From Amycolatopsis palatopharyngis (GTDB taxonomy: Bacteria; Actinomycetota; Actinomycetes; Mycobacteriales; Pseudonocardiaceae), in contig NZ_PQHZ01000005.1 of the NCBI RefSeq assembly GCF_003385185.1, forward strand, positions 62,001 to 126,000: DNA of 64,000 nt, written 5' to 3'. Position 1 is the stretch's first letter. The number at the start of each line of letters is the position of its first letter. Below, piece by piece: positions 1 to 64,000 of the stretch. Both the position numbers and the translations under genes were made by a program. The notes under the pieces were generated by a model. It was not told the DNA's origin. It searched no databases and saw only the letters and a list, made by a program, of their open reading frames with translations.

Positions 1-481
1 CACCTGGCGCGGCAACAACCACGTTCGCAGGTCCGTTGAATGCGGCGATACTTGCTTGAAGGTCGTCCCTGGCATTCAGCACGTCCTCGACCGCCTCCGC
101 GGACAAGCCCATCACCACAGTCATCGAACCTTCGACGGCATCCGTCAGCCGGGCCCGTTCCCGCACCAGTTCCAACCCGGTTGCGAAATCGAAGACACCC
201 GCCGCCTCGAGCGCGTTGTATTCGCCAAGACTGTGCCCCAAGTAAACATCCGCAGGGCCGTCCATCGCGCGCCTGGCGAGTGCGTTGACGACGTAGATCG
301 CGGGCTGGGAGAACCGGGTCCGACCCAGTCGCCCGCCCGGATCGCCGACGCAGAGCTCACGGATCGAATAGCCCAAGATCTCGTCCGCCTGTTCCACCAG
401 CTCCGGGAAACGGTCGAACAGCTCGGCGCCCATCCCCGTACGTTGAGTACCCTGCCCGGCGAAGAGAACCACCCGCGTCAT
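1..481 (-). CDS. Stand-alone malonyl-CoA:ACP acyltransferase (AT), 3' end beyond window edge
   Basis: This gene starts with ATG at 481 and 160 codons are visible before it runs off the left edge. The N-terminus MTRVVLFAGQGTQRTGMG holds the FabD-type GQGTQ motif, and GHSLGE near residue 80 is the nucleophile elbow with the active-site Ser. The start overlaps the stop of the upstream enoyl-CoA hydratase (ATGA), so it is the last visible gene of the 11-gene operon that begins at 8524. Family knowledge: such discrete ATs load malonyl or related units onto ACPs. In beta-branching cassettes a stand-alone AT often charges the donor ACP or serves a trans-AT system. A second AT lies at 8640. The substrate cannot be read from the visible part. 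Confidence 0.9.
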   Translation of the reverse strand, partial: MTRVVLFAGQGTQRTGMGAELFDRFPELVEQADEILGYSIRELCVGDPGGRLGRTRFSQPAIYVVNALARRAMDGPADVYLGHSLGEYNALEAAGVFDFATGLELVRERARLTDAVEGSMTVVMGLSAEAVEDVLNARDDLQASIAAFNGPANVVVAAPG

Positions 482-1233
482 GACCCCACCACCGGCCGGT
501 CGGCGTACAGCGCCTGGATCCGCCGTCTGGCCTCGGCACTGGAGATCGTCGCCTGATGGTCCGGAATCTCCCGCGCGTGCGCGGCCTGGGCCTGCCCGCC
601 CACCTGTTCGCGCAGCTGCGCCTTGAGCCGCTCGACGGCCTCACGCGGGGCCTGCGCGATGCGCAACGCGGTCCGCTGCGTCTGGGCGACAACGTTGCCG
701 TCCGCGGTCACCCGGACACCCGCGCCACGATCGGCGAGCTCGCGTCCGAGATAGCTGCGGCCCGAGTACAGCAGCTCTGTGCCCAGTGCCATGCCCAGCT
801 TGGCAGGCAGCAGGTACGTGGCTCCCAGCGCGGGCGTGAACCCGTAGGTGAGGAAGTTGGCGGCGTAGCGGGAGCTCTCGCTGAGCACGGTCACGTCGCA
901 GTAGAGCGCGAGGAGGAACCCGCCGCCAAGCGCATGTCCCTGTGCGGCGGCGAGCACCGGCACCGGGCAGCCGAGCACGGCGTTCAGAAACTCCCACACC
1001 CCGTCGACCCGGTGCTCTCGTGAGCCGAGCATCTGCTCGGCCGATCCTCCCGCACAGAAGATCTCGGGGAGTCCTTCCAGTACCACGGCTCGTACGTCCG
1101 GCGCGCCACCCGCCTGTTCCAGAGCCGCGATGGTCCCTGCACGCAGTTCGGGTGATAGCCGGTTCTGCCCGGTGGCGTCGTCCATCCGGACGGTCGCGAC
1201 GGGAGCGGCCATATCGAGCGTAACCACACTCAC
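478..1233 (-). CDS. Enoyl-CoA hydratase/isomerase-like ECH2 of a beta-branching cassette (PksI/BaeI-like decarboxylase)
   Basis: The protein has 251 aa and a crotonase fold. The GTG start at 1233 is coupled to the preceding gene by a GTGA overlap. QGHALGGGFLLAL gives the oxyanion-hole segment, and FLTYGFTPALGATYLLP is the sequence typical of ECH2 decarboxylases such as PksI of the bacillaene pathway, which it resembles over its length. In that family ECH2 decarboxylates the 3-methylglutaconyl-type ACP intermediate after ECH1 dehydrates it, leaving an alkyl branch at the former beta-carbonyl. The gene order HMGS, ECH1, ECH2 directly upstream supports this role. Which double-bond isomer forms is not predictable here. 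Confidence 0.85.
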   Translation of the reverse strand: MSVVTLDMAAPVATVRMDDATGQNRLSPELRAGTIAALEQAGGAPDVRAVVLEGLPEIFCAGGSAEQMLGSREHRVDGVWEFLNAVLGCPVPVLAAAQGHALGGGFLLALYCDVTVLSESSRYAANFLTYGFTPALGATYLLPAKLGMALGTELLYSGRSYLGRELADRGAGVRVTADGNVVAQTQRTALRIAQAPREAVERLKAQLREQVGGQAQAAHAREIPDHQATISSAEARRRIQALYADRPVVGS

Positions 1234-1961
1234 GCGATCAACCCCTGTTTCCGCAAACCGGACAGCCGCTCGTGAACCGCCTGGTCCGCCAGTCGTCTTC
1301 CGAGAACCTCCATGATCAGTTCGTCGCGCCGCACCGGAGGAGCCAGTTCGGCGTAGTACTCCTTGAGTGCGAGCAGCGCGGACGGATCGGCAGCTCGCAG
1401 CTTGCGCAGGATGCGCCGCAGCTCCGCCTCGTCGCCGTATACGTCGGCGAGGCCCATCGACACCGCTTCCGCGCCGGACAGCTCGCGCGCGGTCAGCGCC
1501 AGCCCGAACGCCGAGTGGTGGCCGGTCCGCCGCGCCAGCACGGGCAGGACCGCGGCGGGCACGAGGCCAAGCAGGACCTCGGTCATCCGGAACGTGGCCC
1601 GTTCCCCGGCAACCACCTGATCGCACGCCGCCAACAGGCCGACTCCGCCACCGAGTGCAGCCCCTTCCACGAGCGCGATCGTCACCAGGCGCGACGTGGC
1701 GATCCGATGAAGCAGATCACCGAGCGCAACGATCAGCCGGCGCCACGTGGTCTCGATCGCGTCCAGCTCCATCCCCGCGCAGAATGTGTCACCTCCGGCC
1801 GCGAGCACGAGTACCTGTACGGCGGCGGTGGACTCGGCATCGGCAAGCGCGTCGCCCAGTTCGGTGAGCATCTCCTCGGAGAGCCGATTGTGCGTATCCG
1901 GGCAGGACAACGTCAAACGCGCGACCGGCGGTCGCGTAATGTCCAGTTCCACTCGCTTCAT
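1230..1961 (-). CDS. Enoyl-CoA hydratase/isomerase-like ECH1 of a beta-branching cassette (dehydratase)
   Basis: The protein has 243 aa and a crotonase fold. The ATG at 1961 overlaps the HMGS stop (ATGA). EGAALGGGVGLLAACD is the oxyanion-hole region, and TEVLLGLVPAAV keeps the Glu followed by GLVPA that catalytic hydratases use. Family knowledge: ECH1 enzymes such as CurE and PksH dehydrate the HMG-ACP-type intermediate made by the HMG-CoA-synthase homologue. The position between HMGS and ECH2 in one translationally coupled string assigns it to that step. A catabolic enoyl-CoA hydratase is the alternative, but the context makes that unlikely. Confidence 0.83.
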   Translation of the reverse strand: MKRVELDITRPPVARLTLSCPDTHNRLSEEMLTELGDALADAESTAAVQVLVLAAGGDTFCAGMELDAIETTWRRLIVALGDLLHRIATSRLVTIALVEGAALGGGVGLLAACDQVVAGERATFRMTEVLLGLVPAAVLPVLARRTGHHSAFGLALTARELSGAEAVSMGLADVYGDEAELRRILRKLRAADPSALLALKEYYAELAPPVRRDELIMEVLGRRLADQAVHERLSGLRKQGLIA

Positions 1962-3190
1962 CGCCACTCGTAACCCCGATGGAATTTCTCGACTCCGGTC
2001 AGCACCAGCACATCGCCGTGCGCACGCGACGGCTCGGAATACTGGTCCCAAGCGGACAGATCGATCGTCCTGTCCGCCATGGGAATCAGGCATTCCCGCG
2101 CCCAAGGAAGTAGCTTCTCGTACTCGGTGAAGGAAATCTCGCGACGACGGCGAATCCGGCCCCCGATTTCCATTGCCGACAGCTCTTCTCGCGCGCCAGG
2201 GGTGACAACTCCGCTGAAGAACTCCGAAGCACAGCCCGAACCGTAGGAGTACAGGCCCAGCTTCGCGCCCGCGACGGACGGTTCGTGGTCGATCAGACTC
2301 GCAAGCGCGAGATATATCGACCCGGAACACAAGTTGCCAACCGCCCGTGCGTACTTCAGTGAAGGCCCGACACGCCGATTGAAGTCGGCCTCGATCATCT
2401 TGGGTGGTCCTGGTCTGTGCTCACGCATCAACTTCCGGTGCGCAGCCTTCACCATTCCCGGGAACGGGGTGTGCATGACCAAGTGGTCGAAGGTGGTGGC
2501 GAAATCGGTTTCCGGAGCCCGTTTCAGGTAGTCCGCGTAGCTTCCGGAAAGGCATTCAAGATAACTCAGCAACGAAAGATCGGGATCGACATAGTCGAGA
2601 TCCGGAGCAGGCCGTGCGGTATCCATCGTCTCGAAACTGTGCAGGCCATGGAGCCCCAGGTCCAGCCGGAGAATCTTCGGATCGCCGGAGATCAGCACCG
2701 CGACGGAGCCGTTGCCCATGGTCGGCTCGGCGTACTTCGCGCGCTCGTCCATCGGGCTGATATCGGTGGCGACAACCAGTGCCCGAGCTCGGGGATTGCC
2801 CTGCCCTGCCAAGTATCCGGCGGCCAACTGCAGCATGCCCGTGGCACCGTAGCAAGCTTGCTTGACCTCCATGATCCGGCAACGAGGGGAAAGGCCAAGG
2901 TATCGATGTGCGTAGGAAGCAATCGACTTGCTGTAGTCCACGCCGGACTCGCTCGAGGTGACCAAGACTTCGATAGTGTCCCTGTCCTCGCCAAGCGAGT
3001 CCACCAGGGGCCTTGCCGCGTTGACCGCATTCGTGACCGGGTCCTCCCACGGCAGTAGCACAGACCGGTTCTCCAGGCCGAGATTGCCGATCCGCTCTTG
3101 GTCCAGGCCACGTCCGACGAACAACTCCTCCACGGGAAGACGTGCGAAACCGCAGTAGGCGTTGAGGCTCTCGATGCCGATTGCTTCCAT
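1958..3190 (-). CDS. HMG-CoA-synthase-like beta-branching enzyme (HCS; LnmM/PksG family)
   Basis: The protein has 410 aa, full length for the family. Catalytic residues are visible: Glu81 in SSESGVD, Cys113 in EVKQACYGATGML, and His240 in DHLVMHTPFPG. Homologues in polyketide clusters (PksG, CurD, MupH, LnmM) condense an acyl group from a donor ACP onto the beta-keto group of an ACP-bound chain. The gene is flanked by the donor ACP (3190-3450) and both enoyl-CoA hydratases, with one- to four-base overlaps, so this is a complete cassette. Mevalonate-pathway HMG-CoA synthase is the alternative. No other mevalonate gene is present, and the neighbours are all PKS genes. Confidence 0.93.
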   Translation of the reverse strand: MEAIGIESLNAYCGFARLPVEELFVGRGLDQERIGNLGLENRSVLLPWEDPVTNAVNAARPLVDSLGEDRDTIEVLVTSSESGVDYSKSIASYAHRYLGLSPRCRIMEVKQACYGATGMLQLAAGYLAGQGNPRARALVVATDISPMDERAKYAEPTMGNGSVAVLISGDPKILRLDLGLHGLHSFETMDTARPAPDLDYVDPDLSLLSYLECLSGSYADYLKRAPETDFATTFDHLVMHTPFPGMVKAAHRKLMREHRPGPPKMIEADFNRRVGPSLKYARAVGNLCSGSIYLALASLIDHEPSVAGAKLGLYSYGSGCASEFFSGVVTPGAREELSAMEIGGRIRRRREISFTEYEKLLPWARECLIPMADRTIDLSAWDQYSEPSRAHGDVLVLTGVEKFHRGYEWR

Positions 3191-3450
3191 CAGTCGCTCT
3201 TCTCACCGTTCGAACTCAAATACTCGACCAGCGCACCGATATCGGGAATGGTGGCGAAAACCGAGATGGGGTCGGAGCGCTGGAGCCGGTGCAGCAGCAG
3301 GCTGATGATCTCCACCCGGTCCACCGAATCGGCGCCGAGATCCCGCAAGCTCTTGTCTCTCGTGATCTCGGCTGCGGGGAGGTCAGGCATAATATCGACG
3401 ATCACCCTTCGGATCGCGTCCTCCACATCGGTGGCACTGGGAAGACTCAT
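3190..3450 (-). CDS. Donor acyl carrier protein of the beta-branching cassette (LnmL/AcpK type)
   Basis: The ACP has 86 aa, with the phosphopantetheine Ser42 in DLGADSVDRVEIISL. The DSVDRVE signature is common in ACPs that partner with HMGS enzymes. Its start ATG follows the LnmK-like stop (TAATG) and its own stop overlaps the HMGS start (TGATG), so it is made together with its likely partners. By analogy with LnmL it would carry the propionyl (or acetyl) group presented to the HMGS. Confidence 0.88.
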   Translation of the reverse strand: MSLPSATDVEDAIRRVIVDIMPDLPAAEITRDKSLRDLGADSVDRVEIISLLLHRLQRSDPISVFATIPDIGALVEYLSSNGEKSD

Positions 3451-4394
3451 TACTCCTCCGAAACCAGATGGATCGCGGACACCGCGAGCAGCCGACCGGT
3501 GCCCTCCTCGCGTACGGTGACTTCGGCAATCTCGTCACCGGCCTCGGACTCGTGCCGCCACAGCTGTATCGCCAGAAAAAGACGTGAACTGCTGTCGGCG
3601 TTGCCGAAGTAGCCAAGTTTCTGATCGAGCACCTTCCGACCGAGAAAGCGCCGGTCACCCCGCCCGAGCTGCCGCCACAATCGCAGCAGGCCCGTGTCGA
3701 TGATCGAGAAGTAGGACGCGAAGTACACAAGTCCCACACCGTTGAAATCATGTACGAGATCAAGATCGTACGATGTGAAACAGGGCTCTGCCCGAAAGTA
3801 GCCGGGAATTCCACCTGGATGGAATCCGGCGTTCTTCCGCGCTCGGGAGGCAATTCCGCGCGGCGAGTACTGCTTGGGCAACGACGGCAGGTGCTCGAAA
3901 TGGAAGCCCGGCGGTGACGAACGCACGAGGTCGGCGTTGCTGTCCTCCCTGGACCGGGAGATCCACCGGTTGAAGTTCTCCACATACAGGCTGTCCGGCC
4001 GTGGTCGCTCGAAGAACTCGACCGGTTCGAACAGTTCGTCGCCGACATCGACCGGCGCGAGCCGGTGCAGGGTGAGCACCGACTCGCCACCGAAGTCGAA
4101 CACGCGCGAGGTCACCGTCAGCTCGTCGCCGAAGGTGAGCCCATGCGGATGTCGCTCGATACTGCCCAGCACGTGGTAGTAGTAAAACGACAGATAGGCG
4201 GGCAACCCGTCAGCGGTCCGCGCGTCGTAGACGTTGGTACCGCAGGTCGCTGCCACCGCCTCCCAGGTCCAGTCACCGAGCTGCGCGAAAATCGACGAGC
4301 TGCCCCCGCACATGTGCGGTGCGATCGTCACCCGCCGAACGACTGAACCGCCATCGGCGAGCACCGGCGCCCGCAGGATCGTTGGGGCTGTCAC
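3450..4394 (-). CDS. LnmK-family bifunctional acyltransferase/decarboxylase (double hot-dog fold)
   Basis: The protein has 314 aa. The GTG start at 4394 overlaps the stop of the upstream ACP (GTGA). Segments such as MCGGSSSIFAQLGDWTWEA, YLSFYYYHVLG and VYFASYFSIIDTG match what I know of LnmK, the leinamycin enzyme that takes methylmalonyl-CoA, loads it onto its ACP and decarboxylates it to propionyl-ACP. LnmK is of similar length and is encoded next to its ACP (LnmL) and HMGS (LnmM), as here. The inferred role is to make propionyl-S-ACP for the branch, so the HMGS would install a two-carbon-longer branch than acetate-using systems. The family assignment rests on recognition of conserved segments and context, not on an alignment. 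Confidence 0.8.
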   Translation of the reverse strand: MTAPTILRAPVLADGGSVVRRVTIAPHMCGGSSSIFAQLGDWTWEAVAATCGTNVYDARTADGLPAYLSFYYYHVLGSIERHPHGLTFGDELTVTSRVFDFGGESVLTLHRLAPVDVGDELFEPVEFFERPRPDSLYVENFNRWISRSREDSNADLVRSSPPGFHFEHLPSLPKQYSPRGIASRARKNAGFHPGGIPGYFRAEPCFTSYDLDLVHDFNGVGLVYFASYFSIIDTGLLRLWRQLGRGDRRFLGRKVLDQKLGYFGNADSSSRLFLAIQLWRHESEAGDEIAEVTVREEGTGRLLAVSAIHLVSEE

Positions 4395-4651
4395 GACGGG
4401 CCAGTCGCGCGTTCGCTGATGTAGCTTACGAGCTTGTTCAGCGTCGGGTGCTCGAACACGGCCTCGACCAACTCGGTCAGGTTGTATTTGGCGTTGATCA
4501 CCGAGACGAGTTCGACGCCGAGTACCGAGTCGAGGCCGAGATCCCGGAACGTGGTGTCGTCGTCGATCTCGGAGACGTCCAGATACAGGACCTCCGCAAG
4601 GTGTTCCCGCAACTCGTCCCGGATAGCGGAAATCTCCAGCGAAACAGTCAT
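4391..4651 (-). CDS. Acyl carrier protein, second ACP of set A
   Basis: The ACP has 86 aa, with Ser42 in DLGLDSVLGVELVSV. A strong ribosome-binding site (GAGGAG) precedes the ATG at 4651. The sequence looks more like ACP domains of modular PKSs than like the aromatic-type ACPs at 7137 and 14871, so it is probably the carrier on which a chain is modified rather than the main elongation ACP. It lies between CLF-A and the LnmK-like gene. The Trp that flags many beta-branching acceptor ACPs (DSxxxxxW) is absent: Ser+6 is Leu. Confidence 0.88.
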   Translation of the reverse strand: MTVSLEISAIRDELREHLAEVLYLDVSEIDDDTTFRDLGLDSVLGVELVSVINAKYNLTELVEAVFEHPTLNKLVSYISERATGPS

Positions 4652-4669
4652 TTCTCTCCTCAGCTCTTC

Positions 4670-5875
4670 TCATCGGCCCAATATCATCGCCGAGTTGTAG
4701 CCGCCGTTGCCGCGAGCGAGTACCAGCGCGATCCGCAGGTTGGCCATGCGCGGCTCGCCACACACAAGATCGATCTCGTACTCCGGCGGCATGTCAATGC
4801 GCTCCACCGCGGGGATCACGCTGTCGCGCATGGCAAGCAGGGCACAGGCGACGTCCAGCGGACCACCTCCGGCATACAGCCGTCCGACGAGTGCCTTGGG
4901 TACGGTGACCGGGACCGCCAAGGGCCCGAACACCTCGGCGATCGCTGCGGCCTCGACCCGGTCGAGTTCGGGAATCCCGCCGGCATCGGCGAAAACGACG
5001 TCGACGGTGCCCGGCTCCAACCCGGCGTCGGCCAACGCTTGTCGGATCGCCCTGCCCAACGTGGAAGGGCGGCCCGAGCCCGGCTTGGGATCGAAGGTGG
5101 AAGCATGTCCCAGTAGCGAGCCGTAAACAGTCGCTACGCCGCGGGCACGGGCCGACTTCTCCGCTTCGAGTACGAGATAGGCCCCACCTTCACCCGGTAC
5201 ATAACCGGCCGCGTCGCTGCCAAAAGGCACGTAGGCACGACGCGGATCGGCTTCGGTGCTGATCCGGCCGCTCGCCAGGTGTGACACCCAGCCCCATGGG
5301 TCGTAGGACGACTCGACACCTCCGGTGACCGACAGCGAGATCCCACCTCGGATCATCCGCCGGGCGTGTGCCAGGGCGTCCAGCCCGCCTGCCTGCTCAG
5401 CGACGATCACACTTCCAGGCCCGCGCATTCCGTGCCGAATTGAGATCTGGCCCGTGTTGGCCGCGTTGAACCAGGCAAAGGATTCGTAAACACTGACGTA
5501 CTCGGGCCCTTTCGTCCACAGCTTCTGGATCTCCCTGTGGGTGAATTCAAAACCGCCGGTCGCGTTGGAGCTGATCACGCACATGTCCGAGTCCGCAAAG
5601 GACCTCGTATCGACCTTGGCACTGGCCAGCGCCTGCTCGGCCGCGATCAGCGCAAGCCGGGTGACGCGATCGGTCTGTGGCAGCAGCCGGCTCGAGAGGT
5701 ACTGTTCGGCATTGAAATCCGGGATCTGACCGGCGAGCCGGGCCGGATAACCCGTGGGATCGAAACGTTCGAGCTCTCTGATGCCGCTACGTTTCTCAAC
5801 CGTGGCGGACCAGTACTCCTCCGCACTCATACCATTGGGCGCCACCACACCCAGCCCGGTGAACACCGGGTTCAT
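4670..5875 (-). CDS. Type II PKS chain length factor, KS-beta (CLF-A)
   Basis: The protein has 401 aa and a ketosynthase fold. The catalytic Cys is replaced by Gln161 in [16 protein letters not shown], the hallmark of a chain length factor. The ATG at 5875 overlaps the KS-A stop (ATGA), as usual for KS/CLF pairs that form heterodimers. It sets chain length together with KS-A. It is a close paralogue of CLF-B at 15148 with the same length and shared blocks such as [11 protein letters not shown] and the NTGQISIR segment. Confidence 0.95.
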   Translation of the reverse strand: MNPVFTGLGVVAPNGMSAEEYWSATVEKRSGIRELERFDPTGYPARLAGQIPDFNAEQYLSSRLLPQTDRVTRLALIAAEQALASAKVDTRSFADSDMCVISSNATGGFEFTHREIQKLWTKGPEYVSVYESFAWFNAANTGQISIRHGMRGPGSVIVAEQAGGLDALAHARRMIRGGISLSVTGGVESSYDPWGWVSHLASGRISTEADPRRAYVPFGSDAAGYVPGEGGAYLVLEAEKSARARGVATVYGSLLGHASTFDPKPGSGRPSTLGRAIRQALADAGLEPGTVDVVFADAGGIPELDRVEAAAIAEVFGPLAVPVTVPKALVGRLYAGGGPLDVACALLAMRDSVIPAVERIDMPPEYEIDLVCGEPRMANLRIALVLARGNGGYNSAMILGR

Positions 5876-7140
5876 GCTTTCGCTCCCTGAAGCCGCCGCA
5901 GCACCATCGCACTCTGGTAACCGCCGAAACCGCTGCCGACCGTGAGCGCGGCGCCGACGGTGTGGTCACGGGCCACGAGCGGGACATAGTCCAGGTCGCA
6001 CTCGGGGTCCTTCTCGTGCAGGTTCGCCGTCGGCGGTACGACCCCGTGCTCGATGGCGAGCGCGCAGGCCGCGATCTCGATCGAGCCGATGGCGCCCAGC
6101 GAATGGCCGATCATCGATTTGATCGAGCTGACCGGTGTCCGGTACGCGCACTCGCCGAGCGCACGTTTGAACGCGGCCGTCTCGTGCCGGTCGTTCTGTT
6201 TGGTGCCGGACCCGTGCGCGTTTATGTAGTCGAGGTCCTCGCCTGGCATCCGGGCTTCATCGAGGGCGCCCCGGATAGCCTCGGCCATCTCCTTGCCGTC
6301 CAACCGGAGACCGGTCATGTGGTAGGCATTGCACCGCGTCGCGTACCCGGCGATCTCGGCGTAGGTCCGTGCACCCCGGCGACGTGCGTGCTCGTACTCC
6401 TCGATGACGAACATCGCGGCTCCCTCGGCAAGTACGAAACCATTGCGTGACGCGTCGAACGGCCGCGCCGCGTGCTCAGGATCGTCATTGCGCGGCGTCG
6501 TCGCCTTGATCGCGTCGAAGCACGCTGCGGCCAGCGGCGAGACCGCGGCCTCCGTCGCACCGGCGAGGACGACGTCCGCGCTGCCCTCACTGATCAATTG
6601 ATGGGCGTAGCCGACGGAATCGATCCCGGACGTACAGCCCGTGGACAGCAGCCCGACCGGCCCCTCCGCACCCACCTCCCAGGCGAGTTCGGTCGCGATC
6701 GTGGTCGGAGTGAGGTGACCGAACAGGTGCGGCGAGGCGTAGTGGTGGTCCACCAGCCACTCCCGGCCGGAGTCCGACAGCACCAGATACTCCTGTTCCA
6801 GGCTGGTCGCGGCACCGACCGCGCTGCCAACGCTGACCCCCAGTCTGCCCAAGTCCACCGAGCCGAGATCGATCCCACTGTCCTCTATAGCCTCGCGGGC
6901 GCTGACCACGGCGAACTGGGTGACCCTGTCCATCCGGCGGATCTGCTGTGGCCGCAGGCCGTGCAGCTGAGCGTCGAAGTCACATTCGCCGGCCACCTGG
7001 GAGCGGAAGGCCGCCGCATCAAAGGCTGTGATCCTGCGGGTCGCGGTCCGACCCGAGGTGAGCAGATCCCAGAACGGCTTCGTCCCGTCGCCTCCTGGGG
7101 CCAGCACCCCGATTCCGGTGATGATCGAGCGGCGCTTCAT
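5872..7140 (-). CDS. Type II PKS ketosynthase, KS-alpha (KS-A)
   Basis: The protein has 422 aa. The active-site Cys169 lies in LLSTGCTSGIDSVGYA, and the two catalytic His regions are [15 protein letters not shown] and [14 protein letters not shown]. It forms a heterodimer with CLF-A for decarboxylative Claisen elongation of malonyl-ACP. The start ATG at 7140 overlaps the ACP-A stop. Sequence features are those of aromatic-type KS enzymes (GCTSGIDS). The overall scaffold is very similar to KS-B at 16350, with Cys at the same residue number, which points to duplication of the minimal PKS or joint acquisition. Confidence 0.96.
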   Translation of the reverse strand: MKRRSIITGIGVLAPGGDGTKPFWDLLTSGRTATRRITAFDAAAFRSQVAGECDFDAQLHGLRPQQIRRMDRVTQFAVVSAREAIEDSGIDLGSVDLGRLGVSVGSAVGAATSLEQEYLVLSDSGREWLVDHHYASPHLFGHLTPTTIATELAWEVGAEGPVGLLSTGCTSGIDSVGYAHQLISEGSADVVLAGATEAAVSPLAAACFDAIKATTPRNDDPEHAARPFDASRNGFVLAEGAAMFVIEEYEHARRRGARTYAEIAGYATRCNAYHMTGLRLDGKEMAEAIRGALDEARMPGEDLDYINAHGSGTKQNDRHETAAFKRALGECAYRTPVSSIKSMIGHSLGAIGSIEIAACALAIEHGVVPPTANLHEKDPECDLDYVPLVARDHTVGAALTVGSGFGGYQSAMVLRRLQGAKA

Positions 7141-7373
7141 GCTGCCTGCGCGAGGAGTTCGAGCAGCAATCGAGGAGTTTCGACCAGCGCAATGTCTTCG
7201 TCGGAGATCTCGATCCCGTACTCGTGCTTGATCCGGGTGGCGGTCTCCATAAGTGCCAGCGAGTCGTAGCCGAGCTCGGCGAACGGCGTGTCGTGAATAT
7301 CACCGTGCAGATCGGCGCTCTCATCCTCACCGGCGCATTCCGTGAGAATCCTCCGGAGATCGTCGATGGTCAT
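7137..7373 (-). CDS. Type II PKS acyl carrier protein (ACP-A)
   Basis: The protein has 78 aa from ATG 7373, chosen over upstream in-frame codons because GGAGGGTGGAG lies just before it. The phosphopantetheine Ser38 is in ELGYDSLALMET, typical of aromatic type II ACPs. It starts with TIDDLRRIL, as ACP-B does, so the two are paralogues. It is the elongation carrier of the KS-A/CLF-A pair, and its stop overlaps KS-A (ATGA). Confidence 0.93.
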   Translation of the reverse strand: MTIDDLRRILTECAGEDESADLHGDIHDTPFAELGYDSLALMETATRIKHEYGIEISDEDIALVETPRLLLELLAQAA

Positions 7374-7444
7374 CTGGCTCCACCCTCCAGTTTCGTGCTC
7401 GATACTCGCCGACTCTGCGAGCACCCACTACAGTCACACTTGAA

Positions 7445-8524
7445 CTACAGCGGAATGCCGCTACTCTTCACTTGCCCTCCTTGGCTTTCGGCGATTGTTT
7501 CCGGATACCAGTCCGGCACACAGCCGATCTCCAGCACAGCGGCGGACCAGGTGAACCCCCCACCGACGCCCATCAGCATCACCCGCTGACCCGGCCGAAG
7601 CCTCCCGCTCTCCAGGAGGTGGGCGATTCCGGCAAACTGGTCGCCAGCACCGAGGTGACCCACGCCGCGGCTCCACGACCACAACGTGCGGTCACGGTCG
7701 ATGCCGAACCGGCGAAAGTAGTTCACGTCCAGCCTGCGCCTGCCGAAATGCGGCAGCACGAACCAATCGATGTCGCCCAGCTTCACTTCGGCCTCGTCGA
7801 GCGCGTACTCGACCGACTCGGCGTGCCGGGACGCCATCAGCGCGACCACCCGCTGCCCGGCCCGGCCACGAACGTAGGCCCTCGTGGTCTCGTCGATGTC
7901 GACCGGAACGCGCGTGGCCAGCGGCGCGTCGCCGAACGGGTCGTCCCCGCGGTGCATCCGTTCCAAAGCCGGCTCGCCAACGGTCACCAGCGAACGCAGC
8001 CGGGCGAATCCCGATCCTCTGGCAAGCACCAGCGCAGTCGCGCCGTCGGCGAAGACGGTGCCTGGATCCGTTCTCCAGCGGTCGATTCCCGGTGCACAGA
8101 AACGATCCGAAGTGGAGAGCAGTGCCGCCGCACCGCCGGTCGCTGTCAGGTACGCGGCCGCGAGTTCGAGTGCTGCCATGCCACCGTTGGAAGTCTGCCG
8201 CAGCTCGATGGCCGGCGACCGGTTTCCCACCGCGTGATGCTGGATATAGGACGCTGGAGCCCACATGTCGTGGCCTTGGTAATACGAGCAGGCGTGCAGG
8301 ACCAGTGCGATGTCCCCGGACGCGCAACCAGACCTTTCCAAGGCCGCGTGCGCGGCGGCGACTCCCATTTCCGGCGGGGAATCCTTTGCTATGGTCACCC
8401 CAGTCACCTGTGCCCGCCGTACCGCCTCCGCCTCGGCGAGGCCGAGCGCCACCGCGACCTCGGCGGGCATGGCGGGCGGCAGCCAACTCGCGGCCGCCCG
8501 CAGATACACGTCATCCCAGAGCAC
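7445..8524 (-). CDS. KSIII-like (DpsC/CerJ-type) acyltransferase-ketosynthase with Ser in place of the active-site Cys
   Basis: The protein has 359 aa and a FabH-like thiolase fold. GTG start at 8524 follows GGGAGG. The usual nucleophile position reads LRQTSNGGMAAL, so Ser112 stands where FabH has Cys, as I recall for DpsC of the daunorubicin pathway. The usual Asn motif near the C-terminus reads GHLGAGDQ, with Asp, as in CerJ-like enzymes. Such proteins either select a starter acyl-CoA (propionyl for DpsC) or transfer acyl groups to hydroxyls. It is the first gene of the minus operon and faces a DpsD-like AT across a 115-bp divergent region. A starter-loading role is the best guess. Confidence 0.87.
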   Translation of the reverse strand: MLWDDVYLRAAASWLPPAMPAEVAVALGLAEAEAVRRAQVTGVTIAKDSPPEMGVAAAHAALERSGCASGDIALVLHACSYYQGHDMWAPASYIQHHAVGNRSPAIELRQTSNGGMAALELAAAYLTATGGAAALLSTSDRFCAPGIDRWRTDPGTVFADGATALVLARGSGFARLRSLVTVGEPALERMHRGDDPFGDAPLATRVPVDIDETTRAYVRGRAGQRVVALMASRHAESVEYALDEAEVKLGDIDWFVLPHFGRRRLDVNYFRRFGIDRDRTLWSWSRGVGHLGAGDQFAGIAHLLESGRLRPGQRVMLMGVGGGFTWSAAVLEIGCVPDWYPETIAESQGGQVKSSGIPL

Positions 8525-8639
8525 GTTCCCGGTCCTCCCGCCTAGCCCCCGTCAAGAACAGAGCATTTCCCGGCGCTGTGGAACACGGCTGGAGCCCCGC
8601 TCTAGCAAACCTTGAAGCGCCCGCGAAAACCTTCGGTCC
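8525..8639. promoter_or_regulatory. Divergent promoter region between the set A operon (-) and the AT-KR-LLM operon (+)
   Basis: This 115-bp gap separates two divergent starts and must hold the promoters of both PKS operons. The GGGAGG ribosome-binding site of the KSIII gene lies at its left end. Copies of AACCTT occur at 8608 and 8628 (20 bp apart). No convincing -10/-35 pair could be fixed. Confidence 0.5.
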
Positions 8640-9638
8640 ATGCGATCGGGAAGCCGCGACGTGGTGCTCCTCTTTCCCGGCCAGGGTGCACAGCACAACC
8701 GCATGGCCGAGGGACTCTACGGTCATGATCCGGAGTTCACCCAAACCGTGGACACCGTGCTCGCCATGTTCTCCGACGGCGACCAGCTGCGTACGGATTG
8801 GCTGTCGGATGCGCCATCCCTGGCGATCGAGGACGTTCGCAGGGCACAACCTCTGCTGTTCACCATCGGCTACGCACTCGGGCGTATGGTGCTGAGCTGG
8901 GGTGTCCGTCCGGCGGCGCTGCTGGGCCACAGTGTCGGCGAACTGGTCGCCGCGACGCTCGCCGGGGTCTTCACCCCGCGCGCCGCCGTTGACCTGCTGA
9001 GCGATCGGGTCACCAAACTCGCAGGCACCCCGCCTGGCGGCATGCTGACCGTGTCCGCACAGGAGTCCGACCTGGCCTCGGTACTGGTCCGGCATCCTCG
9101 CGTCTCGGTCGGCGCGATCAACGCGCCACGGCAGATCGCGCTCACAGGCTTTCAGGCAGAACTCGGCGCAGCCGAGGAAGACCTGCGCGCAGCGGGTTAC
9201 ACCGTGCGTCGCGTCGCGGCCGGAAAGGCCTTCCACAGTCCGGCACTCGCCGGAGTCTTCGCCGGTCCGTATCCGATCGACGAGCACATCATGCACAGTC
9301 CACGGATCCCCCTGTGGTCGGCGTTCACCGCCAACCGGGTACTCACTCCCGACCCCTATTCCTGGGCGGGCCACCCCGCGGAACCGGTGCTCTTCTGGCC
9401 CACTTTGGAGAAGATCATGGCCGAAGGCCCCTGCCTGCTCGCAGATCTGGGACCGGGCCAGGGACTCGCCACCCTGGCGCGGCGCCATCCGGACGTTCGC
9501 TCCGGACGGAGCGCGGTGACCGCCCTGTTGCCGGTACGGGACCGCGACCCAGCGGTGGAGCGGGAAACCGGTGAACGTGCCCGTCAGATCCTGCTGGCGT
9601 GCCAGCGACATCAGAATCCACATGGGAGAACAAGGTGA
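8640..9638 (+). CDS. Stand-alone acyl-CoA:ACP acyltransferase (AT, DpsD-like context)
   Basis: The protein has 332 aa. FPGQGAQ at the N-terminus, GHSVGE (nucleophile Ser) and KAFHSP (catalytic His) define an acyltransferase of the FabD/PKS-AT family. The C-terminal part (LGPGQGLATLARRHP) is full length. It starts a plus-strand operon whose next gene starts inside its stop (GTGA). The neighbouring KSIII suggests a DpsC/DpsD-like starter pair, although it could equally charge one of the four ACPs. The extender specificity is not predictable by eye. Confidence 0.9.
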   Translation: MRSGSRDVVLLFPGQGAQHNRMAEGLYGHDPEFTQTVDTVLAMFSDGDQLRTDWLSDAPSLAIEDVRRAQPLLFTIGYALGRMVLSWGVRPAALLGHSVGELVAATLAGVFTPRAAVDLLSDRVTKLAGTPPGGMLTVSAQESDLASVLVRHPRVSVGAINAPRQIALTGFQAELGAAEEDLRAAGYTVRRVAAGKAFHSPALAGVFAGPYPIDEHIMHSPRIPLWSAFTANRVLTPDPYSWAGHPAEPVLFWPTLEKIMAEGPCLLADLGPGQGLATLARRHPDVRSGRSAVTALLPVRDRDPAVERETGERARQILLACQRHQNPHGRTR

Positions 9639-10372
9639 ACGAGAGACGCGTAGCCCTGATCACCGGATCTTCGTCCGGTATCGGTGCCGAGGTGGCCAGG
9701 AAGCTCTCCGCCAGTGGCCTACATGTCGTGATCAACTCCGCCCGCTCGACCGAAGCCGGTCAGGAACTCGCAGCGTCGCTGCCCGAGGCAGTGTACGTTC
9801 GCGGTGACATCTCCAAAAAGGACGAGGCGGAGAACCTCGTGGCCACCGCGGTCGAACACTTCGGCAGGCTGGACGTGCTCGTCAACAATGCAGGCGTGTC
9901 CCGTCCGATCCCACACGCCGACCTCGCCTCCGCGGATCTCGCGGTCTGGCAGGAAATTTTTGGGGTCAACGTGTTCGGCACCTGGCAGACGACGGTCGCT
10001 GCGATACCTGCGCTACAGGAAAGCGGGAACGCCGCGGTCGTCAACATCTCGTCGATCGCCGGCAGCAGACCCGCGGGCAGTTCGATTCCTTACGCTGTCA
10101 GCAAGGCGGCCATCGAGCACATGACGCGCTTGCTCGCCAACACCGTGGGCCCTGAGGTCAGGGTCAACGCCGTCGCCCCCGGGCTGATCGAGACGCCGTG
10201 GACGCAGGACAAGGATTTCTTCAAACCGATCGCCGAACAGGTCCGCCAGCGAACGCCACTGCGGCGGGTCGGCCTGCCCTCGGACGTCGCCGAAGCAGTG
10301 CACGCGCTGATCTTCTCGACCTACACCACCGGTCAGGTACTGCTTGCCGACGGCGGCGCGCACCTCATCTGA
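9635..10372 (+). CDS. Short-chain dehydrogenase/reductase, FabG-like ketoreductase
   Basis: The protein has 245 aa. GTG start at 9635 follows GGGAGAA and overlaps the AT stop. TGSSSGIGAEVA is the NADP(H)-binding glycine motif, NNAGVS the central motif, and SSIAG followed by YAVSK gives the Ser-Tyr-Lys catalytic set. The protein ends in LADGGAHLI. It differs from the ActIII-type reductase at 14062, so it probably reduces a beta-keto group on the short set A chain or acts in tailoring. The operon partners are the AT and an F420-type oxidoreductase. Confidence 0.9.
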   Translation: MNERRVALITGSSSGIGAEVARKLSASGLHVVINSARSTEAGQELAASLPEAVYVRGDISKKDEAENLVATAVEHFGRLDVLVNNAGVSRPIPHADLASADLAVWQEIFGVNVFGTWQTTVAAIPALQESGNAAVVNISSIAGSRPAGSSIPYAVSKAAIEHMTRLLANTVGPEVRVNAVAPGLIETPWTQDKDFFKPIAEQVRQRTPLRRVGLPSDVAEAVHALIFSTYTTGQVLLADGGAHLI

Positions 10373-10406
10373 GTGAACAAGACACCGTGCATCAAGGAGG
10401 ACTGCC

Positions 10407-11441
10407 ATGCGCCTAGGCGCGAATCTCATTTACCAGGGAGCCGGCGAGCTGGCGCGTGCCGCCGAAGCCCTCGGCTACGATCTCGTGCTCGCCGCCGAGG
10501 GCTACCGGGCCGATGCTGCGAGCGTGCTCGGCCTTGTCGCCGGGCAGACCGAGCGCATCGGTCTCGCCTCCGGTGTCATGCAGATCCCCGCCCGTCCCCC
10601 GGGCACCGCGGCGCTCACCGCTGCCACCCTCGATGCGCTGAGCGAAGGTCGGTTCCGGCTCGGCCTCGGTGTCTCCAACCCGCATGTCTCCGACGGCTGG
10701 TACGGAGTCCGGTTCGACCAGCCGCTCGGCCGCACCCGGGAGTACGTCGACATCGTCCGCAGGGCATTGGCGGGCGGTCCGGTCCGCTACTCGGGTACGC
10801 ACTTCTCCCTTCCTTCGTACGGCAAAGAGGACGCGCCGCTGCACCTGTTCACCGAGCGCCCGAGCACGCAGATCCCGCTGTACCTGGCCGCTGTGGGTCC
10901 GAAGAGCCTCCAACTCGCCGGTGAGCTGGCCGACGGCTGGCTGAGTGGTTTCACGACGCCGGAGCACGTGGCGAAGTCGGTGGCCGAGATCCGCAGCGGC
11001 GCCGAGCGTGCCCGTCGCGACCTCGACGGGTTCGCGATCGTCCCGTTCGTGGCGATGCAGGTCGGTGACGACCTCAGCGAGGCGGCGAACGCCTTACGTA
11101 CGCACTACACGTTTTTGCTCGGTGTCGGTGACCCGAAGGACAACTTCTACTGCGGCCTCGCCCGGCAGATGGGCTTCGAGAAGGAGATCGCTGTGTTTCG
11201 CGATCTCCTCATGTCCGGCGACCGGCCCGCCGCCGCGGCCGCGGTCCCGCTGGACTTCATCGACCGCACCGCCCTGATCGGCCCGCTCCCTCGTGTCGCC
11301 GAGCGGATGACAGCGTTCGCCGAGGCGGGTGTGACGACGCTCAGCATCATGGTCTCGGCCAACGTCACCGGTACTGAGGGCCGATTGGAAATCCTGCGGC
11401 AGGCCGCACAGGCACTCGAACTGTCCGGCGTCGACGGCTGA
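10407..11441 (+). CDS. Luciferase-like (LLM) F420-dependent oxidoreductase
   Basis: The protein has 344 aa. AAGGAGG lies 7 bases before ATG 10407. The sequence shows LLM-class features: MRLGANLIYQGAGELARAAE at the start, the EALGYDLVLAAEGY strand-helix, GRFRLGLGVS and VDIVRRAL. These enzymes use F420 (or FMN) to reduce or oxidise small molecules. Several type II PKS clusters contain one for ring reductions. A rare TTA codon sits at 11094-11096 (codon 230), so translation may depend on the bldA tRNA. The substrate is unknown. Confidence 0.85.
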   Translation: MRLGANLIYQGAGELARAAEALGYDLVLAAEGYRADAASVLGLVAGQTERIGLASGVMQIPARPPGTAALTAATLDALSEGRFRLGLGVSNPHVSDGWYGVRFDQPLGRTREYVDIVRRALAGGPVRYSGTHFSLPSYGKEDAPLHLFTERPSTQIPLYLAAVGPKSLQLAGELADGWLSGFTTPEHVAKSVAEIRSGAERARRDLDGFAIVPFVAMQVGDDLSEAANALRTHYTFLLGVGDPKDNFYCGLARQMGFEKEIAVFRDLLMSGDRPAAAAAVPLDFIDRTALIGPLPRVAERMTAFAEAGVTTLSIMVSANVTGTEGRLEILRQAAQALELSGVDG

Positions 11442-11582
11442 GCCGCGGAGCGGGGCACTTCGTCGCTCCAGGTGGGACTTTCTCGCAGCTCATGCGCGAA
11501 AGCCGCACAGGGCCGTGTCGATCAGAAATGCGGTCCGGCAACAGGCCTCGCGCCTCCACACGGTGCGGGTGGCACCGTGCCG

Positions 11583-12011
11583 CTACAAGGTATGGTCAGC
11601 GCTGACTTCGCGCTCCTGGGCCAGCAGCCGCCCGTCCTGGCGCACCAGCACGTCCTGCACCGAACAGCTCGGAGTCGGCAATGCGACCGGATCCCCTGGC
11701 TTGGTCGCCAGCACCACCGCGTAATAACTCGTGACGATCGAGCCGTCATCCTGGGGCATGACCTTCAGCATGTTGAACCAGTGACGCCGCTGCGTCGGGT
11801 CGTCGCCGTAGCGTCGTTCCTGGTACTCGCTCAACGCCGCGACGATACCCGCTCGCCCGTGCGCCGCAGGCGCACCGCGGACATGGCCGAACACACCGTC
11901 CTCGGTGAAGGTGTCCGCGAACTCCTCGAACCGCAACGCATCGAGGTACTGGACCTGGGTGGCATAGAACTGCTGGATCTCGACATAGAGATCAGTGAAG
12001 GGCTGGTTCAC
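11583..12011 (-). CDS. NTF2-like/SnoaL-like small enzyme (copy 1)
   Basis: The protein has 142 aa with a cone-shaped NTF2 fold signature. Start taken at GTG 12011 because the protein then begins with the helix of the fold; longer in-frame starts give an unlikely Arg-rich leader. It shares many positions with the protein at 27740: QYLDALRFEEFADTFTEDG, then QRRHWFNML, then QDVLV. This resembles beta-subunit-like proteins of aromatic ring dioxygenases and SnoaL-type proteins, which in type II PKS clusters act as cyclases or hydroxylation partners. It is divergent from the aromatase/cyclase. The exact role is not known. Confidence 0.75.
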   Translation of the reverse strand: MNQPFTDLYVEIQQFYATQVQYLDALRFEEFADTFTEDGVFGHVRGAPAAHGRAGIVAALSEYQERRYGDDPTQRRHWFNMLKVMPQDDGSIVTSYYAVVLATKPGDPVALPTPSCSVQDVLVRQDGRLLAQEREVSADHTL

Positions 12012-12042
12012 GCGCAGTAGCCTCACGGCTGCTACTCGACGG

Positions 12043-12085
12043 CACCTCAAGGACACCTCAAGCGGACTACGGAAGCGTCCTTGAG
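12043..12085. promoter_or_regulatory. Candidate SARP-binding direct repeats in divergent promoter
   Basis: CACCTCAAG occurs at 12043-12051 and again at 12054-12062, an exact 11-bp period. On the other strand this reads CTTGAGG, spacer, CTTGAGG. An inverted copy, GTCCTTGAG, lies at 12077-12085 against CTCAAGGAC at 12046-12054. SARP activators bind heptamer direct repeats spaced by one helical turn, so this is a plausible target of the SARP encoded at 29169. The site lies between the NTF2-like gene and the aromatase/cyclase gene. Confidence 0.5.
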
Positions 12086-12086
12086 T

Positions 12087-13034
12087 ATGACCGAGGCCCA
12101 GATTCACGGCGACTACGCCGAACACGACATCGTGCTCAACGCCCCGCCGTCACGGGTGTTCGACCTGATCGCGGACGTGAGGCGCTGGCCGCTGATGTTC
12201 TCCCCGTGTGTGCATGCCGAAATTCTCGACCGCGGCCCCGATTCAGACCGGATCCGGCTCTGGGCACGCACTGGTGACTCCGTGCGCAGCTGGACCTCAC
12301 GGCGCACACTGAACGAGGCCGCGACACGAGTCGACTTCGAACAGGAGAACAGCAAGCCCCCGCTGGCTGCGATGGGTGGTCACTGGCGGGTCGACGGGGA
12401 GCGCCTGGTGCTCGCACATCACTGGGCCCTGACGGACCCAACTCCGCAAAGCGAGAAATGGGCCTCCGACGTCCTGGACGCCAACAGCAACGCCGAGACC
12501 GCCGCTGTGCGGGAATGGGCGGAATACGGCGACGACTTCGACGATATCGTGTTCTCCTTCAGTGACGAGGTCGCGATTCCCGCGAAAGCACAGGCGGTCT
12601 ATGACTTCCTACATCGTTCGGACCTGTGGCCGGAGCGCCTGCCGCACGTGGTCTCGCTCAACCTGCAAACTGACGCCGCGTCCGAGGCCGCCGGCGGCGT
12701 CGAGGTGCAGACAATGACAATGGAGACCAGGGCCCACGACGGCGGTGCGCACACCACCCGTTCGATCCGACTCTGCTGGCCACACGAGCGCATTCTGTAC
12801 AAGCAGACTGTCGTACCGCACGGCCTCCAAGCGCACACTGGGGAATGGCTGATCGTCCCGGACGAGAACGGTGTCCGGGTGCAGGCCACACACCGAGTCG
12901 CGCTTGACCCGAAACAGATCGAAGACACCTTCGGTGCGGGGACGACACTCGCGCAGGCGCGCACCAAGACCGCGGAACTGCTGCGCCGCAACAGCATTGC
13001 CACGCTCGGGCGGGCTCTCGAGTTCCTGACGTGA
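12087..13034 (+). CDS. Didomain polyketide aromatase/cyclase (SRPBCC fold)
   Basis: The protein has 315 aa with two START/SRPBCC-like halves: about residues 6-150 (HDIVLNAPPSRVFDLIADV, then WPLMFSP) and 160-310 (EVAIPAKAQAVYDFLHRSDL, then WPERLPHV). This is the layout of didomain aromatase/cyclases that fold and dehydrate the first ring after C9 ketoreduction. Start ATG 12087 was chosen; an in-frame TTG lies 6 bases upstream. Its presence together with the ActIII-like reductase at 14062 argues that set B makes a C9-reduced aromatic polyketide. Confidence 0.92.
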   Translation: MTEAQIHGDYAEHDIVLNAPPSRVFDLIADVRRWPLMFSPCVHAEILDRGPDSDRIRLWARTGDSVRSWTSRRTLNEAATRVDFEQENSKPPLAAMGGHWRVDGERLVLAHHWALTDPTPQSEKWASDVLDANSNAETAAVREWAEYGDDFDDIVFSFSDEVAIPAKAQAVYDFLHRSDLWPERLPHVVSLNLQTDAASEAAGGVEVQTMTMETRAHDGGAHTTRSIRLCWPHERILYKQTVVPHGLQAHTGEWLIVPDENGVRVQATHRVALDPKQIEDTFGAGTTLAQARTKTAELLRRNSIATLGRALEFLT

Positions 13035-13220
13035 GCATGGTCAATGGTGACCAGTGCCGCGCAGGATGTTCCACATCGTCCGGCACACCGTGTCCACGGC
13101 GTGGTTGACCCAACGCACGAGGCGGTTGTTGCCCACCGAGGCACGGCTGCCGGCAACACGCGCATTGCCCACGCTGACGCGGTCTCAACCGCACGCGCAG
13201 AACCAGAACGTGCCCTCGCC
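13035..13220. other. Intergenic gap between convergent genes, nothing recognised
   Basis: This 186-bp convergent gap lies between the aromatase/cyclase and the O-methyltransferase. Reading frames here have no recognisable protein, and no clear hairpin terminator was found. Confidence 0.4.
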
Positions 13221-14027
13221 CTACCGGCTGCGGCGCCAGTACACGCTGAACTCGTCGATCTCCTTGATGGGGTCGCCCTCGATGCCTTCCTTGCGTCGGA
13301 ACTCCTGCACTGCCTCGCGGCAGGACGGGATCATGTAGTCATCGATGATGACGAAGCCGCCGACCGAGAGCTTTGGGTAAAGGTGCACAAGCGCATCCAT
13401 TGTGGACTCGTAGAGATCACCGTCGAGCCGTAGCACGGCCAGTTGCCGGACGGGCGCGGCGGGCAGGGTGTCGCAGAACCAACCGGGCAGGAACTCCACC
13501 TGCTCGTCCAGTAGGTCGTAGCGCCGAAAGTTCTCCCGCACGGTTTCCTCGGAGACGCCGAGTACTTCATTGAATTCGTGCAGGTTGAGCTCCAAGTCCA
13601 GGGGATGGCTCGACTCGTCGACCTTCGGGATCCCCTCGAAGGAGTCGGCGAGCCAGACCTTGCGGTCTTTGATTCCGTAGGCCTTGAGGAGTCCGCGGGC
13701 AAAAATGCAGGTACCGCCGCGCCAGACGCCGGTCTCGATGAAGTCGCCAGGGACGCGCTCCGCGATCACCTGCTTCAAACAGCTCTCCACGTTGTCCAGC
13801 CTGATCATGCCGATCATCGTGTGCGCGACGCTCGGCCAGTCGGCTCCTGAGTTCCTTGCCTCTTTGTCGTGCGTGGCGTCATCGAATATCGGATTGGGGA
13901 TCGCTGGGTCTTCGTAGATGACGTTTACCAGTACCTTCTTCAGCAAGGTGAGGTAAAGTTCTCTGCCGGTCTCTGTGAGGTCTTGCAACTGGGCTCCCTT
14001 GATCTGGTGAACAACCCGCCGTGTCAT
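13221..14027 (-). CDS. TylF/MycF-type SAM-dependent O-methyltransferase
   Basis: The protein has 268 aa. [10 protein letters not shown] is the SAM-binding loop, [10 protein letters not shown] follows, and [15 protein letters not shown] with VIIDDY gives the metal-binding Asp residues of the macrocin O-methyltransferase family. These enzymes methylate hydroxyls of sugars already attached to polyketides. The gene lies downstream of the set B minimal PKS and ketoreductase on the same strand, after a 34-bp gap. A sugar or aglycone hydroxyl is the likely target. Confidence 0.9.
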
Positions 14028-14061
14028 GGTTGTGTTCGCGCCGGTTCCGGCAACTCCTTGC

Positions 14062-14844
14062 TCAGTAGTTGCCGAGACCGCCGCAGACGTTGAGGGCCTG
14101 CGCCGTCACGGCGTTGGCGCCGGAGCTGACCAGGTAGTCGACCATCGCGGCCACCTCTTCGGGCACAACGTAGCGGCCGATCGGGACCCGAGCGCTGACA
14201 CGCTCCTTGACCTCGTCCAACGACACGTCCCAGATACTCGAGTACGCCTGACGCACCCGCTCCGCCATCGGCGTCTCGACGAATCCAGGACATACCGCGT
14301 TCACTGTGACACCGGTCTTGGCCAACTCCAGCCCCAGCGCCTTGCTGAAGCCGACCACGCCGTGCTTGGCGGCCGAGTACGGCGCGCCATGGAGCACGCC
14401 TTGTTTTCCGCCGGTAGAGGCGATGTTGATGATCCGCCCCCAGCCCCGATCCAGGATCCCGCCGTTGTTCAGCACCTCCTTGGTCATCACGAAGACACTG
14501 TTGAGGTTCGTGTTGATCACGTCGAACCACAGCTCGTCCGCGATATCCTTGGTGACCCCGCCACCGGACCGTCCCGCGTTGTTGATCAGGATGCTGATGG
14601 GCCCGAAAGCATCCTTCGCCGAACGGACCAGCGACCGGATATCGTCAGCTTCCGTGACGTCGCAGGTCTGGCCGTCTACCTCATAGCCTGCGTCCCGCAG
14701 GGACTTGACGGTCTGCGCCAGCCTGTCCGCGTTCCGTGCTCCGATGTAGACCTTCGCACCACCGCGGGCCAAGCTTCTGGCGATCTCCAGTCCTATACCG
14801 CTGGTGGCACCCGTCACGAGTGCGACCTGGTCAGCCTCAGCCAT
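14062..14844 (-). CDS. ActIII-type polyketide ketoreductase (C9 reductase)
   Basis: The protein has 260 aa. [12 protein letters not shown] binds [18 protein letters not shown] is the motif seen in ActIII-like reductases, IASTGG and YSAAKHG carry the catalytic Ser-Tyr-Lys, and [15 protein letters not shown] matches the substrate-loop region of the family. Such enzymes reduce the C9 keto group of the nascent poly-beta-ketone after its first cyclisation. It lies between ACP-B (14871) and the O-methyltransferase, so it belongs with set B. Confidence 0.94.
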
Positions 14845-14870
14845 GTTTCCTCCGAACTCTCTACTTCGTC

Positions 14871-15131
14871 TCAGCTCGTCGTGCCTACGAGGTCGTGCAC
14901 CCTGTCGAGCATCGCCCGTGGTGTGTCCAGATCACCGAGCTCGTCATCCGGGATCGCGACGCCGAACTCTCTGCCGATCACCGCCGCGGTCTCCATCAAC
15001 GCAAGCGAGTCGTAACCGAGATCCTCGAAAGGCAGGTCGAGGATGTCCCCGTTCAGGTCGACTTCATCGTCGGATCCCGCGCATGCGGCGAGTATCCGGC
15101 GCAGATCGTCGATGGTGATCCCGTTGCTCAT
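14871..15131 (-). CDS. Type II PKS acyl carrier protein (ACP-B)
   Basis: The ACP has 86 aa from ATG 15131, with the phosphopantetheine Ser42 in DLGYDSLALMET. It is a paralogue of ACP-A: both share TIDDLRRIL near the start and the same active-site block. It lies 16 bases after the CLF-B stop and serves KS-B/CLF-B. Confidence 0.94.
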   Translation of the reverse strand: MSNGITIDDLRRILAACAGSDDEVDLNGDILDLPFEDLGYDSLALMETAAVIGREFGVAIPDDELGDLDTPRAMLDRVHDLVGTTS

Positions 15132-15147
15132 CCGCTTCTCGTTCCTC

Positions 15148-16353
15148 TCAGTCATTGAACTCGCGCAAGACGACTGCCGCGTTGAATCCCCACTTGCCGC
15201 GGGCCAGTACGAGCGCGTTGCCGACCGGCCCGTACCTTGGCTCACCCCGGACCAGGTCGATCCCGTATGCGGACGGGACATCCGCTACTTCTGGTGTCGC
15301 GGGGATGACACCATCCCTTATGGACAGCAAGGCGGCCACGACGTCCAGCGGCCCGCCCCCGGAGAACAGGCGTCCGGTCAACACCTTGGGCGCGGTCACC
15401 GGCACGCCGTTGTGGCCGAAGACGCCGCGGATCGCCTCGGCTTCCTGACCATCCAACTCGGGTATCCCAGCCGCATCGGCGAAGACCACGTCGACCGCGG
15501 CGGGCGTCAGCCCGGCATCCATCAACGCCAGTTCGGCCGCCCTGCGCAGACCCGGCGGACGCGGGGACCCCGGCGCTGGGTCGAAGGTCGAGGCATAGCC
15601 TGCGATCTCGCCGTATACCTGACCTGCCCCCCGGCCGCGCGCGGTGGCGACATTCTCCGTGACCAGGATCGCGCCACCTTCACCTGGCAGATAACCGTCG
15701 GCGGCACTGTCGAAGGGCAGGTAACCGGTCGAACTCACCCGACCACCAGAAAGGTGCGACACCCAGCCCCAGGGGTCGAAGGCCGAGTCGACGCCGCCGG
15801 CGAGAACCAACCCGGTACCGTCTCGGACGGTACGCCGGGCGTGGCCGAGCGCGTCCAGGCCGCCCGCCTGCTCGGCCACCAGCGCCTTGCTCGGGCCGCG
15901 CATCCCGTTCCGGATCGAGATCTGGCCGGTATTGACCGCGTAGAACCATGCGAACGACTCGTACACACTGACGTACTGCGGCCCCTTCTCCCACAGCTTG
16001 GCGAATTCCTTGTGCGTGAACTCGAAGCCGCCGAGCGCGTTGGAGGTCACCACGCCCATGTCGTAATCGACCAAGGTGGACGGATCCACGCCCGCGTCGG
16101 AGAGCGCCCAGTCGGCGGCGGCGAGCGCGAACTGGGTGGAGATATCGGTCTGTGGCAGCAGTTTTTTCGGGATGTGTTCTTTGGCGACGAAGTCGTGTAC
16201 CTGTCCAGCCAACCGCGCCGGATACTTCGACGAGTCGAAGCGGGTCAGCACATCGATCCCGCTGCGACTGTCGACCGTGGCCTTCCAGAAGTCCTCGGCC
16301 CCCAGCCCGTTCGGGGCCACCACACCGAGTCCGGTCACCACTGTCCTGGTCAT
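15148..16353 (-). CDS. Type II PKS chain length factor, KS-beta (CLF-B)
   Basis: The protein has 401 aa from ATG 16353, the start that overlaps the KS-B stop (ATGA) and gives the same length as CLF-A. Gln162 in [16 protein letters not shown] replaces the catalytic Cys. It pairs with KS-B to fix chain length of the second polyketide chain. Its many identities with CLF-A suggest a common origin. The residues lining the end of the chain tunnel would have to be compared to predict different lengths. Confidence 0.95.
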
Positions 16354-17615
16354 TCCGCTCCTCCAGGCGCCTTCAGCACCATCGCGCTCTGAAATCCACC
16401 GAAACCGCTTCCCACGCTCAGCACGGCGTCCACGCGCTTGTCTCGCGCATTCAGTGGCACGTAATCGAGGTCGCATTCGGGATCGGCCTCGTACAGGTTC
16501 GCTGTGGGCGGGACGACGTTGTGCTCGATCGCCAGCGCGCACGCCGCGATCTCGATCGATCCGATGGCACCAAGCGAGTGACCGACCATCGACTTGATCG
16601 AACTGATCGGCGTCCGGTACGCGTGCTCACCCAGGGTCGCCTTGAACGCTGCAGTCTCGTGACGGTCGTTCTGCTTAGTTCCTGAACCATGCGCGTTGAC
16701 ATAGTCGACCGCGTCGGAGTCCAGTCGTGACTGGGCCATAGCGTCCCGGATAGCGGTGGCCATCTCGCGACCGTCCTTCTTCAGTCCAGTCATGTGGTAA
16801 GCGTTGGCACGATTGGCATAACCACTTACCTCGGCGTAGATGTGCGCGCCGCGGGCACGGGCTCGCTCATGGGTCTCCAGGACGAACATCGCGGAGCCCT
16901 CGGCGAGGACGAATCCGTTACGGGTCGCGTCGAAGGGGCGCGACGCGTGCTCGGGGTCGTCGTTGCGCGGCGTGGTCGCCTTGATCGCGTCGAAGCACGC
17001 CACGACGATCGGCGTGACCGGGCTGTCGGTGGCCCCGGTCAGCATCACATCCGCCGATCCCTCGCGAATGAGCTGCGCGGCATTGCCGACAGCGTCGATT
17101 CCGGAGGTGCAACCGTTGGACACCATGGTGACCGGGCCTTCTGCACCGACAGTCCAGGCGATCTCGGCTGGCATGATGCCCGGAGTGAGGTAGTCGAACA
17201 TGTGCGGGGACAGGTGCGCATAGTCGACTTCCCATTTCCTACCCGAATCGGACAGGACGAGGTACTCAGCCTCCAGACTGCTGGAGGCGGCGACCGCGCT
17301 ACCCAGGCTCACGCCGACGCGATACGGATCCATGGCCGCCACCTCGATGCCGCTGTCGGCGACGGCGTCCCTCACAGACACCACAGCCAGCTGCGAAGCC
17401 CGATCCATACGCCGGATCTCGCGCGCGGTCAGCCCTTCCGACGCCGGATCGAAGTCACATTCCCCGGCTACCTGGGATCGATATGGTGCAGGATCGAAAA
17501 AACTGATCCGGCGAGTCGCGGTACGGCCTGCGATCAGCAGATCCCAGAACTTCTTCGTTCCAGCTCCACCCGGTGCGCGCACCCCAATCCCCGTGATCAC
17601 AACCCGACGGGACAT
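16350..17615 (-). CDS. Type II PKS ketosynthase, KS-alpha (KS-B)
   Basis: The protein has 421 aa from ATG 17615, preceded by AAGGAAGGAG. Cys169 lies in [16 protein letters not shown], with the His motifs [15 protein letters not shown] and [14 protein letters not shown]. It heads the operon KS-B, CLF-B, ACP-B, C9 ketoreductase, O-methyltransferase, which looks like a canonical aromatic polyketide operon. It is a paralogue of KS-A. Confidence 0.96.
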
Positions 17616-17809
17616 CGGAATCGGCTCCTTCCTTTGAAGCGGCACGAAGAATGCTCGATGCGAAAGTGGCAACAACTCCACGAGTGCCGTCTTTGACCGA
17701 GGCTGTCAACGGCCACTCGAGGACAGCTAGACACCGGCTATGACCGGTTTTCTCCGGCTCCGGGCGGTATCCACCGGTCCTCGAGGCATGGTGCCCACGC
17801 TCGGCAGGT
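17616..17809. promoter_or_regulatory. Divergent promoter region between KS-B (-) and glycosyltransferase 1 (+)
   Basis: This 194-bp divergent gap contains TCGAGGA at 17717-17723 and the inverted TCCTCGA at 17778-17784. Both resemble the TCGAG core of SARP heptamers. Reading toward KS-B, TCGAGTG is followed exactly 11 bp later by TTGACAG, a possible SARP pair. No firm -10 element was found. Confidence 0.4.
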
Positions 17810-18943
17810 ATGAAGATCCTGTTTCTCACCGGCGGAAGCCCCGCGACGGTGTTCGCGCTGTCCCCGCTCGCGACCGCGGCCCGGCTGAGCGGTCACGACG
17901 TACTTGTCGCCTCGAACGAGGACATGAGCTCCTTCGTCGCATCCGTCGGCCTGCCCACCGTTTCGGTGACGAGCGGGAAGATGCTCGAGTTCATGTTCAC
18001 CGACCGCGATGGCACCAAGCTTGACCTGCCGGGCGACCCGATGGACCGGCTCCGCTTCAATGGGCGCGGCTTCGGCAGGCTTGCGGCCGCCAGCCTGCCG
18101 AAGCTGCGCGAGCTGGTGGCGGACTGGCAGCCGGACCTCGTCGTCGGCGGCTCGCTCTGCTATGCGGCGGGACTGATAGCCAGGGAGATCGGCGCCCCGT
18201 TCGTCCGGCACACCTGGGATCTCGGCGAGCCGCCGGCAATCGACGACGGGGCGAGCGAGGAGCTCGCGTCCGAACTGGCGGCGCTGAACCTGGACGGCGT
18301 CGCGGTGCCCGATCTGTGGATCGACATCTGCCCACCGAGCCTGCGTGCCCCCGGACTGAGCGGGCGCCAGGACATGCGGTTCATCCCGTACAACCAGCAG
18401 CGCACGCTGGAGCCCTGGATGTACCGTCGCGGGGACCGGCCGCGCGTGTGCGTGACCGCGGGCAGCCGGGTCTCGCACGAGGCCGAGATCGAATACTTGA
18501 CCGCACTCGTCGAGAGCATCGACCCGCTCGAAGCGGACATAGTGATCGCCGCGCCGGAGGCCGTTGCCGCCGACCTCCGCGCCGCCAAGCCGCGGGTGCA
18601 CGTCGGCTGGTTCCCGCTGGACACGCTGCTCACCACCTGCGATCTGATCGTTCACCACGGAGGCGGCCAGAGTTGTCTCAACGCCTTGAACGCAGGCGTG
18701 CCGCAGTTACTCATTCCGACCATCCCCAAAATGGTCCCGCCCTGCACGCGGATCTCCGACTACGGCGCCGGGACCACCCTGCTGGGCGAGGACCAGGCCC
18801 CAGAGCACCTGGCAAAGGCGGCCTCGGAGATCCTGGGGACACCGTCGTTCCGGGAGCGGGCTCACTCGGTGAGCGCGGAGATCGCCGCGCAACCCACGCC
18901 CAGCGCGGTTGTCGCGGAGCTCACCGACCTAGTGCGCCGCTGA
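17810..18943 (+). CDS. GT1-family glycosyltransferase (antibiotic glycosyltransferase 1)
   Basis: The protein has 377 aa and a GT-B fold. It starts MKILFLTGGSPATVFALSPL, and the C-terminal nucleotide-sugar site reads VHHGGGQSCLNALNAGVPQL, equivalent to the HHGGxGT motif of polyketide glycosyltransferases. It would transfer the TDP-deoxyaminosugar to the aglycone. A TTA codon is present at 18707-18709 (codon 300). The gene ends convergently and overlaps the 4-ketoreductase by 15 bp. No DesVIII/DnrQ-like helper protein is encoded nearby. Confidence 0.9.
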   Translation: MKILFLTGGSPATVFALSPLATAARLSGHDVLVASNEDMSSFVASVGLPTVSVTSGKMLEFMFTDRDGTKLDLPGDPMDRLRFNGRGFGRLAAASLPKLRELVADWQPDLVVGGSLCYAAGLIAREIGAPFVRHTWDLGEPPAIDDGASEELASELAALNLDGVAVPDLWIDICPPSLRAPGLSGRQDMRFIPYNQQRTLEPWMYRRGDRPRVCVTAGSRVSHEAEIEYLTALVESIDPLEADIVIAAPEAVAADLRAAKPRVHVGWFPLDTLLTTCDLIVHHGGGQSCLNALNAGVPQLLIPTIPKMVPPCTRISDYGAGTTLLGEDQAPEHLAKAASEILGTPSFRERAHSVSAEIAAQPTPSAVVAELTDLVRR

Positions 18944-19908
18944 TTCCGCGAGGAGGGCAGCGACGGTTCGTTCCAGCGCCTCGACCAGCGGAATCTCGCA
19001 GCGCCAACCAGTCGCCGCCAAGAAGGCCGAAGGGTCGACGTCGATGCTCCGGAAGTCGGTCCCGTCCGCCTCCGGGGGCGGAGGCACTGAGACCACCGGC
19101 ACCGGATCGGCCCCGGTCTGGCGTGCCACGATGGCCGCGATGGCCTGGAAAACCTCGCCCAGCGACTTGGCCTGCCCCGTACCCAGCACGTAATGCCGTC
19201 CGGCGAGTGCGTCGATGTGCTCCATCGCGACGACGAAGGCCCGTGCTGCGTCCTCCACGTTCAGCAGGTCCCGACGAGGCGTGCCGTCATGCCACATGGT
19301 CAACGGTTCACCCGCCAACGCCTTGCGAATCATGGTGGACACGACACCCCTGTCGCTGGTGGTGGGCGCTGCGGGGGCACCGAACACCGGGGGCAACGCA
19401 GGCTGACCGCCCGGATGCGGCCGGCATGGGTTGCCTCCTTCAGGATCCACTCGGCAGTGTGCTTCTGCCGGTCGTACACCCCGACCGGATGATCGTCCTC
19501 GGTTCCGTCGATGCGGTCAGCCTCGACCTTGCCGACCTGGGTGTTGCTTCCGGGGAACACCACCACCGGAGAGTCGTCGACCACCTCGACCAACTCACGG
19601 ACCATCCCCACATGTGTCCGCTCGGCTTCGGTGTCGTCCTCGGCGATCCGCCAGCCCGATGTGCCGCGGATACGCGCGGCGAACGGAAAGACAACATCCG
19701 CATCCTTGACGGCATCGGCGACAGCGCCGCGAGCGGTCAGATCCGCCCGGCACACCTCCACCTCCGCGAGCGGCGCACCAGGCAGCACGGTCTCGCGCCT
19801 GGCCACCACCCGCAATCGCACCGGCAGCGCCGACAGAGTCCGCGAGACTGCGGAGCCGAGAAAGCCGGATGCGCCGAACACGACGACCAGCGGACGTACG
19901 GTCCTCAT
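18929..19908 (-). pseudogene. NDP-hexose 4-ketoreductase, split by a one-base frameshift
   Basis: The N-terminal part (from ATG 19908; VVVFGASGFLGSAV Rossmann motif, YDRQKHTAEW with Tyr and Lys) and the C-terminal part (PPVFGAPAAPTTSDRGVVST, then RRDLLNVEDAARAFVVAM) are in different frames. Joined, they give about 326 aa that match the SDR-type NDP-hexose 4-ketoreductases of deoxysugar pathways. The break is at 19397-19398: two bases stand where one codon is expected between the sense codons CTG and TTG, so one base is missing. As read, translation ends at 19330 after 192 aa. It could be real inactivation or a sequencing error. The start is coupled to the epimerase (ATGA). Confidence 0.8.
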
Positions 19909-20495
19909 CGGACCGCCTCCTGACAGGCCTCGTACTCGGGCAGCAGGCCCTGCTTCAGTGCGGTTTCCACACCGGGAGCGTTCTTGTCGCGATCGGACAT
20001 CACCAGCTGGAGATCGTCTGGAATCGACAGATCGAGCGAAGGGTCGAGTGGGTGCACAGCGCGTTCCTTCTCCGCGACATAGCTCGCCGAAAGCAGATAC
20101 ACCATCGTGGTGTCATCTTCCAGCGCGGCGAAGAGATGGCCTACACCCGGCGGCAGGTACAGTGCGTTGAACCCGGCCGCTGACAGTTCGACCGCCTCGG
20201 AGCGAGCGAATGTCGGCGAACCGGCGCGAACATCGACTACGAAATCCAGCGCGCGCCCGCCGGTGCAGTAGACGTACTTGGCCATCGAGCCGGGCAGCGC
20301 GGTGAAATGCACACCCCGCACCACTCCGCGTCGCGACCTGCTACTGCTCACCTGCGCCACCGGAAACAGCGGACGCCCGAGTGCCTCGCCGAACGCGGTC
20401 TCCTGGAACGGCGAAGAGAACACGCCCCGGTCATCACCGAAGACTGGCGGGATGAACTCGTACGCATCCTCAACAGCGAGCTCGCGGACCTTCAC
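19905..20495 (-). CDS. dTDP-4-keto-hexose 3,5- (or 5-) epimerase, RmlC family
   Basis: The protein has 196 aa and a cupin fold. RRGVVRGVHF holds the catalytic His, and LPPGVGHLFAAL and SASYVAEKE follow with the family Tyr. In aminosugar pathways these enzymes epimerise C5 (and sometimes C3) to give L-sugars. The gene overlaps the methyltransferase stop (ATGA) and the ketoreductase start. Presence of this enzyme predicts an L-configured sugar. Confidence 0.92.
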   Translation of the reverse strand: MKVRELAVEDAYEFIPPVFGDDRGVFSSPFQETAFGEALGRPLFPVAQVSSSRSRRGVVRGVHFTALPGSMAKYVYCTGGRALDFVVDVRAGSPTFARSEAVELSAAGFNALYLPPGVGHLFAALEDDTTMVYLLSASYVAEKERAVHPLDPSLDLSIPDDLQLVMSDRDKNAPGVETALKQGLLPEYEACQEAVR

Positions 20496-21223
20496 GGCTT
20501 GTACCCCACGAACATTCCCGGCGCGGCCTGCTCGTGCTTGACATACTCGACTGTGAGCTCAGCCTTGCGGAAGGCAGCCTCGTAGCTGTCCCGGTCGAAC
20601 AACGTCATGACATGGATGTCGGTGAAATGCTCGATGCCTGTCTCGGGTACCGCAACCGTGTAGTGCACCTCCATGTGGCTCGCGTTCCCCTTCCGAACCG
20701 AGTACGAGAGTCGCGAGATGGTACGTCCGTCCACATTGACGATGTCGGCGCCGACCCATCCAGAGACGAAGTTGTCCGGGAACCACCATGGTTCCACGAT
20801 GACCACCCCGCCGGGGTTGACATGATCGGCGAAGTTGCGCACGGCCTTGTCCAGGTCATCCGCTGTGGCGAGGTAGCCGACCGAGCTGAACATACAAGTC
20901 ACTGCGTCAAATCGCCGGTCGAACCGGAAGTCACGCATGTCCCCTTGGTGCAGCGGAATCTCCGGGGTGTTCCGCATGGCCACCTCGAGCATCTTGGGCG
21001 AGAGATCCGTACCCACGACGGTCTCGAAGGGCCCAGCCAGCTCGCGAAGATGCGCACCGGTGCCGCAGGCGACATCCAACAGGGAGTCCGCTACCGGGTT
21101 TCGATCCCGGATGAGTTCCAGAATCAGCGTCGCCTCGGCCCGGTAGTCCTTGCCACGACCTTGGTAGAAGTCGTGGTAGATGTCGGCGCGTTCGTAGATC
21201 GTCTTTTCCGCACTATCGGGCAT
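20492..21223 (-). CDS. TDP-aminosugar N,N-dimethyltransferase (DesVI/TylM1 family)
   Basis: The protein has 243 aa from ATG 21223, preceded by GGAAGG. Long stretches match what I recall of DesVI: FYQGRGKDYRAEA, LLDVACGTGAHLREL (SAM-binding), QGDMRDFRFDRRFDAVTCMF and VIVEPWWFPDNFVSGWV. DesVI and TylM1 methylate the 3-amino group of TDP-hexoses twice. This predicts a dimethylamino sugar such as a rhodosamine- or desosamine-like unit. The gene overlaps the epimerase start by four bases. Confidence 0.92.
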   Translation of the reverse strand: MPDSAEKTIYERADIYHDFYQGRGKDYRAEATLILELIRDRNPVADSLLDVACGTGAHLRELAGPFETVVGTDLSPKMLEVAMRNTPEIPLHQGDMRDFRFDRRFDAVTCMFSSVGYLATADDLDKAVRNFADHVNPGGVVIVEPWWFPDNFVSGWVGADIVNVDGRTISRLSYSVRKGNASHMEVHYTVAVPETGIEHFTDIHVMTLFDRDSYEAAFRKAELTVEYVKHEQAAPGMFVGYKP

Positions 21224-21252
21224 TACAGTATCGCCTTCCAAGAGTCCTTTTC

Positions 21253-22368
21253 TTATAGCACTTCGCGCAGCGCGTTGATCACCTTGTCCTGCCGGGCCTC
21301 CGACAGCGACGGATACATCGGCAGGGAGAAGATCTGTCCGGCGAGCGACTCGGTAACCGGGAGCGAGCCGATCGGGACATCGAGGTGCGCGAACCCGCTC
21401 ATGGTGTGTACCGGCCAGGGGTAGCTGATGTTCAGCGATATGTCGTAGCGCTCCCTTAGCACTCTGATGATCTCGTCCCGGCGCGGGTGACGCACGACGT
21501 AGACGTAGTAGACATGACTGTTACCCCCGGTTACCGATGGCAATTCCAGGCCGCCGGGGCCGCACAGGTCGCCAAGGCCGTCGACGTATCGACGGGCGAT
21601 CTCCCTTCGTCCCTTGACGTAGCGGTCGAGCCGAGTCAGCTTCCGTCGCAGGATCTCGGCCTGCACCTCGTCGAGCCTGCTGTTGTGGCCGGGGGTTCCG
21701 ACGACGTAGTACACCTTTTCCATGCCGTAGTAGCGCAGGCGGCGCAGGGCCTGCTCGCTCGCGTCGTCGGCGGTGATCACCGCACCTCCGTCGCCATAAG
21801 CGCCCAGCACTTTGGTCGGATAGAAGGAGAACGCCGCGACGTCACCCATCGTGCCGGCCAGCTCGCCATGGTGACGCGCACCGTGTGCCTGTGCGCAGTC
21901 CTCGACGATCTTGAGCTCGTGTTTCCGGGCGAGCCGCCGCAACGGCTCCATGTCCACGCACTGGCCGTACAGGTGCACCGGCAGGATTGCCTTGGTTCGT
22001 TCGGTGATCGCCGCCTCGACCAGGCTGGTGTCCATCAGGTAGTCCTCGTCGCGCACATCGACGAACACCGGAGCAGCACCGGTGTTGTCGATGGCGATCA
22101 CAGTCGGCGCCGCTGTGTTCGACACGGTGATCACCTCGTCACCCCGGCCAACGCCGATCGACTCAAGGGCCAGCTTCACTGCGTTGGTGCCGTTGTCGAC
22201 GCCGACCGCGTGCGCAAGGCCGTGATAGGCGGCGAACTCCCGCTCGAAGCCCGCCACGCTGTCGCCGAGTACGAGCTTGCCGCTGGCGAAGACCTTCCGC
22301 ACCGCGTCGAGTATGTCCTCCCGTTCTGCCTCGTACTCCGGCAAATAGTCCCAGACGTACATCGTCAC
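21253..22368 (-). CDS. PLP-dependent NDP-keto-sugar aminotransferase (DegT/DnrJ/EryC1 family)
   Basis: The protein has 371 aa from GTG 22368, which overlaps the stop of the 2,3-dehydratase (GTGA). [29 protein letters not shown] and [16 protein letters not shown], with the PLP-binding Lys, are the family motifs. With a 2,3-dehydratase and an N,N-dimethyltransferase in the same operon, the likely reaction is C3 transamination of a 2-deoxy-3-keto sugar. Confidence 0.92.
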
Positions 22369-23723
22369 TGGTCGTCCTCCTTGTAGAATCCGAAGAATGC
22401 CAGCAGGATCCGGGCCTCGACGTTGAGGTGGTTGCCGTACTGGACGAACTCGGTGAGCTGCCGCAACGTCGCCCACATGTAGTTCTCTGGCACTTCGAGC
22501 GGGAAATCGTCCTCGACCTCGATCAGCAGGTAACGGTTCTGCGCGTGGTAGAACCGACCGCCCTCCTCCGAGTGGATGGCATCGAATCGGATGCGTTCGC
22601 GTGGCGCTGCGAGCACCTCGTCGAGGAACAGAGGTTTACTGTCGTCGGGCAGATGGTGGTAGTTCTCTGGTTGGCATTGCACGGTCGGAGCCATCTCGAC
22701 ACCGTCGAACGCGCCGGTCTCGGTCCGCGCCTGGACCAGCAGATGCACTACGCCATTGATACGGCGGATCAGGAAAGCGATGACGCCTTGGCTGCGTGGC
22801 TCGAACATCGGCTGCTGCCAGCCGGAAACCTCCCGGTTGCTGGTCTGCACATCCACGCCGACCACGGCGAAGTGCTGATCGCGGTCGTGGGTCAGCTCAC
22901 CGTCCCGGTACGACCATCCATCCACTTTCGACAGTGGAATCAGCCGTCTGGTGAGCGTGCAACGCCCTTTCGCCTCGGTGAACCAGCTCAGCAGCTCAAC
23001 CGTAGCGTGCAGCGAGTGCCCCTCCGGCGACCAGGAGCGAGCCAGCGCGCCGCGAAAGTTGTCCGCCGACAGGTCGGCGTCTTGCAGTCGGCGTGAGGCC
23101 GCTCCGGAGAGCACCGTCCGGGTGTCCATGTTGATCAGATTGGGGACCCGCAGGAGTTCGTCGATCTGATCGAAGCTCAGCCAGCAGAAGTCCTCCAGTA
23201 CCGGAACCTCGTCCTCGACTTGCACGATGATGTTCCGATTCCGCTTGGCGAGGAACCACGATGCCTGCTCGGACTGCAGGACATCGGCGAGGACCCGCCC
23301 CGGTCTCGGCGCGGCGAAGTACTCCAGGTAAGGAACGGGCTTGCCGCCGTGTACCCCCGTGAAGTTGCTCCGCGTTGCCTGCACGGTCGGCGACAGCTGA
23401 AGCCCGTTGACGTTGCCCGGCTCCATCTTGACCTGGAGCAGGCAGTGCGGGACACCGTGGAACTCCTTGACCAGAATTCCGAGCACACCACGTTCCGGCT
23501 GGATGATGATCGGCTGCTGCCAGGCTTCCACCGCGCGTCCCGACCGGGTGACCTCGAGCCCCTCGACGGTGAAGAACTTGCCGGTATGGTGCACGAGGTT
23601 GCCGGAGTCCGGATCGATGATCCAACCGTTGAGTTGGTCGAGCGAGATCTTGCCTGTCCGGTACTTCTGCGCCCGGCAGCGTTCGGCGTACCAGGCATGA
23701 AATTCTGCTGTTTCGGCGAACAT
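22365..23723 (-). CDS. NDP-hexose 2,3-dehydratase
   Basis: The protein has 452 aa. ATG 23723 was chosen because GGAGGGTGG precedes it and the length then fits the family. It has the two-repeat structure of these enzymes: each half repeats a block of the kind SGWQQPM (near residue 270) or EAWQQPI (near 67), then a [19 protein letters not shown] or [19 protein letters not shown] segment. It removes the 2-OH of TDP-4-keto-6-deoxyglucose, the committing step to 2,6-dideoxy sugars. It is the first gene of the sugar operon. Confidence 0.93.
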
Positions 23724-23907
23724 TGAAGGCCACCCTCCGCACCAATTGCTTATGCAGGGATAGTGCCAGAGAATGGAGATTATGGTTACCGCGCTTGTCC
23801 AGTATTTGGTTTCAACCCTAGTGTCGCAATACCAGGATTTGAGCGAGCCCCAAGTCTGAAATGGATAGTTATAGTGGAAAATAGAATTGACATTGGAGTA
23901 TGAATCA
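23724..23907. promoter_or_regulatory. AT-richer divergent promoter region between sugar operon (-) and beta-lactamase-fold gene (+)
   Basis: This 184-bp gap is clearly AT-richer than its surroundings and separates two divergent starts, so it should contain both promoters. Toward the plus side, TTGAGC (about 23838) and TAGTTA (about 23866) are weak candidates with too long a spacing. No repeat was convincing. Confidence 0.45.
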
Positions 23908-25074
23908 GTGAACAAGTTCCCGACCGGCGGGGTGGCCGAACGCCCCTTCACCGAGGTAATGCTGGCGTTCCGGGCGAACTTCGCCGCGGGCTCCGAGGTT
24001 GGTGCAGCGGCGTGCGTGTACCACCAAGGCAAACCGGTCGTCGACCTGTGGGGCGGGTTCGCGGATGAAGCAAGCACGGATCCGTGGCGAGCCGACACGC
24101 TTGGCGTGCTCGCCTCTCCCACGAAGTCTCTGGTCACCGGGGCCGCGCTGGTGCTCGTCGACCAGGGGGTGCTCGAACTCGACACACCGATCGCGCACTA
24201 CTGGCCCGAGTTCGGTGTCAACGGTAAGGACAAGATCACCCTGCGCATGGTGTTGAGCCAGCGTTCCGGTGTCGTCTGCCTTGATCATGATCCGATCACC
24301 CGCGAGTACCTCCGTACGCACACGCCGATCGCGGAGGCAATCGCGGCAGCCAAGCCGGAGTGGGAACCAGATACGGCGCACGGGTACCACGCCACCACCT
24401 TCGGACATCTGATCAGCGAGCTGATCCGGCGGCGCACCGGGCTCACGGTCGGAGCGTTCTTCAGCAGGGAAATCGGCAAGCCGCTCGGTCTCGACTGCTA
24501 CATCGGGCTCTCCGACCCCGAGACCGCGCACCTGGCACACATGATCGAGTGCAAGGCCGAGGAACTGATGACCGGAGCCGACCCTGGTGAGATCGAGGAG
24601 TTACGGGACCCAACGTCACTGACCTACCGCGCGACGATGGCCAGTATGTCGCAGGATCCAGCGGATCCGACCGTGGAGGAGCCCTCCTACGGAGGGTTGG
24701 CCAGCGCACAGTCGCTGGCCCGCTACTTTGCCTCGTTCATCGGCGAGGTCGACGGTTTCCGGCTGATCAGCCCGGCGGTCATGCGGCAGATACGCGAGGT
24801 GCACTCCACAGGCGACTGTCTGGTGATGCTGTCGCCGTGCACCTGGGGTCTCGGAATGCAGGTCGCCGACAGCCCGGTGTTCCCGGCGGAAGTCGGCCTT
24901 GGCACCGCGTTCGGGTTCAGTGGCGCGAACGGTGTCTTCGCTTTCGCCGATCCGGAAAACGAACTCGCCTTCGCCTATGTCCCGAACGCCGGTTCCGAGG
25001 TTATGGGCAGCATGGACGACCGGATTCGCCGGCTGACCGAGGCCGTCTATCGCAGTGTCAAGAAATCCTCCTGA
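23908..25074 (+). CDS. Class C beta-lactamase-fold serine hydrolase/acyltransferase (EstB/LovD-like)
   Basis: The protein has 388 aa from GTG 23908, with GGAG 9 bases upstream. ASPTKSL contains the Ser70-x-x-Lys73 catalytic pair, and GYHAT the family Tyr160. LovD, a member of this fold, moves an acyl chain from a carrier protein to a hydroxyl of a polyketide, while other members are esterases. In this cluster it could attach an acyl chain or hydrolyse an ester. No signal peptide is visible, so a secreted beta-lactamase is unlikely. A TTA codon lies at 24601-24603. Confidence 0.85.
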   Translation: MNKFPTGGVAERPFTEVMLAFRANFAAGSEVGAAACVYHQGKPVVDLWGGFADEASTDPWRADTLGVLASPTKSLVTGAALVLVDQGVLELDTPIAHYWPEFGVNGKDKITLRMVLSQRSGVVCLDHDPITREYLRTHTPIAEAIAAAKPEWEPDTAHGYHATTFGHLISELIRRRTGLTVGAFFSREIGKPLGLDCYIGLSDPETAHLAHMIECKAEELMTGADPGEIEELRDPTSLTYRATMASMSQDPADPTVEEPSYGGLASAQSLARYFASFIGEVDGFRLISPAVMRQIREVHSTGDCLVMLSPCTWGLGMQVADSPVFPAEVGLGTAFGFSGANGVFAFADPENELAFAYVPNAGSEVMGSMDDRIRRLTEAVYRSVKKSS

Positions 25075-25155
25075 GCAGCGCTCGCTCCGCTCGGCGGCTC
25101 GACTTCGCACACGTCGCATACCTAGCGGATCAGCATCCTCTCGAAAGGAATCAGC

Positions 25156-26472
25156 ATGCGAATTCTGTTCCCCGCTGCTCCGGGGTACGGCTTGCTGCTC
25201 CCGCTCGTGCCGCTGGTCTGGGCCGCACGCGCGGCGGGGCACGAGGTTCTGCTCGCCACCACGGCCTACATGACCAAGGTCGGCGCCGAGTCGGGCCTGC
25301 CGGTGTTGGACGTGTTTCCGGCCAGGGACATCGGCGAGGATCTGGTGGCCGGTGCAGTCGGCGAGCAGGGCGGAGTCCCGGAGGGCTACTGGGACCTGGT
25401 CCGGGCGATGCGCCCGTTCGACCTGTTCACCTTGGCGATGACCGAGGGAACGATCCAGGCAGGCCGCAGGTTCGACGCCGACCTGGTCGTCTACTGCTCG
25501 GACCACACGGCAGGCAAGCTGACCGCGGTCGCACTGGGCATCCCAGCGGTGGAGGTCGGCAACCGCGTGTCGTGGTCCATGCGGGACACGAAGTTTCGCG
25601 CGGCTCGTGAGCACGACGCTCGGATGGGGATCGTGCTCGATAACGCACCGGTGGTGCGCGCGCTACGAGAGCGGCTCGACCTGGGCGAGCGAATGCCGGA
25701 ACTGGTCGCACGTATCGACCCGCGGGCGCCGAGCCTGGGCGGGTTGAACCAGGAGGAACGGGACGGCACAGACGGAGTGCCGTGGCTGCCGATGCGGTAT
25801 GTGCCGTTCAACGGTGGGGCAGTGCTTCCGGACTGGTCGATGTGCGAGCCCGAACGACCGAGGATCTGCTTGACGCTGGGCACCGTCGCACCACTGCTGC
25901 CGGGCGGCAGTGGCCTCGGCATGCTGATCGAAGCGCTGGGCGGGCTTGACGCAGACATCGTGCTCGCGGACGACGAGACGGACCTCAGTCAGTTCGGCCC
26001 ACTGCCGGAGAATCTGCACCCAGCTGGTTTCGTTCCGTTGTCCGGGATCCTGCGGGACTGCTCGCTGATCGTGCACCACGGCGGTTCCGGGACCACTGCC
26101 GCCGCACTGCACTACGGGGTGCCGCAGCTCATCCTGCCTGGTGGCGCGGACAACCTTCTGTGCGCCGAACGTGTCGTGAACCGGAAGGTGGGACTGTCCA
26201 TGGATCCGTCCACACTAGATGCTTCCATGGTTCGCGTGATGGCCGAGCGCCTACTGCACGAGGAGTCCTTCGGCCGGGAAGCGGCCGCTGTCCGTACCGA
26301 GATCGCCACGCAGCCCAGTCCGGCTTCGATCATCGAACGTGTCACGACGAACCTTTCCCGAAGGGACTCACTTGTCGCGTCCGGGATTGTGAGTTCACCT
26401 CAGCGCGGAATGGCGGCGGCTATGGATGCCGGAATCGAACGCACGCAAGCGGTTGACGGAAAAGGGGTGTAA
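25156..26472 (+). CDS. GT1-family glycosyltransferase (antibiotic glycosyltransferase 2)
   Basis: The protein has 438 aa, about 60 longer than the first glycosyltransferase. The N-terminus MRILFPAAPGYGLLLPLVP and the acceptor-side GT-B half are followed by VHHGGSGTTAAALHYGVPQL, a well-kept donor-sugar site. The last 45 residues after ERVTTNLSRRD are an extension I do not recognise. The stop codon lies inside a strong terminator hairpin. With two glycosyltransferases and one visible sugar route, the product may carry two copies of the sugar or a second sugar made elsewhere. Confidence 0.9.
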   Translation: MRILFPAAPGYGLLLPLVPLVWAARAAGHEVLLATTAYMTKVGAESGLPVLDVFPARDIGEDLVAGAVGEQGGVPEGYWDLVRAMRPFDLFTLAMTEGTIQAGRRFDADLVVYCSDHTAGKLTAVALGIPAVEVGNRVSWSMRDTKFRAAREHDARMGIVLDNAPVVRALRERLDLGERMPELVARIDPRAPSLGGLNQEERDGTDGVPWLPMRYVPFNGGAVLPDWSMCEPERPRICLTLGTVAPLLPGGSGLGMLIEALGGLDADIVLADDETDLSQFGPLPENLHPAGFVPLSGILRDCSLIVHHGGSGTTAAALHYGVPQLILPGGADNLLCAERVVNRKVGLSMDPSTLDASMVRVMAERLLHEESFGREAAAVRTEIATQPSPASIIERVTTNLSRRDSLVASGIVSSPQRGMAAAMDAGIERTQAVDGKGV

Positions 26473-26498
26473 TGGACGAGCCGTCCATTACACCCCTT
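26462..26498. terminator. Perfect 17-bp hairpin between convergent genes (bidirectional terminator)
   Basis: AAGGGGTGTAATGGACG (26462-26478) and its exact complement at 26482-26498 are separated by AGC. The stop codon of glycosyltransferase 2 is inside the left arm. It lies before the end of the hemerythrin gene, so it can stop transcription from both sides. Confidence 0.85.
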
Positions 26499-26541
26499 CA
26501 CCGACTTGCGAATAACCCTCCCGGTCTCGCGGCTGTGCCAC

Positions 26542-27033
26542 TCACGGAATGTCCGGCGCAGGCCCCATCGTGTTGAGCAGGTCGACCACGGTCTTCTCCT
26601 CGTACTCAAAGTGGGCTTCGAGATCATCGGACAACCGACTCAGCTCATGCCGCAGCCGTGTCGGGTCGGTCTCCCCCGGCACGTACTCCTCCACCAACTG
26701 CCGGATCTCTTCCTGCAGCTTCGCTACCACCTTGTGCTCCTCGCCGAGCTTGATCAGCTCCGGCTCGAGCTCGGGATAGCTGTACGCCAACATGGGGAAG
26801 GCTCCCCGATCTTCTCCCGAGTGGTGTTCGGTAACCGCGCCGCAGAACTCGAGGCAGTGCATGCGCATCTGCTGTCCAAGGTCGGCGGGCAGCTGCTCGA
26901 GCGTGCCGTCGTCGCTGCCTGTGACGAGTTCGTCCACCTGGCGCCGGAGATCGACGAGTTCCTTACGCAGCCAGTCGTGGCTTTCAACCAGGAAGTCGCC
27001 AAGGCCACGACCTCGGTCCGCTGTCTCACTCAT
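26542..27033 (-). CDS. Hemerythrin HHE-domain protein
   Basis: The protein has 163 aa with four predicted helices and iron-ligand-like positions: ESHDWLRKEL, EHHSGEDRGAFPML, LGEEHKVVAKLQEE and LEAHFEYEEKTV. Such proteins bind a di-iron centre and sense or handle oxygen or nitric oxide. Its start lies within the end of the Ddn-like gene, so the two are co-translated. A role in the cluster is possible but not shown. Confidence 0.88.
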   Translation of the reverse strand: MSETADRGRGLGDFLVESHDWLRKELVDLRRQVDELVTGSDDGTLEQLPADLGQQMRMHCLEFCGAVTEHHSGEDRGAFPMLAYSYPELEPELIKLGEEHKVVAKLQEEIRQLVEEYVPGETDPTRLRHELSRLSDDLEAHFEYEEKTVVDLLNTMGPAPDIP

Positions 27034-27481
27034 TGTCGTCAGCCCGGGTCAGGGTCACCACCGGCAGCCGCCGGGAGGTTTTCGCTTGGTACTCCCCCAT
27101 GCCCGGGTCCTGCTCGACCACCTTGGCGAACAGTGCGTCACGCACCTCGCCGGTGGTGATCGTGGCCATCGCCCGGTAGGTCTCGGTACCGGTCTCGACA
27201 GTCACTTCCGGGTTCTTCCTGACGTTGTGGTACCAGGCCGGATTGGTATCCGCCCCCATCGCCGAAGCAACGACCAGCGGCTGCCCGTCGACCTCCATGT
27301 ACCCCAGCAGACTTTCCCGTTGCAGGCCGGTCTTGGCGCCGACCGTGGTCAGCACACACAACGTCCAGCCCTCGAACATCCCGCTGAGTTCCCCATGATT
27401 CTCCCGAAACTCTGAGATGATCTGTCGCTGAAACGCGCTGACATCGAAGTCCGCGTTCGAATCGGTCTGTTCCTCGGTCAT
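27026..27481 (-). CDS. Ddn-like F420-dependent nitroreductase-family protein
   Basis: The protein has 151 aa from ATG 27481, with GGAAGGAA upstream. LTTVGAKTGLQRESLLGY, VVASAMGADTNPAWYHNV and NPEVTVETG are the core of the deazaflavin-dependent (DDN) split-barrel family. It probably uses reduced F420, so it joins the LLM protein at 10407 as a second F420 enzyme in the cluster. The gene is co-directional with the hemerythrin. Confidence 0.9.
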   Translation of the reverse strand: MTEEQTDSNADFDVSAFQRQIISEFRENHGELSGMFEGWTLCVLTTVGAKTGLQRESLLGYMEVDGQPLVVASAMGADTNPAWYHNVRKNPEVTVETGTETYRAMATITTGEVRDALFAKVVEQDPGMGEYQAKTSRRLPVVTLTRADDNE

Positions 27482-27739
27482 ACATTCCTTCCATATCGAA
27501 GTACACGACGAATAAGGTGAAGGAGATAGTGACCAGGCACCACAAAGCCCGCTGGCCGCGAACGCGATGAAGAGATACATCAATCCCTATGGATTAACGG
27601 AAGCCATGGAGAACACGTGCATGCGTGTCCTGATCACTGATGGCTCAGAGAGCTTAACCTCCACGCGTAGGCCCATACGGGGCACGAATTCACGCTAGCA
27701 GCACGTCCACCGGCCCCGCAACATCATGGAACGGCTGCG

Positions 27740-28177
27740 CTAGGAGAAGAGCTGATCGTGGTCCACCTGGCGCGAGCGGTTGCGCACCTCGCCGTCGTTG
27801 TCGAAGACCAGGACATCACGCACAAGACAGCTGGGACCGACGATCGGCTCCTTGACTCCAGGGCGAGTGGTGAGGACGAGCGCGTAGAACGTCGCATCGA
27901 GGACACCGTCCGCACGCGGCCGCAGGTCGATCATGTTGAACCAGTGCCGGCGCTGCACCGGATCGTTCTCGAACCGCGTGTTGAACCGTTTGAGTTCGGC
28001 GACGATCCCCGATCGCGTCCGCGCTGCCGGCTGTCCCGGCGTGTGTTGGAACTCGCCGTCAGCGGTGAAGGTGTCCGCATACTCTTCGAAGCGGCCGCTG
28101 TCAAGCATCTGCACCTGCCGCGCATAGTGCAGATTAACCGCGGCGTGGACGTCCGTCATGCTGGAGAGGGCAGGCAT
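27740..28177 (-). CDS. NTF2-like/SnoaL-like small enzyme (copy 2)
   Basis: The protein has 145 aa from ATG 28177, chosen because GGAGG lies 8 bases before it. It is a paralogue of the protein at 11583: MLDSGRFEEYADTFTADGEF, QRRHWFNMIDLRP and VRDVLVFDNDG align with that copy. The function is unknown but is probably a tailoring or cyclisation role. It lies 42 bp downstream of the metallo-beta-lactamase-fold gene on the same strand. Confidence 0.77.
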   Translation of the reverse strand: MPALSSMTDVHAAVNLHYARQVQMLDSGRFEEYADTFTADGEFQHTPGQPAARTRSGIVAELKRFNTRFENDPVQRRHWFNMIDLRPRADGVLDATFYALVLTTRPGVKEPIVGPSCLVRDVLVFDNDGEVRNRSRQVDHDQLFS

Positions 28178-28219
28178 TGATGGAGCCTCCGGTGGGCGTT
28201 TCGTGTCGGGCAAGAAATT

Positions 28220-29158
28220 TCAGGCGTGACAGGACAGCGGTCCACCGTTGTACTCGACCATCTCGCCGAAGATGGCCCCCATCTCCTTGATGATGCGGGC
28301 CATGTCCAGGGAGTCGCCGTGCGTGGCGAACCGCTCCTCGGCGAACGCTCGGTGCAGATTCGGCACCAGCCGCTCTGTCTCCAGCAGCTCGGCGAACTGC
28401 CCGAGGTCGGCCTCGCGGGCCACCTCCGCCGGGGCGAGCCCGGCCGCCACGCCATCCTTGGCCAGCACCTGCACCCAGCGCAGGTACTGCTCGGTACGGT
28501 CGAAGATCTCGGGGCCGCCGACCGGCCCGTGCCCGGTCACCACCGTGGTGGGGCCCAGCTCGCGCAGCTGCTGAATAGCACGCAGCGAGCCGGCGACCGA
28601 GCCCAATGGGCAGAACGGGGTCACCCCGGACATCACGATGTCACCAGTGAACAGCACCTTCCGCTCAGGTACCCACACCACGGTGTCATTCGTGCTGTGG
28701 GCCAGCCCGATGTGGATCAGCTCGGCCCTGAGGTCACCGACGTACAGCGTTACGCCGTTCTCGTACGTCACGGTCGGCAAGGAGAGCTGAATGTTGCCCC
28801 ACTCCACATCGGGCCACAGCTCGGTCAGATGCAGACCGGCCTGGTCGATCTCGCGGCGGGTCTCCTGGTGCGCGAACACCGTGGCCTGTTCGAAGACGAA
28901 GTTGCCGAAGGTGTGGTCACCGTGCGAGTGAGTGTTGACCACCACGAACGGCGAGCGACCGGTCTCGGCGAGCACATGCTTTCGCAGTCGCAGGGCACGG
29001 GCTTCGGTCGCGGCGGTGTCCACCAGCGCTACTGCCTTGCCCGAAACCAGTACGCCCGCGTTGTTCACGCACCATCCGCCGTCCGGCTGCACGTAGGCGA
29101 AGACCCCGTCGGCGACCTCTTCAAGGACGGGCTCCGCCGTTCTCACCTGCTGGGCCAC
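28220..29158 (-). CDS. Metallo-beta-lactamase-fold hydrolase
   Basis: The protein has 312 aa from GTG 29158, with GAGGAG upstream. VVNTHSHGDHTFGNFVF is the zinc-binding HxHxDH motif, and LIHIGLAHSTNDTVVWVPER and GHGPVGG follow as the later metal ligands. It has an additional C-terminal helical part. In polyketide clusters this fold can act as a thioesterase-cyclase or lactonase. It starts 10 bases after the SARP stop, so it may be one transcript with the regulator. Confidence 0.85.
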   Translation of the reverse strand: MAQQVRTAEPVLEEVADGVFAYVQPDGGWCVNNAGVLVSGKAVALVDTAATEARALRLRKHVLAETGRSPFVVVNTHSHGDHTFGNFVFEQATVFAHQETRREIDQAGLHLTELWPDVEWGNIQLSLPTVTYENGVTLYVGDLRAELIHIGLAHSTNDTVVWVPERKVLFTGDIVMSGVTPFCPLGSVAGSLRAIQQLRELGPTTVVTGHGPVGGPEIFDRTEQYLRWVQVLAKDGVAAGLAPAEVAREADLGQFAELLETERLVPNLHRAFAEERFATHGDSLDMARIIKEMGAIFGEMVEYNGGPLSCHA

Positions 29159-29168
29159 TGCGGTCTCC

Positions 29169-29987
29169 TCACGCGATTCCGGCCATATTGACGTCGGACA
29201 TGTAGAACTCCCGGAGTGAGAGATCCGGCGTACTCGACAGCAGCGCCTGGTGGAGCTTCTGGAGGCGGCTGGACGGTTCGACGCCCAGCTCACTGATGAG
29301 CGCCTGACGCAGGTTGCGGAAAACCTGCAGGGCCCGCGGCATGGACCCGGCTCGATGGAAGGCGATCATCAGCGACGCGCAGATGTTCTCGTGCATCGGA
29401 TTCTCGGCGACCAACTTGCGCAACTCGGGAATCAGCATCGCATGCTTGCCGAGGCGGAGGTCGGCGACGATGCGCTGCTCGTGCACCCGCATCCGGGCCT
29501 CCTCCATGCCGATGACCTCCATGGTCAGCACACGGCCCATGGGAACGTCCATCAGCGCCTGCCCCCGCCACAGCGCCAGCGCCTGGCTCAGATGCTTCGA
29601 TGCGCTCTCGGCGTCTCCCCGCTCCAGCGCGACGTCACCCCACCTGGCCAACCGCTCGAACTCATCGAGGTCGAACGAGCTCGGCGTGACCGAGAGCTGG
29701 TAACCGTTGAAACTCGTGGTCAGCAGCTCCTTCGCTGTCCACGGAGCTCCCGCCGGGATCGCGTCGGCGATCAGTCGCCGTAGCTGAAGAACATAGGTCT
29801 GCAGGGTCGTCAGTCCGCTGCGCGGAATGTCGTCGCCCCAGACTTCTTCCATCAAAGTCGACACCGGTACAACCCGCCCGCAGCGCAATGCCAGCAAAGC
29901 CAGCAACTGCCGCGGCTTCCCCGCGGTCGGCACGATCGACCCGTTCTGCAGGTGCACAGAAACCGGCCCGAGCACCCCGATTTCCAT
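29169..29987 (-). CDS. SARP-family pathway-specific transcriptional activator
   Basis: The protein has 272 aa from ATG 29987; ATG 30023 is an alternative that adds 12 residues. MEIGVLGPVSVH leads into an OmpR-type winged-helix domain (about 1-95, with TLMEEVWGDDIPRSGLTTLQ), then a bacterial transcriptional activation domain (about 100-250, FDLDEFERLARWG; AFHRAGSMPRALQVF). No ATPase domain follows, so it is a short SARP like ActII-ORF4 and DnrI. It is the only cluster regulator visible. The direct repeats at 12043 are candidate targets. Confidence 0.94.
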   Translation of the reverse strand: MEIGVLGPVSVHLQNGSIVPTAGKPRQLLALLALRCGRVVPVSTLMEEVWGDDIPRSGLTTLQTYVLQLRRLIADAIPAGAPWTAKELLTTSFNGYQLSVTPSSFDLDEFERLARWGDVALERGDAESASKHLSQALALWRGQALMDVPMGRVLTMEVIGMEEARMRVHEQRIVADLRLGKHAMLIPELRKLVAENPMHENICASLMIAFHRAGSMPRALQVFRNLRQALISELGVEPSSRLQKLHQALLSSTPDLSLREFYMSDVNMAGIA

Positions 29988-30679
29988 GGAATGCCCCTGC
30001 AACTCGACATTACTTAATTGCATTTTGGCCCCAAATAATGATTATTCATGAAGTCTGTCAGCTAATTTTCAGGCCGGATTGGACCAAACAGCCTAATCGA
30101 TCAACAGTCCGGCCGAACCAAACTTGACACGACAAACACGACCCAAACGCATCGACGAGCATGGTCGTGCCAGAAGCTCAACCGACTACACCATAAGAAG
30201 TGCAGCCTAAGTAGAGATCCACCCCAGATTTCCACCCCAGTAGAAAATTCTGCGCACCATCCTGGCGCTAAACAGCACCTCGCGGGCCCGAGGGTCCGAC
30301 GCGCCCAACAGGAAGGCGGCGGACAAAAATCCAGAACTCAAGGTTAGCCACTGGACTTCGACTTTCTATTTCAAAGCACCAAGACAACCCCATTGTATAC
30401 AGTCCCCCTATCGTTTGTACTCAAATCCCGCCGCAGCGTCAGCCTAGCATGAAGCAACACGGGATGGAATGAAACAAATCGGAGCTACCAACAACCTACC
30501 AGCATTAAGAAGGCGGCCTTGGGACAAGGATCGTAGAGGCGCCAGGACCTGCAGTTCAAGTGTCGGAGCCTGATCAACCCGTAAAGGCGCGGGAAGCTCC
30601 GAGGAGGCCTGGCGCGGCAATAGCAATGCTCTAGCGGCAATCAAGCTGAGCGCTAACACCCAGCCGGAGTATCGGCAGG
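29988..30679. other. Long AT-rich intergenic region upstream of the SARP and hydroxylase genes
   Basis: This 692-bp stretch has no credible gene. Reading frames are short and unlike proteins. It is noticeably AT-richer than the cluster, mainly near 30000-30130 and 30360-30500. On the minus strand toward the SARP, CTGACA followed 17 bases later by TTATTT is a weak promoter candidate at about 30030-30060. Two imperfect direct repeats (CCGG, then ACCAAAC) start at 30074 and 30109. It probably carries the SARP promoter and that of the hydroxylase gene. Confidence 0.5.
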
Positions 30680-31840
30680 GTGACGAGCGCAGAGAACGAA
30701 CTGATGTCCGATCAGGCCTCGCCGGAGTTCGGACTGGCACGAGCGGCGCGGGAGGTCGCGATCCTCGCGGCCCAGCACGCGGACCAGGCCGAACAGGAGC
30801 GTCTCATCCACCCCGAGGTGGCACGGGCAGTCGTCGCGAACGGCTTCACCCGCCATTTCGTCCCGGTGAGCAACGGCGGCAATGCGGGCACATTCTCTGA
30901 ACTGAGCGCCGCACTCGTCACGGTCGGTACCCACTGCCCCGCGACCGCTTGGTGCGCCTCCATCGCCGCCAACCTCGCTCGGATGGCCGCCTATCTGCCG
31001 GAAGAGGGCCGCAAGGAGGTCTGGCGAGACGGCCCCGACACGTTCGTCGTCGGCGCTGTGTCCCCCAAGGGCAAGGCGGTGCCGGAGGAGGACGGCTGGC
31101 GGCTTTCCGGTAGCTGGTCCTACATCAGCGCGGTCGACCATTCGGAATGGGCACTGGTACTGGGGATTGCTCAGGTGGACGGCGCAGGTGAGCCGCGCCT
31201 GTTCGCCCTTCCCCGCTCGGACTACCGAGTAGAGCCGACCTGGTCCGACATCGGCATGCGGGCTACCGGCAGCAACACCCTGGTGGTCGAGGACGTGTTC
31301 GTGCCGTCGACGCTGAGCGTCGTCGCCAAGGATCTGTTGGAGGGCAACGCCCCCGAACCCGCAGCCAACTGCCACTCCGTACCCCTGCCCGCGGTGAACG
31401 GGCTTTCGTTCTGCCTACCGATGCTCGGCGCCGCGGAAGGCGCACTGGAACACTGGTCGACCTATGCGGAGAGCCGGATCCGGACCTGTGAGGCTGCACC
31501 CGGACCTGGTCCTGGTCGCGGCTTCTACGAGGAGACGCTGGCTCGCAGTTCGGGTGAGATCGACGCGGCGGGACTACTGCTGGACCGAGTCGCCGCGGTC
31601 GCCGACCGGGGTGCCATCTCCCCGCAACAAACCGCCCGCAGTCAGCGCGACTGCGCACTGGCCGCGGATCTGCTGGTCTCTGCCGTCGATCGACTGTTCC
31701 GGGCCTCGGGCACCGGTGGACACAGTGAATCCAGCCCGTTGCAGCGGTGGTGGCGCGACATTCACTCGGCCGCCGGGCACATCGTACTCCAGTTCGGCCC
31801 TGCCGCTGCCGCCTACGCCCGTCGCATGCTCGACGTCTGA
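30680..31840 (+). CDS. Flavin-dependent hydroxylase, acyl-CoA-dehydrogenase fold (ActVA-ORF5-like)
   Basis: The protein has 386 aa from GTG 30680; ATG 30704 is possible. ARAAREVAILAAQHADQAEQ, then WSYISAVDHSEWALVL, then ATGSNTLVVEDVFVP and a C-terminal helical domain (ASGTGGHSESSPLQRWWRD) match the two-component flavin monooxygenases of the acyl-CoA dehydrogenase fold, such as the ActVA-ORF5 and NcnH enzymes that hydroxylate aromatic polyketides. These need a separate flavin reductase, which is not seen here. It is likely the right-hand end of the cluster. Confidence 0.82.
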   Translation: MTSAENELMSDQASPEFGLARAAREVAILAAQHADQAEQERLIHPEVARAVVANGFTRHFVPVSNGGNAGTFSELSAALVTVGTHCPATAWCASIAANLARMAAYLPEEGRKEVWRDGPDTFVVGAVSPKGKAVPEEDGWRLSGSWSYISAVDHSEWALVLGIAQVDGAGEPRLFALPRSDYRVEPTWSDIGMRATGSNTLVVEDVFVPSTLSVVAKDLLEGNAPEPAANCHSVPLPAVNGLSFCLPMLGAAEGALEHWSTYAESRIRTCEAAPGPGPGRGFYEETLARSSGEIDAAGLLLDRVAAVADRGAISPQQTARSQRDCALAADLLVSAVDRLFRASGTGGHSESSPLQRWWRDIHSAAGHIVLQFGPAAAAYARRMLDV

Positions 31841-31947
31841 CAGTACGAGAGATGGTGGTACGTCCGCGGTTCCTGCCGGAAACCGACCGCTGAGCGGTTA
31901 CCGACGGTTCACGTGGTTCCCGGTCGAGCCCTCGGCGAGCGGCTGAC

Positions 31948-32982
31948 CTACCGGCGGCCGCGCCCGGCCAGCCAGGCGAGCAGCGCACCAGCACTGAACG
32001 CTCCGGCCGTGGCGCCCGCGCCGAGGCTGCGGCGCACCACGACCTGCGGCCGGATCACCGCGGGCGGAGGTGGCTCGACGGTCCTGGTGGCGTTCTCCCT
32101 GGCGGTGGCCGTCCACGCGGTGACGAAGAGCAGGAAGCGGGAGACCAGGTTGGCGAAGATCAGCAGACCGAGGACCGGACCGAACACGGCGAACGACGGT
32201 TTGTCCGACAGTCCCTGCAGGTAGTAGGTGGCCAGCTGCTGGAGGATGACGAAACCGACCGAGGCGATGGCCGCGCCCTTGACCGCGCTGCGTAGCGCGA
32301 CCTTCTCCCTCGGCAACCGGGCGATGACCCAGAGGAACACCAGCAGGTTCGCCAGCAGCGACAGCACGATGGTGGCGAGTTTGAGCAGGAACACCGCCCA
32401 GCTTTCGTCCTCGAGGCCGACGAGTTCGAGCAGCAGCCTGCCGAGACCACTGCCTGCCGCCGTGAGGGCGAAGGACACCACCAGCGCCACCCCGAGCCCG
32501 AGCAGTGCGGCGAGATCGTTGATCGTCTTCGAGACGATCGGCACCTGCTTCTTCTCCTGGCCCCACTGCGCGGTCAGTGCGTCGCGCAGGTTCGACATCC
32601 AGCCGACCCCGGAGTACAGCGCCAGCACCAGACCGATGACCCCGAGCCCGCCACCGGACTCCAGCGCGGTTCCCACGATGTCGTTGACGATCTCGTTGAG
32701 ACCCTGCGGGACCGACTTGTCGATACCCTGGGTGATCTGGTCGATGATCGCCTGGTTACCCGCGAGGATGAAGCCGGCGATCGCGAACGCGACCATCAGG
32801 ATCGGGATCACCGAGAGAACGCTGAAGTAGGTGATCGCCGCGGCATAGTGGTTGCCGTAGTTCTCGTTGAACGAGTCGTTGGCCCGGACCAGGTGATCCA
32901 GCCACGGGTACTTCCGGCGCAGCCGGGGCAGCAGCTTCTCCTTGTCGGGCTCGGCCTCGGTGCGCTGGTCCTTGTCTGCCAC
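31948..32982 (-). CDS. YihY/virulence factor BrkB family membrane protein
   Basis: The protein has 344 aa from GTG 32982. Several membrane segments are visible, including AAAITYFSVLSVIPILMVAF, VIGLVLALYSGVGWMSNL, VALVVSFALTAAGSGL and FLLKLATIVLSLLANLLVFL. Charged N- and C-termini end in RR. The YihY family is an inner-membrane protein of uncertain function, formerly called RNase BN by mistake. Its position near trpS is typical for actinobacteria and marks the start of core genome. Confidence 0.92.
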   Translation of the reverse strand: MADKDQRTEAEPDKEKLLPRLRRKYPWLDHLVRANDSFNENYGNHYAAAITYFSVLSVIPILMVAFAIAGFILAGNQAIIDQITQGIDKSVPQGLNEIVNDIVGTALESGGGLGVIGLVLALYSGVGWMSNLRDALTAQWGQEKKQVPIVSKTINDLAALLGLGVALVVSFALTAAGSGLGRLLLELVGLEDESWAVFLLKLATIVLSLLANLLVFLWVIARLPREKVALRSAVKGAAIASVGFVILQQLATYYLQGLSDKPSFAVFGPVLGLLIFANLVSRFLLFVTAWTATARENATRTVEPPPPAVIRPQVVVRRSLGAGATAGAFSAGALLAWLAGRGRR

Positions 32983-33049
32983 GGGAGAACGCTAACCACG
33001 TGGCAGGGACCCCGCAACGCGGGGGGGACCGGCGGTCTGCCCGGGAAAA

Positions 33050-33077
33050 GTGTCTGGCGTAGCGTCACGCCTGACAC
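33050..33077. promoter_or_regulatory. Near-perfect palindrome in divergent region
   Basis: GTGTCTGGCGT (33050-33060) and ACGCCTGACAC (33067-33077) form an inverted repeat with one mismatch around AGCGTC. It lies between yihY (-) and the gene at 33119 (+), 42 bases before its start. It may be an operator or an mRNA stem. Confidence 0.4.
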
Positions 33078-33118
33078 GGCCGCGCGTCCCACCGGGACAG
33101 GACGGGGAAGGAGCAACG

Positions 33119-33496
33119 ATGAACGCAGCTGTCCCCGAACCGGACGTGCGCGCGCTGCTCGCCCGGTTGCACACTCAGCTCCGGTTGCTGATCCCCGCGC
33201 TGACGGTCACCGAGGGCGGGCGCCAGGCCGAAGTTCTGCTGGCCCGGCTGCGCGAGAGCACCAACGAGGCGGCCCGCACGCTGTCCGCTGTGGAGCCGAT
33301 CGTGCTCGCCGCGATCGAGCAGGCGCTGCGCCACGCCGTCGCGCAGGAGCACGACGAGGCGCGCACCGAGCTGCTGAACGCCTATCACCGGCTCTCGGTG
33401 CTGATCCACCGGGAACCACGGCGGGAGCAGGCCGCGCACGAACGGACTCGCCGGTGGAGCATTTCGGACACCCACCCGCAGGCGGACACCGGCTGA
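33119..33496 (+). CDS. Small helical protein of unknown function
   Basis: The protein has 125 aa from ATG 33119, with GGAAGGAG 6 bases upstream. It is mostly charged amphipathic helix (VRALLARLHTQLRLLIPAL; EVLLARLRESTNEAARTL), has no membrane segment or signal, and ends in a polar tail. I do not recognise the family. It is convergent with trpS. Confidence 0.75.
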   Translation: MNAAVPEPDVRALLARLHTQLRLLIPALTVTEGGRQAEVLLARLRESTNEAARTLSAVEPIVLAAIEQALRHAVAQEHDEARTELLNAYHRLSVLIHREPRREQAAHERTRRWSISDTHPQADTG

Positions 33497-33553
33497 CAGG
33501 ACGCCTGGGACCAGCGGATCACGGGCGCGGGTTCACCGACGAGCGCAGTCGAA

Positions 33554-34603
<1,050 letters not shown>

Positions 34604-34812
34604 TCAGGCCGCGCTTCCGCGCCGACGGCGAGGTCACCGCCCCCTGTGTCAACCCACCGGACAATGAACCGCACCCGATCGGTGAACAAGACGAAAGTAC
34701 TAAACAGTTAAACAGGACCTACTTCCGACGGTTCTGTGACGGGGAGCAACTTTCTACCGTTTCTTTCGATACCGAACCACCCGTTCGGGATTGCGAAATC
34801 GAAGGAGAACCC

Positions 34813-35562
34813 ATGAAGGCACGGTCCCTGCTCTCCGGCCTCCTACTCGCGGCGGCGACAGCGCTGTCCGCATTGGCGGTACCGGGGACGGCCTCGGCCG
34901 AACCGGCCGGCGTCGAACCCTTGATCGTCGGCGGCGGCAACGCCACCGAAACCTACTCGTTCATGGCCTCACTGCAGTCGAGCCGCGGCGGTCACTCCTG
35001 TGGCGGTTCGCTGATCAAACCCGGCTGGGTGGTCACGGCCGCCCACTGCGGCACGCCCTACCAGGTACGAGTCGGCACCACCAACCGCACCAGCGGCGGC
35101 ACGGTCGCGCGCGTCTCCCAGCGGATCGCGCACCCGTCCGCGGACCTGGCGCTGCTGCGCCTTTCGACCCAGATCACCAACCGGGCACCGATCTCGATCG
35201 CGTCGTCCTCCGGCCCGGTCGGCACCAACACCCGGATCATCGGCTGGGGCCAGACCTGCGCCCCGCGTGGTGCCTGCGGCTCTCCGATCACCCTGCAGCA
35301 ACTCGACACGTCGATCGTCAACGACTGGGAGTGCTCCGGGATCTACGGCGCCAGTGAGATCTGCACGGACAACCCGAACAACAACTCCGGCGCCTGCTAC
35401 GGCGACTCCGGCGGGCCGCAGATCAAGCGGGTCAACGGTGTGTGGCAGCTGATCGGTGCCACCAGCCGCGCGGGGAACAGCAGCACCACCTGCGCCACCG
35501 GGCCGTCGATCTACGTCGACGTGCCGTACTACTCGAACTGGATCGCTCGCTACACCGGATAG
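34813..35562 (+). CDS. Secreted trypsin-like serine protease (S1 family)
   Basis: The protein has 249 aa from ATG 34813, preceded by GAAGGAG. A signal peptide (residues 1-31, SLLSGLLLAAATALSALAV ending ASA) is followed by a short propeptide and IVGGG, where mature trypsins begin. Catalytic His is in VTAAHCG, Asp in ADLALLRL and Ser in CYGDSGGP. An Asp six residues before the catalytic Ser is not seen (GACYGDSGG), so the specificity is uncertain. Six Cys suggest three disulphides. Confidence 0.94.
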   Translation: MKARSLLSGLLLAAATALSALAVPGTASAEPAGVEPLIVGGGNATETYSFMASLQSSRGGHSCGGSLIKPGWVVTAAHCGTPYQVRVGTTNRTSGGTVARVSQRIAHPSADLALLRLSTQITNRAPISIASSSGPVGTNTRIIGWGQTCAPRGACGSPITLQQLDTSIVNDWECSGIYGASEICTDNPNNNSGACYGDSGGPQIKRVNGVWQLIGATSRAGNSSTTCATGPSIYVDVPYYSNWIARYTG

Positions 35563-35577
35563 TTCCGGCGACAACGG

Positions 35578-35606
35578 CTGGGAGCGGGCAGGGTGCCCGC
35601 TCCCAG
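35578..35606. terminator. Perfect 13-bp hairpin between protease and FO synthase genes
   Basis: CTGGGAGCGGGCA (35578-35590) pairs exactly with TGCCCGCTCCCAG (35594-35606) around GGG. It separates two convergent genes and should terminate from both sides. Confidence 0.85.
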
Positions 35607-35615
35607 TTCCGTTCG

Positions 35616-38171
35616 TCAGGAAAGGACCTCGAGCGGCTCGAGCTTTTTGCCGTAGGTGGTGGTGCGCTGTCGAGAGGTGCGTCCCGCCAGCCCGGCCAGG
35701 TGATCAAGTTCGGCCGCCGTACGGGACGAGCCGTGTTCGGACCCGGCCATCCTGGAGATCGTCTCCTCCATCAACGTCCCGCCGATGTCGTTCGCCCCGC
35801 CGCGCAACACCTGCGCCGTGCCCTCGTCGCCGAGCTTGACCCACGAGCACTGCACGTTGTCGATCCGCCCGTGCAGGCCGAGGCGGGCGAAGGCATGTAC
35901 GGCACGGTTGTCCCGCATGGTCGGGCCGGGCCGGGCCACTCCTGCCAGGTAGATCGGCGCGTTGTGGTGCACGAACGGGAGGCCGACGAACTCGGTGAAG
36001 CCCCCGGTGTCTCCCGCGATCCTGGACAGCACTCGCAGGTGCCCAAGCCAGTGGCCGGGGTGGTCGACGTGGCCGTACATCATCGTCGACGACGACGGGA
36101 TGCCGAGGCGGTGCGCCGTCGACACGACGTCGATCCAGGTCTGCGCGGGCAGCTTGCCCTTGGTGAGCACCCAGCGCACGTCGTCGTCGAGGATCTCCGC
36201 CGCCGTGCCAGGGATGGAGCCGAGTCCGGCGTCGCGCAGTTCGGTGAGCCACTCACGCACACTCACCCCCGCCTTCGAGGCGGCGGAGACGATCTCCATC
36301 GGGGAGAAGGCGTGGATGTGCATGTCCGGGACCGCGGCCTTGATCGCCCTGACGACGTCGGCGTAGTAGGTGATCGGCAGTTTCGGGTCGATGCCGCCCT
36401 GCATGCAGACCTCGGTCGCCCCGGCCTCGGCGGCTTCCACCGCACGCGCCGCGACGTCCTGCACCGAAAGCCGGAAGGCGTCCGCGTCCCGCTCGCGCTG
36501 GGCGAAGGCGCAGAACCGGCAACCGACGTAACAGACGTTGGAGAAGTTGATGTTGCGGTTGACCACGTAGGTGATGTCGTCACCGACGACGTCAGCACGG
36601 AGCTCGTCGGCGAGCCGGGCCAGCGTCTCCAGTGCCGTCCCCTCCGCGGTCAGCAGCGCCATCGCCGCCGCGCTGTTGCGCTCGTCGAGCAACGCGGCCG
36701 GATCGTCGGCGGCCAGCCGCAGCCCTGTGCGCACGTCGTCGTCCAGGCGCTGCGGGGCTGTCGCGTCGGGAACCTGCTGTTTGAGCATCTCCCAGTCGCC
36801 GTAGACGCTGTCGAAGTCCCCGCGCCGGTCCCCGGTTCGCCCCTCGGTGTCGATCGCCGTGTGCAGGTCGGACCGGCCGGTCGTGTCCAGCCCGCCGTCC
36901 GGCTCCTGCCAGGCACGGCCCTCGACCACCGCGCCCTCGTCGGCGAGGCCGTCCTCGGTGGCCAGCGCCGAGACGTGCTCGTGCAACCGGATGTCGATCC
37001 ACTTCTCCGCCGACCGGACGTACTTCGGGTAGACCGTCAGCCGCTCGCGCAGGGTGAACCCGGCCTCGGCGGTCCAGCCCGCCAGCTCACTGATCTGCGG
37101 CCAGGGACGTTCCGGGTTGACGTGGTCCGGGGTCAGCGGAGAAACCCCGCCCCAGTCGTCGATGCCCGCGCGCAGCAGCAGAGCGTGCTCGTCGCCGACG
37201 AGGTTCGGCGGCGCCTGGACACTCACCCCCGGCGGCATCAGCAGTCGCGCCACGGCGACGGTGGCCGCGAGGTCCTGCAGGTCGGCGTCGGGAGCCGCGC
37301 GCATCGCCGTGTCCGGCTTCGCGCGGAAGTTCTGCACGATGATCTCCTGCACATTGCGGAACTGCCGCGCGCGGGAGCGGATGGCGTGCAGTGACTCGGC
37401 CCGCTCGGTGTGGTTCTCGCCGATGCCCACCAGGATTCCGGTGGTGAACGGAACGCCGACCCGGCCCGCGTCGTCGAGCACGCGCAGGCGAACGGCGGGA
37501 TCCTTGTCCGGGCTGCCGTAGTGCGGCCCGCCCTTCTCCGACCACAGCCGCTCCGCGGTGGTCTCCAGCATCATGCCCATGCTCGGCGAAACCGGCTTCA
37601 GCCGCGTCATCTCCTCCCAGCTCATCACGCCGGGGTTGAGGTGCGGCAGCAGGCCGGTCTCCTCGAGGACCGCGATGGCGCAGGCGCGCACGTAGTCCAG
37701 TGTGGACTCGTAGCCGCGCTCGTCCAGCCACTCCTTCGCCTGCGGCCAGCGGTCCTCGGGCCGGTCCCCGAGGGTGAACAGCGCCTCCTTGCAACCCGCG
37801 GCGGCTCCGGCCCTGGCGATCTCGAGTACCTCGTCGCGTTCGAGGTACATCGAGCGCAGCTTGCCGGGCACGGTGACGAAGGTGCAGTAGTGGCAGCGGT
37901 CCCGGCACAGCCTGGTCAGCGGAATGAAGACCTTGCGGCTGTAGGTGACGATGCCCGCGCGCCCCTGATCGGCGAGGTGGGCCTCGCGCACCGTTCCCGC
38001 GGCGGCCAGCAGCCGGTCCAGCTCCTCCCCGCGCGCGTGCAGCAGCACAGCGGATTCGGTGACGTCAAGAGCCACGCCGTCCTCGGCACGCCTTAGGGCG
38101 CGGCGGAGGGCGGAGAGGCTCGGTGGTGTCTCCGATGCAGCGGGCGGGGTGATCGACACGTCGTCAGCCAT
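35616..38171 (-). CDS. fbiC: 7,8-didemethyl-8-hydroxy-5-deazariboflavin (FO) synthase, CofG-CofH fusion
   Basis: The protein has 851 aa from ATG 38171, with two radical SAM domains. The N-terminal CofG half has CRDRCHYC, where three Cys bind the 4Fe-4S cluster. The C-terminal CofH half has CYVGCRFC. It makes the F420 chromophore FO from a ribityl-pyrimidine and tyrosine. Its length matches FbiC. It supplies the cofactor used by the LLM and Ddn-like enzymes in this window, although other F420 genes are not nearby. Confidence 0.96.
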
Positions 38172-38280
38172 GATCCGAGACTACGGGCGAAGCAGCGGCA
38201 CCAGTAAGGCGTTTCGATGTGACGGATTACCTCGACCCGGCGGGAATAACGCCCGCTCCCGCGGCCACCCCCAGGAGCCC

Positions 38281-38300
38281 GCGCTTTCCCGGGAAAGTGC
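38281..38300 (-). terminator. Short hairpin downstream of small membrane protein gene
   Basis: GCGCTTTC and GAAAGTGC (38281-38300) pair with one G-U around CCGG. It lies just after the stop of the gene at 38310 on the minus strand. There is no T-run. Confidence 0.4.
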
Positions 38301-38309
38301 GAGGAGGGG

Positions 38310-38654
38310 TCAGCTCTTCACGCGGGGGGCGGGCTCGGTGATCATCGCGCCGGCCATCGCCGTCACGTGGTCGCTGACCGTGGACCCGGCGTCGGCCGGC
38401 TCGGTCGCGCGTGCGCGCCTGCGCTGGCGCACGACGCCCGCTGTCATCCCGATGATGCCGAGCACCACCGCGGCCAGGCCGACGGGACCCAGCAGTCCGA
38501 AGGTGACCGTATTCGGTTCCACTCGTGCCGCCTGTTCGGCGGTCGCGGTGCCCGCTGCCGTGGCGAGCGAAGCCAGCACACCCAGGATCAGCACCGATGC
38601 GGTACGGAACATCGACGCCGACGATCGCACCAGCCCTGCCAGAGCACTGCGCAC
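38310..38654 (-). CDS. Small membrane-anchored protein with signal sequence, unknown function
   Basis: The protein has 114 aa from GTG 38654, with GGGAGG 6 bases upstream; ATG at residue 15 (MFRTASVLI) is an alternative. The N-terminus SVLILGVLASLATAAGTA looks like a signal peptide, a second membrane segment LLGPVGLAAVVLGIIGM follows with RQRRRARA after it, and the tail is polar. I do not recognise a family. Confidence 0.65.
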   Translation of the reverse strand: MRSALAGLVRSSASMFRTASVLILGVLASLATAAGTATAEQAARVEPNTVTFGLLGPVGLAAVVLGIIGMTAGVVRQRRRARATEPADAGSTVSDHVTAMAGAMITEPAPRVKS

Positions 38655-38689
38655 CGGAGTGCCTCCCGTTACGAGAACGCATTCATGCT

Positions 38690-38705
38690 TCCCCCGAAAG
38701 GGGGA
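38690..38705. promoter_or_regulatory. GC hairpin with GAAA loop in gap before small membrane protein gene
   Basis: TCCCCC-GAAA-GGGGGA forms a 6-bp stem with a GNRA loop 36 bp upstream of the GTG at 38654. It may be a terminator for xth or part of the 5' untranslated region. Confidence 0.4.
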
Positions 38706-38811
38706 CTTGCTCGAGTTGAAAACTACCGAGCGTGTCAAGCCCTGTCGGAATGCATCAACTCGGGGGCCGAGACTAGCGACTCACCGAGTGGACTTGCCTC
38801 CGGGGTACTCA

Positions 38812-39606
38812 TCACTCGTAGGACACCGTCAGCGGGGCGTGGTCGGACCAGCGGGCGTCGTAGGTCGCGGCACGTTCCACCGTGGCCTTCACCGCGCGAT
38901 CGGCCAAACCGGGGGTCGCGACCTGGAGGTCGATCCGCCAGCCGGAGTCGTTGTCGAAGGCCTTGCCGCGGTAGGACCACCAGGTGTAGGGCCCGGGGCC
39001 CTCGGGGTCGAGCCTGCGCTGCACGTCGACGTAGCCCACCTCGTCGAACACCCGCCCGAGCCACGCGCGTTCTTCCGGCAGGAAGCCGGAGTTCTTCCGG
39101 TTCGTCCGCCAGTTCTTCAGGTCGGCCTCGGCGTGCGCGATGTTCCAGTCGCCGACCACGAGTACCTCCCTGCTCTCCGCCGCGGCTTTCTCGCGCAACT
39201 CGGCCAGGTACGGCAGGAACGCCGACATGAAGCGCTCCTTCTCCTCCTGCCGTGGGGTGCCGACGTCGCCGCTGGGCAGGTACAGGCTGGCCACCACGAC
39301 TCCGGGCAGCTGCATCTCGAGGTAGCGCCCGCTGTCGGCGAACTCGGCCTCGCCGAACCCGATCCGCACGGCCTCCGGCTCCTGCCTGCTGTACAGCGAG
39401 ACACCGTTGCGGCCCTTGATCGAGCAGGCCGCATGGGCGGTGTGCCAGCCGTCCGGCTCGCGGACTCCCGGGGGCAACTGGTCGGCTTCCGCTCGCACCT
39501 CCTGGCAGGCGACCACATCGGCGTCGGTGCCGGCGAGCCACTCGACGAACCCCTTCTTGGCGGCAGCACGGAGGCCATTGACATTCACAGTGGAAACGGT
39601 GAGCAC
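38812..39606 (-). CDS. xth: Exodeoxyribonuclease III (AP endonuclease family)
   Basis: The protein has 264 aa from GTG 39606. TVNVNGLRAAAKKGF with the metal-binding Asn, ACQEVRA (Glu), GDWNIAHAEADLKN (Asp-x-Asn), and WRIDLQVATP then WSDHAPL (terminal Asp-His) define the ExoIII/APE family. It cleaves abasic sites and acts as a 3'-5' exonuclease in base excision repair. A GTG at 39630 is another possible start. Confidence 0.93.
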   Translation of the reverse strand: MLTVSTVNVNGLRAAAKKGFVEWLAGTDADVVACQEVRAEADQLPPGVREPDGWHTAHAACSIKGRNGVSLYSRQEPEAVRIGFGEAEFADSGRYLEMQLPGVVVASLYLPSGDVGTPRQEEKERFMSAFLPYLAELREKAAAESREVLVVGDWNIAHAEADLKNWRTNRKNSGFLPEERAWLGRVFDEVGYVDVQRRLDPEGPGPYTWWSYRGKAFDNDSGWRIDLQVATPGLADRAVKATVERAATYDARWSDHAPLTVSYE

Positions 39607-39657
39607 GCCGGGCAGGCTACCGGCGAGCACCGACAGCTTCGCTGGGAGACTGGCGCG

Positions 39658-40392
39658 ATGCGACGGCTACGCGTGCTCGGAAGTTGCGGTGCCTGGCCCG
39701 AACCGGGTGGGGCGTGCAGCGGCTACCTGCTCGAGTACGACGGGTTCCGGGTGGTTCTCGACCTCGGATACGGCATCGCTTCCCGGCTGCTCGAGCACTG
39801 CCCCGCTGGGGCCGTGGACGCGGTGGTGATCACACATGAGCACCCCGACCACTGCGCCGACCTGAGCGCGATCGGCAGGGTGTGGCACGCCGCGGAACCC
39901 CGAAAGCGGCTGCCGTTGTACTGCCCACCTGGGGTGTTGCGCGTGCTGACAGCCGTGGAACCAAGACCGGACCCGCATACGGTCTTCGAGGTGCACGACA
40001 TCGAGGGCCCTCAGCGACTGGGCCCGTTCCGGCTGACCGGATTCCCGCTGCCCCACCACGTGCCCGACGTCGGCGTGCGGCTGAGCGCTCCAGGTCTCGT
40101 GGTCGCCTACACCGGCGACAGCGGCCCCAGCCCCGAGCTGGCACGACTGGCCGAGGGCGCGGACCTGTTGATCGCTGAGGCGACGCTGCAGGCAGGCGCA
40201 CCGGACAACGTGCCGCGATATGACATGACGGCTACCGAGGCAGCGACCTGGGCCGCGCGCGCCGGGGTACGAACGCTGCTGCTGACGCACTTCTGGCCCG
40301 GTAGCGACCGGGAACGCTCGGTCGCCGAGGCCAAGGCGGTATTCGACGGCCGGGTCATCGCCGCGGCGGACGGCCTCGAGATCGGTTTGTGA
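39658..40392 (+). CDS. Metallo-beta-lactamase superfamily hydrolase (RNase Z/AtsA-like)
   Basis: The protein has 244 aa from ATG 39658 with GGGAG upstream. SCGAWPEPGGACSGYLLEY at the start, ITHEHPDHCADL (HxHxDH), HHVPDVGVRL, AYTGDSGPSP (Asp) and LTHFWPGSDRE (final His) are the zinc ligands. It is a general cyclic phosphodiesterase/tRNase Z-like hydrolase of unknown substrate. It is divergent from xth by 51 bp. Confidence 0.92.
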   Translation: MRRLRVLGSCGAWPEPGGACSGYLLEYDGFRVVLDLGYGIASRLLEHCPAGAVDAVVITHEHPDHCADLSAIGRVWHAAEPRKRLPLYCPPGVLRVLTAVEPRPDPHTVFEVHDIEGPQRLGPFRLTGFPLPHHVPDVGVRLSAPGLVVAYTGDSGPSPELARLAEGADLLIAEATLQAGAPDNVPRYDMTATEAATWAARAGVRTLLLTHFWPGSDRERSVAEAKAVFDGRVIAAADGLEIGL

Positions 40393-40401
40393 ATCGGCGC
40401 T

Positions 40402-40731
40402 TCAGCCGCAGTCGGCCCCGCCGACGGGCTTCAGGAACTCCGTCGAGGCCCAGCGGTTCTCCGCGAGTTTGCGGAAGCCGTCCCGCTCGACGAGTTCGGC
40501 GTCGGTCTCCGCGTTCTCCTTGAACTTGCCGACGATGTCCGCGTGCGTCCCTGGCTCGGCCCGTACGTTGAGGACGTCGGCGGTCACCACCATCCGGCAA
40601 CCCGTTGGACCGGCGCCGCCGCCCTCGGCCCCTTCGGACGTGCGCTCGCTCGCGCCGTTCAGATAGACGTACCCGATGCCAGCCACCGCCACGAGGACGA
40701 TCAAGATCCGCTTCGGTATGCCGAGTATCAC
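40402..40731 (-). CDS. Membrane-anchored SH3-domain protein
   Basis: The protein has 109 aa from GTG 40731, with GGAGGAG upstream. One N-terminal membrane helix (RILIVLVAVAGIGYVYL) precedes a bacterial SH3-like domain (TADVLNVRAEPGTHADIVGK, then RWASTEFLKPVGG). It is likely a cell-wall-facing anchor. It is convergent with the metallo-beta-lactamase gene, ending 9 bases from it. Confidence 0.82.
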   Translation of the reverse strand: MILGIPKRILIVLVAVAGIGYVYLNGASERTSEGAEGGGAGPTGCRMVVTADVLNVRAEPGTHADIVGKFKENAETDAELVERDGFRKLAENRWASTEFLKPVGGADCG

Positions 40732-40882
40732 GCCTGCTCCTCCGGCCACGGACAGGTTCTCAGCCAGAGTAAGGGCAGGCTCACCAGCGGAACAGGGCCG
40801 ACGAGCGGAACCACTCGCCAGAGCCAGCGGCCGGTGACACTGGGTCACCAGCCGCTGACTACTCGGACGAACGTGCCGGGCG

Positions 40883-42106
40883 TCAGTCCTGGGCGACCTT
40901 CTTGGCCAGGTTCTCGTCCAGCGTCGCGAGGAATTCCTCGGTGGTCTGGTACGGCTGCTCCTTGCTGATGAGCAGCGCCAGGTCCTTGGTCATCTTGCCG
41001 CTCTCGACGGTCTCGACGACGACCTGCTCCAGCTTGTGCGCGAAGTCGATCAGCTCGGAGTTGCCGTCGAGCTTGCCCCGGTGCTCCAGCCCGCGAGTCC
41101 AGGCGAAGATGGACGCGATCGGGTTGGTCGAGGTCGGCTTGCCCTGCTGGTGCTGCCGGTAGTGCCGGGTGACCGTGCCGTGCGCGGCCTCGGCCTCCAC
41201 GGTCTTGCCGTCCGGCGTGCGCAGCACCGAGGTCATCAGACCGAGCGAGCCGAAGCCCTGTGCGACCGTGTCGGACTGCACGTCACCGTCGTAGTTCTTG
41301 CAGGCCCAGACGTAACCGCCCTCCCACTTCATCGAGGCGGCGACCATGTCGTCGATCAGCCGGTGCTCGTAGGTCAGGCCCTTCGCGTCGAAATCGGCCT
41401 TGAACTCGGCCTCGAAGATCTCCTGGAACACATCCTTGAACATGCCGTCGTAGGCCTTGAGGATCGTGTTCTTCGTCGACATGTAGACGGGCATGCCGCG
41501 GTCGAGGCCGTACTGCAGGGAGGCGCGGGCGAAGTCCTCGATGGACTTGCGGTAGTTGTACATACCGATCGCGACGCCGCCGCCCTCCGGGTACTTGGCG
41601 ACCTCGAACTCCATCGGCTCCGAGCCGTCCTCCGGCTGGTACTTGATGGTCAGCGTGCCGGGCCCTGGCACCTTGAAGTCGGTGGCCTTGTACTGGTCGG
41701 CGTGGGCGTGACGGCCGATGATGATCGGCTTGGTCCAGCCGGGCACGAGCCTCGGGATGTTGGAGATGATGATCGGCTCACGGAACACCACACCACCGAG
41801 GATGTTCCGGATCGTCCCGTTCGGGCTGCGCCACATCTTCTTCAGGCCGAACTCCTCGACCCGCGCCTCGTCCGGGGTGATCGTCGCGCACTTCACGCCG
41901 ACGCCGTGCTTCTTGATGGCGTTCGCGGCGTCGACGGTGATCTGGTCGTCGGTGCGGTCCCGCTCCTCGATGCCCAGGTCGTAGTACTCGAGGTTGATGT
42001 CCAGGTACGGGTGGACCAGCTTGTCCTTGATGAACTGCCAGATAATGCGGGTCATCTCATCACCGTCGAGTTCGACGACGGTGCCCTCGACCTTGATCTT
42101 GGCCAT
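40883..42106 (-). CDS. icd: NADP-dependent isocitrate dehydrogenase
   Basis: The protein has 407 aa from ATG 42106. [13 protein letters not shown] at the N-terminus, [15 protein letters not shown] and [13 protein letters not shown] are found in the homodimeric eukaryote-like/actinobacterial class. It decarboxylates isocitrate to 2-oxoglutarate and makes NADPH. The length agrees with the 405-aa class. A GGAAGGAGC sequence lies upstream. Confidence 0.95.
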
Positions 42107-42339
42107 GAGCAGCGGTGCTCCTTCCGCGGATCTCGCGCGTTTCGTGTTCGGCACGTTCGTGTTCGTTCGGCACTGTGTAAGCGGTACAAGCGTACTGGTA
42201 AACGGCGCGTGCGTGTTCCGCACCTGGGTTACCCAGCGGTAACGCCGTCGATTCTCGCCCAGTTGCAATCTACGTCGCCCAGGGCACCCGCTGTCCAGGA
42301 TGGCGAGCGAAAGCACACCGCGATAACCGGTGAAACCGC

Positions 42340-42345
42340 TACAAT
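42340..42345 (+). promoter_or_regulatory. Candidate -10 box placing the start site at the ATG of the next gene
   Basis: TACAAT ends 7 bases before the ATG at 42353. A start site one helical half-turn downstream would fall on or next to the ATG, so the mRNA may be leaderless. No clear -35 box was found. Confidence 0.5.
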
Positions 42346-42352
42346 AGTTAGC

Positions 42353-42784
42353 ATGGTGAGTATCAGTGCGGAGTCCGCCGCCGAGACCGACCAGCGTCTG
42401 CGTGCGGTTATCGCCGCCGCCGAGCTGGTCGTGCACGACGGCAGCTGGCAGTTCCGGGAGTCGCCACTGGCCGAACCGCCCGAACTCGGCCCAGAGGTGC
42501 TGGCCGTGGTCCGCGACGAGCACACATGGAGCCGGCTGGTGCCCGCCGAAGCATCGGAACCGGACACCGAGGTCTTCGGCCTGGTGTCCTTCCACTTTCC
42601 GGGCGGCATCGACAACAGCGGTTTCGTCGGCTGGCTGGCCGGAACGCTGAAGGCCCGGCTGGGTACCGGCGTGTTCGTGGTTTGCGGTTACAACAGCGGG
42701 CGCGGCGGGGTCTTCGACTACACCGGCTTTCCCATCGCGGTGCGAGACGACGTCCTGCGCGTCATCCGCGAACTGCGAGCCTGA
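42353..42784 (+). CDS. Conserved-looking protein of unknown function
   Basis: The protein has 143 aa from ATG 42353. It is acidic and globular, with [20 protein letters not shown] and [19 protein letters not shown] as its most distinctive parts. No membrane segment or known motif was recognised. It probably uses a leaderless transcript. It is divergent from isocitrate dehydrogenase. Confidence 0.8.
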
Positions 42785-42822
42785 CGCGTTTCCTCGCTGG
42801 CGGCGCCGGGTACGGCTCCGTC

Positions 42823-43776
42823 ATGGTGCGCATCGGATACTTCCTGTCCAGTGAGGAGTTCGGGCCGAACGAACTCGTCCGGCAGGCGAAGATGGCCGAG
42901 GAGGCCGGGTTCGACCGGCTCTGGATCTCCGACCACTACCACCCGTGGACATCGGAACAGGGCAACAGCCCGTTCGTCTGGTCGGTGATCGGTGCCCTGT
43001 CTCAGGTGTGCTCCTTGCCGATCACCACCGCCGTGACCTGCCCCATAGTGCGCATCCACCCAGCGGTGATCGCCCAGGCGGCCGCGACGGCCGCGGTGCA
43101 GACCGAAGGGCGGTTCGTGCTCGGCGTCGGCACCGGCGAAGCGCTCAACGAGCACATCTTCGGCGGCGCCTGGCCCCCTCCCGCTGTCCGGCTGACGATG
43201 TTGGACGAGGCCATCGACATCATCCGGAAGCTGCACGCCGGCGGCCAGATGAGCCATTACGGCGAGCACTACACAGTTCAGCAGGCGCAGCTGTACACGT
43301 TGCCGGAACAGCCGGTGCCGATCTACGTATCCGGTTTCGGCCCGCAGGCCGCCCGGCGCGCGGGCCGCACCGGGGACGGCTTCTGCACGGCGATGCCGGA
43401 CGCGGACCTCGTGCGCGCCTTCCGCGACAACGGCGGTGGTGGCAAGCCCGTGCAGGGCGGGATGAAGGTCTGCTGGTCCAGCAGCGAGGACGCGGGGGCT
43501 GCGACGGCACACCGGCTCTGGGCCAACGAACAACTGCCCGGACAGCTCGGGCAGGCACTGCCGACCCCCCGCGACTTCGAGCAGGCCACGAAGCTGGTGA
43601 CCGAGGACATGGTGCGCGAGGCCGTGCCGTGCGGCCCGGACCCCGGCAAGCACGTCCGGGCGGTGCAGGCGTTCGCGGAGGCCGACTTCGACGAGGTCTA
43701 CGTCCAGCAGATCGGCCCGGACCAGGAGGCGTTCTTCGAAGCCTGGTCCACCAAGGTGTTGCCGGAGCTGCGCTGA
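42823..43776 (+). CDS. F420-dependent LLM oxidoreductase (glucose-6-phosphate dehydrogenase-like family)
   Basis: The protein has 317 aa from ATG 42823. MVRIGYFLSSEEFGPNELV, WISDHYHPWTSEQGNSPFVW and GTGEALNEHIFGGAWPPP match the family that includes Fgd and related F420 oxidoreductases. Fgd itself has the substrate-binding residues for glucose-6-phosphate, which I cannot verify here. It may regenerate reduced F420. It begins 38 bp after the gene at 42353. Confidence 0.88.
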   Translation: MVRIGYFLSSEEFGPNELVRQAKMAEEAGFDRLWISDHYHPWTSEQGNSPFVWSVIGALSQVCSLPITTAVTCPIVRIHPAVIAQAAATAAVQTEGRFVLGVGTGEALNEHIFGGAWPPPAVRLTMLDEAIDIIRKLHAGGQMSHYGEHYTVQQAQLYTLPEQPVPIYVSGFGPQAARRAGRTGDGFCTAMPDADLVRAFRDNGGGGKPVQGGMKVCWSSSEDAGAATAHRLWANEQLPGQLGQALPTPRDFEQATKLVTEDMVREAVPCGPDPGKHVRAVQAFAEADFDEVYVQQIGPDQEAFFEAWSTKVLPELR

Positions 43777-43783
43777 CGGCTTC

Positions 43784-44434
43784 TCAGTTCCGTGCCAGCC
43801 AGATGACGTCGGGCTCCCCACGCGGCACCGGGATGTCGAGTACGCGGACCTCGTCGAAGTGTTCCCGGAGCAGCCCGGTGAACGCCTGGCTCGAGTGCGC
43901 ACTCCAGACCGCGAGCAACCCGCCCACCCGCAGCTGGGCGGCGAGCAGCTCCAGCCCGGCGGCGTCGTACAGGGCGGCGTTGCCCTCGCTCAGTGTCCAG
44001 TCCGGGCCGTTGTCGATGTCCAGGCACAGCGCGTCGAACCGCTCGTGCCCCGCGCTCTGGGACAACCAGTGCACGAGATCGTCGCGGACGAGCCGGACCC
44101 GCTCGTCCGCCAGCGCGTCCCCGTGCACCTCGCGCAACGGTCCCGTGCGGTTCCAGTCGATCACGGCGGGCTCCCGCTCCACGACCACGACCTCGCCGAC
44201 CCCGGGGTGGTCGAGCGCGGCCCGCAGCGAGAAACCCACGCCGAGCCCGCCGATCACCATCGAGGCGTCCGGCCGGAGCTGGTCCGCGGCGGCAGTCACC
44301 AGCAGCCGTTCGGACCTGCCGTCGCGGGTGTCCATCAGGAACATTCCGTCCGCGATCACTTCCAGATCGGCGCCGCTGCGCCGCAGCACCAGTTCGCCGC
44401 ACTCGCCGTCGGCCCGATCGATCACCTCGGTCAT
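43784..44434 (-). CDS. Spermidine-synthase-like (Rossmann methyltransferase fold) protein
   Basis: The protein has 216 aa from ATG 44434. VIGGLGVGFSLRAALDHPGV is a nucleotide-binding loop of the spermidine synthase/SAM fold, followed by VVVEREPAVIDWNR and LCLDIDNGPDWT. It lacks the full N-terminal beta-domain of true spermidine synthases. The substrate is unknown. It is convergent with the LLM gene. Confidence 0.78.
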   Translation of the reverse strand: MTEVIDRADGECGELVLRRSGADLEVIADGMFLMDTRDGRSERLLVTAAADQLRPDASMVIGGLGVGFSLRAALDHPGVGEVVVVEREPAVIDWNRTGPLREVHGDALADERVRLVRDDLVHWLSQSAGHERFDALCLDIDNGPDWTLSEGNAALYDAAGLELLAAQLRVGGLLAVWSAHSSQAFTGLLREHFDEVRVLDIPVPRGEPDVIWLARN

Positions 44435-44533
44435 CCGATCCACTCTAGGGGCGGGGGGCGACACCGTCGCGGGCGTTCCCGGCTCGACCAGTCCGCGTGC
44501 GGCTCCTACCCTTGATGGGCGGAGGTGATGCAC

Positions 44534-44722
44534 ATGCAGGCGACAGTGGGAGACGAGATCCGGGTGCACGGTCGCACCGTCGGCTCCGCCGAACGGCGTG
44601 GCGAGATCATCGAGGTGCGCGGCGCGGACGGCAGTCCGCCGTACTGGGTGCGGTTCACCGACGGGCACGAACGGCTGGTCTATCCCGGACCGGACTGTGA
44701 GGTCGAGGAACACCGCGACTGA
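44534..44722 (+). CDS. DUF1918 small protein
   Basis: The protein has 62 aa from ATG 44534, with GGAGG at the right distance. VGDEIRVHGRTVG, RRGEIIEVRG, PPYWVRFTDGHE and PGPDCEVEE form the conserved beta-rich core of DUF1918. The function is unknown. Its end overlaps the MFS gene on the other strand by 68 bp. Confidence 0.88.
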   Translation: MQATVGDEIRVHGRTVGSAERRGEIIEVRGADGSPPYWVRFTDGHERLVYPGPDCEVEEHRD

Positions 44723-45932
44723 CCGCAGAGGCACCGGCGGCGCCGGGGCCGGTGTCCGCCGGTGCGCTCTGCGCGCGAGCCGGCGACCGCCAGCCGAAGA
44801 GCAGCACCACCAGGCCGCCGACCGCGGTGAGCGCGGCCGCCACCGGAGGCAGGGCTGTCGGCCCGGCGTTGGTGAGCACGATGCCACCCACGACTCCGGA
44901 CAGTCCCACTCCGAGGTAGATGGCCGAGGCGTTGAGGGAGAGCAACAGCCCGGCGTTGCTGCCGCCGAGTTCGATCAGCCGGTGCTGCACGGGCGGGTTG
45001 AACGACCACGTCGTCAGTCCCCAGAGCAGGAGCGCGATCGCCGCGCCCGGCACCGAGGTCGCGATCAGTGGCAGGGTCAGCAGCACCACGGTCAGGCTGG
45101 CGATCACGACGATCAGCGGCCGCCGGGAACCCCAGCGGTCCGCGGCCCTGCCGCCCGCGTAGTTGCCGAGCGCCCCGCCGATGCCGTAGCAGAGCAGCAG
45201 CAGGCTCACGGTCGTGCCGGTGACACCGGCGGTCGCGGCCAGCACCGGCGTGACGAAGGTGTAGACGCTGAACGCGGCGAGGCAGCCGAGCACGGTCGTG
45301 ACGAGCACGGCCAGCGCTCTCGGGTCCCTGGCGACGGTGAACCGCTGCGCCAGCGGGACCGGTGGTGGCGGTGCGACCGCGGGCAGCGCCAGTCGCACGG
45401 CCAGCGCTCCCAGTACGGAGAACACCGCGACCAGCGCGAAGACCCATCGGTAGCCGAGCGGTCCGGACAGCAGACTGCCCAGTGGCACGCCGAGGATGGT
45501 GGCCAGGGTCAGTCCGCCGAACACCGCGGCGACCGCCCTGCCCCGGCGATGCGGCGGATTCAGTTCGGCGGCGACCATGCTGGCGGCCGGGGTGAAGACG
45601 GCGGCGCCGATCGCGGTGACCATCCGGGCCGCGAAGAGCAGACCGTAGCCCGGCGCGAGGGCGGCCAGCACGTTGCCGAGCGCCGTCACCAGCAAAGCCA
45701 CCACCAGGAGGGTGCGCCGTTCCCAGCGCCCTGTGGCGGCCGCGAACAGCGGCGACCCGATGGCGTAGGCGATCGCGAACGCGGTGACGAGCTGGGCCGC
45801 CGTGGCCGCCGACACGTGCAGTTCGGCGGTGAGCGCGGGGAGCAGACCCGCGACGACATAACCGCTCGTCCCCACGGCGAACGTGCCCAACGCCAGCACC
45901 GAGGTCCGGCCGGCGTACGGATGGGTGGTCAT
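44655..45932 (-). CDS. MFS transporter, DHA1-like drug efflux family
   Basis: The protein has 425 aa and about 12 membrane helices. VLALGTFAVGTSGYVVAGLL and LVTAFAIAYAIGSPLFAAAT form the first two; GRWERRTLLV matches motif A. The C-terminal 40 residues are Pro/Ala/Arg-rich and cytoplasmic. The divergent ArsR-type regulator probably controls it. Confidence 0.92.
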   Translation of the reverse strand: MTTHPYAGRTSVLALGTFAVGTSGYVVAGLLPALTAELHVSAATAAQLVTAFAIAYAIGSPLFAAATGRWERRTLLVVALLVTALGNVLAALAPGYGLLFAARMVTAIGAAVFTPAASMVAAELNPPHRRGRAVAAVFGGLTLATILGVPLGSLLSGPLGYRWVFALVAVFSVLGALAVRLALPAVAPPPPVPLAQRFTVARDPRALAVLVTTVLGCLAAFSVYTFVTPVLAATAGVTGTTVSLLLLCYGIGGALGNYAGGRAADRWGSRRPLIVVIASLTVVLLTLPLIATSVPGAAIALLLWGLTTWSFNPPVQHRLIELGGSNAGLLLSLNASAIYLGVGLSGVVGGIVLTNAGPTALPPVAAALTAVGGLVVLLFGWRSPARAQSAPADTGPGAAGASAVSRGVPRPHSPVRDRPAVRARR

Positions 45933-45963
45933 CGCGGTCCCCTGACCTTTGTTCGACGAGCGT

Positions 45964-45989
45964 CATAGTTCGATGCGAATCGTACTATG
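45964..45989. promoter_or_regulatory. Candidate ArsR operator palindrome between MFS and arsR-like gene
   Basis: CATAGTTCGAT (45964-45974) and ATCGTACTATG (45979-45989) form an inverted repeat with one mismatch. It lies in the 96-bp divergent gap close to the MFS start, which suits repression by the ArsR protein. Confidence 0.6.
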
Positions 45990-46016
45990 GCTGGACGAGA
46001 AGTTCGAAGCCCGTCG

Positions 46017-46022
46017 TACAAT
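46017..46022 (+). promoter_or_regulatory. -10 box of the ArsR-type regulator gene
   Basis: TACAAT ends 6 bases before ATG 46029, which would give a leaderless transcript. This is the same layout as at 42340. Confidence 0.5.
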
Positions 46023-46028
46023 TGCCGC

Positions 46029-46349
46029 ATGGCCACCGCCGAGGAGACGAAGCAACTACCGTTTCCCGACCGATCGGAGATCCGCATCGAGTCGGTGCTG
46101 CAGGCACTGGCCGACCCGGTACGTCTGGCAATGGTGCGCCAACTGGCCGGGGCGGAGGAGATCTCCTGCAGCGGTTTCGACGTCTCCGTGAGCAAGTCCA
46201 CACTCACCCACCATCTGCGCACACTGCGCGAATCGGGCATCATCACCGGGCGCCACCAGGGCACGACGCGGTTCAACTCCCTGCGCAGGGACGATCTCGA
46301 CGCCCTCTTCCCCGGCCTGCTCGACGGGGTACTCGCCGCCCGCCGATGA
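46029..46349 (+). CDS. ArsR-family winged-helix transcriptional regulator
   Basis: The protein has 106 aa from ATG 46029. LQALADPVRLAMVRQLAG, then VSVSKSTLTHHLRTLRESG (recognition helix), then ITGRHQGTTRFNSLRRDDLD are the ArsR winged helix. The metal-binding CVC motif is absent, so the ligand may be organic. It is divergent from the DHA1-type transporter. Confidence 0.92.
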   Translation: MATAEETKQLPFPDRSEIRIESVLQALADPVRLAMVRQLAGAEEISCSGFDVSVSKSTLTHHLRTLRESGIITGRHQGTTRFNSLRRDDLDALFPGLLDGVLAARR

Positions 46350-46374
46350 CCGCGTGGGCAGGCTCACGCGGTCA
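46347..46374 (+). terminator. Hairpin at the ArsR gene stop
   Basis: TGACCGCGTG (46347-46356) and CACGCGGTCA (46365-46374) pair perfectly around GGCAGGCT. The left arm contains the stop codon of the regulator. Confidence 0.65.
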
Positions 46375-46378
46375 CAGG

Positions 46379-46432
46379 ATGACAACGGCACGCTTGTGCG
46401 TTGGACTGGTTGTGCAGCCCGCCGGCGCGTGA
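46379..46432 (+). CDS. Putative 17-aa leader peptide upstream of MFS exporter
   Basis: ATG 46379 to TGA 46430 encodes MTTARLCVGLVVQPAGA. It ends 12 bases before a terminator-like hairpin (46445-46476), and the drug-exporter gene starts at 46566. The ribosome-binding site is weak (ACAGG). This arrangement is known from antibiotic-induced attenuation of resistance genes, where ribosome stalling on the leader prevents termination. No experimental support is available from sequence. Confidence 0.5.
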   Translation: MTTARLCVGLVVQPAGA

Positions 46433-46444
46433 GGCGAGCACCCG

Positions 46445-46484
46445 GGACGGCCCGATCAGGGGTGATTCGGCCGTCCTTGATTTT
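46445..46484 (+). terminator. Terminator-like attenuator hairpin in leader of MFS gene
   Basis: GGACGGCCCGATCA (46445-46458) pairs with TGATTCGGCCGTCC (46463-46476), with two mismatches, around GGGG, and is followed by TTGATTTT. It lies 81 bases before the exporter start, after a short leader open reading frame. Confidence 0.6.
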
Positions 46485-46565
46485 CGGCTTCCGCTGTATC
46501 GATCCAGAGCCGCTCGATGCGCCCGGCCGATCCAGCACCCGCCCGTAACGTTCGGAAGGACAGCC

Positions 46566-47759
46566 GTGCCCATCGCACTGCTCGCACTCGCCATCGGCGC
46601 CTTCGGTATCGGGACCACCGAATTCGTCATGATGGGCGTGCTGCCGCAGGCCGCAGCCGACTTCGGTGTCTCGATCCCGTCCGCCGGCTATCTCATCTCC
46701 GGCTACGCACTCGGCGTGGTCATCGGAGCTCCGCTGCTCACGGCCGTCGCCGTACGACTGCCACGCAAAACCATGCTGCTGGCGATGATGGGGCTGTTCA
46801 CCGCCGGAAACGTCCTGTTCGCCCTCGCGCCGAACCACGAGCTCGGCGTGGTCTTCCGCTTCATCGCGGGCCTGCCGCACGGCGCGTTCTTCGGCGCGGG
46901 CGCGGTGGTGGCCTCCAGCCTGGTGGCGAAGGGCGACCGGGCCAAGGCCGTGTCGATGATGTTCATGGGCCTCACCCTGGCCAACGTCGTCGGCGTGCCC
47001 CTCGGCACCCTGCTCGGCCAGCAGGTCGGCTGGCGTGCGACCTTCGCGCTGGTCGCGGTGATCGGACTGGTGGCCATCGGCGGTATCGCCAAGCTGGTCC
47101 CGCACCAGGGCAAGCCCGCGGAGACCTCCCTGCGCGGCGAGCTCGCCGCGTTCCGCAAGCCGCAGGTGTGGCTCGCGCTCGCCATCGTCACCTTCGGCCT
47201 CGGCGGAGTGTTCGCCTGCCTGAGCTACGTCACGCCGATGATGACCGACGTGGCCGGTTTCCAGCCCGCGAGCGTCACGCTGCTGCTGTCGCTGGCCGGG
47301 CTCGGCATGACGCTGGGCAACTTCCTCGGCGGCAGGCTCGCGGACCGTGCGCTGATGCCGAGCCTGTACGTCGCACTTGGCGCGCTGGCCACTGTGCTCG
47401 CCGTCTTCACGATCACCGCGCAGGGCAAGATCGGCGCGGCGATCACGATCTTCCTCGTCGGTGTGGCCGGCTTCATGATCGGCCCGATGATGCAGGCGCG
47501 GATCATGGAGAAGGCGGGCGGCACGCCGTCGATGGTCTCGGCGGCCGTGCAGTCGGCCTTCAACATCGCCAACTCGATCGGCGCCTACCTCGGCGGGCTC
47601 GTCATCGCAGGCGGCCTCGGGCTGGTCGCGCCCAACTGGGTGGGTGCGCTGCTGGCCGTGCTCGGCCTGAGCATCGCGGTGGTGTCCGGCACGCTGGACC
47701 GTCGCGAGGACGCCGACACACCCGCCCCGGCCCCGGCCATGGCGACCGCGGGTTCCTGA
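46566..47759 (+). CDS. MFS exporter of the chloramphenicol/sugar-efflux DHA1 type
   Basis: The protein has 397 aa from GTG 46566, with GGAAGGA upstream, and about 12 membrane helices. ALAIGAFGIGTTEFVMMGVL and the motif A loop VRLPRKTML resemble CmlR/AraJ-type exporters. The leader peptide and hairpin upstream suggest induction by a ribosome-targeting drug. The ligand cannot be predicted. It lies after the arsR-like gene but has its own leader. Confidence 0.9.
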   Translation: MPIALLALAIGAFGIGTTEFVMMGVLPQAAADFGVSIPSAGYLISGYALGVVIGAPLLTAVAVRLPRKTMLLAMMGLFTAGNVLFALAPNHELGVVFRFIAGLPHGAFFGAGAVVASSLVAKGDRAKAVSMMFMGLTLANVVGVPLGTLLGQQVGWRATFALVAVIGLVAIGGIAKLVPHQGKPAETSLRGELAAFRKPQVWLALAIVTFGLGGVFACLSYVTPMMTDVAGFQPASVTLLLSLAGLGMTLGNFLGGRLADRALMPSLYVALGALATVLAVFTITAQGKIGAAITIFLVGVAGFMIGPMMQARIMEKAGGTPSMVSAAVQSAFNIANSIGAYLGGLVIAGGLGLVAPNWVGALLAVLGLSIAVVSGTLDRREDADTPAPAPAMATAGS

Positions 47760-47795
47760 GGCTCAGCCGAGCGGGCCGCCGGCGGGGCTGGGCTG

Positions 47796-47853
47796 AAGTT
47801 CCCCAATGCGGCATTGGGGAACTTCAACGTCCCCAATGCCACATTGGGGACAT
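47796..47853. repeat. 58-nt double palindrome, copy 1
   Basis: This stretch holds two stem-loops: AAGTTCCCCAATGC with its complement around one G, then GTCCCCAATG with its complement around CCA. It is identical to 61525-61582 and sits between the convergent MFS and DUF3017 genes, so it may work as a bidirectional terminator. It is probably part of a dispersed genomic repeat family. Confidence 0.9.
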
Positions 47854-47865
47854 CACGAGTGGCTG

Positions 47866-48168
47866 TCAGCCGAGCGGGCCGCCGGTGATGGTGAGTGCGA
47901 CGAAGAGGATCAGGATGCCGAGGCCCGCATAGCTGAGGATGTCCACGCTACGGCCGCGAATGCACAGCAACCCCGCCTGCTCGTCGGACAGCGCCGCGCG
48001 CAGGACGGACGCCACCAGGAGGGCGCCGCCGATCAGCGCGGCACCCTGACGCCAGTGGTACATCCCGATCCGCAGGGCCGCCACCGCCACCAGCGCCATG
48101 ACCACCGCGAACGGCAGGTGCACGAGCAGGTTGCGGGTGCCGCGGCGCGGTGAGGTCACCGTGCTCAA
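47866..48168 (-). CDS. DUF3017 membrane protein
   Basis: The protein has 100 aa. Three membrane helices are visible ([56 protein letters not shown]). It starts with TTG 48168, which overlaps the FolD stop; a GTG at 48159 is an alternative. Proteins of this family are commonly encoded next to folD in actinobacteria. The function is unknown. Confidence 0.82.
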
Positions 48169-49028
48169 CCCGCCGCGGCCCGTTCGGCGGCCTCGACCAC
48201 GTTGGTGATCAGCATCGCCCTGGTCATCGGGCCGATCCCGCCGGGGTTCGGGGACAGGAACCCGGCGACCTCCTCGACCCCGGTCGCCACGTCGCCCGCC
48301 AGTGCGCCGTCGACGCGGGAGACACCGACGTCGAGCACCGCGGCGCCGGGTTTCACCATGTCGGGGGTGATGAGGCCGGGCACGCCCGCGGCCGCGATCA
48401 CGATGTCCGCCCGCCGCACCTCGGCGGCGAGGTCGGTGGTGCCGGTATGGCAGAGCGTGACCGTCGCGTTCTCGCTGCGCCTGGTCAACAGCAGCCCGAG
48501 TGTTCTGCCGACGGTGATCCCCCTGCCGACCACGGTCACCCGCGCCCCTGCGATCGGCACCTCGTACCGGCGCAGCAACTCGATGATGCCGCGCGGCGTG
48601 CAGGGCAGCGCGGCCGGCTGGTTGAGCACCAGCCTGCCGAGGCTCACAGGTGCGAGACCATCGGCGTCCTTGGCCGGGTCGATGCGTTCCAGCACGGCAC
48701 CCTCATCCAGGTGCTTCGGCAGCGGGAGCTGCACGATGTAGCCGGTGCAGGCCGGATCGGCGTTGAGTTCGTCGATCACCGCCACCAGCTTCTGCTGGGA
48801 GATGTCGGCAGGCAGGTCCCGGCGGATCGAGGTCACGCCCACCTTCGCGCTGTCGGCGTGCTTGGCCTTGACATACCAGTGAGAACCCGGGTCGTCGCCG
48901 ACCAGCACCGTCGCCAGACCAGGGGTGATCCCCTGCTCGGCCAGTGCCGCTACGCGAGGCGCGAGCTCCGCGAAGATGGCGTCCTTTGTGGCCTTACCGT
49001 CCAGAACAGTCGCCGTCACGGTCGTCAT
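48165..49028 (-). CDS. folD: Methylenetetrahydrofolate dehydrogenase/cyclohydrolase
   Basis: The protein has 287 aa from ATG 49028, which overlaps the stop of the transporter (ATGA). HWYVKAKH contains the catalytic Tyr and Lys, [11 protein letters not shown] the NADP-binding loop, and [13 protein letters not shown] the family end motif. It interconverts 5,10-methylene-, methenyl- and 10-formyl-tetrahydrofolate and supplies one-carbon units for purine synthesis. Confidence 0.96.
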
Positions 49029-50050
49029 TGTTCCAAACGGGGCCGCCATCGCCGTCGCCCGCCCATCCCGGCGATGACCACGGCGACCAGTGCCAGCGCG
49101 GTTGCGCTCAAGGTGGTGATCGAAAGCGGCCGTCCCGCGGCGGGCAGGAACACGTCCAGCAGCACCGAGCCGATCAGTTGCCCGGCGATCGCCGACAGCC
49201 CCAGCAGCAGCACCCCGGTCCAGCGGACCACGAGCGAGGCCAGTGCGATGAAGGCGATCCCGACCAGCCCGCCGAGATAGAGCACCGGGTTCTCCGGGGC
49301 GGCCGCGGGACCACCGCGCACGATCAGCGAGATCAGCCACGCCAGCACCAGTACGACCGTGCCGACGGTGAAGTTGATCAGCGCCGCGGTGAGCGCGCTG
49401 CCCGAAGCCTTGCCGACATGCCCGTTGATCGCCTGCTGCACGGCAACGAACACCCCGGCGACCACGGGCAGCGTCAGCAACCACAAGCGTCCCGGCCCGC
49501 CCGCCACGTTCAGGCCACCGGAGACGGACCAGGCCACCGCGACGAGGGTGAGCGCAGCACCGAGCACGCGCGTGAGGCTCAGTCGCTGTGCACCGGCGGG
49601 CCCGAGCCCCATCCGGTCCACGAACAGGCCGCTCACGGTCTGCCCCGCGACGACACCGACGGTGAACAGCGAGACCCCGAGCACACCGACGGTGACCGAC
49701 TGGCCTGCCACGAACATGGCGCCGCCGACACCGCCGAGACACTGCCAGGGCCGCAGGCCGCCCTCGCGCAACGCGGCGACGAGGCGGCGCATGCCCGCCC
49801 GCATCGCAGGCAGCAGGGGCACCAGTGCCACGAGCACCAGCAGGCCACCGCCGAAGGAGATGACCGCGGCGAGCAGCGAATCGTGCAGTTCGACACTGAG
49901 CTGCCCGTTGATCCGACTCTGCGCGGCCATGGCGAGTCCGGCCGCTATGGCGAGCGACACACCGAACACTCGCGGGGTGCTCGGTTCTCGCCGGTTCGTG
50001 TCGGAATCGCGCCGCTGAGAACCCGAAGTGGTACGGGCAGTAGTCATCAC
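49025..50050 (-). CDS. DMT-superfamily (YdcZ/DUF606-type) membrane transporter
   Basis: The protein has 341 aa and about ten membrane helices in two homologous halves. The YdcZ-like repeat motifs are [20 protein letters not shown] and [23 protein letters not shown] 50050 is used; ATG 50047 is an alternative. The first 28 residues are polar and cytoplasmic. The substrate is unknown. The gene shares an operon with folD. Confidence 0.88.
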
Positions 50051-50214
50051 GATCTATTGTCAACCCGCCAGCCGGGCCAAACTTCCCCGGATCGGTGATT
50101 TATGCCCCGAAACACACTCGCTCTGCCGCCTCGACCACGTCGTTCACCAGGAAGAAGAGCCCGGAAACTCACATGCCCCGTGCATAAGCGTGGGTAACAA
50201 GTCAAGATGTTCTG

Positions 50215-52905
50215 GTGGCACAAGCGACGCAGCTGAACGCAACCGAGCAGGACACACTGGTCAAACAGATAGGACTGTCCCTGCTCCGCGCTGCCCCGCG
50301 CGACTGGCAGCGCGTCACCGCGGAGTACCGCGCCGTCGGCAGGTTCCATGAGCTGAACGGCGAGATCGTCCTCGCTGACGGGTCGACGGTGGACTGGGTG
50401 GCCACCCACGACATCGCGACGCTCTTCGGCCGCCTGCGCGCGGGCATGTACCGGGAGGGGCGGGGAACCTGGTTCAACGCCCGCTACCAGCTGGACCACC
50501 CGTCCAGCTACAACCTGGAGTACGACCGCGAGGAACCCAGGTGGGACCTCATGCCGCCGCCGCAGGCCTATGCCGACGAGCTGCGCATGTTCCCCCGCTC
50601 GGAGGACAACGTGCCGGAATGGCTGATGCGCCGGATGTCCGGCCTCGGCCCCGAACGGCCGGGTCCGCGCTTCCGGATCGCCCGGATCTTCGACGGTGCC
50701 GGCCCGGGGGGCCGACCCGTGATCAACCGCCCTGAACTCGAGGTCGACGAGCAGGACCGATTGCTGGAGTACCTCGACGCCGCGCCGGTCGTGGTCCCGA
50801 ACAGGGGCTACGACATCGACCGGCTCGCGAGCACTCCGGAAGGAACCGTCCCGGTCGCCTTCCACAGCGACGGTGTCTGGATCTGGCCCGCCGCCGTCAA
50901 CTACTACCTGCGGGAGTACGGCGTCTCCCCCGAACCCGATCTGATCCAGCACATCCACGCCAGCGGCTTCGCCGTACCCGCGGTTCCCGATCAGCTGCGA
51001 CAGGCCGCGGCGGCACACATCAACCGGGGCGCCCCGCCGCCACGTCAGGCACCGCCACCAGTGCCACCGCCCGTGACCCCGCCGCAGGCCGAGGGGCACA
51101 CCGAGCGCGTGCCCGCACGGCAGACCGAGGAACCGCAGCAGCCCGAACCGGCCCCGGTTCAGGCCCAGACTCCGCCCCAGTCGCCGTACGAGGAGGAGTT
51201 CGACCAGACCACGTACGCCGAACCCGTGGTCGACGGCCGGGGGTTCGCGGACCGGGGGTTCACCGAACCGGCCCAGACCGAACCCGGCCAGGACGACACC
51301 CAGGTCCACGAGTCCGGCTTCGACCAGTACGACGAGTACGACACCGAGAGCTACGACGAGCCGGACTACCAGCACGACCAACAGACCGCCGGGTCGACGG
51401 ACGCCGACCAGGCACAGACGGACCAGATGCCCGACGCCGGTTCACACCGCGCGCTGGTGGACCCGCCCACGACCTTCACCCCCGCCGCGTCGATGGATCC
51501 GGGCCCGATGACCACGATCACGCCGTCGGTGCCCACACCGCCTGCCGCTTCGGAGCGGCACCCGGCCGAGGTGAGCGGTCCTGGCTCGGAGACTCAGCGT
51601 CAGGACCCCCAGCACGCGGAGACGGAGTACGCGCAGACCGAGTACGCGGGCTTCGATCACACAGGTTTTGATCACCCGGGGTTCGAACACACGGGGTTCG
51701 ATCACGCTGGGGCTTCGCCCGCAGAGTCCCAGCACCCCGAGGCCCAGCACCCAGAGGCCCAGCGCACTGGGCTGGGGCAACCCGAACCACAGCCCGGTGG
51801 CCACCGGGCCGATTTCGACGACGGCGGCCCGCCGACCCAGATCGGCGGGGTCCCGCTGCCCGAGCACGCGGAGCCGGTACTCGATCAGCTGCAGGACACT
51901 CTCCGGCAGTTGGGTGTTCCGGACGGCGACTACCGGATCGGCGAGCCCGCCGAACGGGGCTGGAGCGTCGAGGAGGTTCCCGACGGCTGGCGGGTCGGCT
52001 GGTACGAGGGCGAGTTGACCAACCCAGCGGTATTCGGTGACCCCGAGGACGCGGCCGCGTTCATGCTCGGCAAGCTCCTGCTCGCACCCGACGGCGGAGT
52101 CTCGGGAACCCAGCCGCCGCCCGCTGCCACACCCGAATCGTCGACGCCACAGCCGCAGTCAGTGCCCCCGGCACCGCCGCAGCCACCCCAGGCTCCGCCG
52201 GCTTCTGCGGCCGCTGCTTCGGGTGCCGCTGCTTCGGGTGCTGCTGCTACTTCGGAGTCGTCGGGACAGGCTCCGGCTCCCGCGCAGTCCAAGCAGGCAC
52301 CGTTGCTGACCACCCTCTCGCCGGAGATCGCCACCGGCTCGCGGCCGCAACACGGCCAGGAGGCTCCGCAGTCACCGGCACGTCCTGCCACACCCGCGCA
52401 AACGTCACCCGCCCCTGGCGCGCGGGACGAAGCGCCCGCGCAGGCACTGCCCCCGCAGGGAGTGGCCGCCAATGGTTCCGGTGCGGCCGCACCGCCCGCG
52501 CGCCCAGCGCAGACGAGCGGCGCCTCCGGCGGTGCTCCGGGAGCGGGGCAGCAGTGGCCGATTCAGCCCATGGAGGGCGAGCCGCCACTCACGTTGTTCC
52601 GTGGCAAGGAGGTGCGCGAACTCCCGGCGGGAAGTGAACTCGACCGATTCGGCGGCCCCAACGGCAATCTCACGTATGCCGCGGGCACACCGTTCGAGGA
52701 ACGGTCCCTGGTGCCGGAGTGGGTGAATCGCCCGTACCACGTGTACCGGGTACAGCGTCCGCTCGAATCGCTGGCCGGGGTCGCGATCCCGTGGTTCAAC
52801 CAGCCCGGTGGTGGCGCGGCTTACCTGCTGCCCGCTTCGATCGAGGAACTGGTCGCCGAGGGCGACTTGATCGAGTTGGAACCCGGGGAGCCGCCTGTCT
52901 CCTGA
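50215..52905 (+). CDS. Large protein with C-terminal TNT (NAD-glycohydrolase toxin-type) domain
   Basis: The protein has 896 aa from GTG 50215; no signal peptide is seen. Residues 1-265 hold an N-terminal helical domain (VKQIGLSLLRAAPRDWQRV) and a second folded part (SDGVWIWPAAVNYYLREYG). About 268-545 is Pro/Gln/Glu-rich and low-complexity, with four copies of a five-residue GFDHx-type repeat encoded by 15-bp units at 51649-51708. Residues 549-625 form a small folded domain. About 785-890 is the TNT domain, with GSELDRFGGPNGNLTY and IPWFNQPGGGAAYLLPA, matching the tuberculosis necrotising toxin of CpnT; the Gln corresponds to a catalytic residue of that NAD glycohydrolase. No ESX gene lies nearby. 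Confidence 0.85.
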   Translation: MAQATQLNATEQDTLVKQIGLSLLRAAPRDWQRVTAEYRAVGRFHELNGEIVLADGSTVDWVATHDIATLFGRLRAGMYREGRGTWFNARYQLDHPSSYNLEYDREEPRWDLMPPPQAYADELRMFPRSEDNVPEWLMRRMSGLGPERPGPRFRIARIFDGAGPGGRPVINRPELEVDEQDRLLEYLDAAPVVVPNRGYDIDRLASTPEGTVPVAFHSDGVWIWPAAVNYYLREYGVSPEPDLIQHIHASGFAVPAVPDQLRQAAAAHINRGAPPPRQAPPPVPPPVTPPQAEGHTERVPARQTEEPQQPEPAPVQAQTPPQSPYEEEFDQTTYAEPVVDGRGFADRGFTEPAQTEPGQDDTQVHESGFDQYDEYDTESYDEPDYQHDQQTAGSTDADQAQTDQMPDAGSHRALVDPPTTFTPAASMDPGPMTTITPSVPTPPAASERHPAEVSGPGSETQRQDPQHAETEYAQTEYAGFDHTGFDHPGFEHTGFDHAGASPAESQHPEAQHPEAQRTGLGQPEPQPGGHRADFDDGGPPTQIGGVPLPEHAEPVLDQLQDTLRQLGVPDGDYRIGEPAERGWSVEEVPDGWRVGWYEGELTNPAVFGDPEDAAAFMLGKLLLAPDGGVSGTQPPPAATPESSTPQPQSVPPAPPQPPQAPPASAAAASGAAASGAAATSESSGQAPAPAQSKQAPLLTTLSPEIATGSRPQHGQEAPQSPARPATPAQTSPAPGARDEAPAQALPPQGVAANGSGAAAPPARPAQTSGASGGAPGAGQQWPIQPMEGEPPLTLFRGKEVRELPAGSELDRFGGPNGNLTYAAGTPFEERSLVPEWVNRPYHVYRVQRPLESLAGVAIPWFNQPGGGAAYLLPASIEELVAEGDLIELEPGEPPVS
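51649..51708 (+). repeat. Four 15-bp tandem coding repeats
   Basis: Units of the type GGSTTCGAYCACNCN occur at 51649, 51664, 51679 and 51694. They encode GFDHT-GFDHP-GFEHT-GFDHA within the low-complexity part of the TNT protein. The copy number may vary between strains. Confidence 0.85.
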
Positions 52906-52916
52906 GAGCAGGAGCG

Positions 52917-53561
52917 TCAATCCCCGACCAGCAGCCCGTGAGCTCCAGCGAACGCGACGGCGGTCTCCAGGTCCACCCGCGCTCCCGCGAGCCGGGCCTG
53001 GCGGAGGCCGTTGGCGTCGACCCTGGCTCCACGCAGGTCGGCATCGGCCAGCTGGGCACCGTGCAGGCGCGCGCCGGTCAGGTCCGCACCTCGCAGGTCC
53101 GCTCGGGTCAGGTCGGCGTCGGTGAGGTTGGCTTCGCGCAGCCGGAGTCCGGAGAGGTCGCACCTGCGCAACCTGGCCCCGCCGAGACCGGTCAGGGACA
53201 GGTCGCTGTCGCGCAGGGTGATCGGCAACAGGCGGCATTCGTCGAACGACGAACCGAGCAGGGAGCAACCCCGCCAGGTGGACCCGGTGAGGGAAGCCCG
53301 CCGCAGGACGCAGGACCGTAGTGCCGACGAGAGGTGCTCGGAGTCCCCGAGGTCGGCGCCGGTGAAGTCGCACTCGTCGAAGGTGCATCCCTGGGTGTTC
53401 AGCCCACGGAGGTCGGCGTCGCTGAAGTCGCAGCGCACGAAGCGCCTGCGTACCCAGCGCTTTCCGGGAAGTACCGCGTCGCGATAGTCCTCCCCGACTT
53501 CCGGTTCCGGGTCCGGCTCGTCGACCCGGACGGTGCTGGACGTATCGGCGGCGTCGGTCAT
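52917..53561 (-). CDS. Pentapeptide-repeat protein
   Basis: The protein has 214 aa from ATG 53561. Repeats of the A(D/N)LXX type run through residues 40-205 (FSDADLRGLNTQG; ANLTDADLTRADLRGADLTG; AQLADADLRGARVDANGL), which fold as a right-handed quadrilateral beta-helix. The fold is shared by DNA-gyrase-protecting proteins, but the sequence alone does not show this role. It is convergent with the TNT gene, ending 11 bp away. Confidence 0.9.
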   Translation of the reverse strand: MTDAADTSSTVRVDEPDPEPEVGEDYRDAVLPGKRWVRRRFVRCDFSDADLRGLNTQGCTFDECDFTGADLGDSEHLSSALRSCVLRRASLTGSTWRGCSLLGSSFDECRLLPITLRDSDLSLTGLGGARLRRCDLSGLRLREANLTDADLTRADLRGADLTGARLHGAQLADADLRGARVDANGLRQARLAGARVDLETAVAFAGAHGLLVGD

Positions 53562-53597
53562 GTCGTCGAGCCTGACACAGCCTGCCGACAGGGTCGC

Positions 53598-56500
53598 TCA
53601 CTGGAAGTCCCTCGACTTGGCCTTGATCCGCATCGGCAGGTGCTGCAATCGGTCAGCGAGCACACTGACGACGCCGTCGGCACGTTCGACAGTGCCTCGG
53701 ACCAGCAGCGCGGGACTGGAGCGGGCGATGCGGTGGTACCGCCGCCAGAGTCCCGCGGTGCACACCACATTGACCATGCCGGTCTCGTCCTCGATGTTGA
53801 GAAACGTGATACCGCCCGCGGTTGTGGGCCGCTGGCGGTGAGTCACCGCTCCACCGATCAGCACCCGTGATCCGGGATCCACCCGGTCAAGCCGATCGGC
53901 AGGCACCACGCCCAGCTCATCGAGCTTCGACCGGATGAACTGTGTGGGGAAGCTGTCCGGGGATACGCCCGTCGCCCATACATCGGCCGCGGCGAGGTCG
54001 AGGTCGTCCATTCCTGGTAACGCGGGTGCGGTCATTCCGACCCCACCACCGGGAAGCTTTCCTGGGCGCTCCTGTGCCGCGGCTCCGGCCGCCCACAACG
54101 CCGCTCTGCGGTCGAGGCCGAAGCACCCGAACGCTCCCGCCGTCGCCAGCGCCTCGACCTGCGGTGCCGTCAGCCGGACCCGGCGAACGAGGCCCGCCAT
54201 GTCGGTGAAGGTCCCTCCCCGATCGCGTTCGGCGACGATGGCCTCCGCCTTCGTCGTGCCCACCGCGCGCACCGAGCCAAGGCCGAGCCGGACCGCGAGA
54301 CCCCCGTGCCGCGCCGACCGGGGTTCGACGGTGGCGTGCGGCAGGCTCGCGTTCACTTCCGGGCCACGCACGACGACTCCATGCCTGCGTGCATCCGCGA
54401 CCAGCGACTGTGGCGAGTAGAAGCCCATCGGCTGCGCTCGCAGCAGAGCGGCGCAGAACGCCTCGGGGTGGTAGCGCTTGAAGTAGGCGCTGGCGAAGAC
54501 GAGATGGGCGAAGCTGAGCGCATGACTTTCCGGGAAGCCGAAGTTCGAGAAGGCCTGCAGCTTCTGGAACAGGTGCTCGGCCATCGGTTCGTCAATGCCG
54601 TTGCGCGCGGCGCCGTCGTAGAACCGCTGCCGCAGCCGCTCCATCCTGACCGTGGACCGCTTGGCGCCCATCGCATGCCGTAACTCGTCTGCCTCGGCCG
54701 CGCTGAACCCGGCGACGTCGAGCGCGATCTGCATCAGTTGTTCCTGGAAGAGGGGCACACCCAGCGTCTTCTCGAGCGCGTTCTTCAGCAGCGGGTGGTC
54801 GTAGTCCCACTTCTCCTTCTTGCTGTTTCGCTTGATGTAGGGATGCACCGACCCACCCTGGATGGGACCGGGGCGAATCAGCGCGACCTCGATCGCCAGG
54901 TCGTAGAAGGTGCGGGGCGCGAGTCTCGGCAGGGTTGCCAGCTGGGCACGGCTCTCCACCTGGAAGACGCCGATCGCGTCGGCCCGCCGGAGCATCGCGT
55001 AGACCTCGTCGTCCTCGAGGTCCAGCTTCGCGAGGTCGACCTCGACGCTCTCGTGTTCCCGGACCAGGTCGATCATGTAGTGCAGCGCGGAGAGCATGCC
55101 CAGCCCGAGCAGGTCGAACTTGACCAGCCCGACGGCCGCGCAGTCGTCCTTCTCCCACTGCAGCACGCTCCGGTTGTCCATGCGGGCCCACTCGATCGGA
55201 CAGACCTCACTGACCGGCCGGTTGCAGATCACCATGCCACCGGAATGGATGCCAAGGTGCCGGGGAAAGTCCTCGAGCGCGGCCGACAACTCCAGTACCG
55301 GCAGCGGAATGTCGTGGTCATGGTCGTGCTGGGTCTCGGCCAACGGACCCCATCTGTCGATCTGCTTGCTCCAAGCGTCCTGCTGTCCAGGGGAGTGCCC
55401 GAGCGCTCGTGCCGAGTCGCGCACCGCGGACCGTGCGCGGTAGGTGATGACGTTGGCCACCTGGGCCGTGCACAGGCGTCCGTACCTGCGGTAGACGTAC
55501 TGGATTGCCTCCTCCCTGCGGTCGGACTCGATGTCCAGGTCGATATCGGGATAGCCGTCCCGATCCGGCGCGAGGAAACGTTCGAAGAGCAGCTTCCAGG
55601 TCACGGAGTCCACATTGGTGATACCGAGCGCATAGCAGACCGCCGAGTTGGCCGCGGATCCCCTGCCCTGGCAGAGGATGTCGCTGTCCCGGCAGAACCG
55701 GACGATGTCGGCGACGATCAGGAAGTACCCGGGGAAATTGAGCTGCTCGATGATCGCCAGCTCGTGTTCGATCTGCTGGTACGCCTCGGGATTAGCCGTC
55801 CGTGTTCCGTACCGCACCGCCGCACCACGGTAGGTCTGCTCACGCAGGTAGCTCGCCTCGGTGTGGCCGTGGGGCACGTCGAACGGCGGCAGTTCGGGCG
55901 CGACCAGTTTCAGGTCGAAGGCACAGTCGACTCCGAGCTGAGCCGCCCGGTGCACGGCTCCCGGATACCGCGCGAAGCGCGCGGCCATCTCCGCTCCGGA
56001 GCGCAGATGGGCACCACCGTTCGCGGGCAGCCAGCCCGACATGTCGTCGAGGCTGCGCCGGGCACGGATCGCCGCGAGACCGGCGGCGAGTCTGCCCCTG
56101 CGGGGAGTGGCGTAGTGGGCGGCGTTGGTCGCCACGGTGGGCAGGCCGTGTCGCACGGCCAGTTCGGCCAGCGCGTCGTTGTCGGCGGTGTCCGAAGGCA
56201 GTCCGTGGTCGGTGAGTTCCACGTAGACCTCTTCCCGGCCGAACAGGCCGACCAACCGGCGCAACTGGTCTCCTGCGGCGTCCGGCCCCGCCTCGGCCAG
56301 CGCCCTTCGGACGGCACCCTTCCTGCACCCGGTGAGGACGACGCAGCTACCCGACACCTCCGCCGCGACCTTCTCGAGGTCGTACACCGGGCGGCCTTTC
56401 TCCGCGCGCCGCGCCCCATCCTGGTCGTGCCCGGCCAGCTGCCCTGCAGTGGTGGCCCGGCACAGCGCGGCGTAGCCGTCGACGTCCTTGGCGAGTAGCA

Positions 56501-56906
56501 ACAGGTGCTCGCCCTCGGGGTCGGCAATGCCGTTCTGCGGTGCCCGGAGCCCGAGGCTGAGTTCCGTGCCGAACACCGTGCGCAGGCCCGACTCGCGGGC
56601 GGCCTCCGCGAAACGAACGACTCCGTACATGCCGTCGTGATCGGTGATCGCGAGGGCGTCGAGTTCCAGCCTGGCCGCTTCCTCCACGAGTTCCTCAGGG
56701 TGACTGGCGCCATCCAGGAAGCTGAAGTTGGTGTGGCAGTGCAGTTCGGCGTAGGGAACCCGGTTGCGACCAGTTGCGGCGCCGACCGGCGGGGCAGGGC
56801 GCATCGGCGATGCGCGCATCGGCGGTTCCGCACCTGTCGCGTTCGGCGCGCCCGCGAGTGAGCGTCGCAGGTCCCGCCAGGGAACCGGCGGGTTGTCCCA
56901 GCCCAT
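53598..56906 (-). CDS. dnaE2: Error-prone DNA polymerase DnaE2
   Basis: The protein has 1102 aa from ATG 56906. The PHP domain (HCHTNFSFLDGAS, residues 50-300), the polymerase core with the catalytic Asp pair in YPDIDLDIESDRREEA, a helix-hairpin-helix region and a C-terminal OB domain (TFLNIEDETGMVNVV) are in order. It does translesion synthesis and SOS mutagenesis together with ImuA and ImuB. It is the last gene of the imu operon. Confidence 0.95.
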   Translation of the reverse strand: MGWDNPPVPWRDLRRSLAGAPNATGAEPPMRASPMRPAPPVGAATGRNRVPYAELHCHTNFSFLDGASHPEELVEEAARLELDALAITDHDGMYGVVRFAEAARESGLRTVFGTELSLGLRAPQNGIADPEGEHLLLLAKDVDGYAALCRATTAGQLAGHDQDGARRAEKGRPVYDLEKVAAEVSGSCVVLTGCRKGAVRRALAEAGPDAAGDQLRRLVGLFGREEVYVELTDHGLPSDTADNDALAELAVRHGLPTVATNAAHYATPRRGRLAAGLAAIRARRSLDDMSGWLPANGGAHLRSGAEMAARFARYPGAVHRAAQLGVDCAFDLKLVAPELPPFDVPHGHTEASYLREQTYRGAAVRYGTRTANPEAYQQIEHELAIIEQLNFPGYFLIVADIVRFCRDSDILCQGRGSAANSAVCYALGITNVDSVTWKLLFERFLAPDRDGYPDIDLDIESDRREEAIQYVYRRYGRLCTAQVANVITYRARSAVRDSARALGHSPGQQDAWSKQIDRWGPLAETQHDHDHDIPLPVLELSAALEDFPRHLGIHSGGMVICNRPVSEVCPIEWARMDNRSVLQWEKDDCAAVGLVKFDLLGLGMLSALHYMIDLVREHESVEVDLAKLDLEDDEVYAMLRRADAIGVFQVESRAQLATLPRLAPRTFYDLAIEVALIRPGPIQGGSVHPYIKRNSKKEKWDYDHPLLKNALEKTLGVPLFQEQLMQIALDVAGFSAAEADELRHAMGAKRSTVRMERLRQRFYDGAARNGIDEPMAEHLFQKLQAFSNFGFPESHALSFAHLVFASAYFKRYHPEAFCAALLRAQPMGFYSPQSLVADARRHGVVVRGPEVNASLPHATVEPRSARHGGLAVRLGLGSVRAVGTTKAEAIVAERDRGGTFTDMAGLVRRVRLTAPQVEALATAGAFGCFGLDRRAALWAAGAAAQERPGKLPGGGVGMTAPALPGMDDLDLAAADVWATGVSPDSFPTQFIRSKLDELGVVPADRLDRVDPGSRVLIGGAVTHRQRPTTAGGITFLNIEDETGMVNVVCTAGLWRRYHRIARSSPALLVRGTVERADGVVSVLADRLQHLPMRIKAKSRDFQ

Positions 56907-56909
56907 GCG

Positions 56910-57110
56910 TCACTCCCGGATGTTCTCGGCCGACAGGCGCTGCGACGGGATCAGCGAGCTCAGCTCCGACTCCAGTTCCGCCTCCAGCACCTCGTTGAAC
57001 TCGATCCACAACGGGTCGGTGTTCTCGAGGTCGTCATGACCGTGCATCTCCGTGCCTGTCGAAGAGTTCCGGTCACCATGACCTCGCAATCCATCGTTCT
57101 CAGCTGCCAT
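56910..57110 (-). CDS. Small acidic protein between imuB and dnaE2
   Basis: The protein has 66 aa from ATG 57110, which starts one base after the imuB stop. The last 45 residues (NTDPLWIEFNEVLEAELESE; LIPSQRLSAENIRE) look folded and acidic; the first 20 are polar. It ends 3 bases before the dnaE2 start. The tight spacing implies co-expression with the mutasome. The family was not recognised. Confidence 0.6.
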   Translation of the reverse strand: MAAENDGLRGHGDRNSSTGTEMHGHDDLENTDPLWIEFNEVLEAELESELSSLIPSQRLSAENIRE

Positions 57111-57111
57111 C

Positions 57112-58737
57112 TCAGTCGTACATCCCTTCTACAGTCCACAATGGATTGCGATGCTTCTCCAGGAGCAGGAGTACCGCGAGGTCGCCCTGTTCCCGCCCGT
57201 CCCCGCCCAGCAGGACCTGGACGCGAGCCCTGTCCCCCTGCCGCTCCTGTGCCCACCACCTCGCAGCCACCGGCCACGGCCCCGCCCACTCCCGTACCTG
57301 TCGTGCGGGCCCGTCCTCGATCGCGACGCGGTGTGGCGAGGCGGTCAGACACAGCCGTTCGGTGAACTCCACCGGTGCGCCCGACTCGTCGAGCACAGTC
57401 GCCGATACCTGCCCGGCGAAGACCGTGGCCGGCGACGGCGCGGGCAGCCTGCCCGGCCAGGGGGCATCCGGCTCGACGGGGGCTTCGGGGCGATCCCCCC
57501 AGGGCACCAGCTGGACCCGCTCGGCGGGACCGCGCCCACCGCCCAGTACCGCTGTGACCACGCTGTCCGGCCCCAGCAGGCCCTGTACCCGCACCAGTGC
57601 CCTGCCTGCCCGCTCGGCCGCGAGCGTGGGCTCGTCCCCGAGCCCCCCTCGCGCCGCAGCCGCGGAACCCGCCTGCCAGAGGCCGAGTTGCAAGGAATGC
57701 CCAGCGACCGTCTCCTCGGGATCGAGCCGGAGTCGGCAGACTCCCGCGGTCGGCCGCACCCCCGCACCCCTTCGCAGCCAGCCCTCGAACTGCCAGCGCA
57801 CCCGATCGGCGATCCCCTGTGGGGTCAGGGGTTCGGCACAGCGCCAGACGCGGGCGAGTTCCTCGCCGTGTTCCGTGGTGGCGTAGATGCCCAGTCTGGT
57901 GCAGGCCAGCCCACGGGCTGCCAGTCCACTGTGGAACCGTGTGGCCAGCGTCCTGGCCACGAACGCGGCGGCGTCCACCCGGTCCAGCACCGGATCGAAC
58001 TCCTCGCTGATCGAGAGCTCAGGAGGTGGACGCCTGCGGTGCGGTGGCCGATCGGACAGACCCCGCGAAAGCCGGTGCGCGAGCAGTCCGGGTGCACCGA
58101 ACCGGGAGGCCACGTCCCGTTCGGTGAGCGCGGCGAAGTCGCCGAGGCTGCGCAGGCCCAGCCTGCGCAGCAGATCGACCAGGTCGCCGCGGTACGCATC
58201 CGGCTGATCAAGCTCGGTGATACTCAACGGGGCGAGGAACTCGGCCGAGGCTCCTGGTTCGACCAGCGCGGACCTGCGGGCGGCGAGCACGGCGGCGAAG
58301 AGCCCGTCGGCGACGCCGAGCTGACACTCCACTCCCGTCCGGACGGGTACGTGTTCGGCCAGCAGTTCCAGCAACCGGGACTCGCCGCCGAAGTAGCCCG
58401 CGGCTCCCCGCACCGGCACCGCGACCACTCCTGGCCGGACGACCTCCACCCCGACGACGAGCTCCTCCACCGCGGCCGCGACGGGCTCGAACAACCGGGC
58501 GTCCCTGCCGGGATCCTCGCCGAGCACCACGATCTCCGGGCATCGGGACTGCGCCTCTCTGCGGCGCATCCCACGCCGGACACCGGCGGTCCTGGCAACG
58601 GCCGAGCACGCCACCACACGATTGGCGAGGAAAACCGCGGCAGGCAGGTGCGGAGAAACCCCCGCGGCCAGCCCCGCCGCGACCACCGGCCAGTCCGGGC
58701 ACCACAACACGAGCACTCGCACCGGAGGGGCGACCAT
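57112..58737 (-). CDS. imuB: ImuB, Y-family polymerase-like mutasome protein
   Basis: The protein has 541 aa from ATG 58737. VLVLWCPDWPVVAAGL is the start of a Y-family polymerase palm domain that lacks the usual catalytic acidic residues, as ImuB proteins do. LDQPDAYRGDLVDLLRRLG is the helix-hairpin-helix region. The C-terminal extension probably binds the beta-clamp and ImuA. ImuB links DnaE2 to the sliding clamp. Confidence 0.92.
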   Translation of the reverse strand: MVAPPVRVLVLWCPDWPVVAAGLAAGVSPHLPAAVFLANRVVACSAVARTAGVRRGMRRREAQSRCPEIVVLGEDPGRDARLFEPVAAAVEELVVGVEVVRPGVVAVPVRGAAGYFGGESRLLELLAEHVPVRTGVECQLGVADGLFAAVLAARRSALVEPGASAEFLAPLSITELDQPDAYRGDLVDLLRRLGLRSLGDFAALTERDVASRFGAPGLLAHRLSRGLSDRPPHRRRPPPELSISEEFDPVLDRVDAAAFVARTLATRFHSGLAARGLACTRLGIYATTEHGEELARVWRCAEPLTPQGIADRVRWQFEGWLRRGAGVRPTAGVCRLRLDPEETVAGHSLQLGLWQAGSAAAARGGLGDEPTLAAERAGRALVRVQGLLGPDSVVTAVLGGGRGPAERVQLVPWGDRPEAPVEPDAPWPGRLPAPSPATVFAGQVSATVLDESGAPVEFTERLCLTASPHRVAIEDGPARQVREWAGPWPVAARWWAQERQGDRARVQVLLGGDGREQGDLAVLLLLEKHRNPLWTVEGMYD

Positions 58738-58739
58738 GA

Positions 58740-59495
58740 TCAGCTCACCCCCCGCTCGCTCCAGGAAACGGCGGGCCCTGCCACACCATCAGCCGTGTCC
58801 GCGCCGTCCACCGCGCCGTTCGGCGCAGGCAGCAGCAGATCGGTGCGCGCAGGTCGCGCCGCCGCTCCCCGGCCGGCGGTGTGCACGACCACCTGCCGTT
58901 GCCGCAGGTAGCCGTACCCACCGTCGAGACCCGACCACCGGCCACCCGTGCATCGCAGCTCCACCTCGGCACCAGGCCAAGGGCCGAGGGAGAGCAGCAC
59001 GGCACCGCGATGCCGGGCACGGGCGGACAGTCGACGGGCGGTCTGCTCGGCCCTGCCCACAGGCCCGACCGCCACGAGGTCCACCCCGTCGAGCAGCGCG
59101 GCGGTCACCGAGGCGAAGTCGGCACCGGGACGAGGCACGAGGGCGAGGCGAGCCACCTCGACCCCGAGTTCCCCGGCAGCGGCCACCCCGAGATCGGGCA
59201 CCCCGACCACCGCGGCCCACGATCCACCCGCGGTGGCTTCCGCGAGCAGCGCGAGCAACAGCGAAGTGGACCCGTGCACCGCCACCGTGCTGCCCCGGCG
59301 CAGCCCTCCCCAGGGCAGCAATCCGGACAGCGCCGACTGCACCGGCAGAACCTGTCCCGTGGTCTGCGCGTGCTCGGCGGCGTCGGCCACCCCGCTGGCC
59401 GTACGCACACCCGGCAGTGCCGTCAGCCGGGCGATGGCAGCCCCGGCCTGCTCCGGCTCGACACCCCGGATCTCGCTCGCGAGCCCTCTCGGCAC
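58740..59495 (-). CDS. imuA: ImuA-like mutasome protein (RecA-fold)
   Basis: The protein has 251 aa from GTG 59495. VAVHGSTSLLLALLAEAT is a degenerate Walker A loop, and SGLLPWGGLRRGS precedes it as in RecA-like ImuA proteins. It ends 2 bases before imuB. An SOS box lies about 96 bases upstream. It is needed for DnaE2-dependent mutagenesis in relatives. Confidence 0.88.
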   Translation of the reverse strand: MPRGLASEIRGVEPEQAGAAIARLTALPGVRTASGVADAAEHAQTTGQVLPVQSALSGLLPWGGLRRGSTVAVHGSTSLLLALLAEATAGGSWAAVVGVPDLGVAAAGELGVEVARLALVPRPGADFASVTAALLDGVDLVAVGPVGRAEQTARRLSARARHRGAVLLSLGPWPGAEVELRCTGGRWSGLDGGYGYLRQRQVVVHTAGRGAAARPARTDLLLPAPNGAVDGADTADGVAGPAVSWSERGVS

Positions 59496-59590
59496 CGGGC
59501 ACCACCTCCCCTCACGACAGCACGGCAGCGCGGCAGGTGCTCGAGCCCTGCTCGCGATTCGTGCCCCGCCGCGGGGAAGACGGCAGAGCG

Positions 59591-59606
59591 TCGAACGTAT
59601 GTTCGA
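59591..59606. promoter_or_regulatory. LexA-binding SOS box of the imu operon
   Basis: TCGAACGTATGTTCGA is a perfect match to the actinobacterial SOS box (TCGAAC-N4-GTTCGA). It lies 96-111 bases upstream of the imuA start, so the imuA-imuB-small gene-dnaE2 operon should be induced by DNA damage. Confidence 0.92.
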
Positions 59607-59684
59607 TGCGTCCAGTGAACACTGAATGCCGTATCGCTGTCAAGCAAGGCGTTGCAGGTCGACTGATACCGGCTCTTCCTTACG

Positions 59685-59720
59685 TAAACTTCCTTATTGT
59701 TCTTTTATTGGGGAAGTTTA
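59685..59720. promoter_or_regulatory. Inverted repeat in promoter of alpha/beta hydrolase gene
   Basis: TAAACTTCC (59685-59693) and GGAAGTTTA (59712-59720) are perfect 9-bp arms with an 18-bp AT-rich spacer. TATGCT at 59723 is a possible -10 box, so a dimeric regulator bound here could cover the promoter. Confidence 0.55.
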
Positions 59721-59775
59721 GGTATGCTAGTGTCGCCTTTCGCGCAGCGAAGGCTGCCATGGAGGGGTCAGGAAC

Positions 59776-60633
59776 ATGAGCGAGATCTATCGATCAGCGG
59801 CAGGAGCCCGCCAGCTGCGTGAGCGCTATCGAAAAGCCCTGGAGCGCTGGCCGGTCGCCAACAAGCAGTTACACGTGCCGACACCCGAGGGCGAGACCTT
59901 CGTCGTCACCTGCGGAGCAGACGACGCTCCACCCCTGGTGCTGCTGCACGGCTCCGGCGGCAACTCGGCACAGTGGCTGAGCAGAATCCCCGAACTCGTC
60001 ACACATTTCCGGGTATGCGCGATCGACATGATCGGCGAACAAGGCCGCAGCACGCCGTCTCGGCCGCCCTTGGACTCCGACCGATACGCCGTGTGGCTGG
60101 ATGCCGTGCTGGACTCACTCGGGCTGAACCGGGTGTCGATCATGGGCGTGTCCCTCGGTGGCTGGCTGGCCGTGGACTACGCGACACGGCGGCCGAGCAG
60201 GGTGGCTCGCCTCGCGCTGTCCTGCCCGGGCGGGATCGGCAGACAGAAGAAGGGTTTCCTACTCAAGGCGTTGCTGCTGAACTCGCTCGGCGAAAGAGGC
60301 CGGCGCAGGTCGGTGCACGGAATTCTCGGACCAGGGCTGTCCGCGCTGCGGGCGGAGGAGACCGAAGTGGTCTTCGACGAGGTGCTGCTTGTGGCGAACA
60401 ACTACCGATACCGGCTGGAGGCGCTTCCGGTCTTCGACGAGCACGCGCTACGACGGCTGACCATGCCGGTGCACGTGCTCGCCGGCGAGTTGGACGTGAT
60501 GTTCGACTCCGGGGAAACCAAGCGGCGACTGGAAGCGAGCGTCCCGCACGCGACAGTGCGGCTGCTGCCCGGCATTGGTCATTTCATTCCCACACAGGCG
60601 ACGGAACTGGAGTTCCTGACGCCAGTGCACTAG
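59776..60633 (+). CDS. Alpha/beta hydrolase
   Basis: The protein has 285 aa from ATG 59776, with GGAGGGG upstream. LVLLHGSGGNSAQWL (oxyanion hole), VSIMGVSLGGWLAV (nucleophile Ser), VLAGELDVMFD (Asp) and PGIGHFIPT (His) complete the triad. It may be an esterase or C-C hydrolase. A TTA codon lies at codon 32. Its promoter holds a strong inverted repeat. Confidence 0.92.
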   Translation: MSEIYRSAAGARQLRERYRKALERWPVANKQLHVPTPEGETFVVTCGADDAPPLVLLHGSGGNSAQWLSRIPELVTHFRVCAIDMIGEQGRSTPSRPPLDSDRYAVWLDAVLDSLGLNRVSIMGVSLGGWLAVDYATRRPSRVARLALSCPGGIGRQKKGFLLKALLLNSLGERGRRRSVHGILGPGLSALRAEETEVVFDEVLLVANNYRYRLEALPVFDEHALRRLTMPVHVLAGELDVMFDSGETKRRLEASVPHATVRLLPGIGHFIPTQATELEFLTPVH

Positions 60634-60762
60634 GCACGACTCCATTTTGGGCAGTGCTCCCCCGGCCATGGCGCACCTCCGAGAACTCCCGACTTCGACC
60701 ACACCGCTCCAGTGCGGCGGGACCGGTGCGATACTTCGCTGCGTGGCCGACGGGGAGGCATC

Positions 60763-61485
60763 GTGACGGGACCTCAGTACACCGGACCTCAGTACCCGGG
60801 ACCCCAGCACGGCGGCTCCTGGCCGGGCGGACCGCAGGGATACCAGCAGCATCCGGGCTGGCAGTACGCCCCATACCCGCAGCCCCAGCCGCCGAAGCGT
60901 AAGCGCACGGGCCTGATCGTCTCGCTGGTCCTGGTGTCGCTGCTGGTGCTGGGGGCCATCGCAGGCGGCGTCGTCTTCTACCTGAACGCGCACGCCGACG
61001 GCGGCATACCGCCCACTGGCGCGCAGCTCGACCCGGCTTGCGATGCCGTCAGTGAGCAGACCCGGCAGCGGTTGCGCACCACCAATCCCGATCCCACGGC
61101 CAGCAGCGCGCGCGAAAGCCAGGGCGTCTCCCTCGTCTACTGCGGGTGGACACAGACCCGTGGGCAGGACGGGGAGGGAAGCCGCGACCTGCAGGTACAG
61201 ATTCTTCGCTACGCCGGGGCCGCCGCACAGGAACAGCGGCGGCCCCGGTGTGACGGCTCGCAGCTACCACCGCCGCAGCTCGGGCAGGAAGCATGCATCG
61301 GCAGCACGCAGAGCGGCAACATCACCACCGTGACCCTGCAGGTCCGTCAGGGCAGCTACTTCGTCCTGGTCGGCTACAGCGGGTGGGACGTCGGCTTACT
61401 CGGCAACGAACCCGCCCCCGTGCAGGACTTCGCCAACGCCGCGGCCGGGGTCGGCCAGGAAGTTCTCGGCACCCTGCAGGGTTGA
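60763..61485 (+). CDS. Membrane-anchored extracytoplasmic protein with Pro/Gly/Gln-rich N-terminus
   Basis: The protein has 240 aa from GTG 60763 with GGGGAGG upstream. Residues 1-48 are GPQY/PQP-rich, one membrane helix follows (LIVSLVLVSLLVLGAIAGGV), and the rest is outside the cell and has four Cys. This layout fits actinobacterial cell-envelope proteins such as DUF3558-like ones. The function is unknown. Confidence 0.75.
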   Translation: MTGPQYTGPQYPGPQHGGSWPGGPQGYQQHPGWQYAPYPQPQPPKRKRTGLIVSLVLVSLLVLGAIAGGVVFYLNAHADGGIPPTGAQLDPACDAVSEQTRQRLRTTNPDPTASSARESQGVSLVYCGWTQTRGQDGEGSRDLQVQILRYAGAAAQEQRRPRCDGSQLPPPQLGQEACIGSTQSGNITTVTLQVRQGSYFVLVGYSGWDVGLLGNEPAPVQDFANAAAGVGQEVLGTLQG

Positions 61486-61524
61486 CCCCGGCACTCGAAA
61501 TCGGCCGCCGCTCCCGCGGTGGGA

Positions 61525-61582
61525 AAGTTCCCCAATGCGGCATTGGGGAACTTCAACGTCCCCAATGCCACATTGGGGACAT
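61525..61582. repeat. 58-nt double palindrome, copy 2
   Basis: It is identical to 47796-47853 and again sits between convergent genes (the membrane-anchored protein and purH), 40 bp after one stop and 25 bp before the other. A terminator function fits. Confidence 0.9.
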
Positions 61583-61606
61583 GTTGCACCGCGGGTGGGG
61601 TGCGGG

Positions 61607-63172
61607 TCAGTGGGCGAAGTGGCGGGTACCGGTGAGGTAGACCGTCGCGCCAGCGGCCTCCGCCGCGGCGATCACCTCGGCGTCGCGCACCGAACCACCA
61701 GGCTGCACCACCGCGCGTACCCCGGCGTCGAGGAGCACCTGCAGCCCGTCGGGGAACGGGAAGAACGCGTCCGAGGACGCGACCGATCCCGACACCCGAT
61801 CTCCGGCACGCTGCACCGCGAGCCGCGCGGAGTCCACCCGGTTCACCTGCCCCATCCCGACGCCGACGGTCGCCAGACCGGCGGCCAGCAGGATGGCGTT
61901 CGACTTCACCGCGCGTACCGCACGCCAGGCGAACACCAGGTCGGCCATGGTCTGCTCGTCGGCGGGCTCGCCCGTGGCCAATGTCCAGGAGGCGGGGTCG
62001 TCTCCTGGTGCGTCGATCGCATCCGGGGTCTGCACGAGCACTCCACCGGAGATCGGCCGGACCTCCACCGCGTCCGCGTTCGCGATCGCGGGCAGACGCA
62101 GCAGGCGGATGTTCTTCTTACGGCTGAGCACGTCCAGCGCCTCGGCGTCGAAGTCCGGCGCGAGTACGACCTCCGTGAAGACGTCGGCGATCTGCTCGGC
62201 AGCGGTCACCGAGACCGGCCGGTTCGTGGCGATGACCCCACCGAAGGCGGACACCGGATCGCACGCGTGCGCCTTCCGATGCGCCTCCGCGATGTCGGAA
62301 CCCACCGCGATGCCGCATGGATTCGCGTGCTTGATGATCGCCACCGCAGGCTGCTCGAAGTCGTAGGCCGCCCTGCGAGCCGCGTCGGTGTCGACGTAGT
62401 TGTTGTAGGACATCGCCTTGCCGTGCAGCTGCTCGGCGTGCGCGAGACCGGTCCGCGAGTGCGTGTACACCGCCGCCCGCTGGTGCGGGTTCTCGCCGTA
62501 GCGCAGGGTCTCCCCGCGCTGCCAGGTCATCCCCATGAACTCACCGAAGCCCGAGTCGTCGGCGGGCGCGTACTGCTCGGCGAACCACGTGGCCACCTGG
62601 GCGTCGTAGGCCGCGGTGTGCGCGTACGCCTGCGCCGCCAGCCGCTTGCGGTCGGCAAGCTCGAACCCGCCTTCGCGTACCCGCTCGAGTACCCAGTCGT
62701 AGCGCTGCGGATCCACCACCACCGCCACGCTGCCGTGGTTCTTCGCCGCCGCGCGCACCATCGCGGGACCGCCGATGTCGATGTTCTCCACACAGTCCTC
62801 ATGGCTCGCGCCGGAAGCCACGGTGCTCGCGAACGGGTAGAGGTTCACCACCAGCAGATCGAACGGCGCGATGTCCAGCTTGCGCAGTTGCTCCACGTGC
62901 TCGTCCTTGCCGCGGTCGGCGAGCAGGCCCGCGTGCACCCTGGGGTGCAGGGTCTTCACCCTGCCGTCCAGCGACTCCGGAAAGCCCGTGACCTCCTCCA
63001 CCGGGGTCACCGGGACACCGGCGTTGGCGATGACCTTCGCGGTACCACCTGTGGAGACGATCTCCACGCCTGCGGCGTGCAGGCTGGTGGCCAGCTCCAG
63101 CAGGCCGGCCTTGTCCGACACCCCGATCAACGCGCGCCGGACCGGGTGCCGCCCGGCAGACTGCTCGCTCAC
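61607..63172 (-). CDS. purH: Bifunctional AICAR formyltransferase/IMP cyclohydrolase
   Basis: The protein has 521 aa from GTG 63172, which overlaps the purN stop (GTGA). The N-terminal MGS-like domain has [20 protein letters not shown] and [15 protein letters not shown]. The larger C-terminal domain has the AICAR transformylase motif (IIKHANPCG) and [11 protein letters not shown]. It catalyses the last two steps of IMP synthesis using 10-formyl-THF. Confidence 0.97.
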
Positions 63173-63786
63173 GTGAAACTCACCTTTCGTCCGTCCACCG
63201 TGCACCCCGCACGGCCCAGCTTCGCGATCACGTCGACGAGGAGCCTGCGCTCCACCGCCTTGATCCGCTCGTGCAGGCTTGCCTCGTCGTCATCGGCCTC
63301 GACCCGCACGGCCTCCTGCGCGATGATCGGCCCGGTGTCCACCCCCGCGTCCACCAGATGCACGGTCGACCCGGTCACCTTCACTCCCAGCTCCAGCGCG
63401 TCGGCAACGGCGTGCATGCCGGGAAACGCGGGAAGCAGCGCGGGATGGGTGTTCACCACGCGATTCGGGAACCGGTCGAGGAAGTGCGCACCGAGAATCT
63501 TCATGAACCCTGCCGACACGACGAGATCGGGCCCGTATGCGTCGACGGCTTCGGTCAGCGCCTTGTCCCAGCTCGTCCGGTCCGGATGATCCCCCATGCG
63601 CACGGTGAAATGCGGGATACCGGCCCGCTCGGCCCTGGCGAGCGCCTCGACGTCCGCGCGGTCCGTGCCGACGGCGACGACCTCCGCGGGGTAGTCGTCT
63701 CGTCCCACCGCATCGAGCAGTGCCTGAAGCAACGTTCCCGACCCTGAGGCGAGCACCACGAGCCTGGCGGACGCGGGCAGCTCCAA
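63169..63786 (-). CDS. purN: Phosphoribosylglycinamide formyltransferase
   Basis: The protein has 205 aa from TTG 63786. The start is uncertain: AAGGAG lies about 20 bases further upstream, but no better in-frame start was found. [14 protein letters not shown] binds GAR phosphate, and [18 protein letters not shown] carries the catalytic Asn-His. [13 protein letters not shown] follows. It transfers formyl from 10-formyl-THF in purine synthesis. Confidence 0.95.
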
Positions 63787-63907
63787 CCGAGTAGCCAGAA
63801 CGGTCTCCTTGCTGGGGCGAACGCGCTCGCACGCACGCCGATCGACCTGGTCACCTCACCTTAACGCCGGGTTGTTGATCTACGAGAGGCGGTGGGTGCG
63901 GCCCAGC

Positions 63908-64000
63908 TCACTCTCCGCGTGGCTCTCGCTCCGTTTTCGCGGCGCCGTCAACCGTGTCGCCGGTGTCCTCGGTGGTGGCGGTGTCCTCGGTGGTGGCGGT
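63908..64000 (-). CDS. C-terminal end of a protein cut by the window edge
   Basis: Thirty codons before TGA 63910-63908 stay open to the edge and encode an acidic, Thr-rich tail (TATTEDTATTEDTGDT). Upstream of purN in many actinobacteria lies a DUF6350 membrane protein, which may be this gene. The reading frame and position fit, but the fragment is too short to be sure. Confidence 0.45.
   Translation of the reverse strand, partial: TATTEDTATTEDTGDTVDGAAKTEREPRGE
63963..63998. repeat. Two 18-bp tandem repeats at the right edge
   Basis: GTGTCCTCGGTGGTGGCG occurs twice head-to-tail at 63963-63980 and 63981-63998 and may continue beyond the window. It encodes the repeated TATTED tail of the truncated gene. 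Confidence 0.85.

Follow-up and report, generated by a model that had tools for sequence, protein, structure and literature searches.

A predicted primer-forming HMGS cassette within an aromatic type II polyketide synthase operon of Amycolatopsis palatopharyngis

An HMGS-type β-branching cassette lies within an aromatic type II polyketide synthase (PKS) operon of Amycolatopsis palatopharyngis, as is confirmed here for the window, the 64-kb stretch of DNA that was analysed. On the basis of sequence comparisons, the cassette is joined to the aromatic PKS as a probable source of its primer, a branched short acyl group.

Organization of the operon

The eleven genes listed in the initial annotation, from KSIII to an AT, are all present on the minus strand and in the order given there. 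The operon continues beyond the window, with AT1 (1..481) running on to position -373, followed by KSI (-2058..-370; G000:C77:59942-61630), also on the minus strand. Nine of the 11 junctions between these 12 genes overlap by 1-4 bases, in agreement with the earlier remark that most neighbours do so, the starts of ACP1, LnmK, ECH1 and ECH2 having been selected from overlaps and homology. From the coordinates, gaps are found at the KSIII/ACP1 (71 bases) and CLF2/ACP2 (18 bases) junctions.

The aromatic minimal PKS

The aromatic KSα of the operon, KS2 (5872..7140), matches the actinorhodin KS (1tqy_A) with 642 bits, the next solved structure reaching 317 bits, and retains the active-site Cys in the motif GCTSGID. 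Its act CLF-like partner, CLF2 or KSβ (4670..5875), matches the actinorhodin CLF (1tqy_B) with 523 bits, the next solved structure reaching 187 bits, and carries Gln at the active-site position (VAEQAGG). Together with the carrier protein ACP1 (7137..7373; PF00550), which is 58% identical to ACP3 of a second minimal PKS in the window, these proteins have the composition of a type II aromatic minimal PKS, with a KSα Cys, a CLF Gln in its place and an ACP. A trans-AT or modular origin of KS2 is ruled out, as the actinorhodin KS and CLF score far above every other solved structure; the initial annotation had stated that its link between type II assembly and β-branching would fail if this KS grouped with those of trans-AT modular systems, and KS2 and CLF2, being of the actinorhodin kind, do not bear that out. 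At the position that we take to be equivalent to Phe 116 of the act CLF, CLF2 has Ile, which is kept in all four aligned loci. The CLF2 gate residues Phe/Thr/Ile (Phe/Thr/Phe in act, with the same presumed numbering) were considered as an indicator of chain length and proved insufficient for prediction.

The DpsC-like KSIII (7445..8524) adjoins ACP1-KS2-CLF2 in 5 of the 5 loci read. Its best PDB matches are to DpsC (4xs7/5wgc, 332/330 bits), with CerJ and ChlB3 also matching (234 and 193 bits), and the FabH Cys is replaced by Ser (RQTSNGG), a substitution kept in all four aligned loci. With DpsC nearest and a Ser nucleophile, KSIII has the sequence features of a DpsC-type priming KSIII, and a priming function is predicted.

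In the KS tree, the cassette-tied KS2-type rows (14 of 14) fall into one 21-row branch with bootstrap/SH-aLRT values of 100/99, and the KS1-type KS lies outside it, the KS1 rows carrying no labels in the trees. The draft genome of Streptomyces solincola contains a single close KSα, which is KS2 (84%; the next, 44%).

The branching block

ACP2 (4391..4651; PF00550) is a type-I-like carrier and the predicted β-branching acceptor, with a best NCBIfam match to part of the type I PKS model NF045894 (39 bits). The Trp flag, six residues after the Ser, is absent from this protein and replaced by Leu in four of five aligned loci and by Val in S. globisporus; the acceptor ACPs of leinamycin, virginiamycin and ripostatin likewise lack the flag, according to the relevant excerpt of a published account (PMC7618002). 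LnmK (3450..4394), an LnmK-type methylmalonyl-CoA:ACP acyltransferase/decarboxylase, scores 264 bits against TIGR04098 (cut-off 100) and 306 bits against the solved LnmK (6x7l/4hzn), and the equivalent of Tyr 62 is kept in all four aligned loci. The predicted donor carrier, ACPD (3190..3450; PF00550), holds its position between LnmK and HMGS in five loci, and its best NCBIfam match (NF005502, 51 bits) is below the cut-off of 79.

HMGS (1958..3190) is of the PksG/CurD type, with best PDB matches to 8s81, CurD (5kp5) and PksG (4yxq), and its Glu 81, Cys 113 and His 240 are invariant across 23 aligned sequences. ECH1 (1230..1961), a predicted PksH-like dehydratase, best matches NF005498 at 149 bits, below the cut-off of 250; ECH2 (478..1233), a predicted PksI-type decarboxylase, reaches 224.5 bits with NF005496, above the cut-off of 215, and its best PDB match is PksI (4q1k), followed by CurF. 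AT1 is a FabD-like acyltransferase (GHSLGE, GPFHT). KSI is a discrete, type-I-like KS of 562 aa that has the Cys/His/His motifs and a remnant of the KS-AT linker, beyond which no further domain was found in Pfam, and its nearest solved relative is the 7zma PKS. None of the KS genes of the operon encodes a decarboxylating KS with the Cys replaced, since KSI and KS2 keep this residue and CLF2 has the CLF-type Gln; LnmK is present in its stead, as in leinamycin.

Neighbouring genes

On the plus strand, the operon is neighboured by genes for a type-I-like acyltransferase, AT2 (8640..9638; GHSVGE, AFHS; PF00698, AT region of NF045894), a predicted SDR-family ketoreductase, KR1 (9599..10372), an LLM-class, F420-dependent-type oxidoreductase (10407..11441; scores below the NCBIfam cut-offs) and an aromatase/cyclase (12087..13034; PF03364, PF10604). 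AT2 recurs at 56-66% identity in S. solincola, S. xanthii and a further Streptomyces (G579), KR1 and the LLM-class oxidoreductase at 69-80% and 68-82% in four other loci. A second minimal PKS follows on the minus strand (13221..17615), comprising a TylF-type O-methyltransferase, KR2, ACP3, CLF1 and KS1; KS1 groups with the act KS, and CLF1, unlike CLF2, keeps what we take to be Phe 116. Deoxyaminosugar and glycosyltransferase genes occupy positions 17810..26472 (GT1, RmlC-like, a methyltransferase predicted to be N-acting, a DegT aminotransferase, a 2,3-dehydratase and GT2), of which RmlC, the methyltransferase, DegT, the 2,3-dehydratase and GT2 are found at 71-79% in S. solincola. The cluster product is likely to be an antibiotic-like compound, and we know of no named product that fits it.

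Conservation in other genomes

Four other genomes, those of Saccharopolyspora shandongensis, S. solincola, S. xanthii and G579, share the operon core, which rules out an accident of one genome. S. shandongensis and S. solincola keep the colinear order KSIII-ACP1-KS2-CLF2-ACP2-LnmK-ACPD-HMGS-ECH1-ECH2-KSI. The same genes are split into two blocks in S. xanthii and G579, and one of these blocks, ACP2-LnmK-ACPD-HMGS-ECH1-ECH2-KSI, lies 14-17 kb from KS/CLF. This colinearity in two species, apart from AT1, and the two-block form in two more loci indicate that the operon is more than a chance assembly. Identities in the four other loci are 61-80% for HMGS, 52-65% for ECH1, 60-73% for ECH2 and 60-75% for KSI; AT1 was not found in any of these four loci, and no AT2 was found in the S. 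shandongensis locus. A second, KS1-type KS is located 12-33 kb from the cassette in the window, S. shandongensis and G579.

A search of 59 other relatives for HMGS gave only three matches with 50% identity or more (50-57%, in two genomes), and wide vertical inheritance in Amycolatopsis receives no support from them (60 genomes searched, including the window's own). In a class-wide sample of 394 genomes, HMGS matches at E≤1e-100 occur in five, one of them the window's own; the regions retrieved around the matches in the remaining four, about 4 kb in length or 20 kb for G301 and G307, contain no aromatic KS. A related KSI-ACP2-ACPD-KS-HMGS-ECH1-ECH2-AT operon is carried by a plasmid of S. globisporus, where a KS2 search of the whole 1,045,373-base record gave no matches other than the operon's own two KS genes (31% and 28%) and no aromatic KS; one KS of this unit has, by eye, Ser in place of the Cys. 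In Micromonospora profundi and Amycolatopsis magusensis, too, KSI and HMGS occur on one contig, and none of the 120 KS2 relatives listed comes from a contig of the same length, so that the block may serve other systems as well.

Proposed primer pathway and alternative explanations

The separation of the block from KS/CLF by 14-17 kb in two loci, and the related set on a plasmid free of aromatic KS genes, lead us to regard the cassette as a primer-making unit. Judging from the enzyme families, acetoacetyl-ACP2 would be formed from malonyl units on ACP2 by KSI together with AT1/AT2, while LnmK would convert methylmalonyl-CoA to propionyl-ACPD, the α-carbon of which HMGS would add to the β-keto group of acetoacetyl-ACP2. 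Dehydration by ECH1 and decarboxylation by ECH2 would leave a 3-methylpentenoyl (β-ethyl) group on ACP2, which the DpsC-like KSIII would bring, by transfer or condensation, into the ACP1/KS2/CLF2 cycle. Later steps would reduce and cyclise the chain and attach a methylated deoxyaminosugar to it. The affinity of KSIII to DpsC, the priming KS of daunorubicin and its nearest solved relative, favours this pathway, as do the retained catalytic residues of HMGS, LnmK, KSI, KS2 and CLF2, the LnmK and ECH2 scores above their cut-offs, the gene order kept in the other loci, the S. globisporus plasmid, the single close KSα of S. solincola and the one KS2 branch. Counting against it are the missing Trp flag of ACP2, the negative results for AT1 in the four other loci and for AT2 in S. 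shandongensis, the ECH1 and ACPD scores under the NCBIfam cut-offs, the KSI-HMGS contigs of M. profundi and A. magusensis and the second, KS1-type KS of the window, S. shandongensis and G579, to which the pathway assigns no role.

The initial annotation had envisaged β-alkylation of a chain built by KS/CLF. Its connection of the cassette with the aromatic KS/CLF holds, given the act-like KS2 and CLF2 and the single KS2 branch; that the cassette alkylates a β-keto group of the KS2/CLF2 poly-β-ketone on ACP1 or ACP2, leaving an ethyl group on the ring system, is unlikely. In its favour, CLF2 is immediately followed by ACP2 within a single operon in the window and in two relatives, the KS2 lineage goes with the cassette, and CLF2, unlike CLF1, shows Ile in place of the presumed act Phe 116 in the four aligned loci. 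Against alkylation stand the KSI and type-I-like ACP2 that the block itself supplies, the two loci in which it lies 14-17 kb from KS/CLF and the S. globisporus plasmid, so that primer supply seems to fit the evidence better. Slightly less probable again is a late attachment of the branched acyl group to a sugar or the aglycone: two glycosyltransferase genes and sugar genes are present, and the KSIII-like CerJ and ChlB3 work as tailoring acyltransferases, but KSIII is nearer to DpsC and stands beside ACP1-KS2-CLF2 in every locus read. Very improbable is a role for LnmK and ACPD only, with idle HMGS and ECH genes and a propionyl starter as in lomaiviticin, which the bifunctional AT/decarboxylase LomC makes according to an excerpt of a review (PMC5321127), given the retention of HMGS, ECH1, ECH2 and KSI in the four other loci.

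Comparison with known systems

Among known systems, daunorubicin shares with the operon an aromatic KS/CLF and a KSIII with a Ser nucleophile, but DpsC takes its propionyl primer from CoA, whereas the operon encodes a whole primer-making unit. In comparison with PksG-I and CurC-F, the HMGS and ECH2 belong by sequence to the same families, and ECH1 and the donor ACP are nearest to the models expected for them; those cassettes have a modular host, in contrast to the LnmK in place of a KS decarboxylase and the non-modular host seen here. LomC resembles LnmK, and hedamycin shares the type I/II hybrid priming of kidamycin. In the excerpted account of lomaiviticin, methylmalonyl-CoA is the substrate of LomC within a type II aromatic pathway, as it would be of LnmK here, but propionyl itself is the reported starter and HMGS or ECH steps are not mentioned (PMC5321127). 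For kidamycin, type I PKS chemistry is described, in the part of the source available, as supplying a non-acetate starter to a type II aromatic PKS (PMC10646177); multidomain type I loading proteins are used in such systems, whereas the operon has discrete KS, AT and ACP proteins, KSI of 562 aa included, and a predicted β-branch.

In the leinamycin family, an LnmK-type AT/decarboxylase, a donor ACP and HMGS install a methylmalonyl-derived branch, as outlined in excerpts of two sources (PMC9570651, PMC7618002). The operon is alike in its LnmK-type enzyme and HMGS, in a predicted donor ACP and in a predicted acceptor ACP without the Trp flag, and differs in its PksI-type ECH2, discrete acceptor ACP and KS/CLF partner from leinamycin's AT-less type I line, where the branch is carboxylated. 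The NaPDoS2 'β-branching' class of type II KS comprises, in its excerpted description, the decarboxylating KS of HMGS cassettes and not aromatic KSα (PMC9582728).

Implications

No description of an aromatic type II system carrying an HMGS cassette was found in the literature searched, part of which was available as excerpts, and an HMGS-built starter is absent from the starter lists in the available portions of reviews of aromatic polyketides (including PMC5321127). Primers other than acetate are already known for aromatic type II PKSs; the HMGS-built branched primer would be the new element. The balance tips slightly towards a separate, HMGS-based lineage of aromatic type II systems, in which a portable discrete unit builds a β-ethyl-branched primer and the DpsC-like KSIII feeds a dedicated KSα/CLF clade. 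If true, this would be the first HMGS β-branching known to serve a KS/CLF. Starter units govern much of aromatic polyketide diversity, and a self-contained, evidently portable block making a branched acyl-ACP would be an added route to such starters and a candidate part for aromatic polyketide engineering. The KS2 branch provides a sequence marker for finding more such clusters, and the block would account for orphan clusters in several actinobacterial genera.

Organization of the operon

The initial annotation had placed a minus-strand operon at window positions 1-8524. It is present, and reads, 5' to 3', KSIII, ACP1, KS2, CLF2, ACP2, LnmK, ACPD, HMGS, ECH1, ECH2 and AT1, where ACP1 is the minimal-PKS carrier, ACP2 the predicted acceptor and ACPD the predicted donor. 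AT1 (1-481 and beyond, minus strand) is truncated by the window edge and complete on the contig (G000:C77, on which the window is 62001-126000), where it overlaps by 4 bases with the next gene, KSI (G000:C77 59942-61630), a discrete ketosynthase of 562 amino acids. Overlaps of 1-4 bases are found at nine of the 11 operon junctions. AT2, KR1, an F420-type oxidoreductase and an aromatase/cyclase lie next to the operon on the opposite strand, and a second, complete minimal PKS (KS1/CLF1/ACP3, plus KR2 and a TylF-type O-methyltransferase) occupies 13221-17615 on the minus strand, beyond which are deoxyaminosugar genes with a methyltransferase and two glycosyltransferases. The cluster also contains two SnoaL-like proteins (11583-12125, by Pfam, and 27740-28213, by eye) and a metallo-beta-lactamase-fold protein (28220-29293, by Pfam).

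KS2 and CLF2 score 642 and 523 bits against the actinorhodin KS and CLF, with the next solved structures at 317 and 187 bits, respectively; KS2 carries the active site Cys (GCTSGID), and CLF2 has Gln at the same place (VAEQAGG). The closest solved relative of KSIII is the daunorubicin enzyme DpsC (332 bits), whose Ser it shares. HMGS belongs with CurD and PksG, and its catalytic residues Glu81, Cys113 and His240 are invariant across 23 aligned sequences. ECH2 passes the PksI-type model (224.5 against a cut-off of 215) and has PksI as its nearest PDB entry, while ECH1 and ACPD are closest to the expected models with scores under the respective cut-offs of those models. LnmK, an AT/decarboxylase, reaches 264 bits (cut-off 100) and retains the equivalent of the catalytic Tyr62. 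KSI resembles type I enzymes: it matches the KS region of NF045894 at 426 bits and has KS-AT linker domains, and its Cys and two His motifs are intact. AT1 and AT2 have the motifs GPFHT and AFHS, respectively, which we take to be malonyl-type, and ACP2 aligns without the Trp flag.

Recurrence of the cassette beside aromatic ketosynthases

An HMGS alignment scan covered 84,980 species genomes, and the best 80 of 407 relatives were retained. An aromatic KS/CLF lies beside the cassette at two of these 80 loci, in S. shandongensis and S. solincola, which is a lower bound because the loci span at most 10 kb per side, several being shorter. Both keep the order of the window, KSIII-ACP1-KS2-CLF2-ACP2-LnmK-ACPD-HMGS-ECH1-ECH2-KSI, minus AT1. 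On a S. xanthii plasmid the genes form two blocks, KSIII-ACP1-KS2-CLF2 and ACP2-LnmK-ACPD-HMGS-ECH1-ECH2-KSI, separated by about 14 kb, and the same two blocks stand about 16.5 kb apart in a further Streptomyces, G579. AT1 was not found in the KS/CLF loci of the four relatives; a relative with 50% identity is the AT of a S. globisporus plasmid unit. AT2 has no match in the S. shandongensis stretch. G579 has its HMGS and KS2 places twice, once at each end of the main contig (C1:300225 and C1:8231136) and in opposite orientation, like a terminal inverted repeat. Upstream of the S. solincola cluster (L096:4599-11691) are a 2209-residue type I PKS ORF, with general PKS-type NCBIfam matches only, and an adjoining 152-residue ORF, which has zero NCBIfam matches and which we would read as an enediyne-type thioesterase.

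HMGS was found at E<=1e-100 in 25 of 392 sampled Streptomyces genomes, and KS2 was searched for in those 25 and four others (29 handles, of which G301 and G810 share identical places). All three handles with an HMGS of at least 60% identity also carry, no more than about 20 kb away, a KS that is at least 77% identical. They are S. solincola, G579 and G553; as G553 has the coordinates of the S. xanthii plasmid, all three loci were already counted and none is new. None of the remaining 26 has a KS above 71%. The S. xanthii plasmid is the sole plasmid record with an HMGS (of 49) or a KSI (of 1170) above 60%, and it tops the plasmid matches to KS2 at 76.7%, the others among the best 60 of 371 reaching at most 72.1%. 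In the protein database, HMGS and KS2 are linked on at least seven contigs (57855, 15282, 136905, 65002, 29589, 11801 and 21372 bases), HMGS and KSI on at least 14, and KS2 and KSI on at least two further ones (405145 and 477049 bases). These links come from the top 120 entries of each list in order of similarity to the window proteins, so that distant KS partners are invisible, and they rest on equal base counts of the source contigs, a proxy, together with organism names where given; the other contigs are linked by length alone.

The KS tree comprises 43 of the 120 best-listed KS2 relatives, eight KS read from DNA and the actinorhodin KS. All 14 cassette-tied KS2-type rows (five labelled from DNA, nine from contig matches) fall within one 21-row branch (bootstrap 100, SH-aLRT 99), and the 31 rows outside it are all unlabelled. 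No partner was observed for seven of the 21 rows; five of these are on contigs of at most 5.4 kb, and P0122 and P0124 are not. The three KS1-type enzymes, encoded 12-33 kb from the cassettes in the window, S. shandongensis and G579, were given no label in the trees. They lie outside the branch, and two of them (window and S. shandongensis) group with the actinorhodin KS; counting all three as linked puts 14 of 17 rows inside. A quick tree of 75 of the 120 agreed: its 12 labelled rows, two of which duplicate the KS2 of the window and of S. shandongensis, all sat in a 21-row branch, with no labelled row among the 60 outside. Label shuffling gave clustering as strong in 0 of 500 trials for either tree, a figure inflated by close relatives. 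KS1 and KS2 share 71% identity. A KS1 also occurs in S. shandongensis (84%), and a search of the draft S. solincola genome gave none.

A putative primer-forming role

The initial annotation had supposed that the chain built by the KS/CLF is itself beta-alkylated. We favor a model in which the branching block makes a primer for KS2/CLF2, because the block has its own KS and a carrier resembling type I ACPs, stands apart from the KS/CLF in two loci, and has a counterpart on the S. globisporus plasmid without further KS2 matches there, because KSIII is of the DpsC kind, and because the one close KSalpha of the draft S. solincola genome is KS2, which also suggests that KS1 is dispensable. Acetoacetyl-ACP and propionyl-ACP would then yield, after ECH2, a 3-methylpentenoyl group, a structure predicted from the known chemistry of these families, and different beta-keto substrates would give different branches. 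Less readily accommodated by this model are the missing Trp flag of ACP2, the patchy distribution of AT1 and AT2 among the loci, the second KS/CLF set of the window and the G033 locus described below.

The S. globisporus unit (plasmid NZ_CP108665, L121/L122) reads KSI-ACP2-ACPD-KS-HMGS-ECH1-ECH2-AT, with oxidoreductase- and SDR-like ORFs; its HMGS and KSI are 41% and 50% identical to those of the window, and LnmK is absent. A KS2 search of 50 kb around the unit and of the whole 1,045,373-base plasmid record returned just the operon's two KS, at 26-31% identity. The extra KS has, by eye, Ser at the expected Cys place and is read as the usual decarboxylase, a slot that is filled by LnmK in the window. 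The operon is possibly a small self-contained branched-acid pathway. By eye, a cytochrome-P450-like ORF lies beside it and transposase-like ORFs are seen around it.

In G033, another Amycolatopsis, ACP2-LnmK-ACPD-HMGS-ECH1-ECH2 (L115/L116, joined 11866-21510; HMGS 56%) adjoins a pair of discrete KS genes, 36-37% identical to KS1, and, by eye, an adenylation-like ORF; its oxidoreductase reads like that of S. globisporus, and no KSI match is found within the 40 kb read. The branching genes therefore probably also serve another system.

Among the papers listed by full-text searches of the open-licence PMC literature, none paired an HMGS cassette with an aromatic KS/CLF. In the available portion of a 2025 type II PKS review, an HMGS-built starter is missing from the starter lists, and the terms HMG and beta-branch are absent from its main text (PMC12664062). 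The propionyl starter of lomaiviticin is made by an AT/decarboxylase (PMC5321127) and the type II PKS of kidamycin is primed by a type I PKS (PMC10646177). Given these precedents, the window system would be a variation on known starter generation rather than a wholly new kind.
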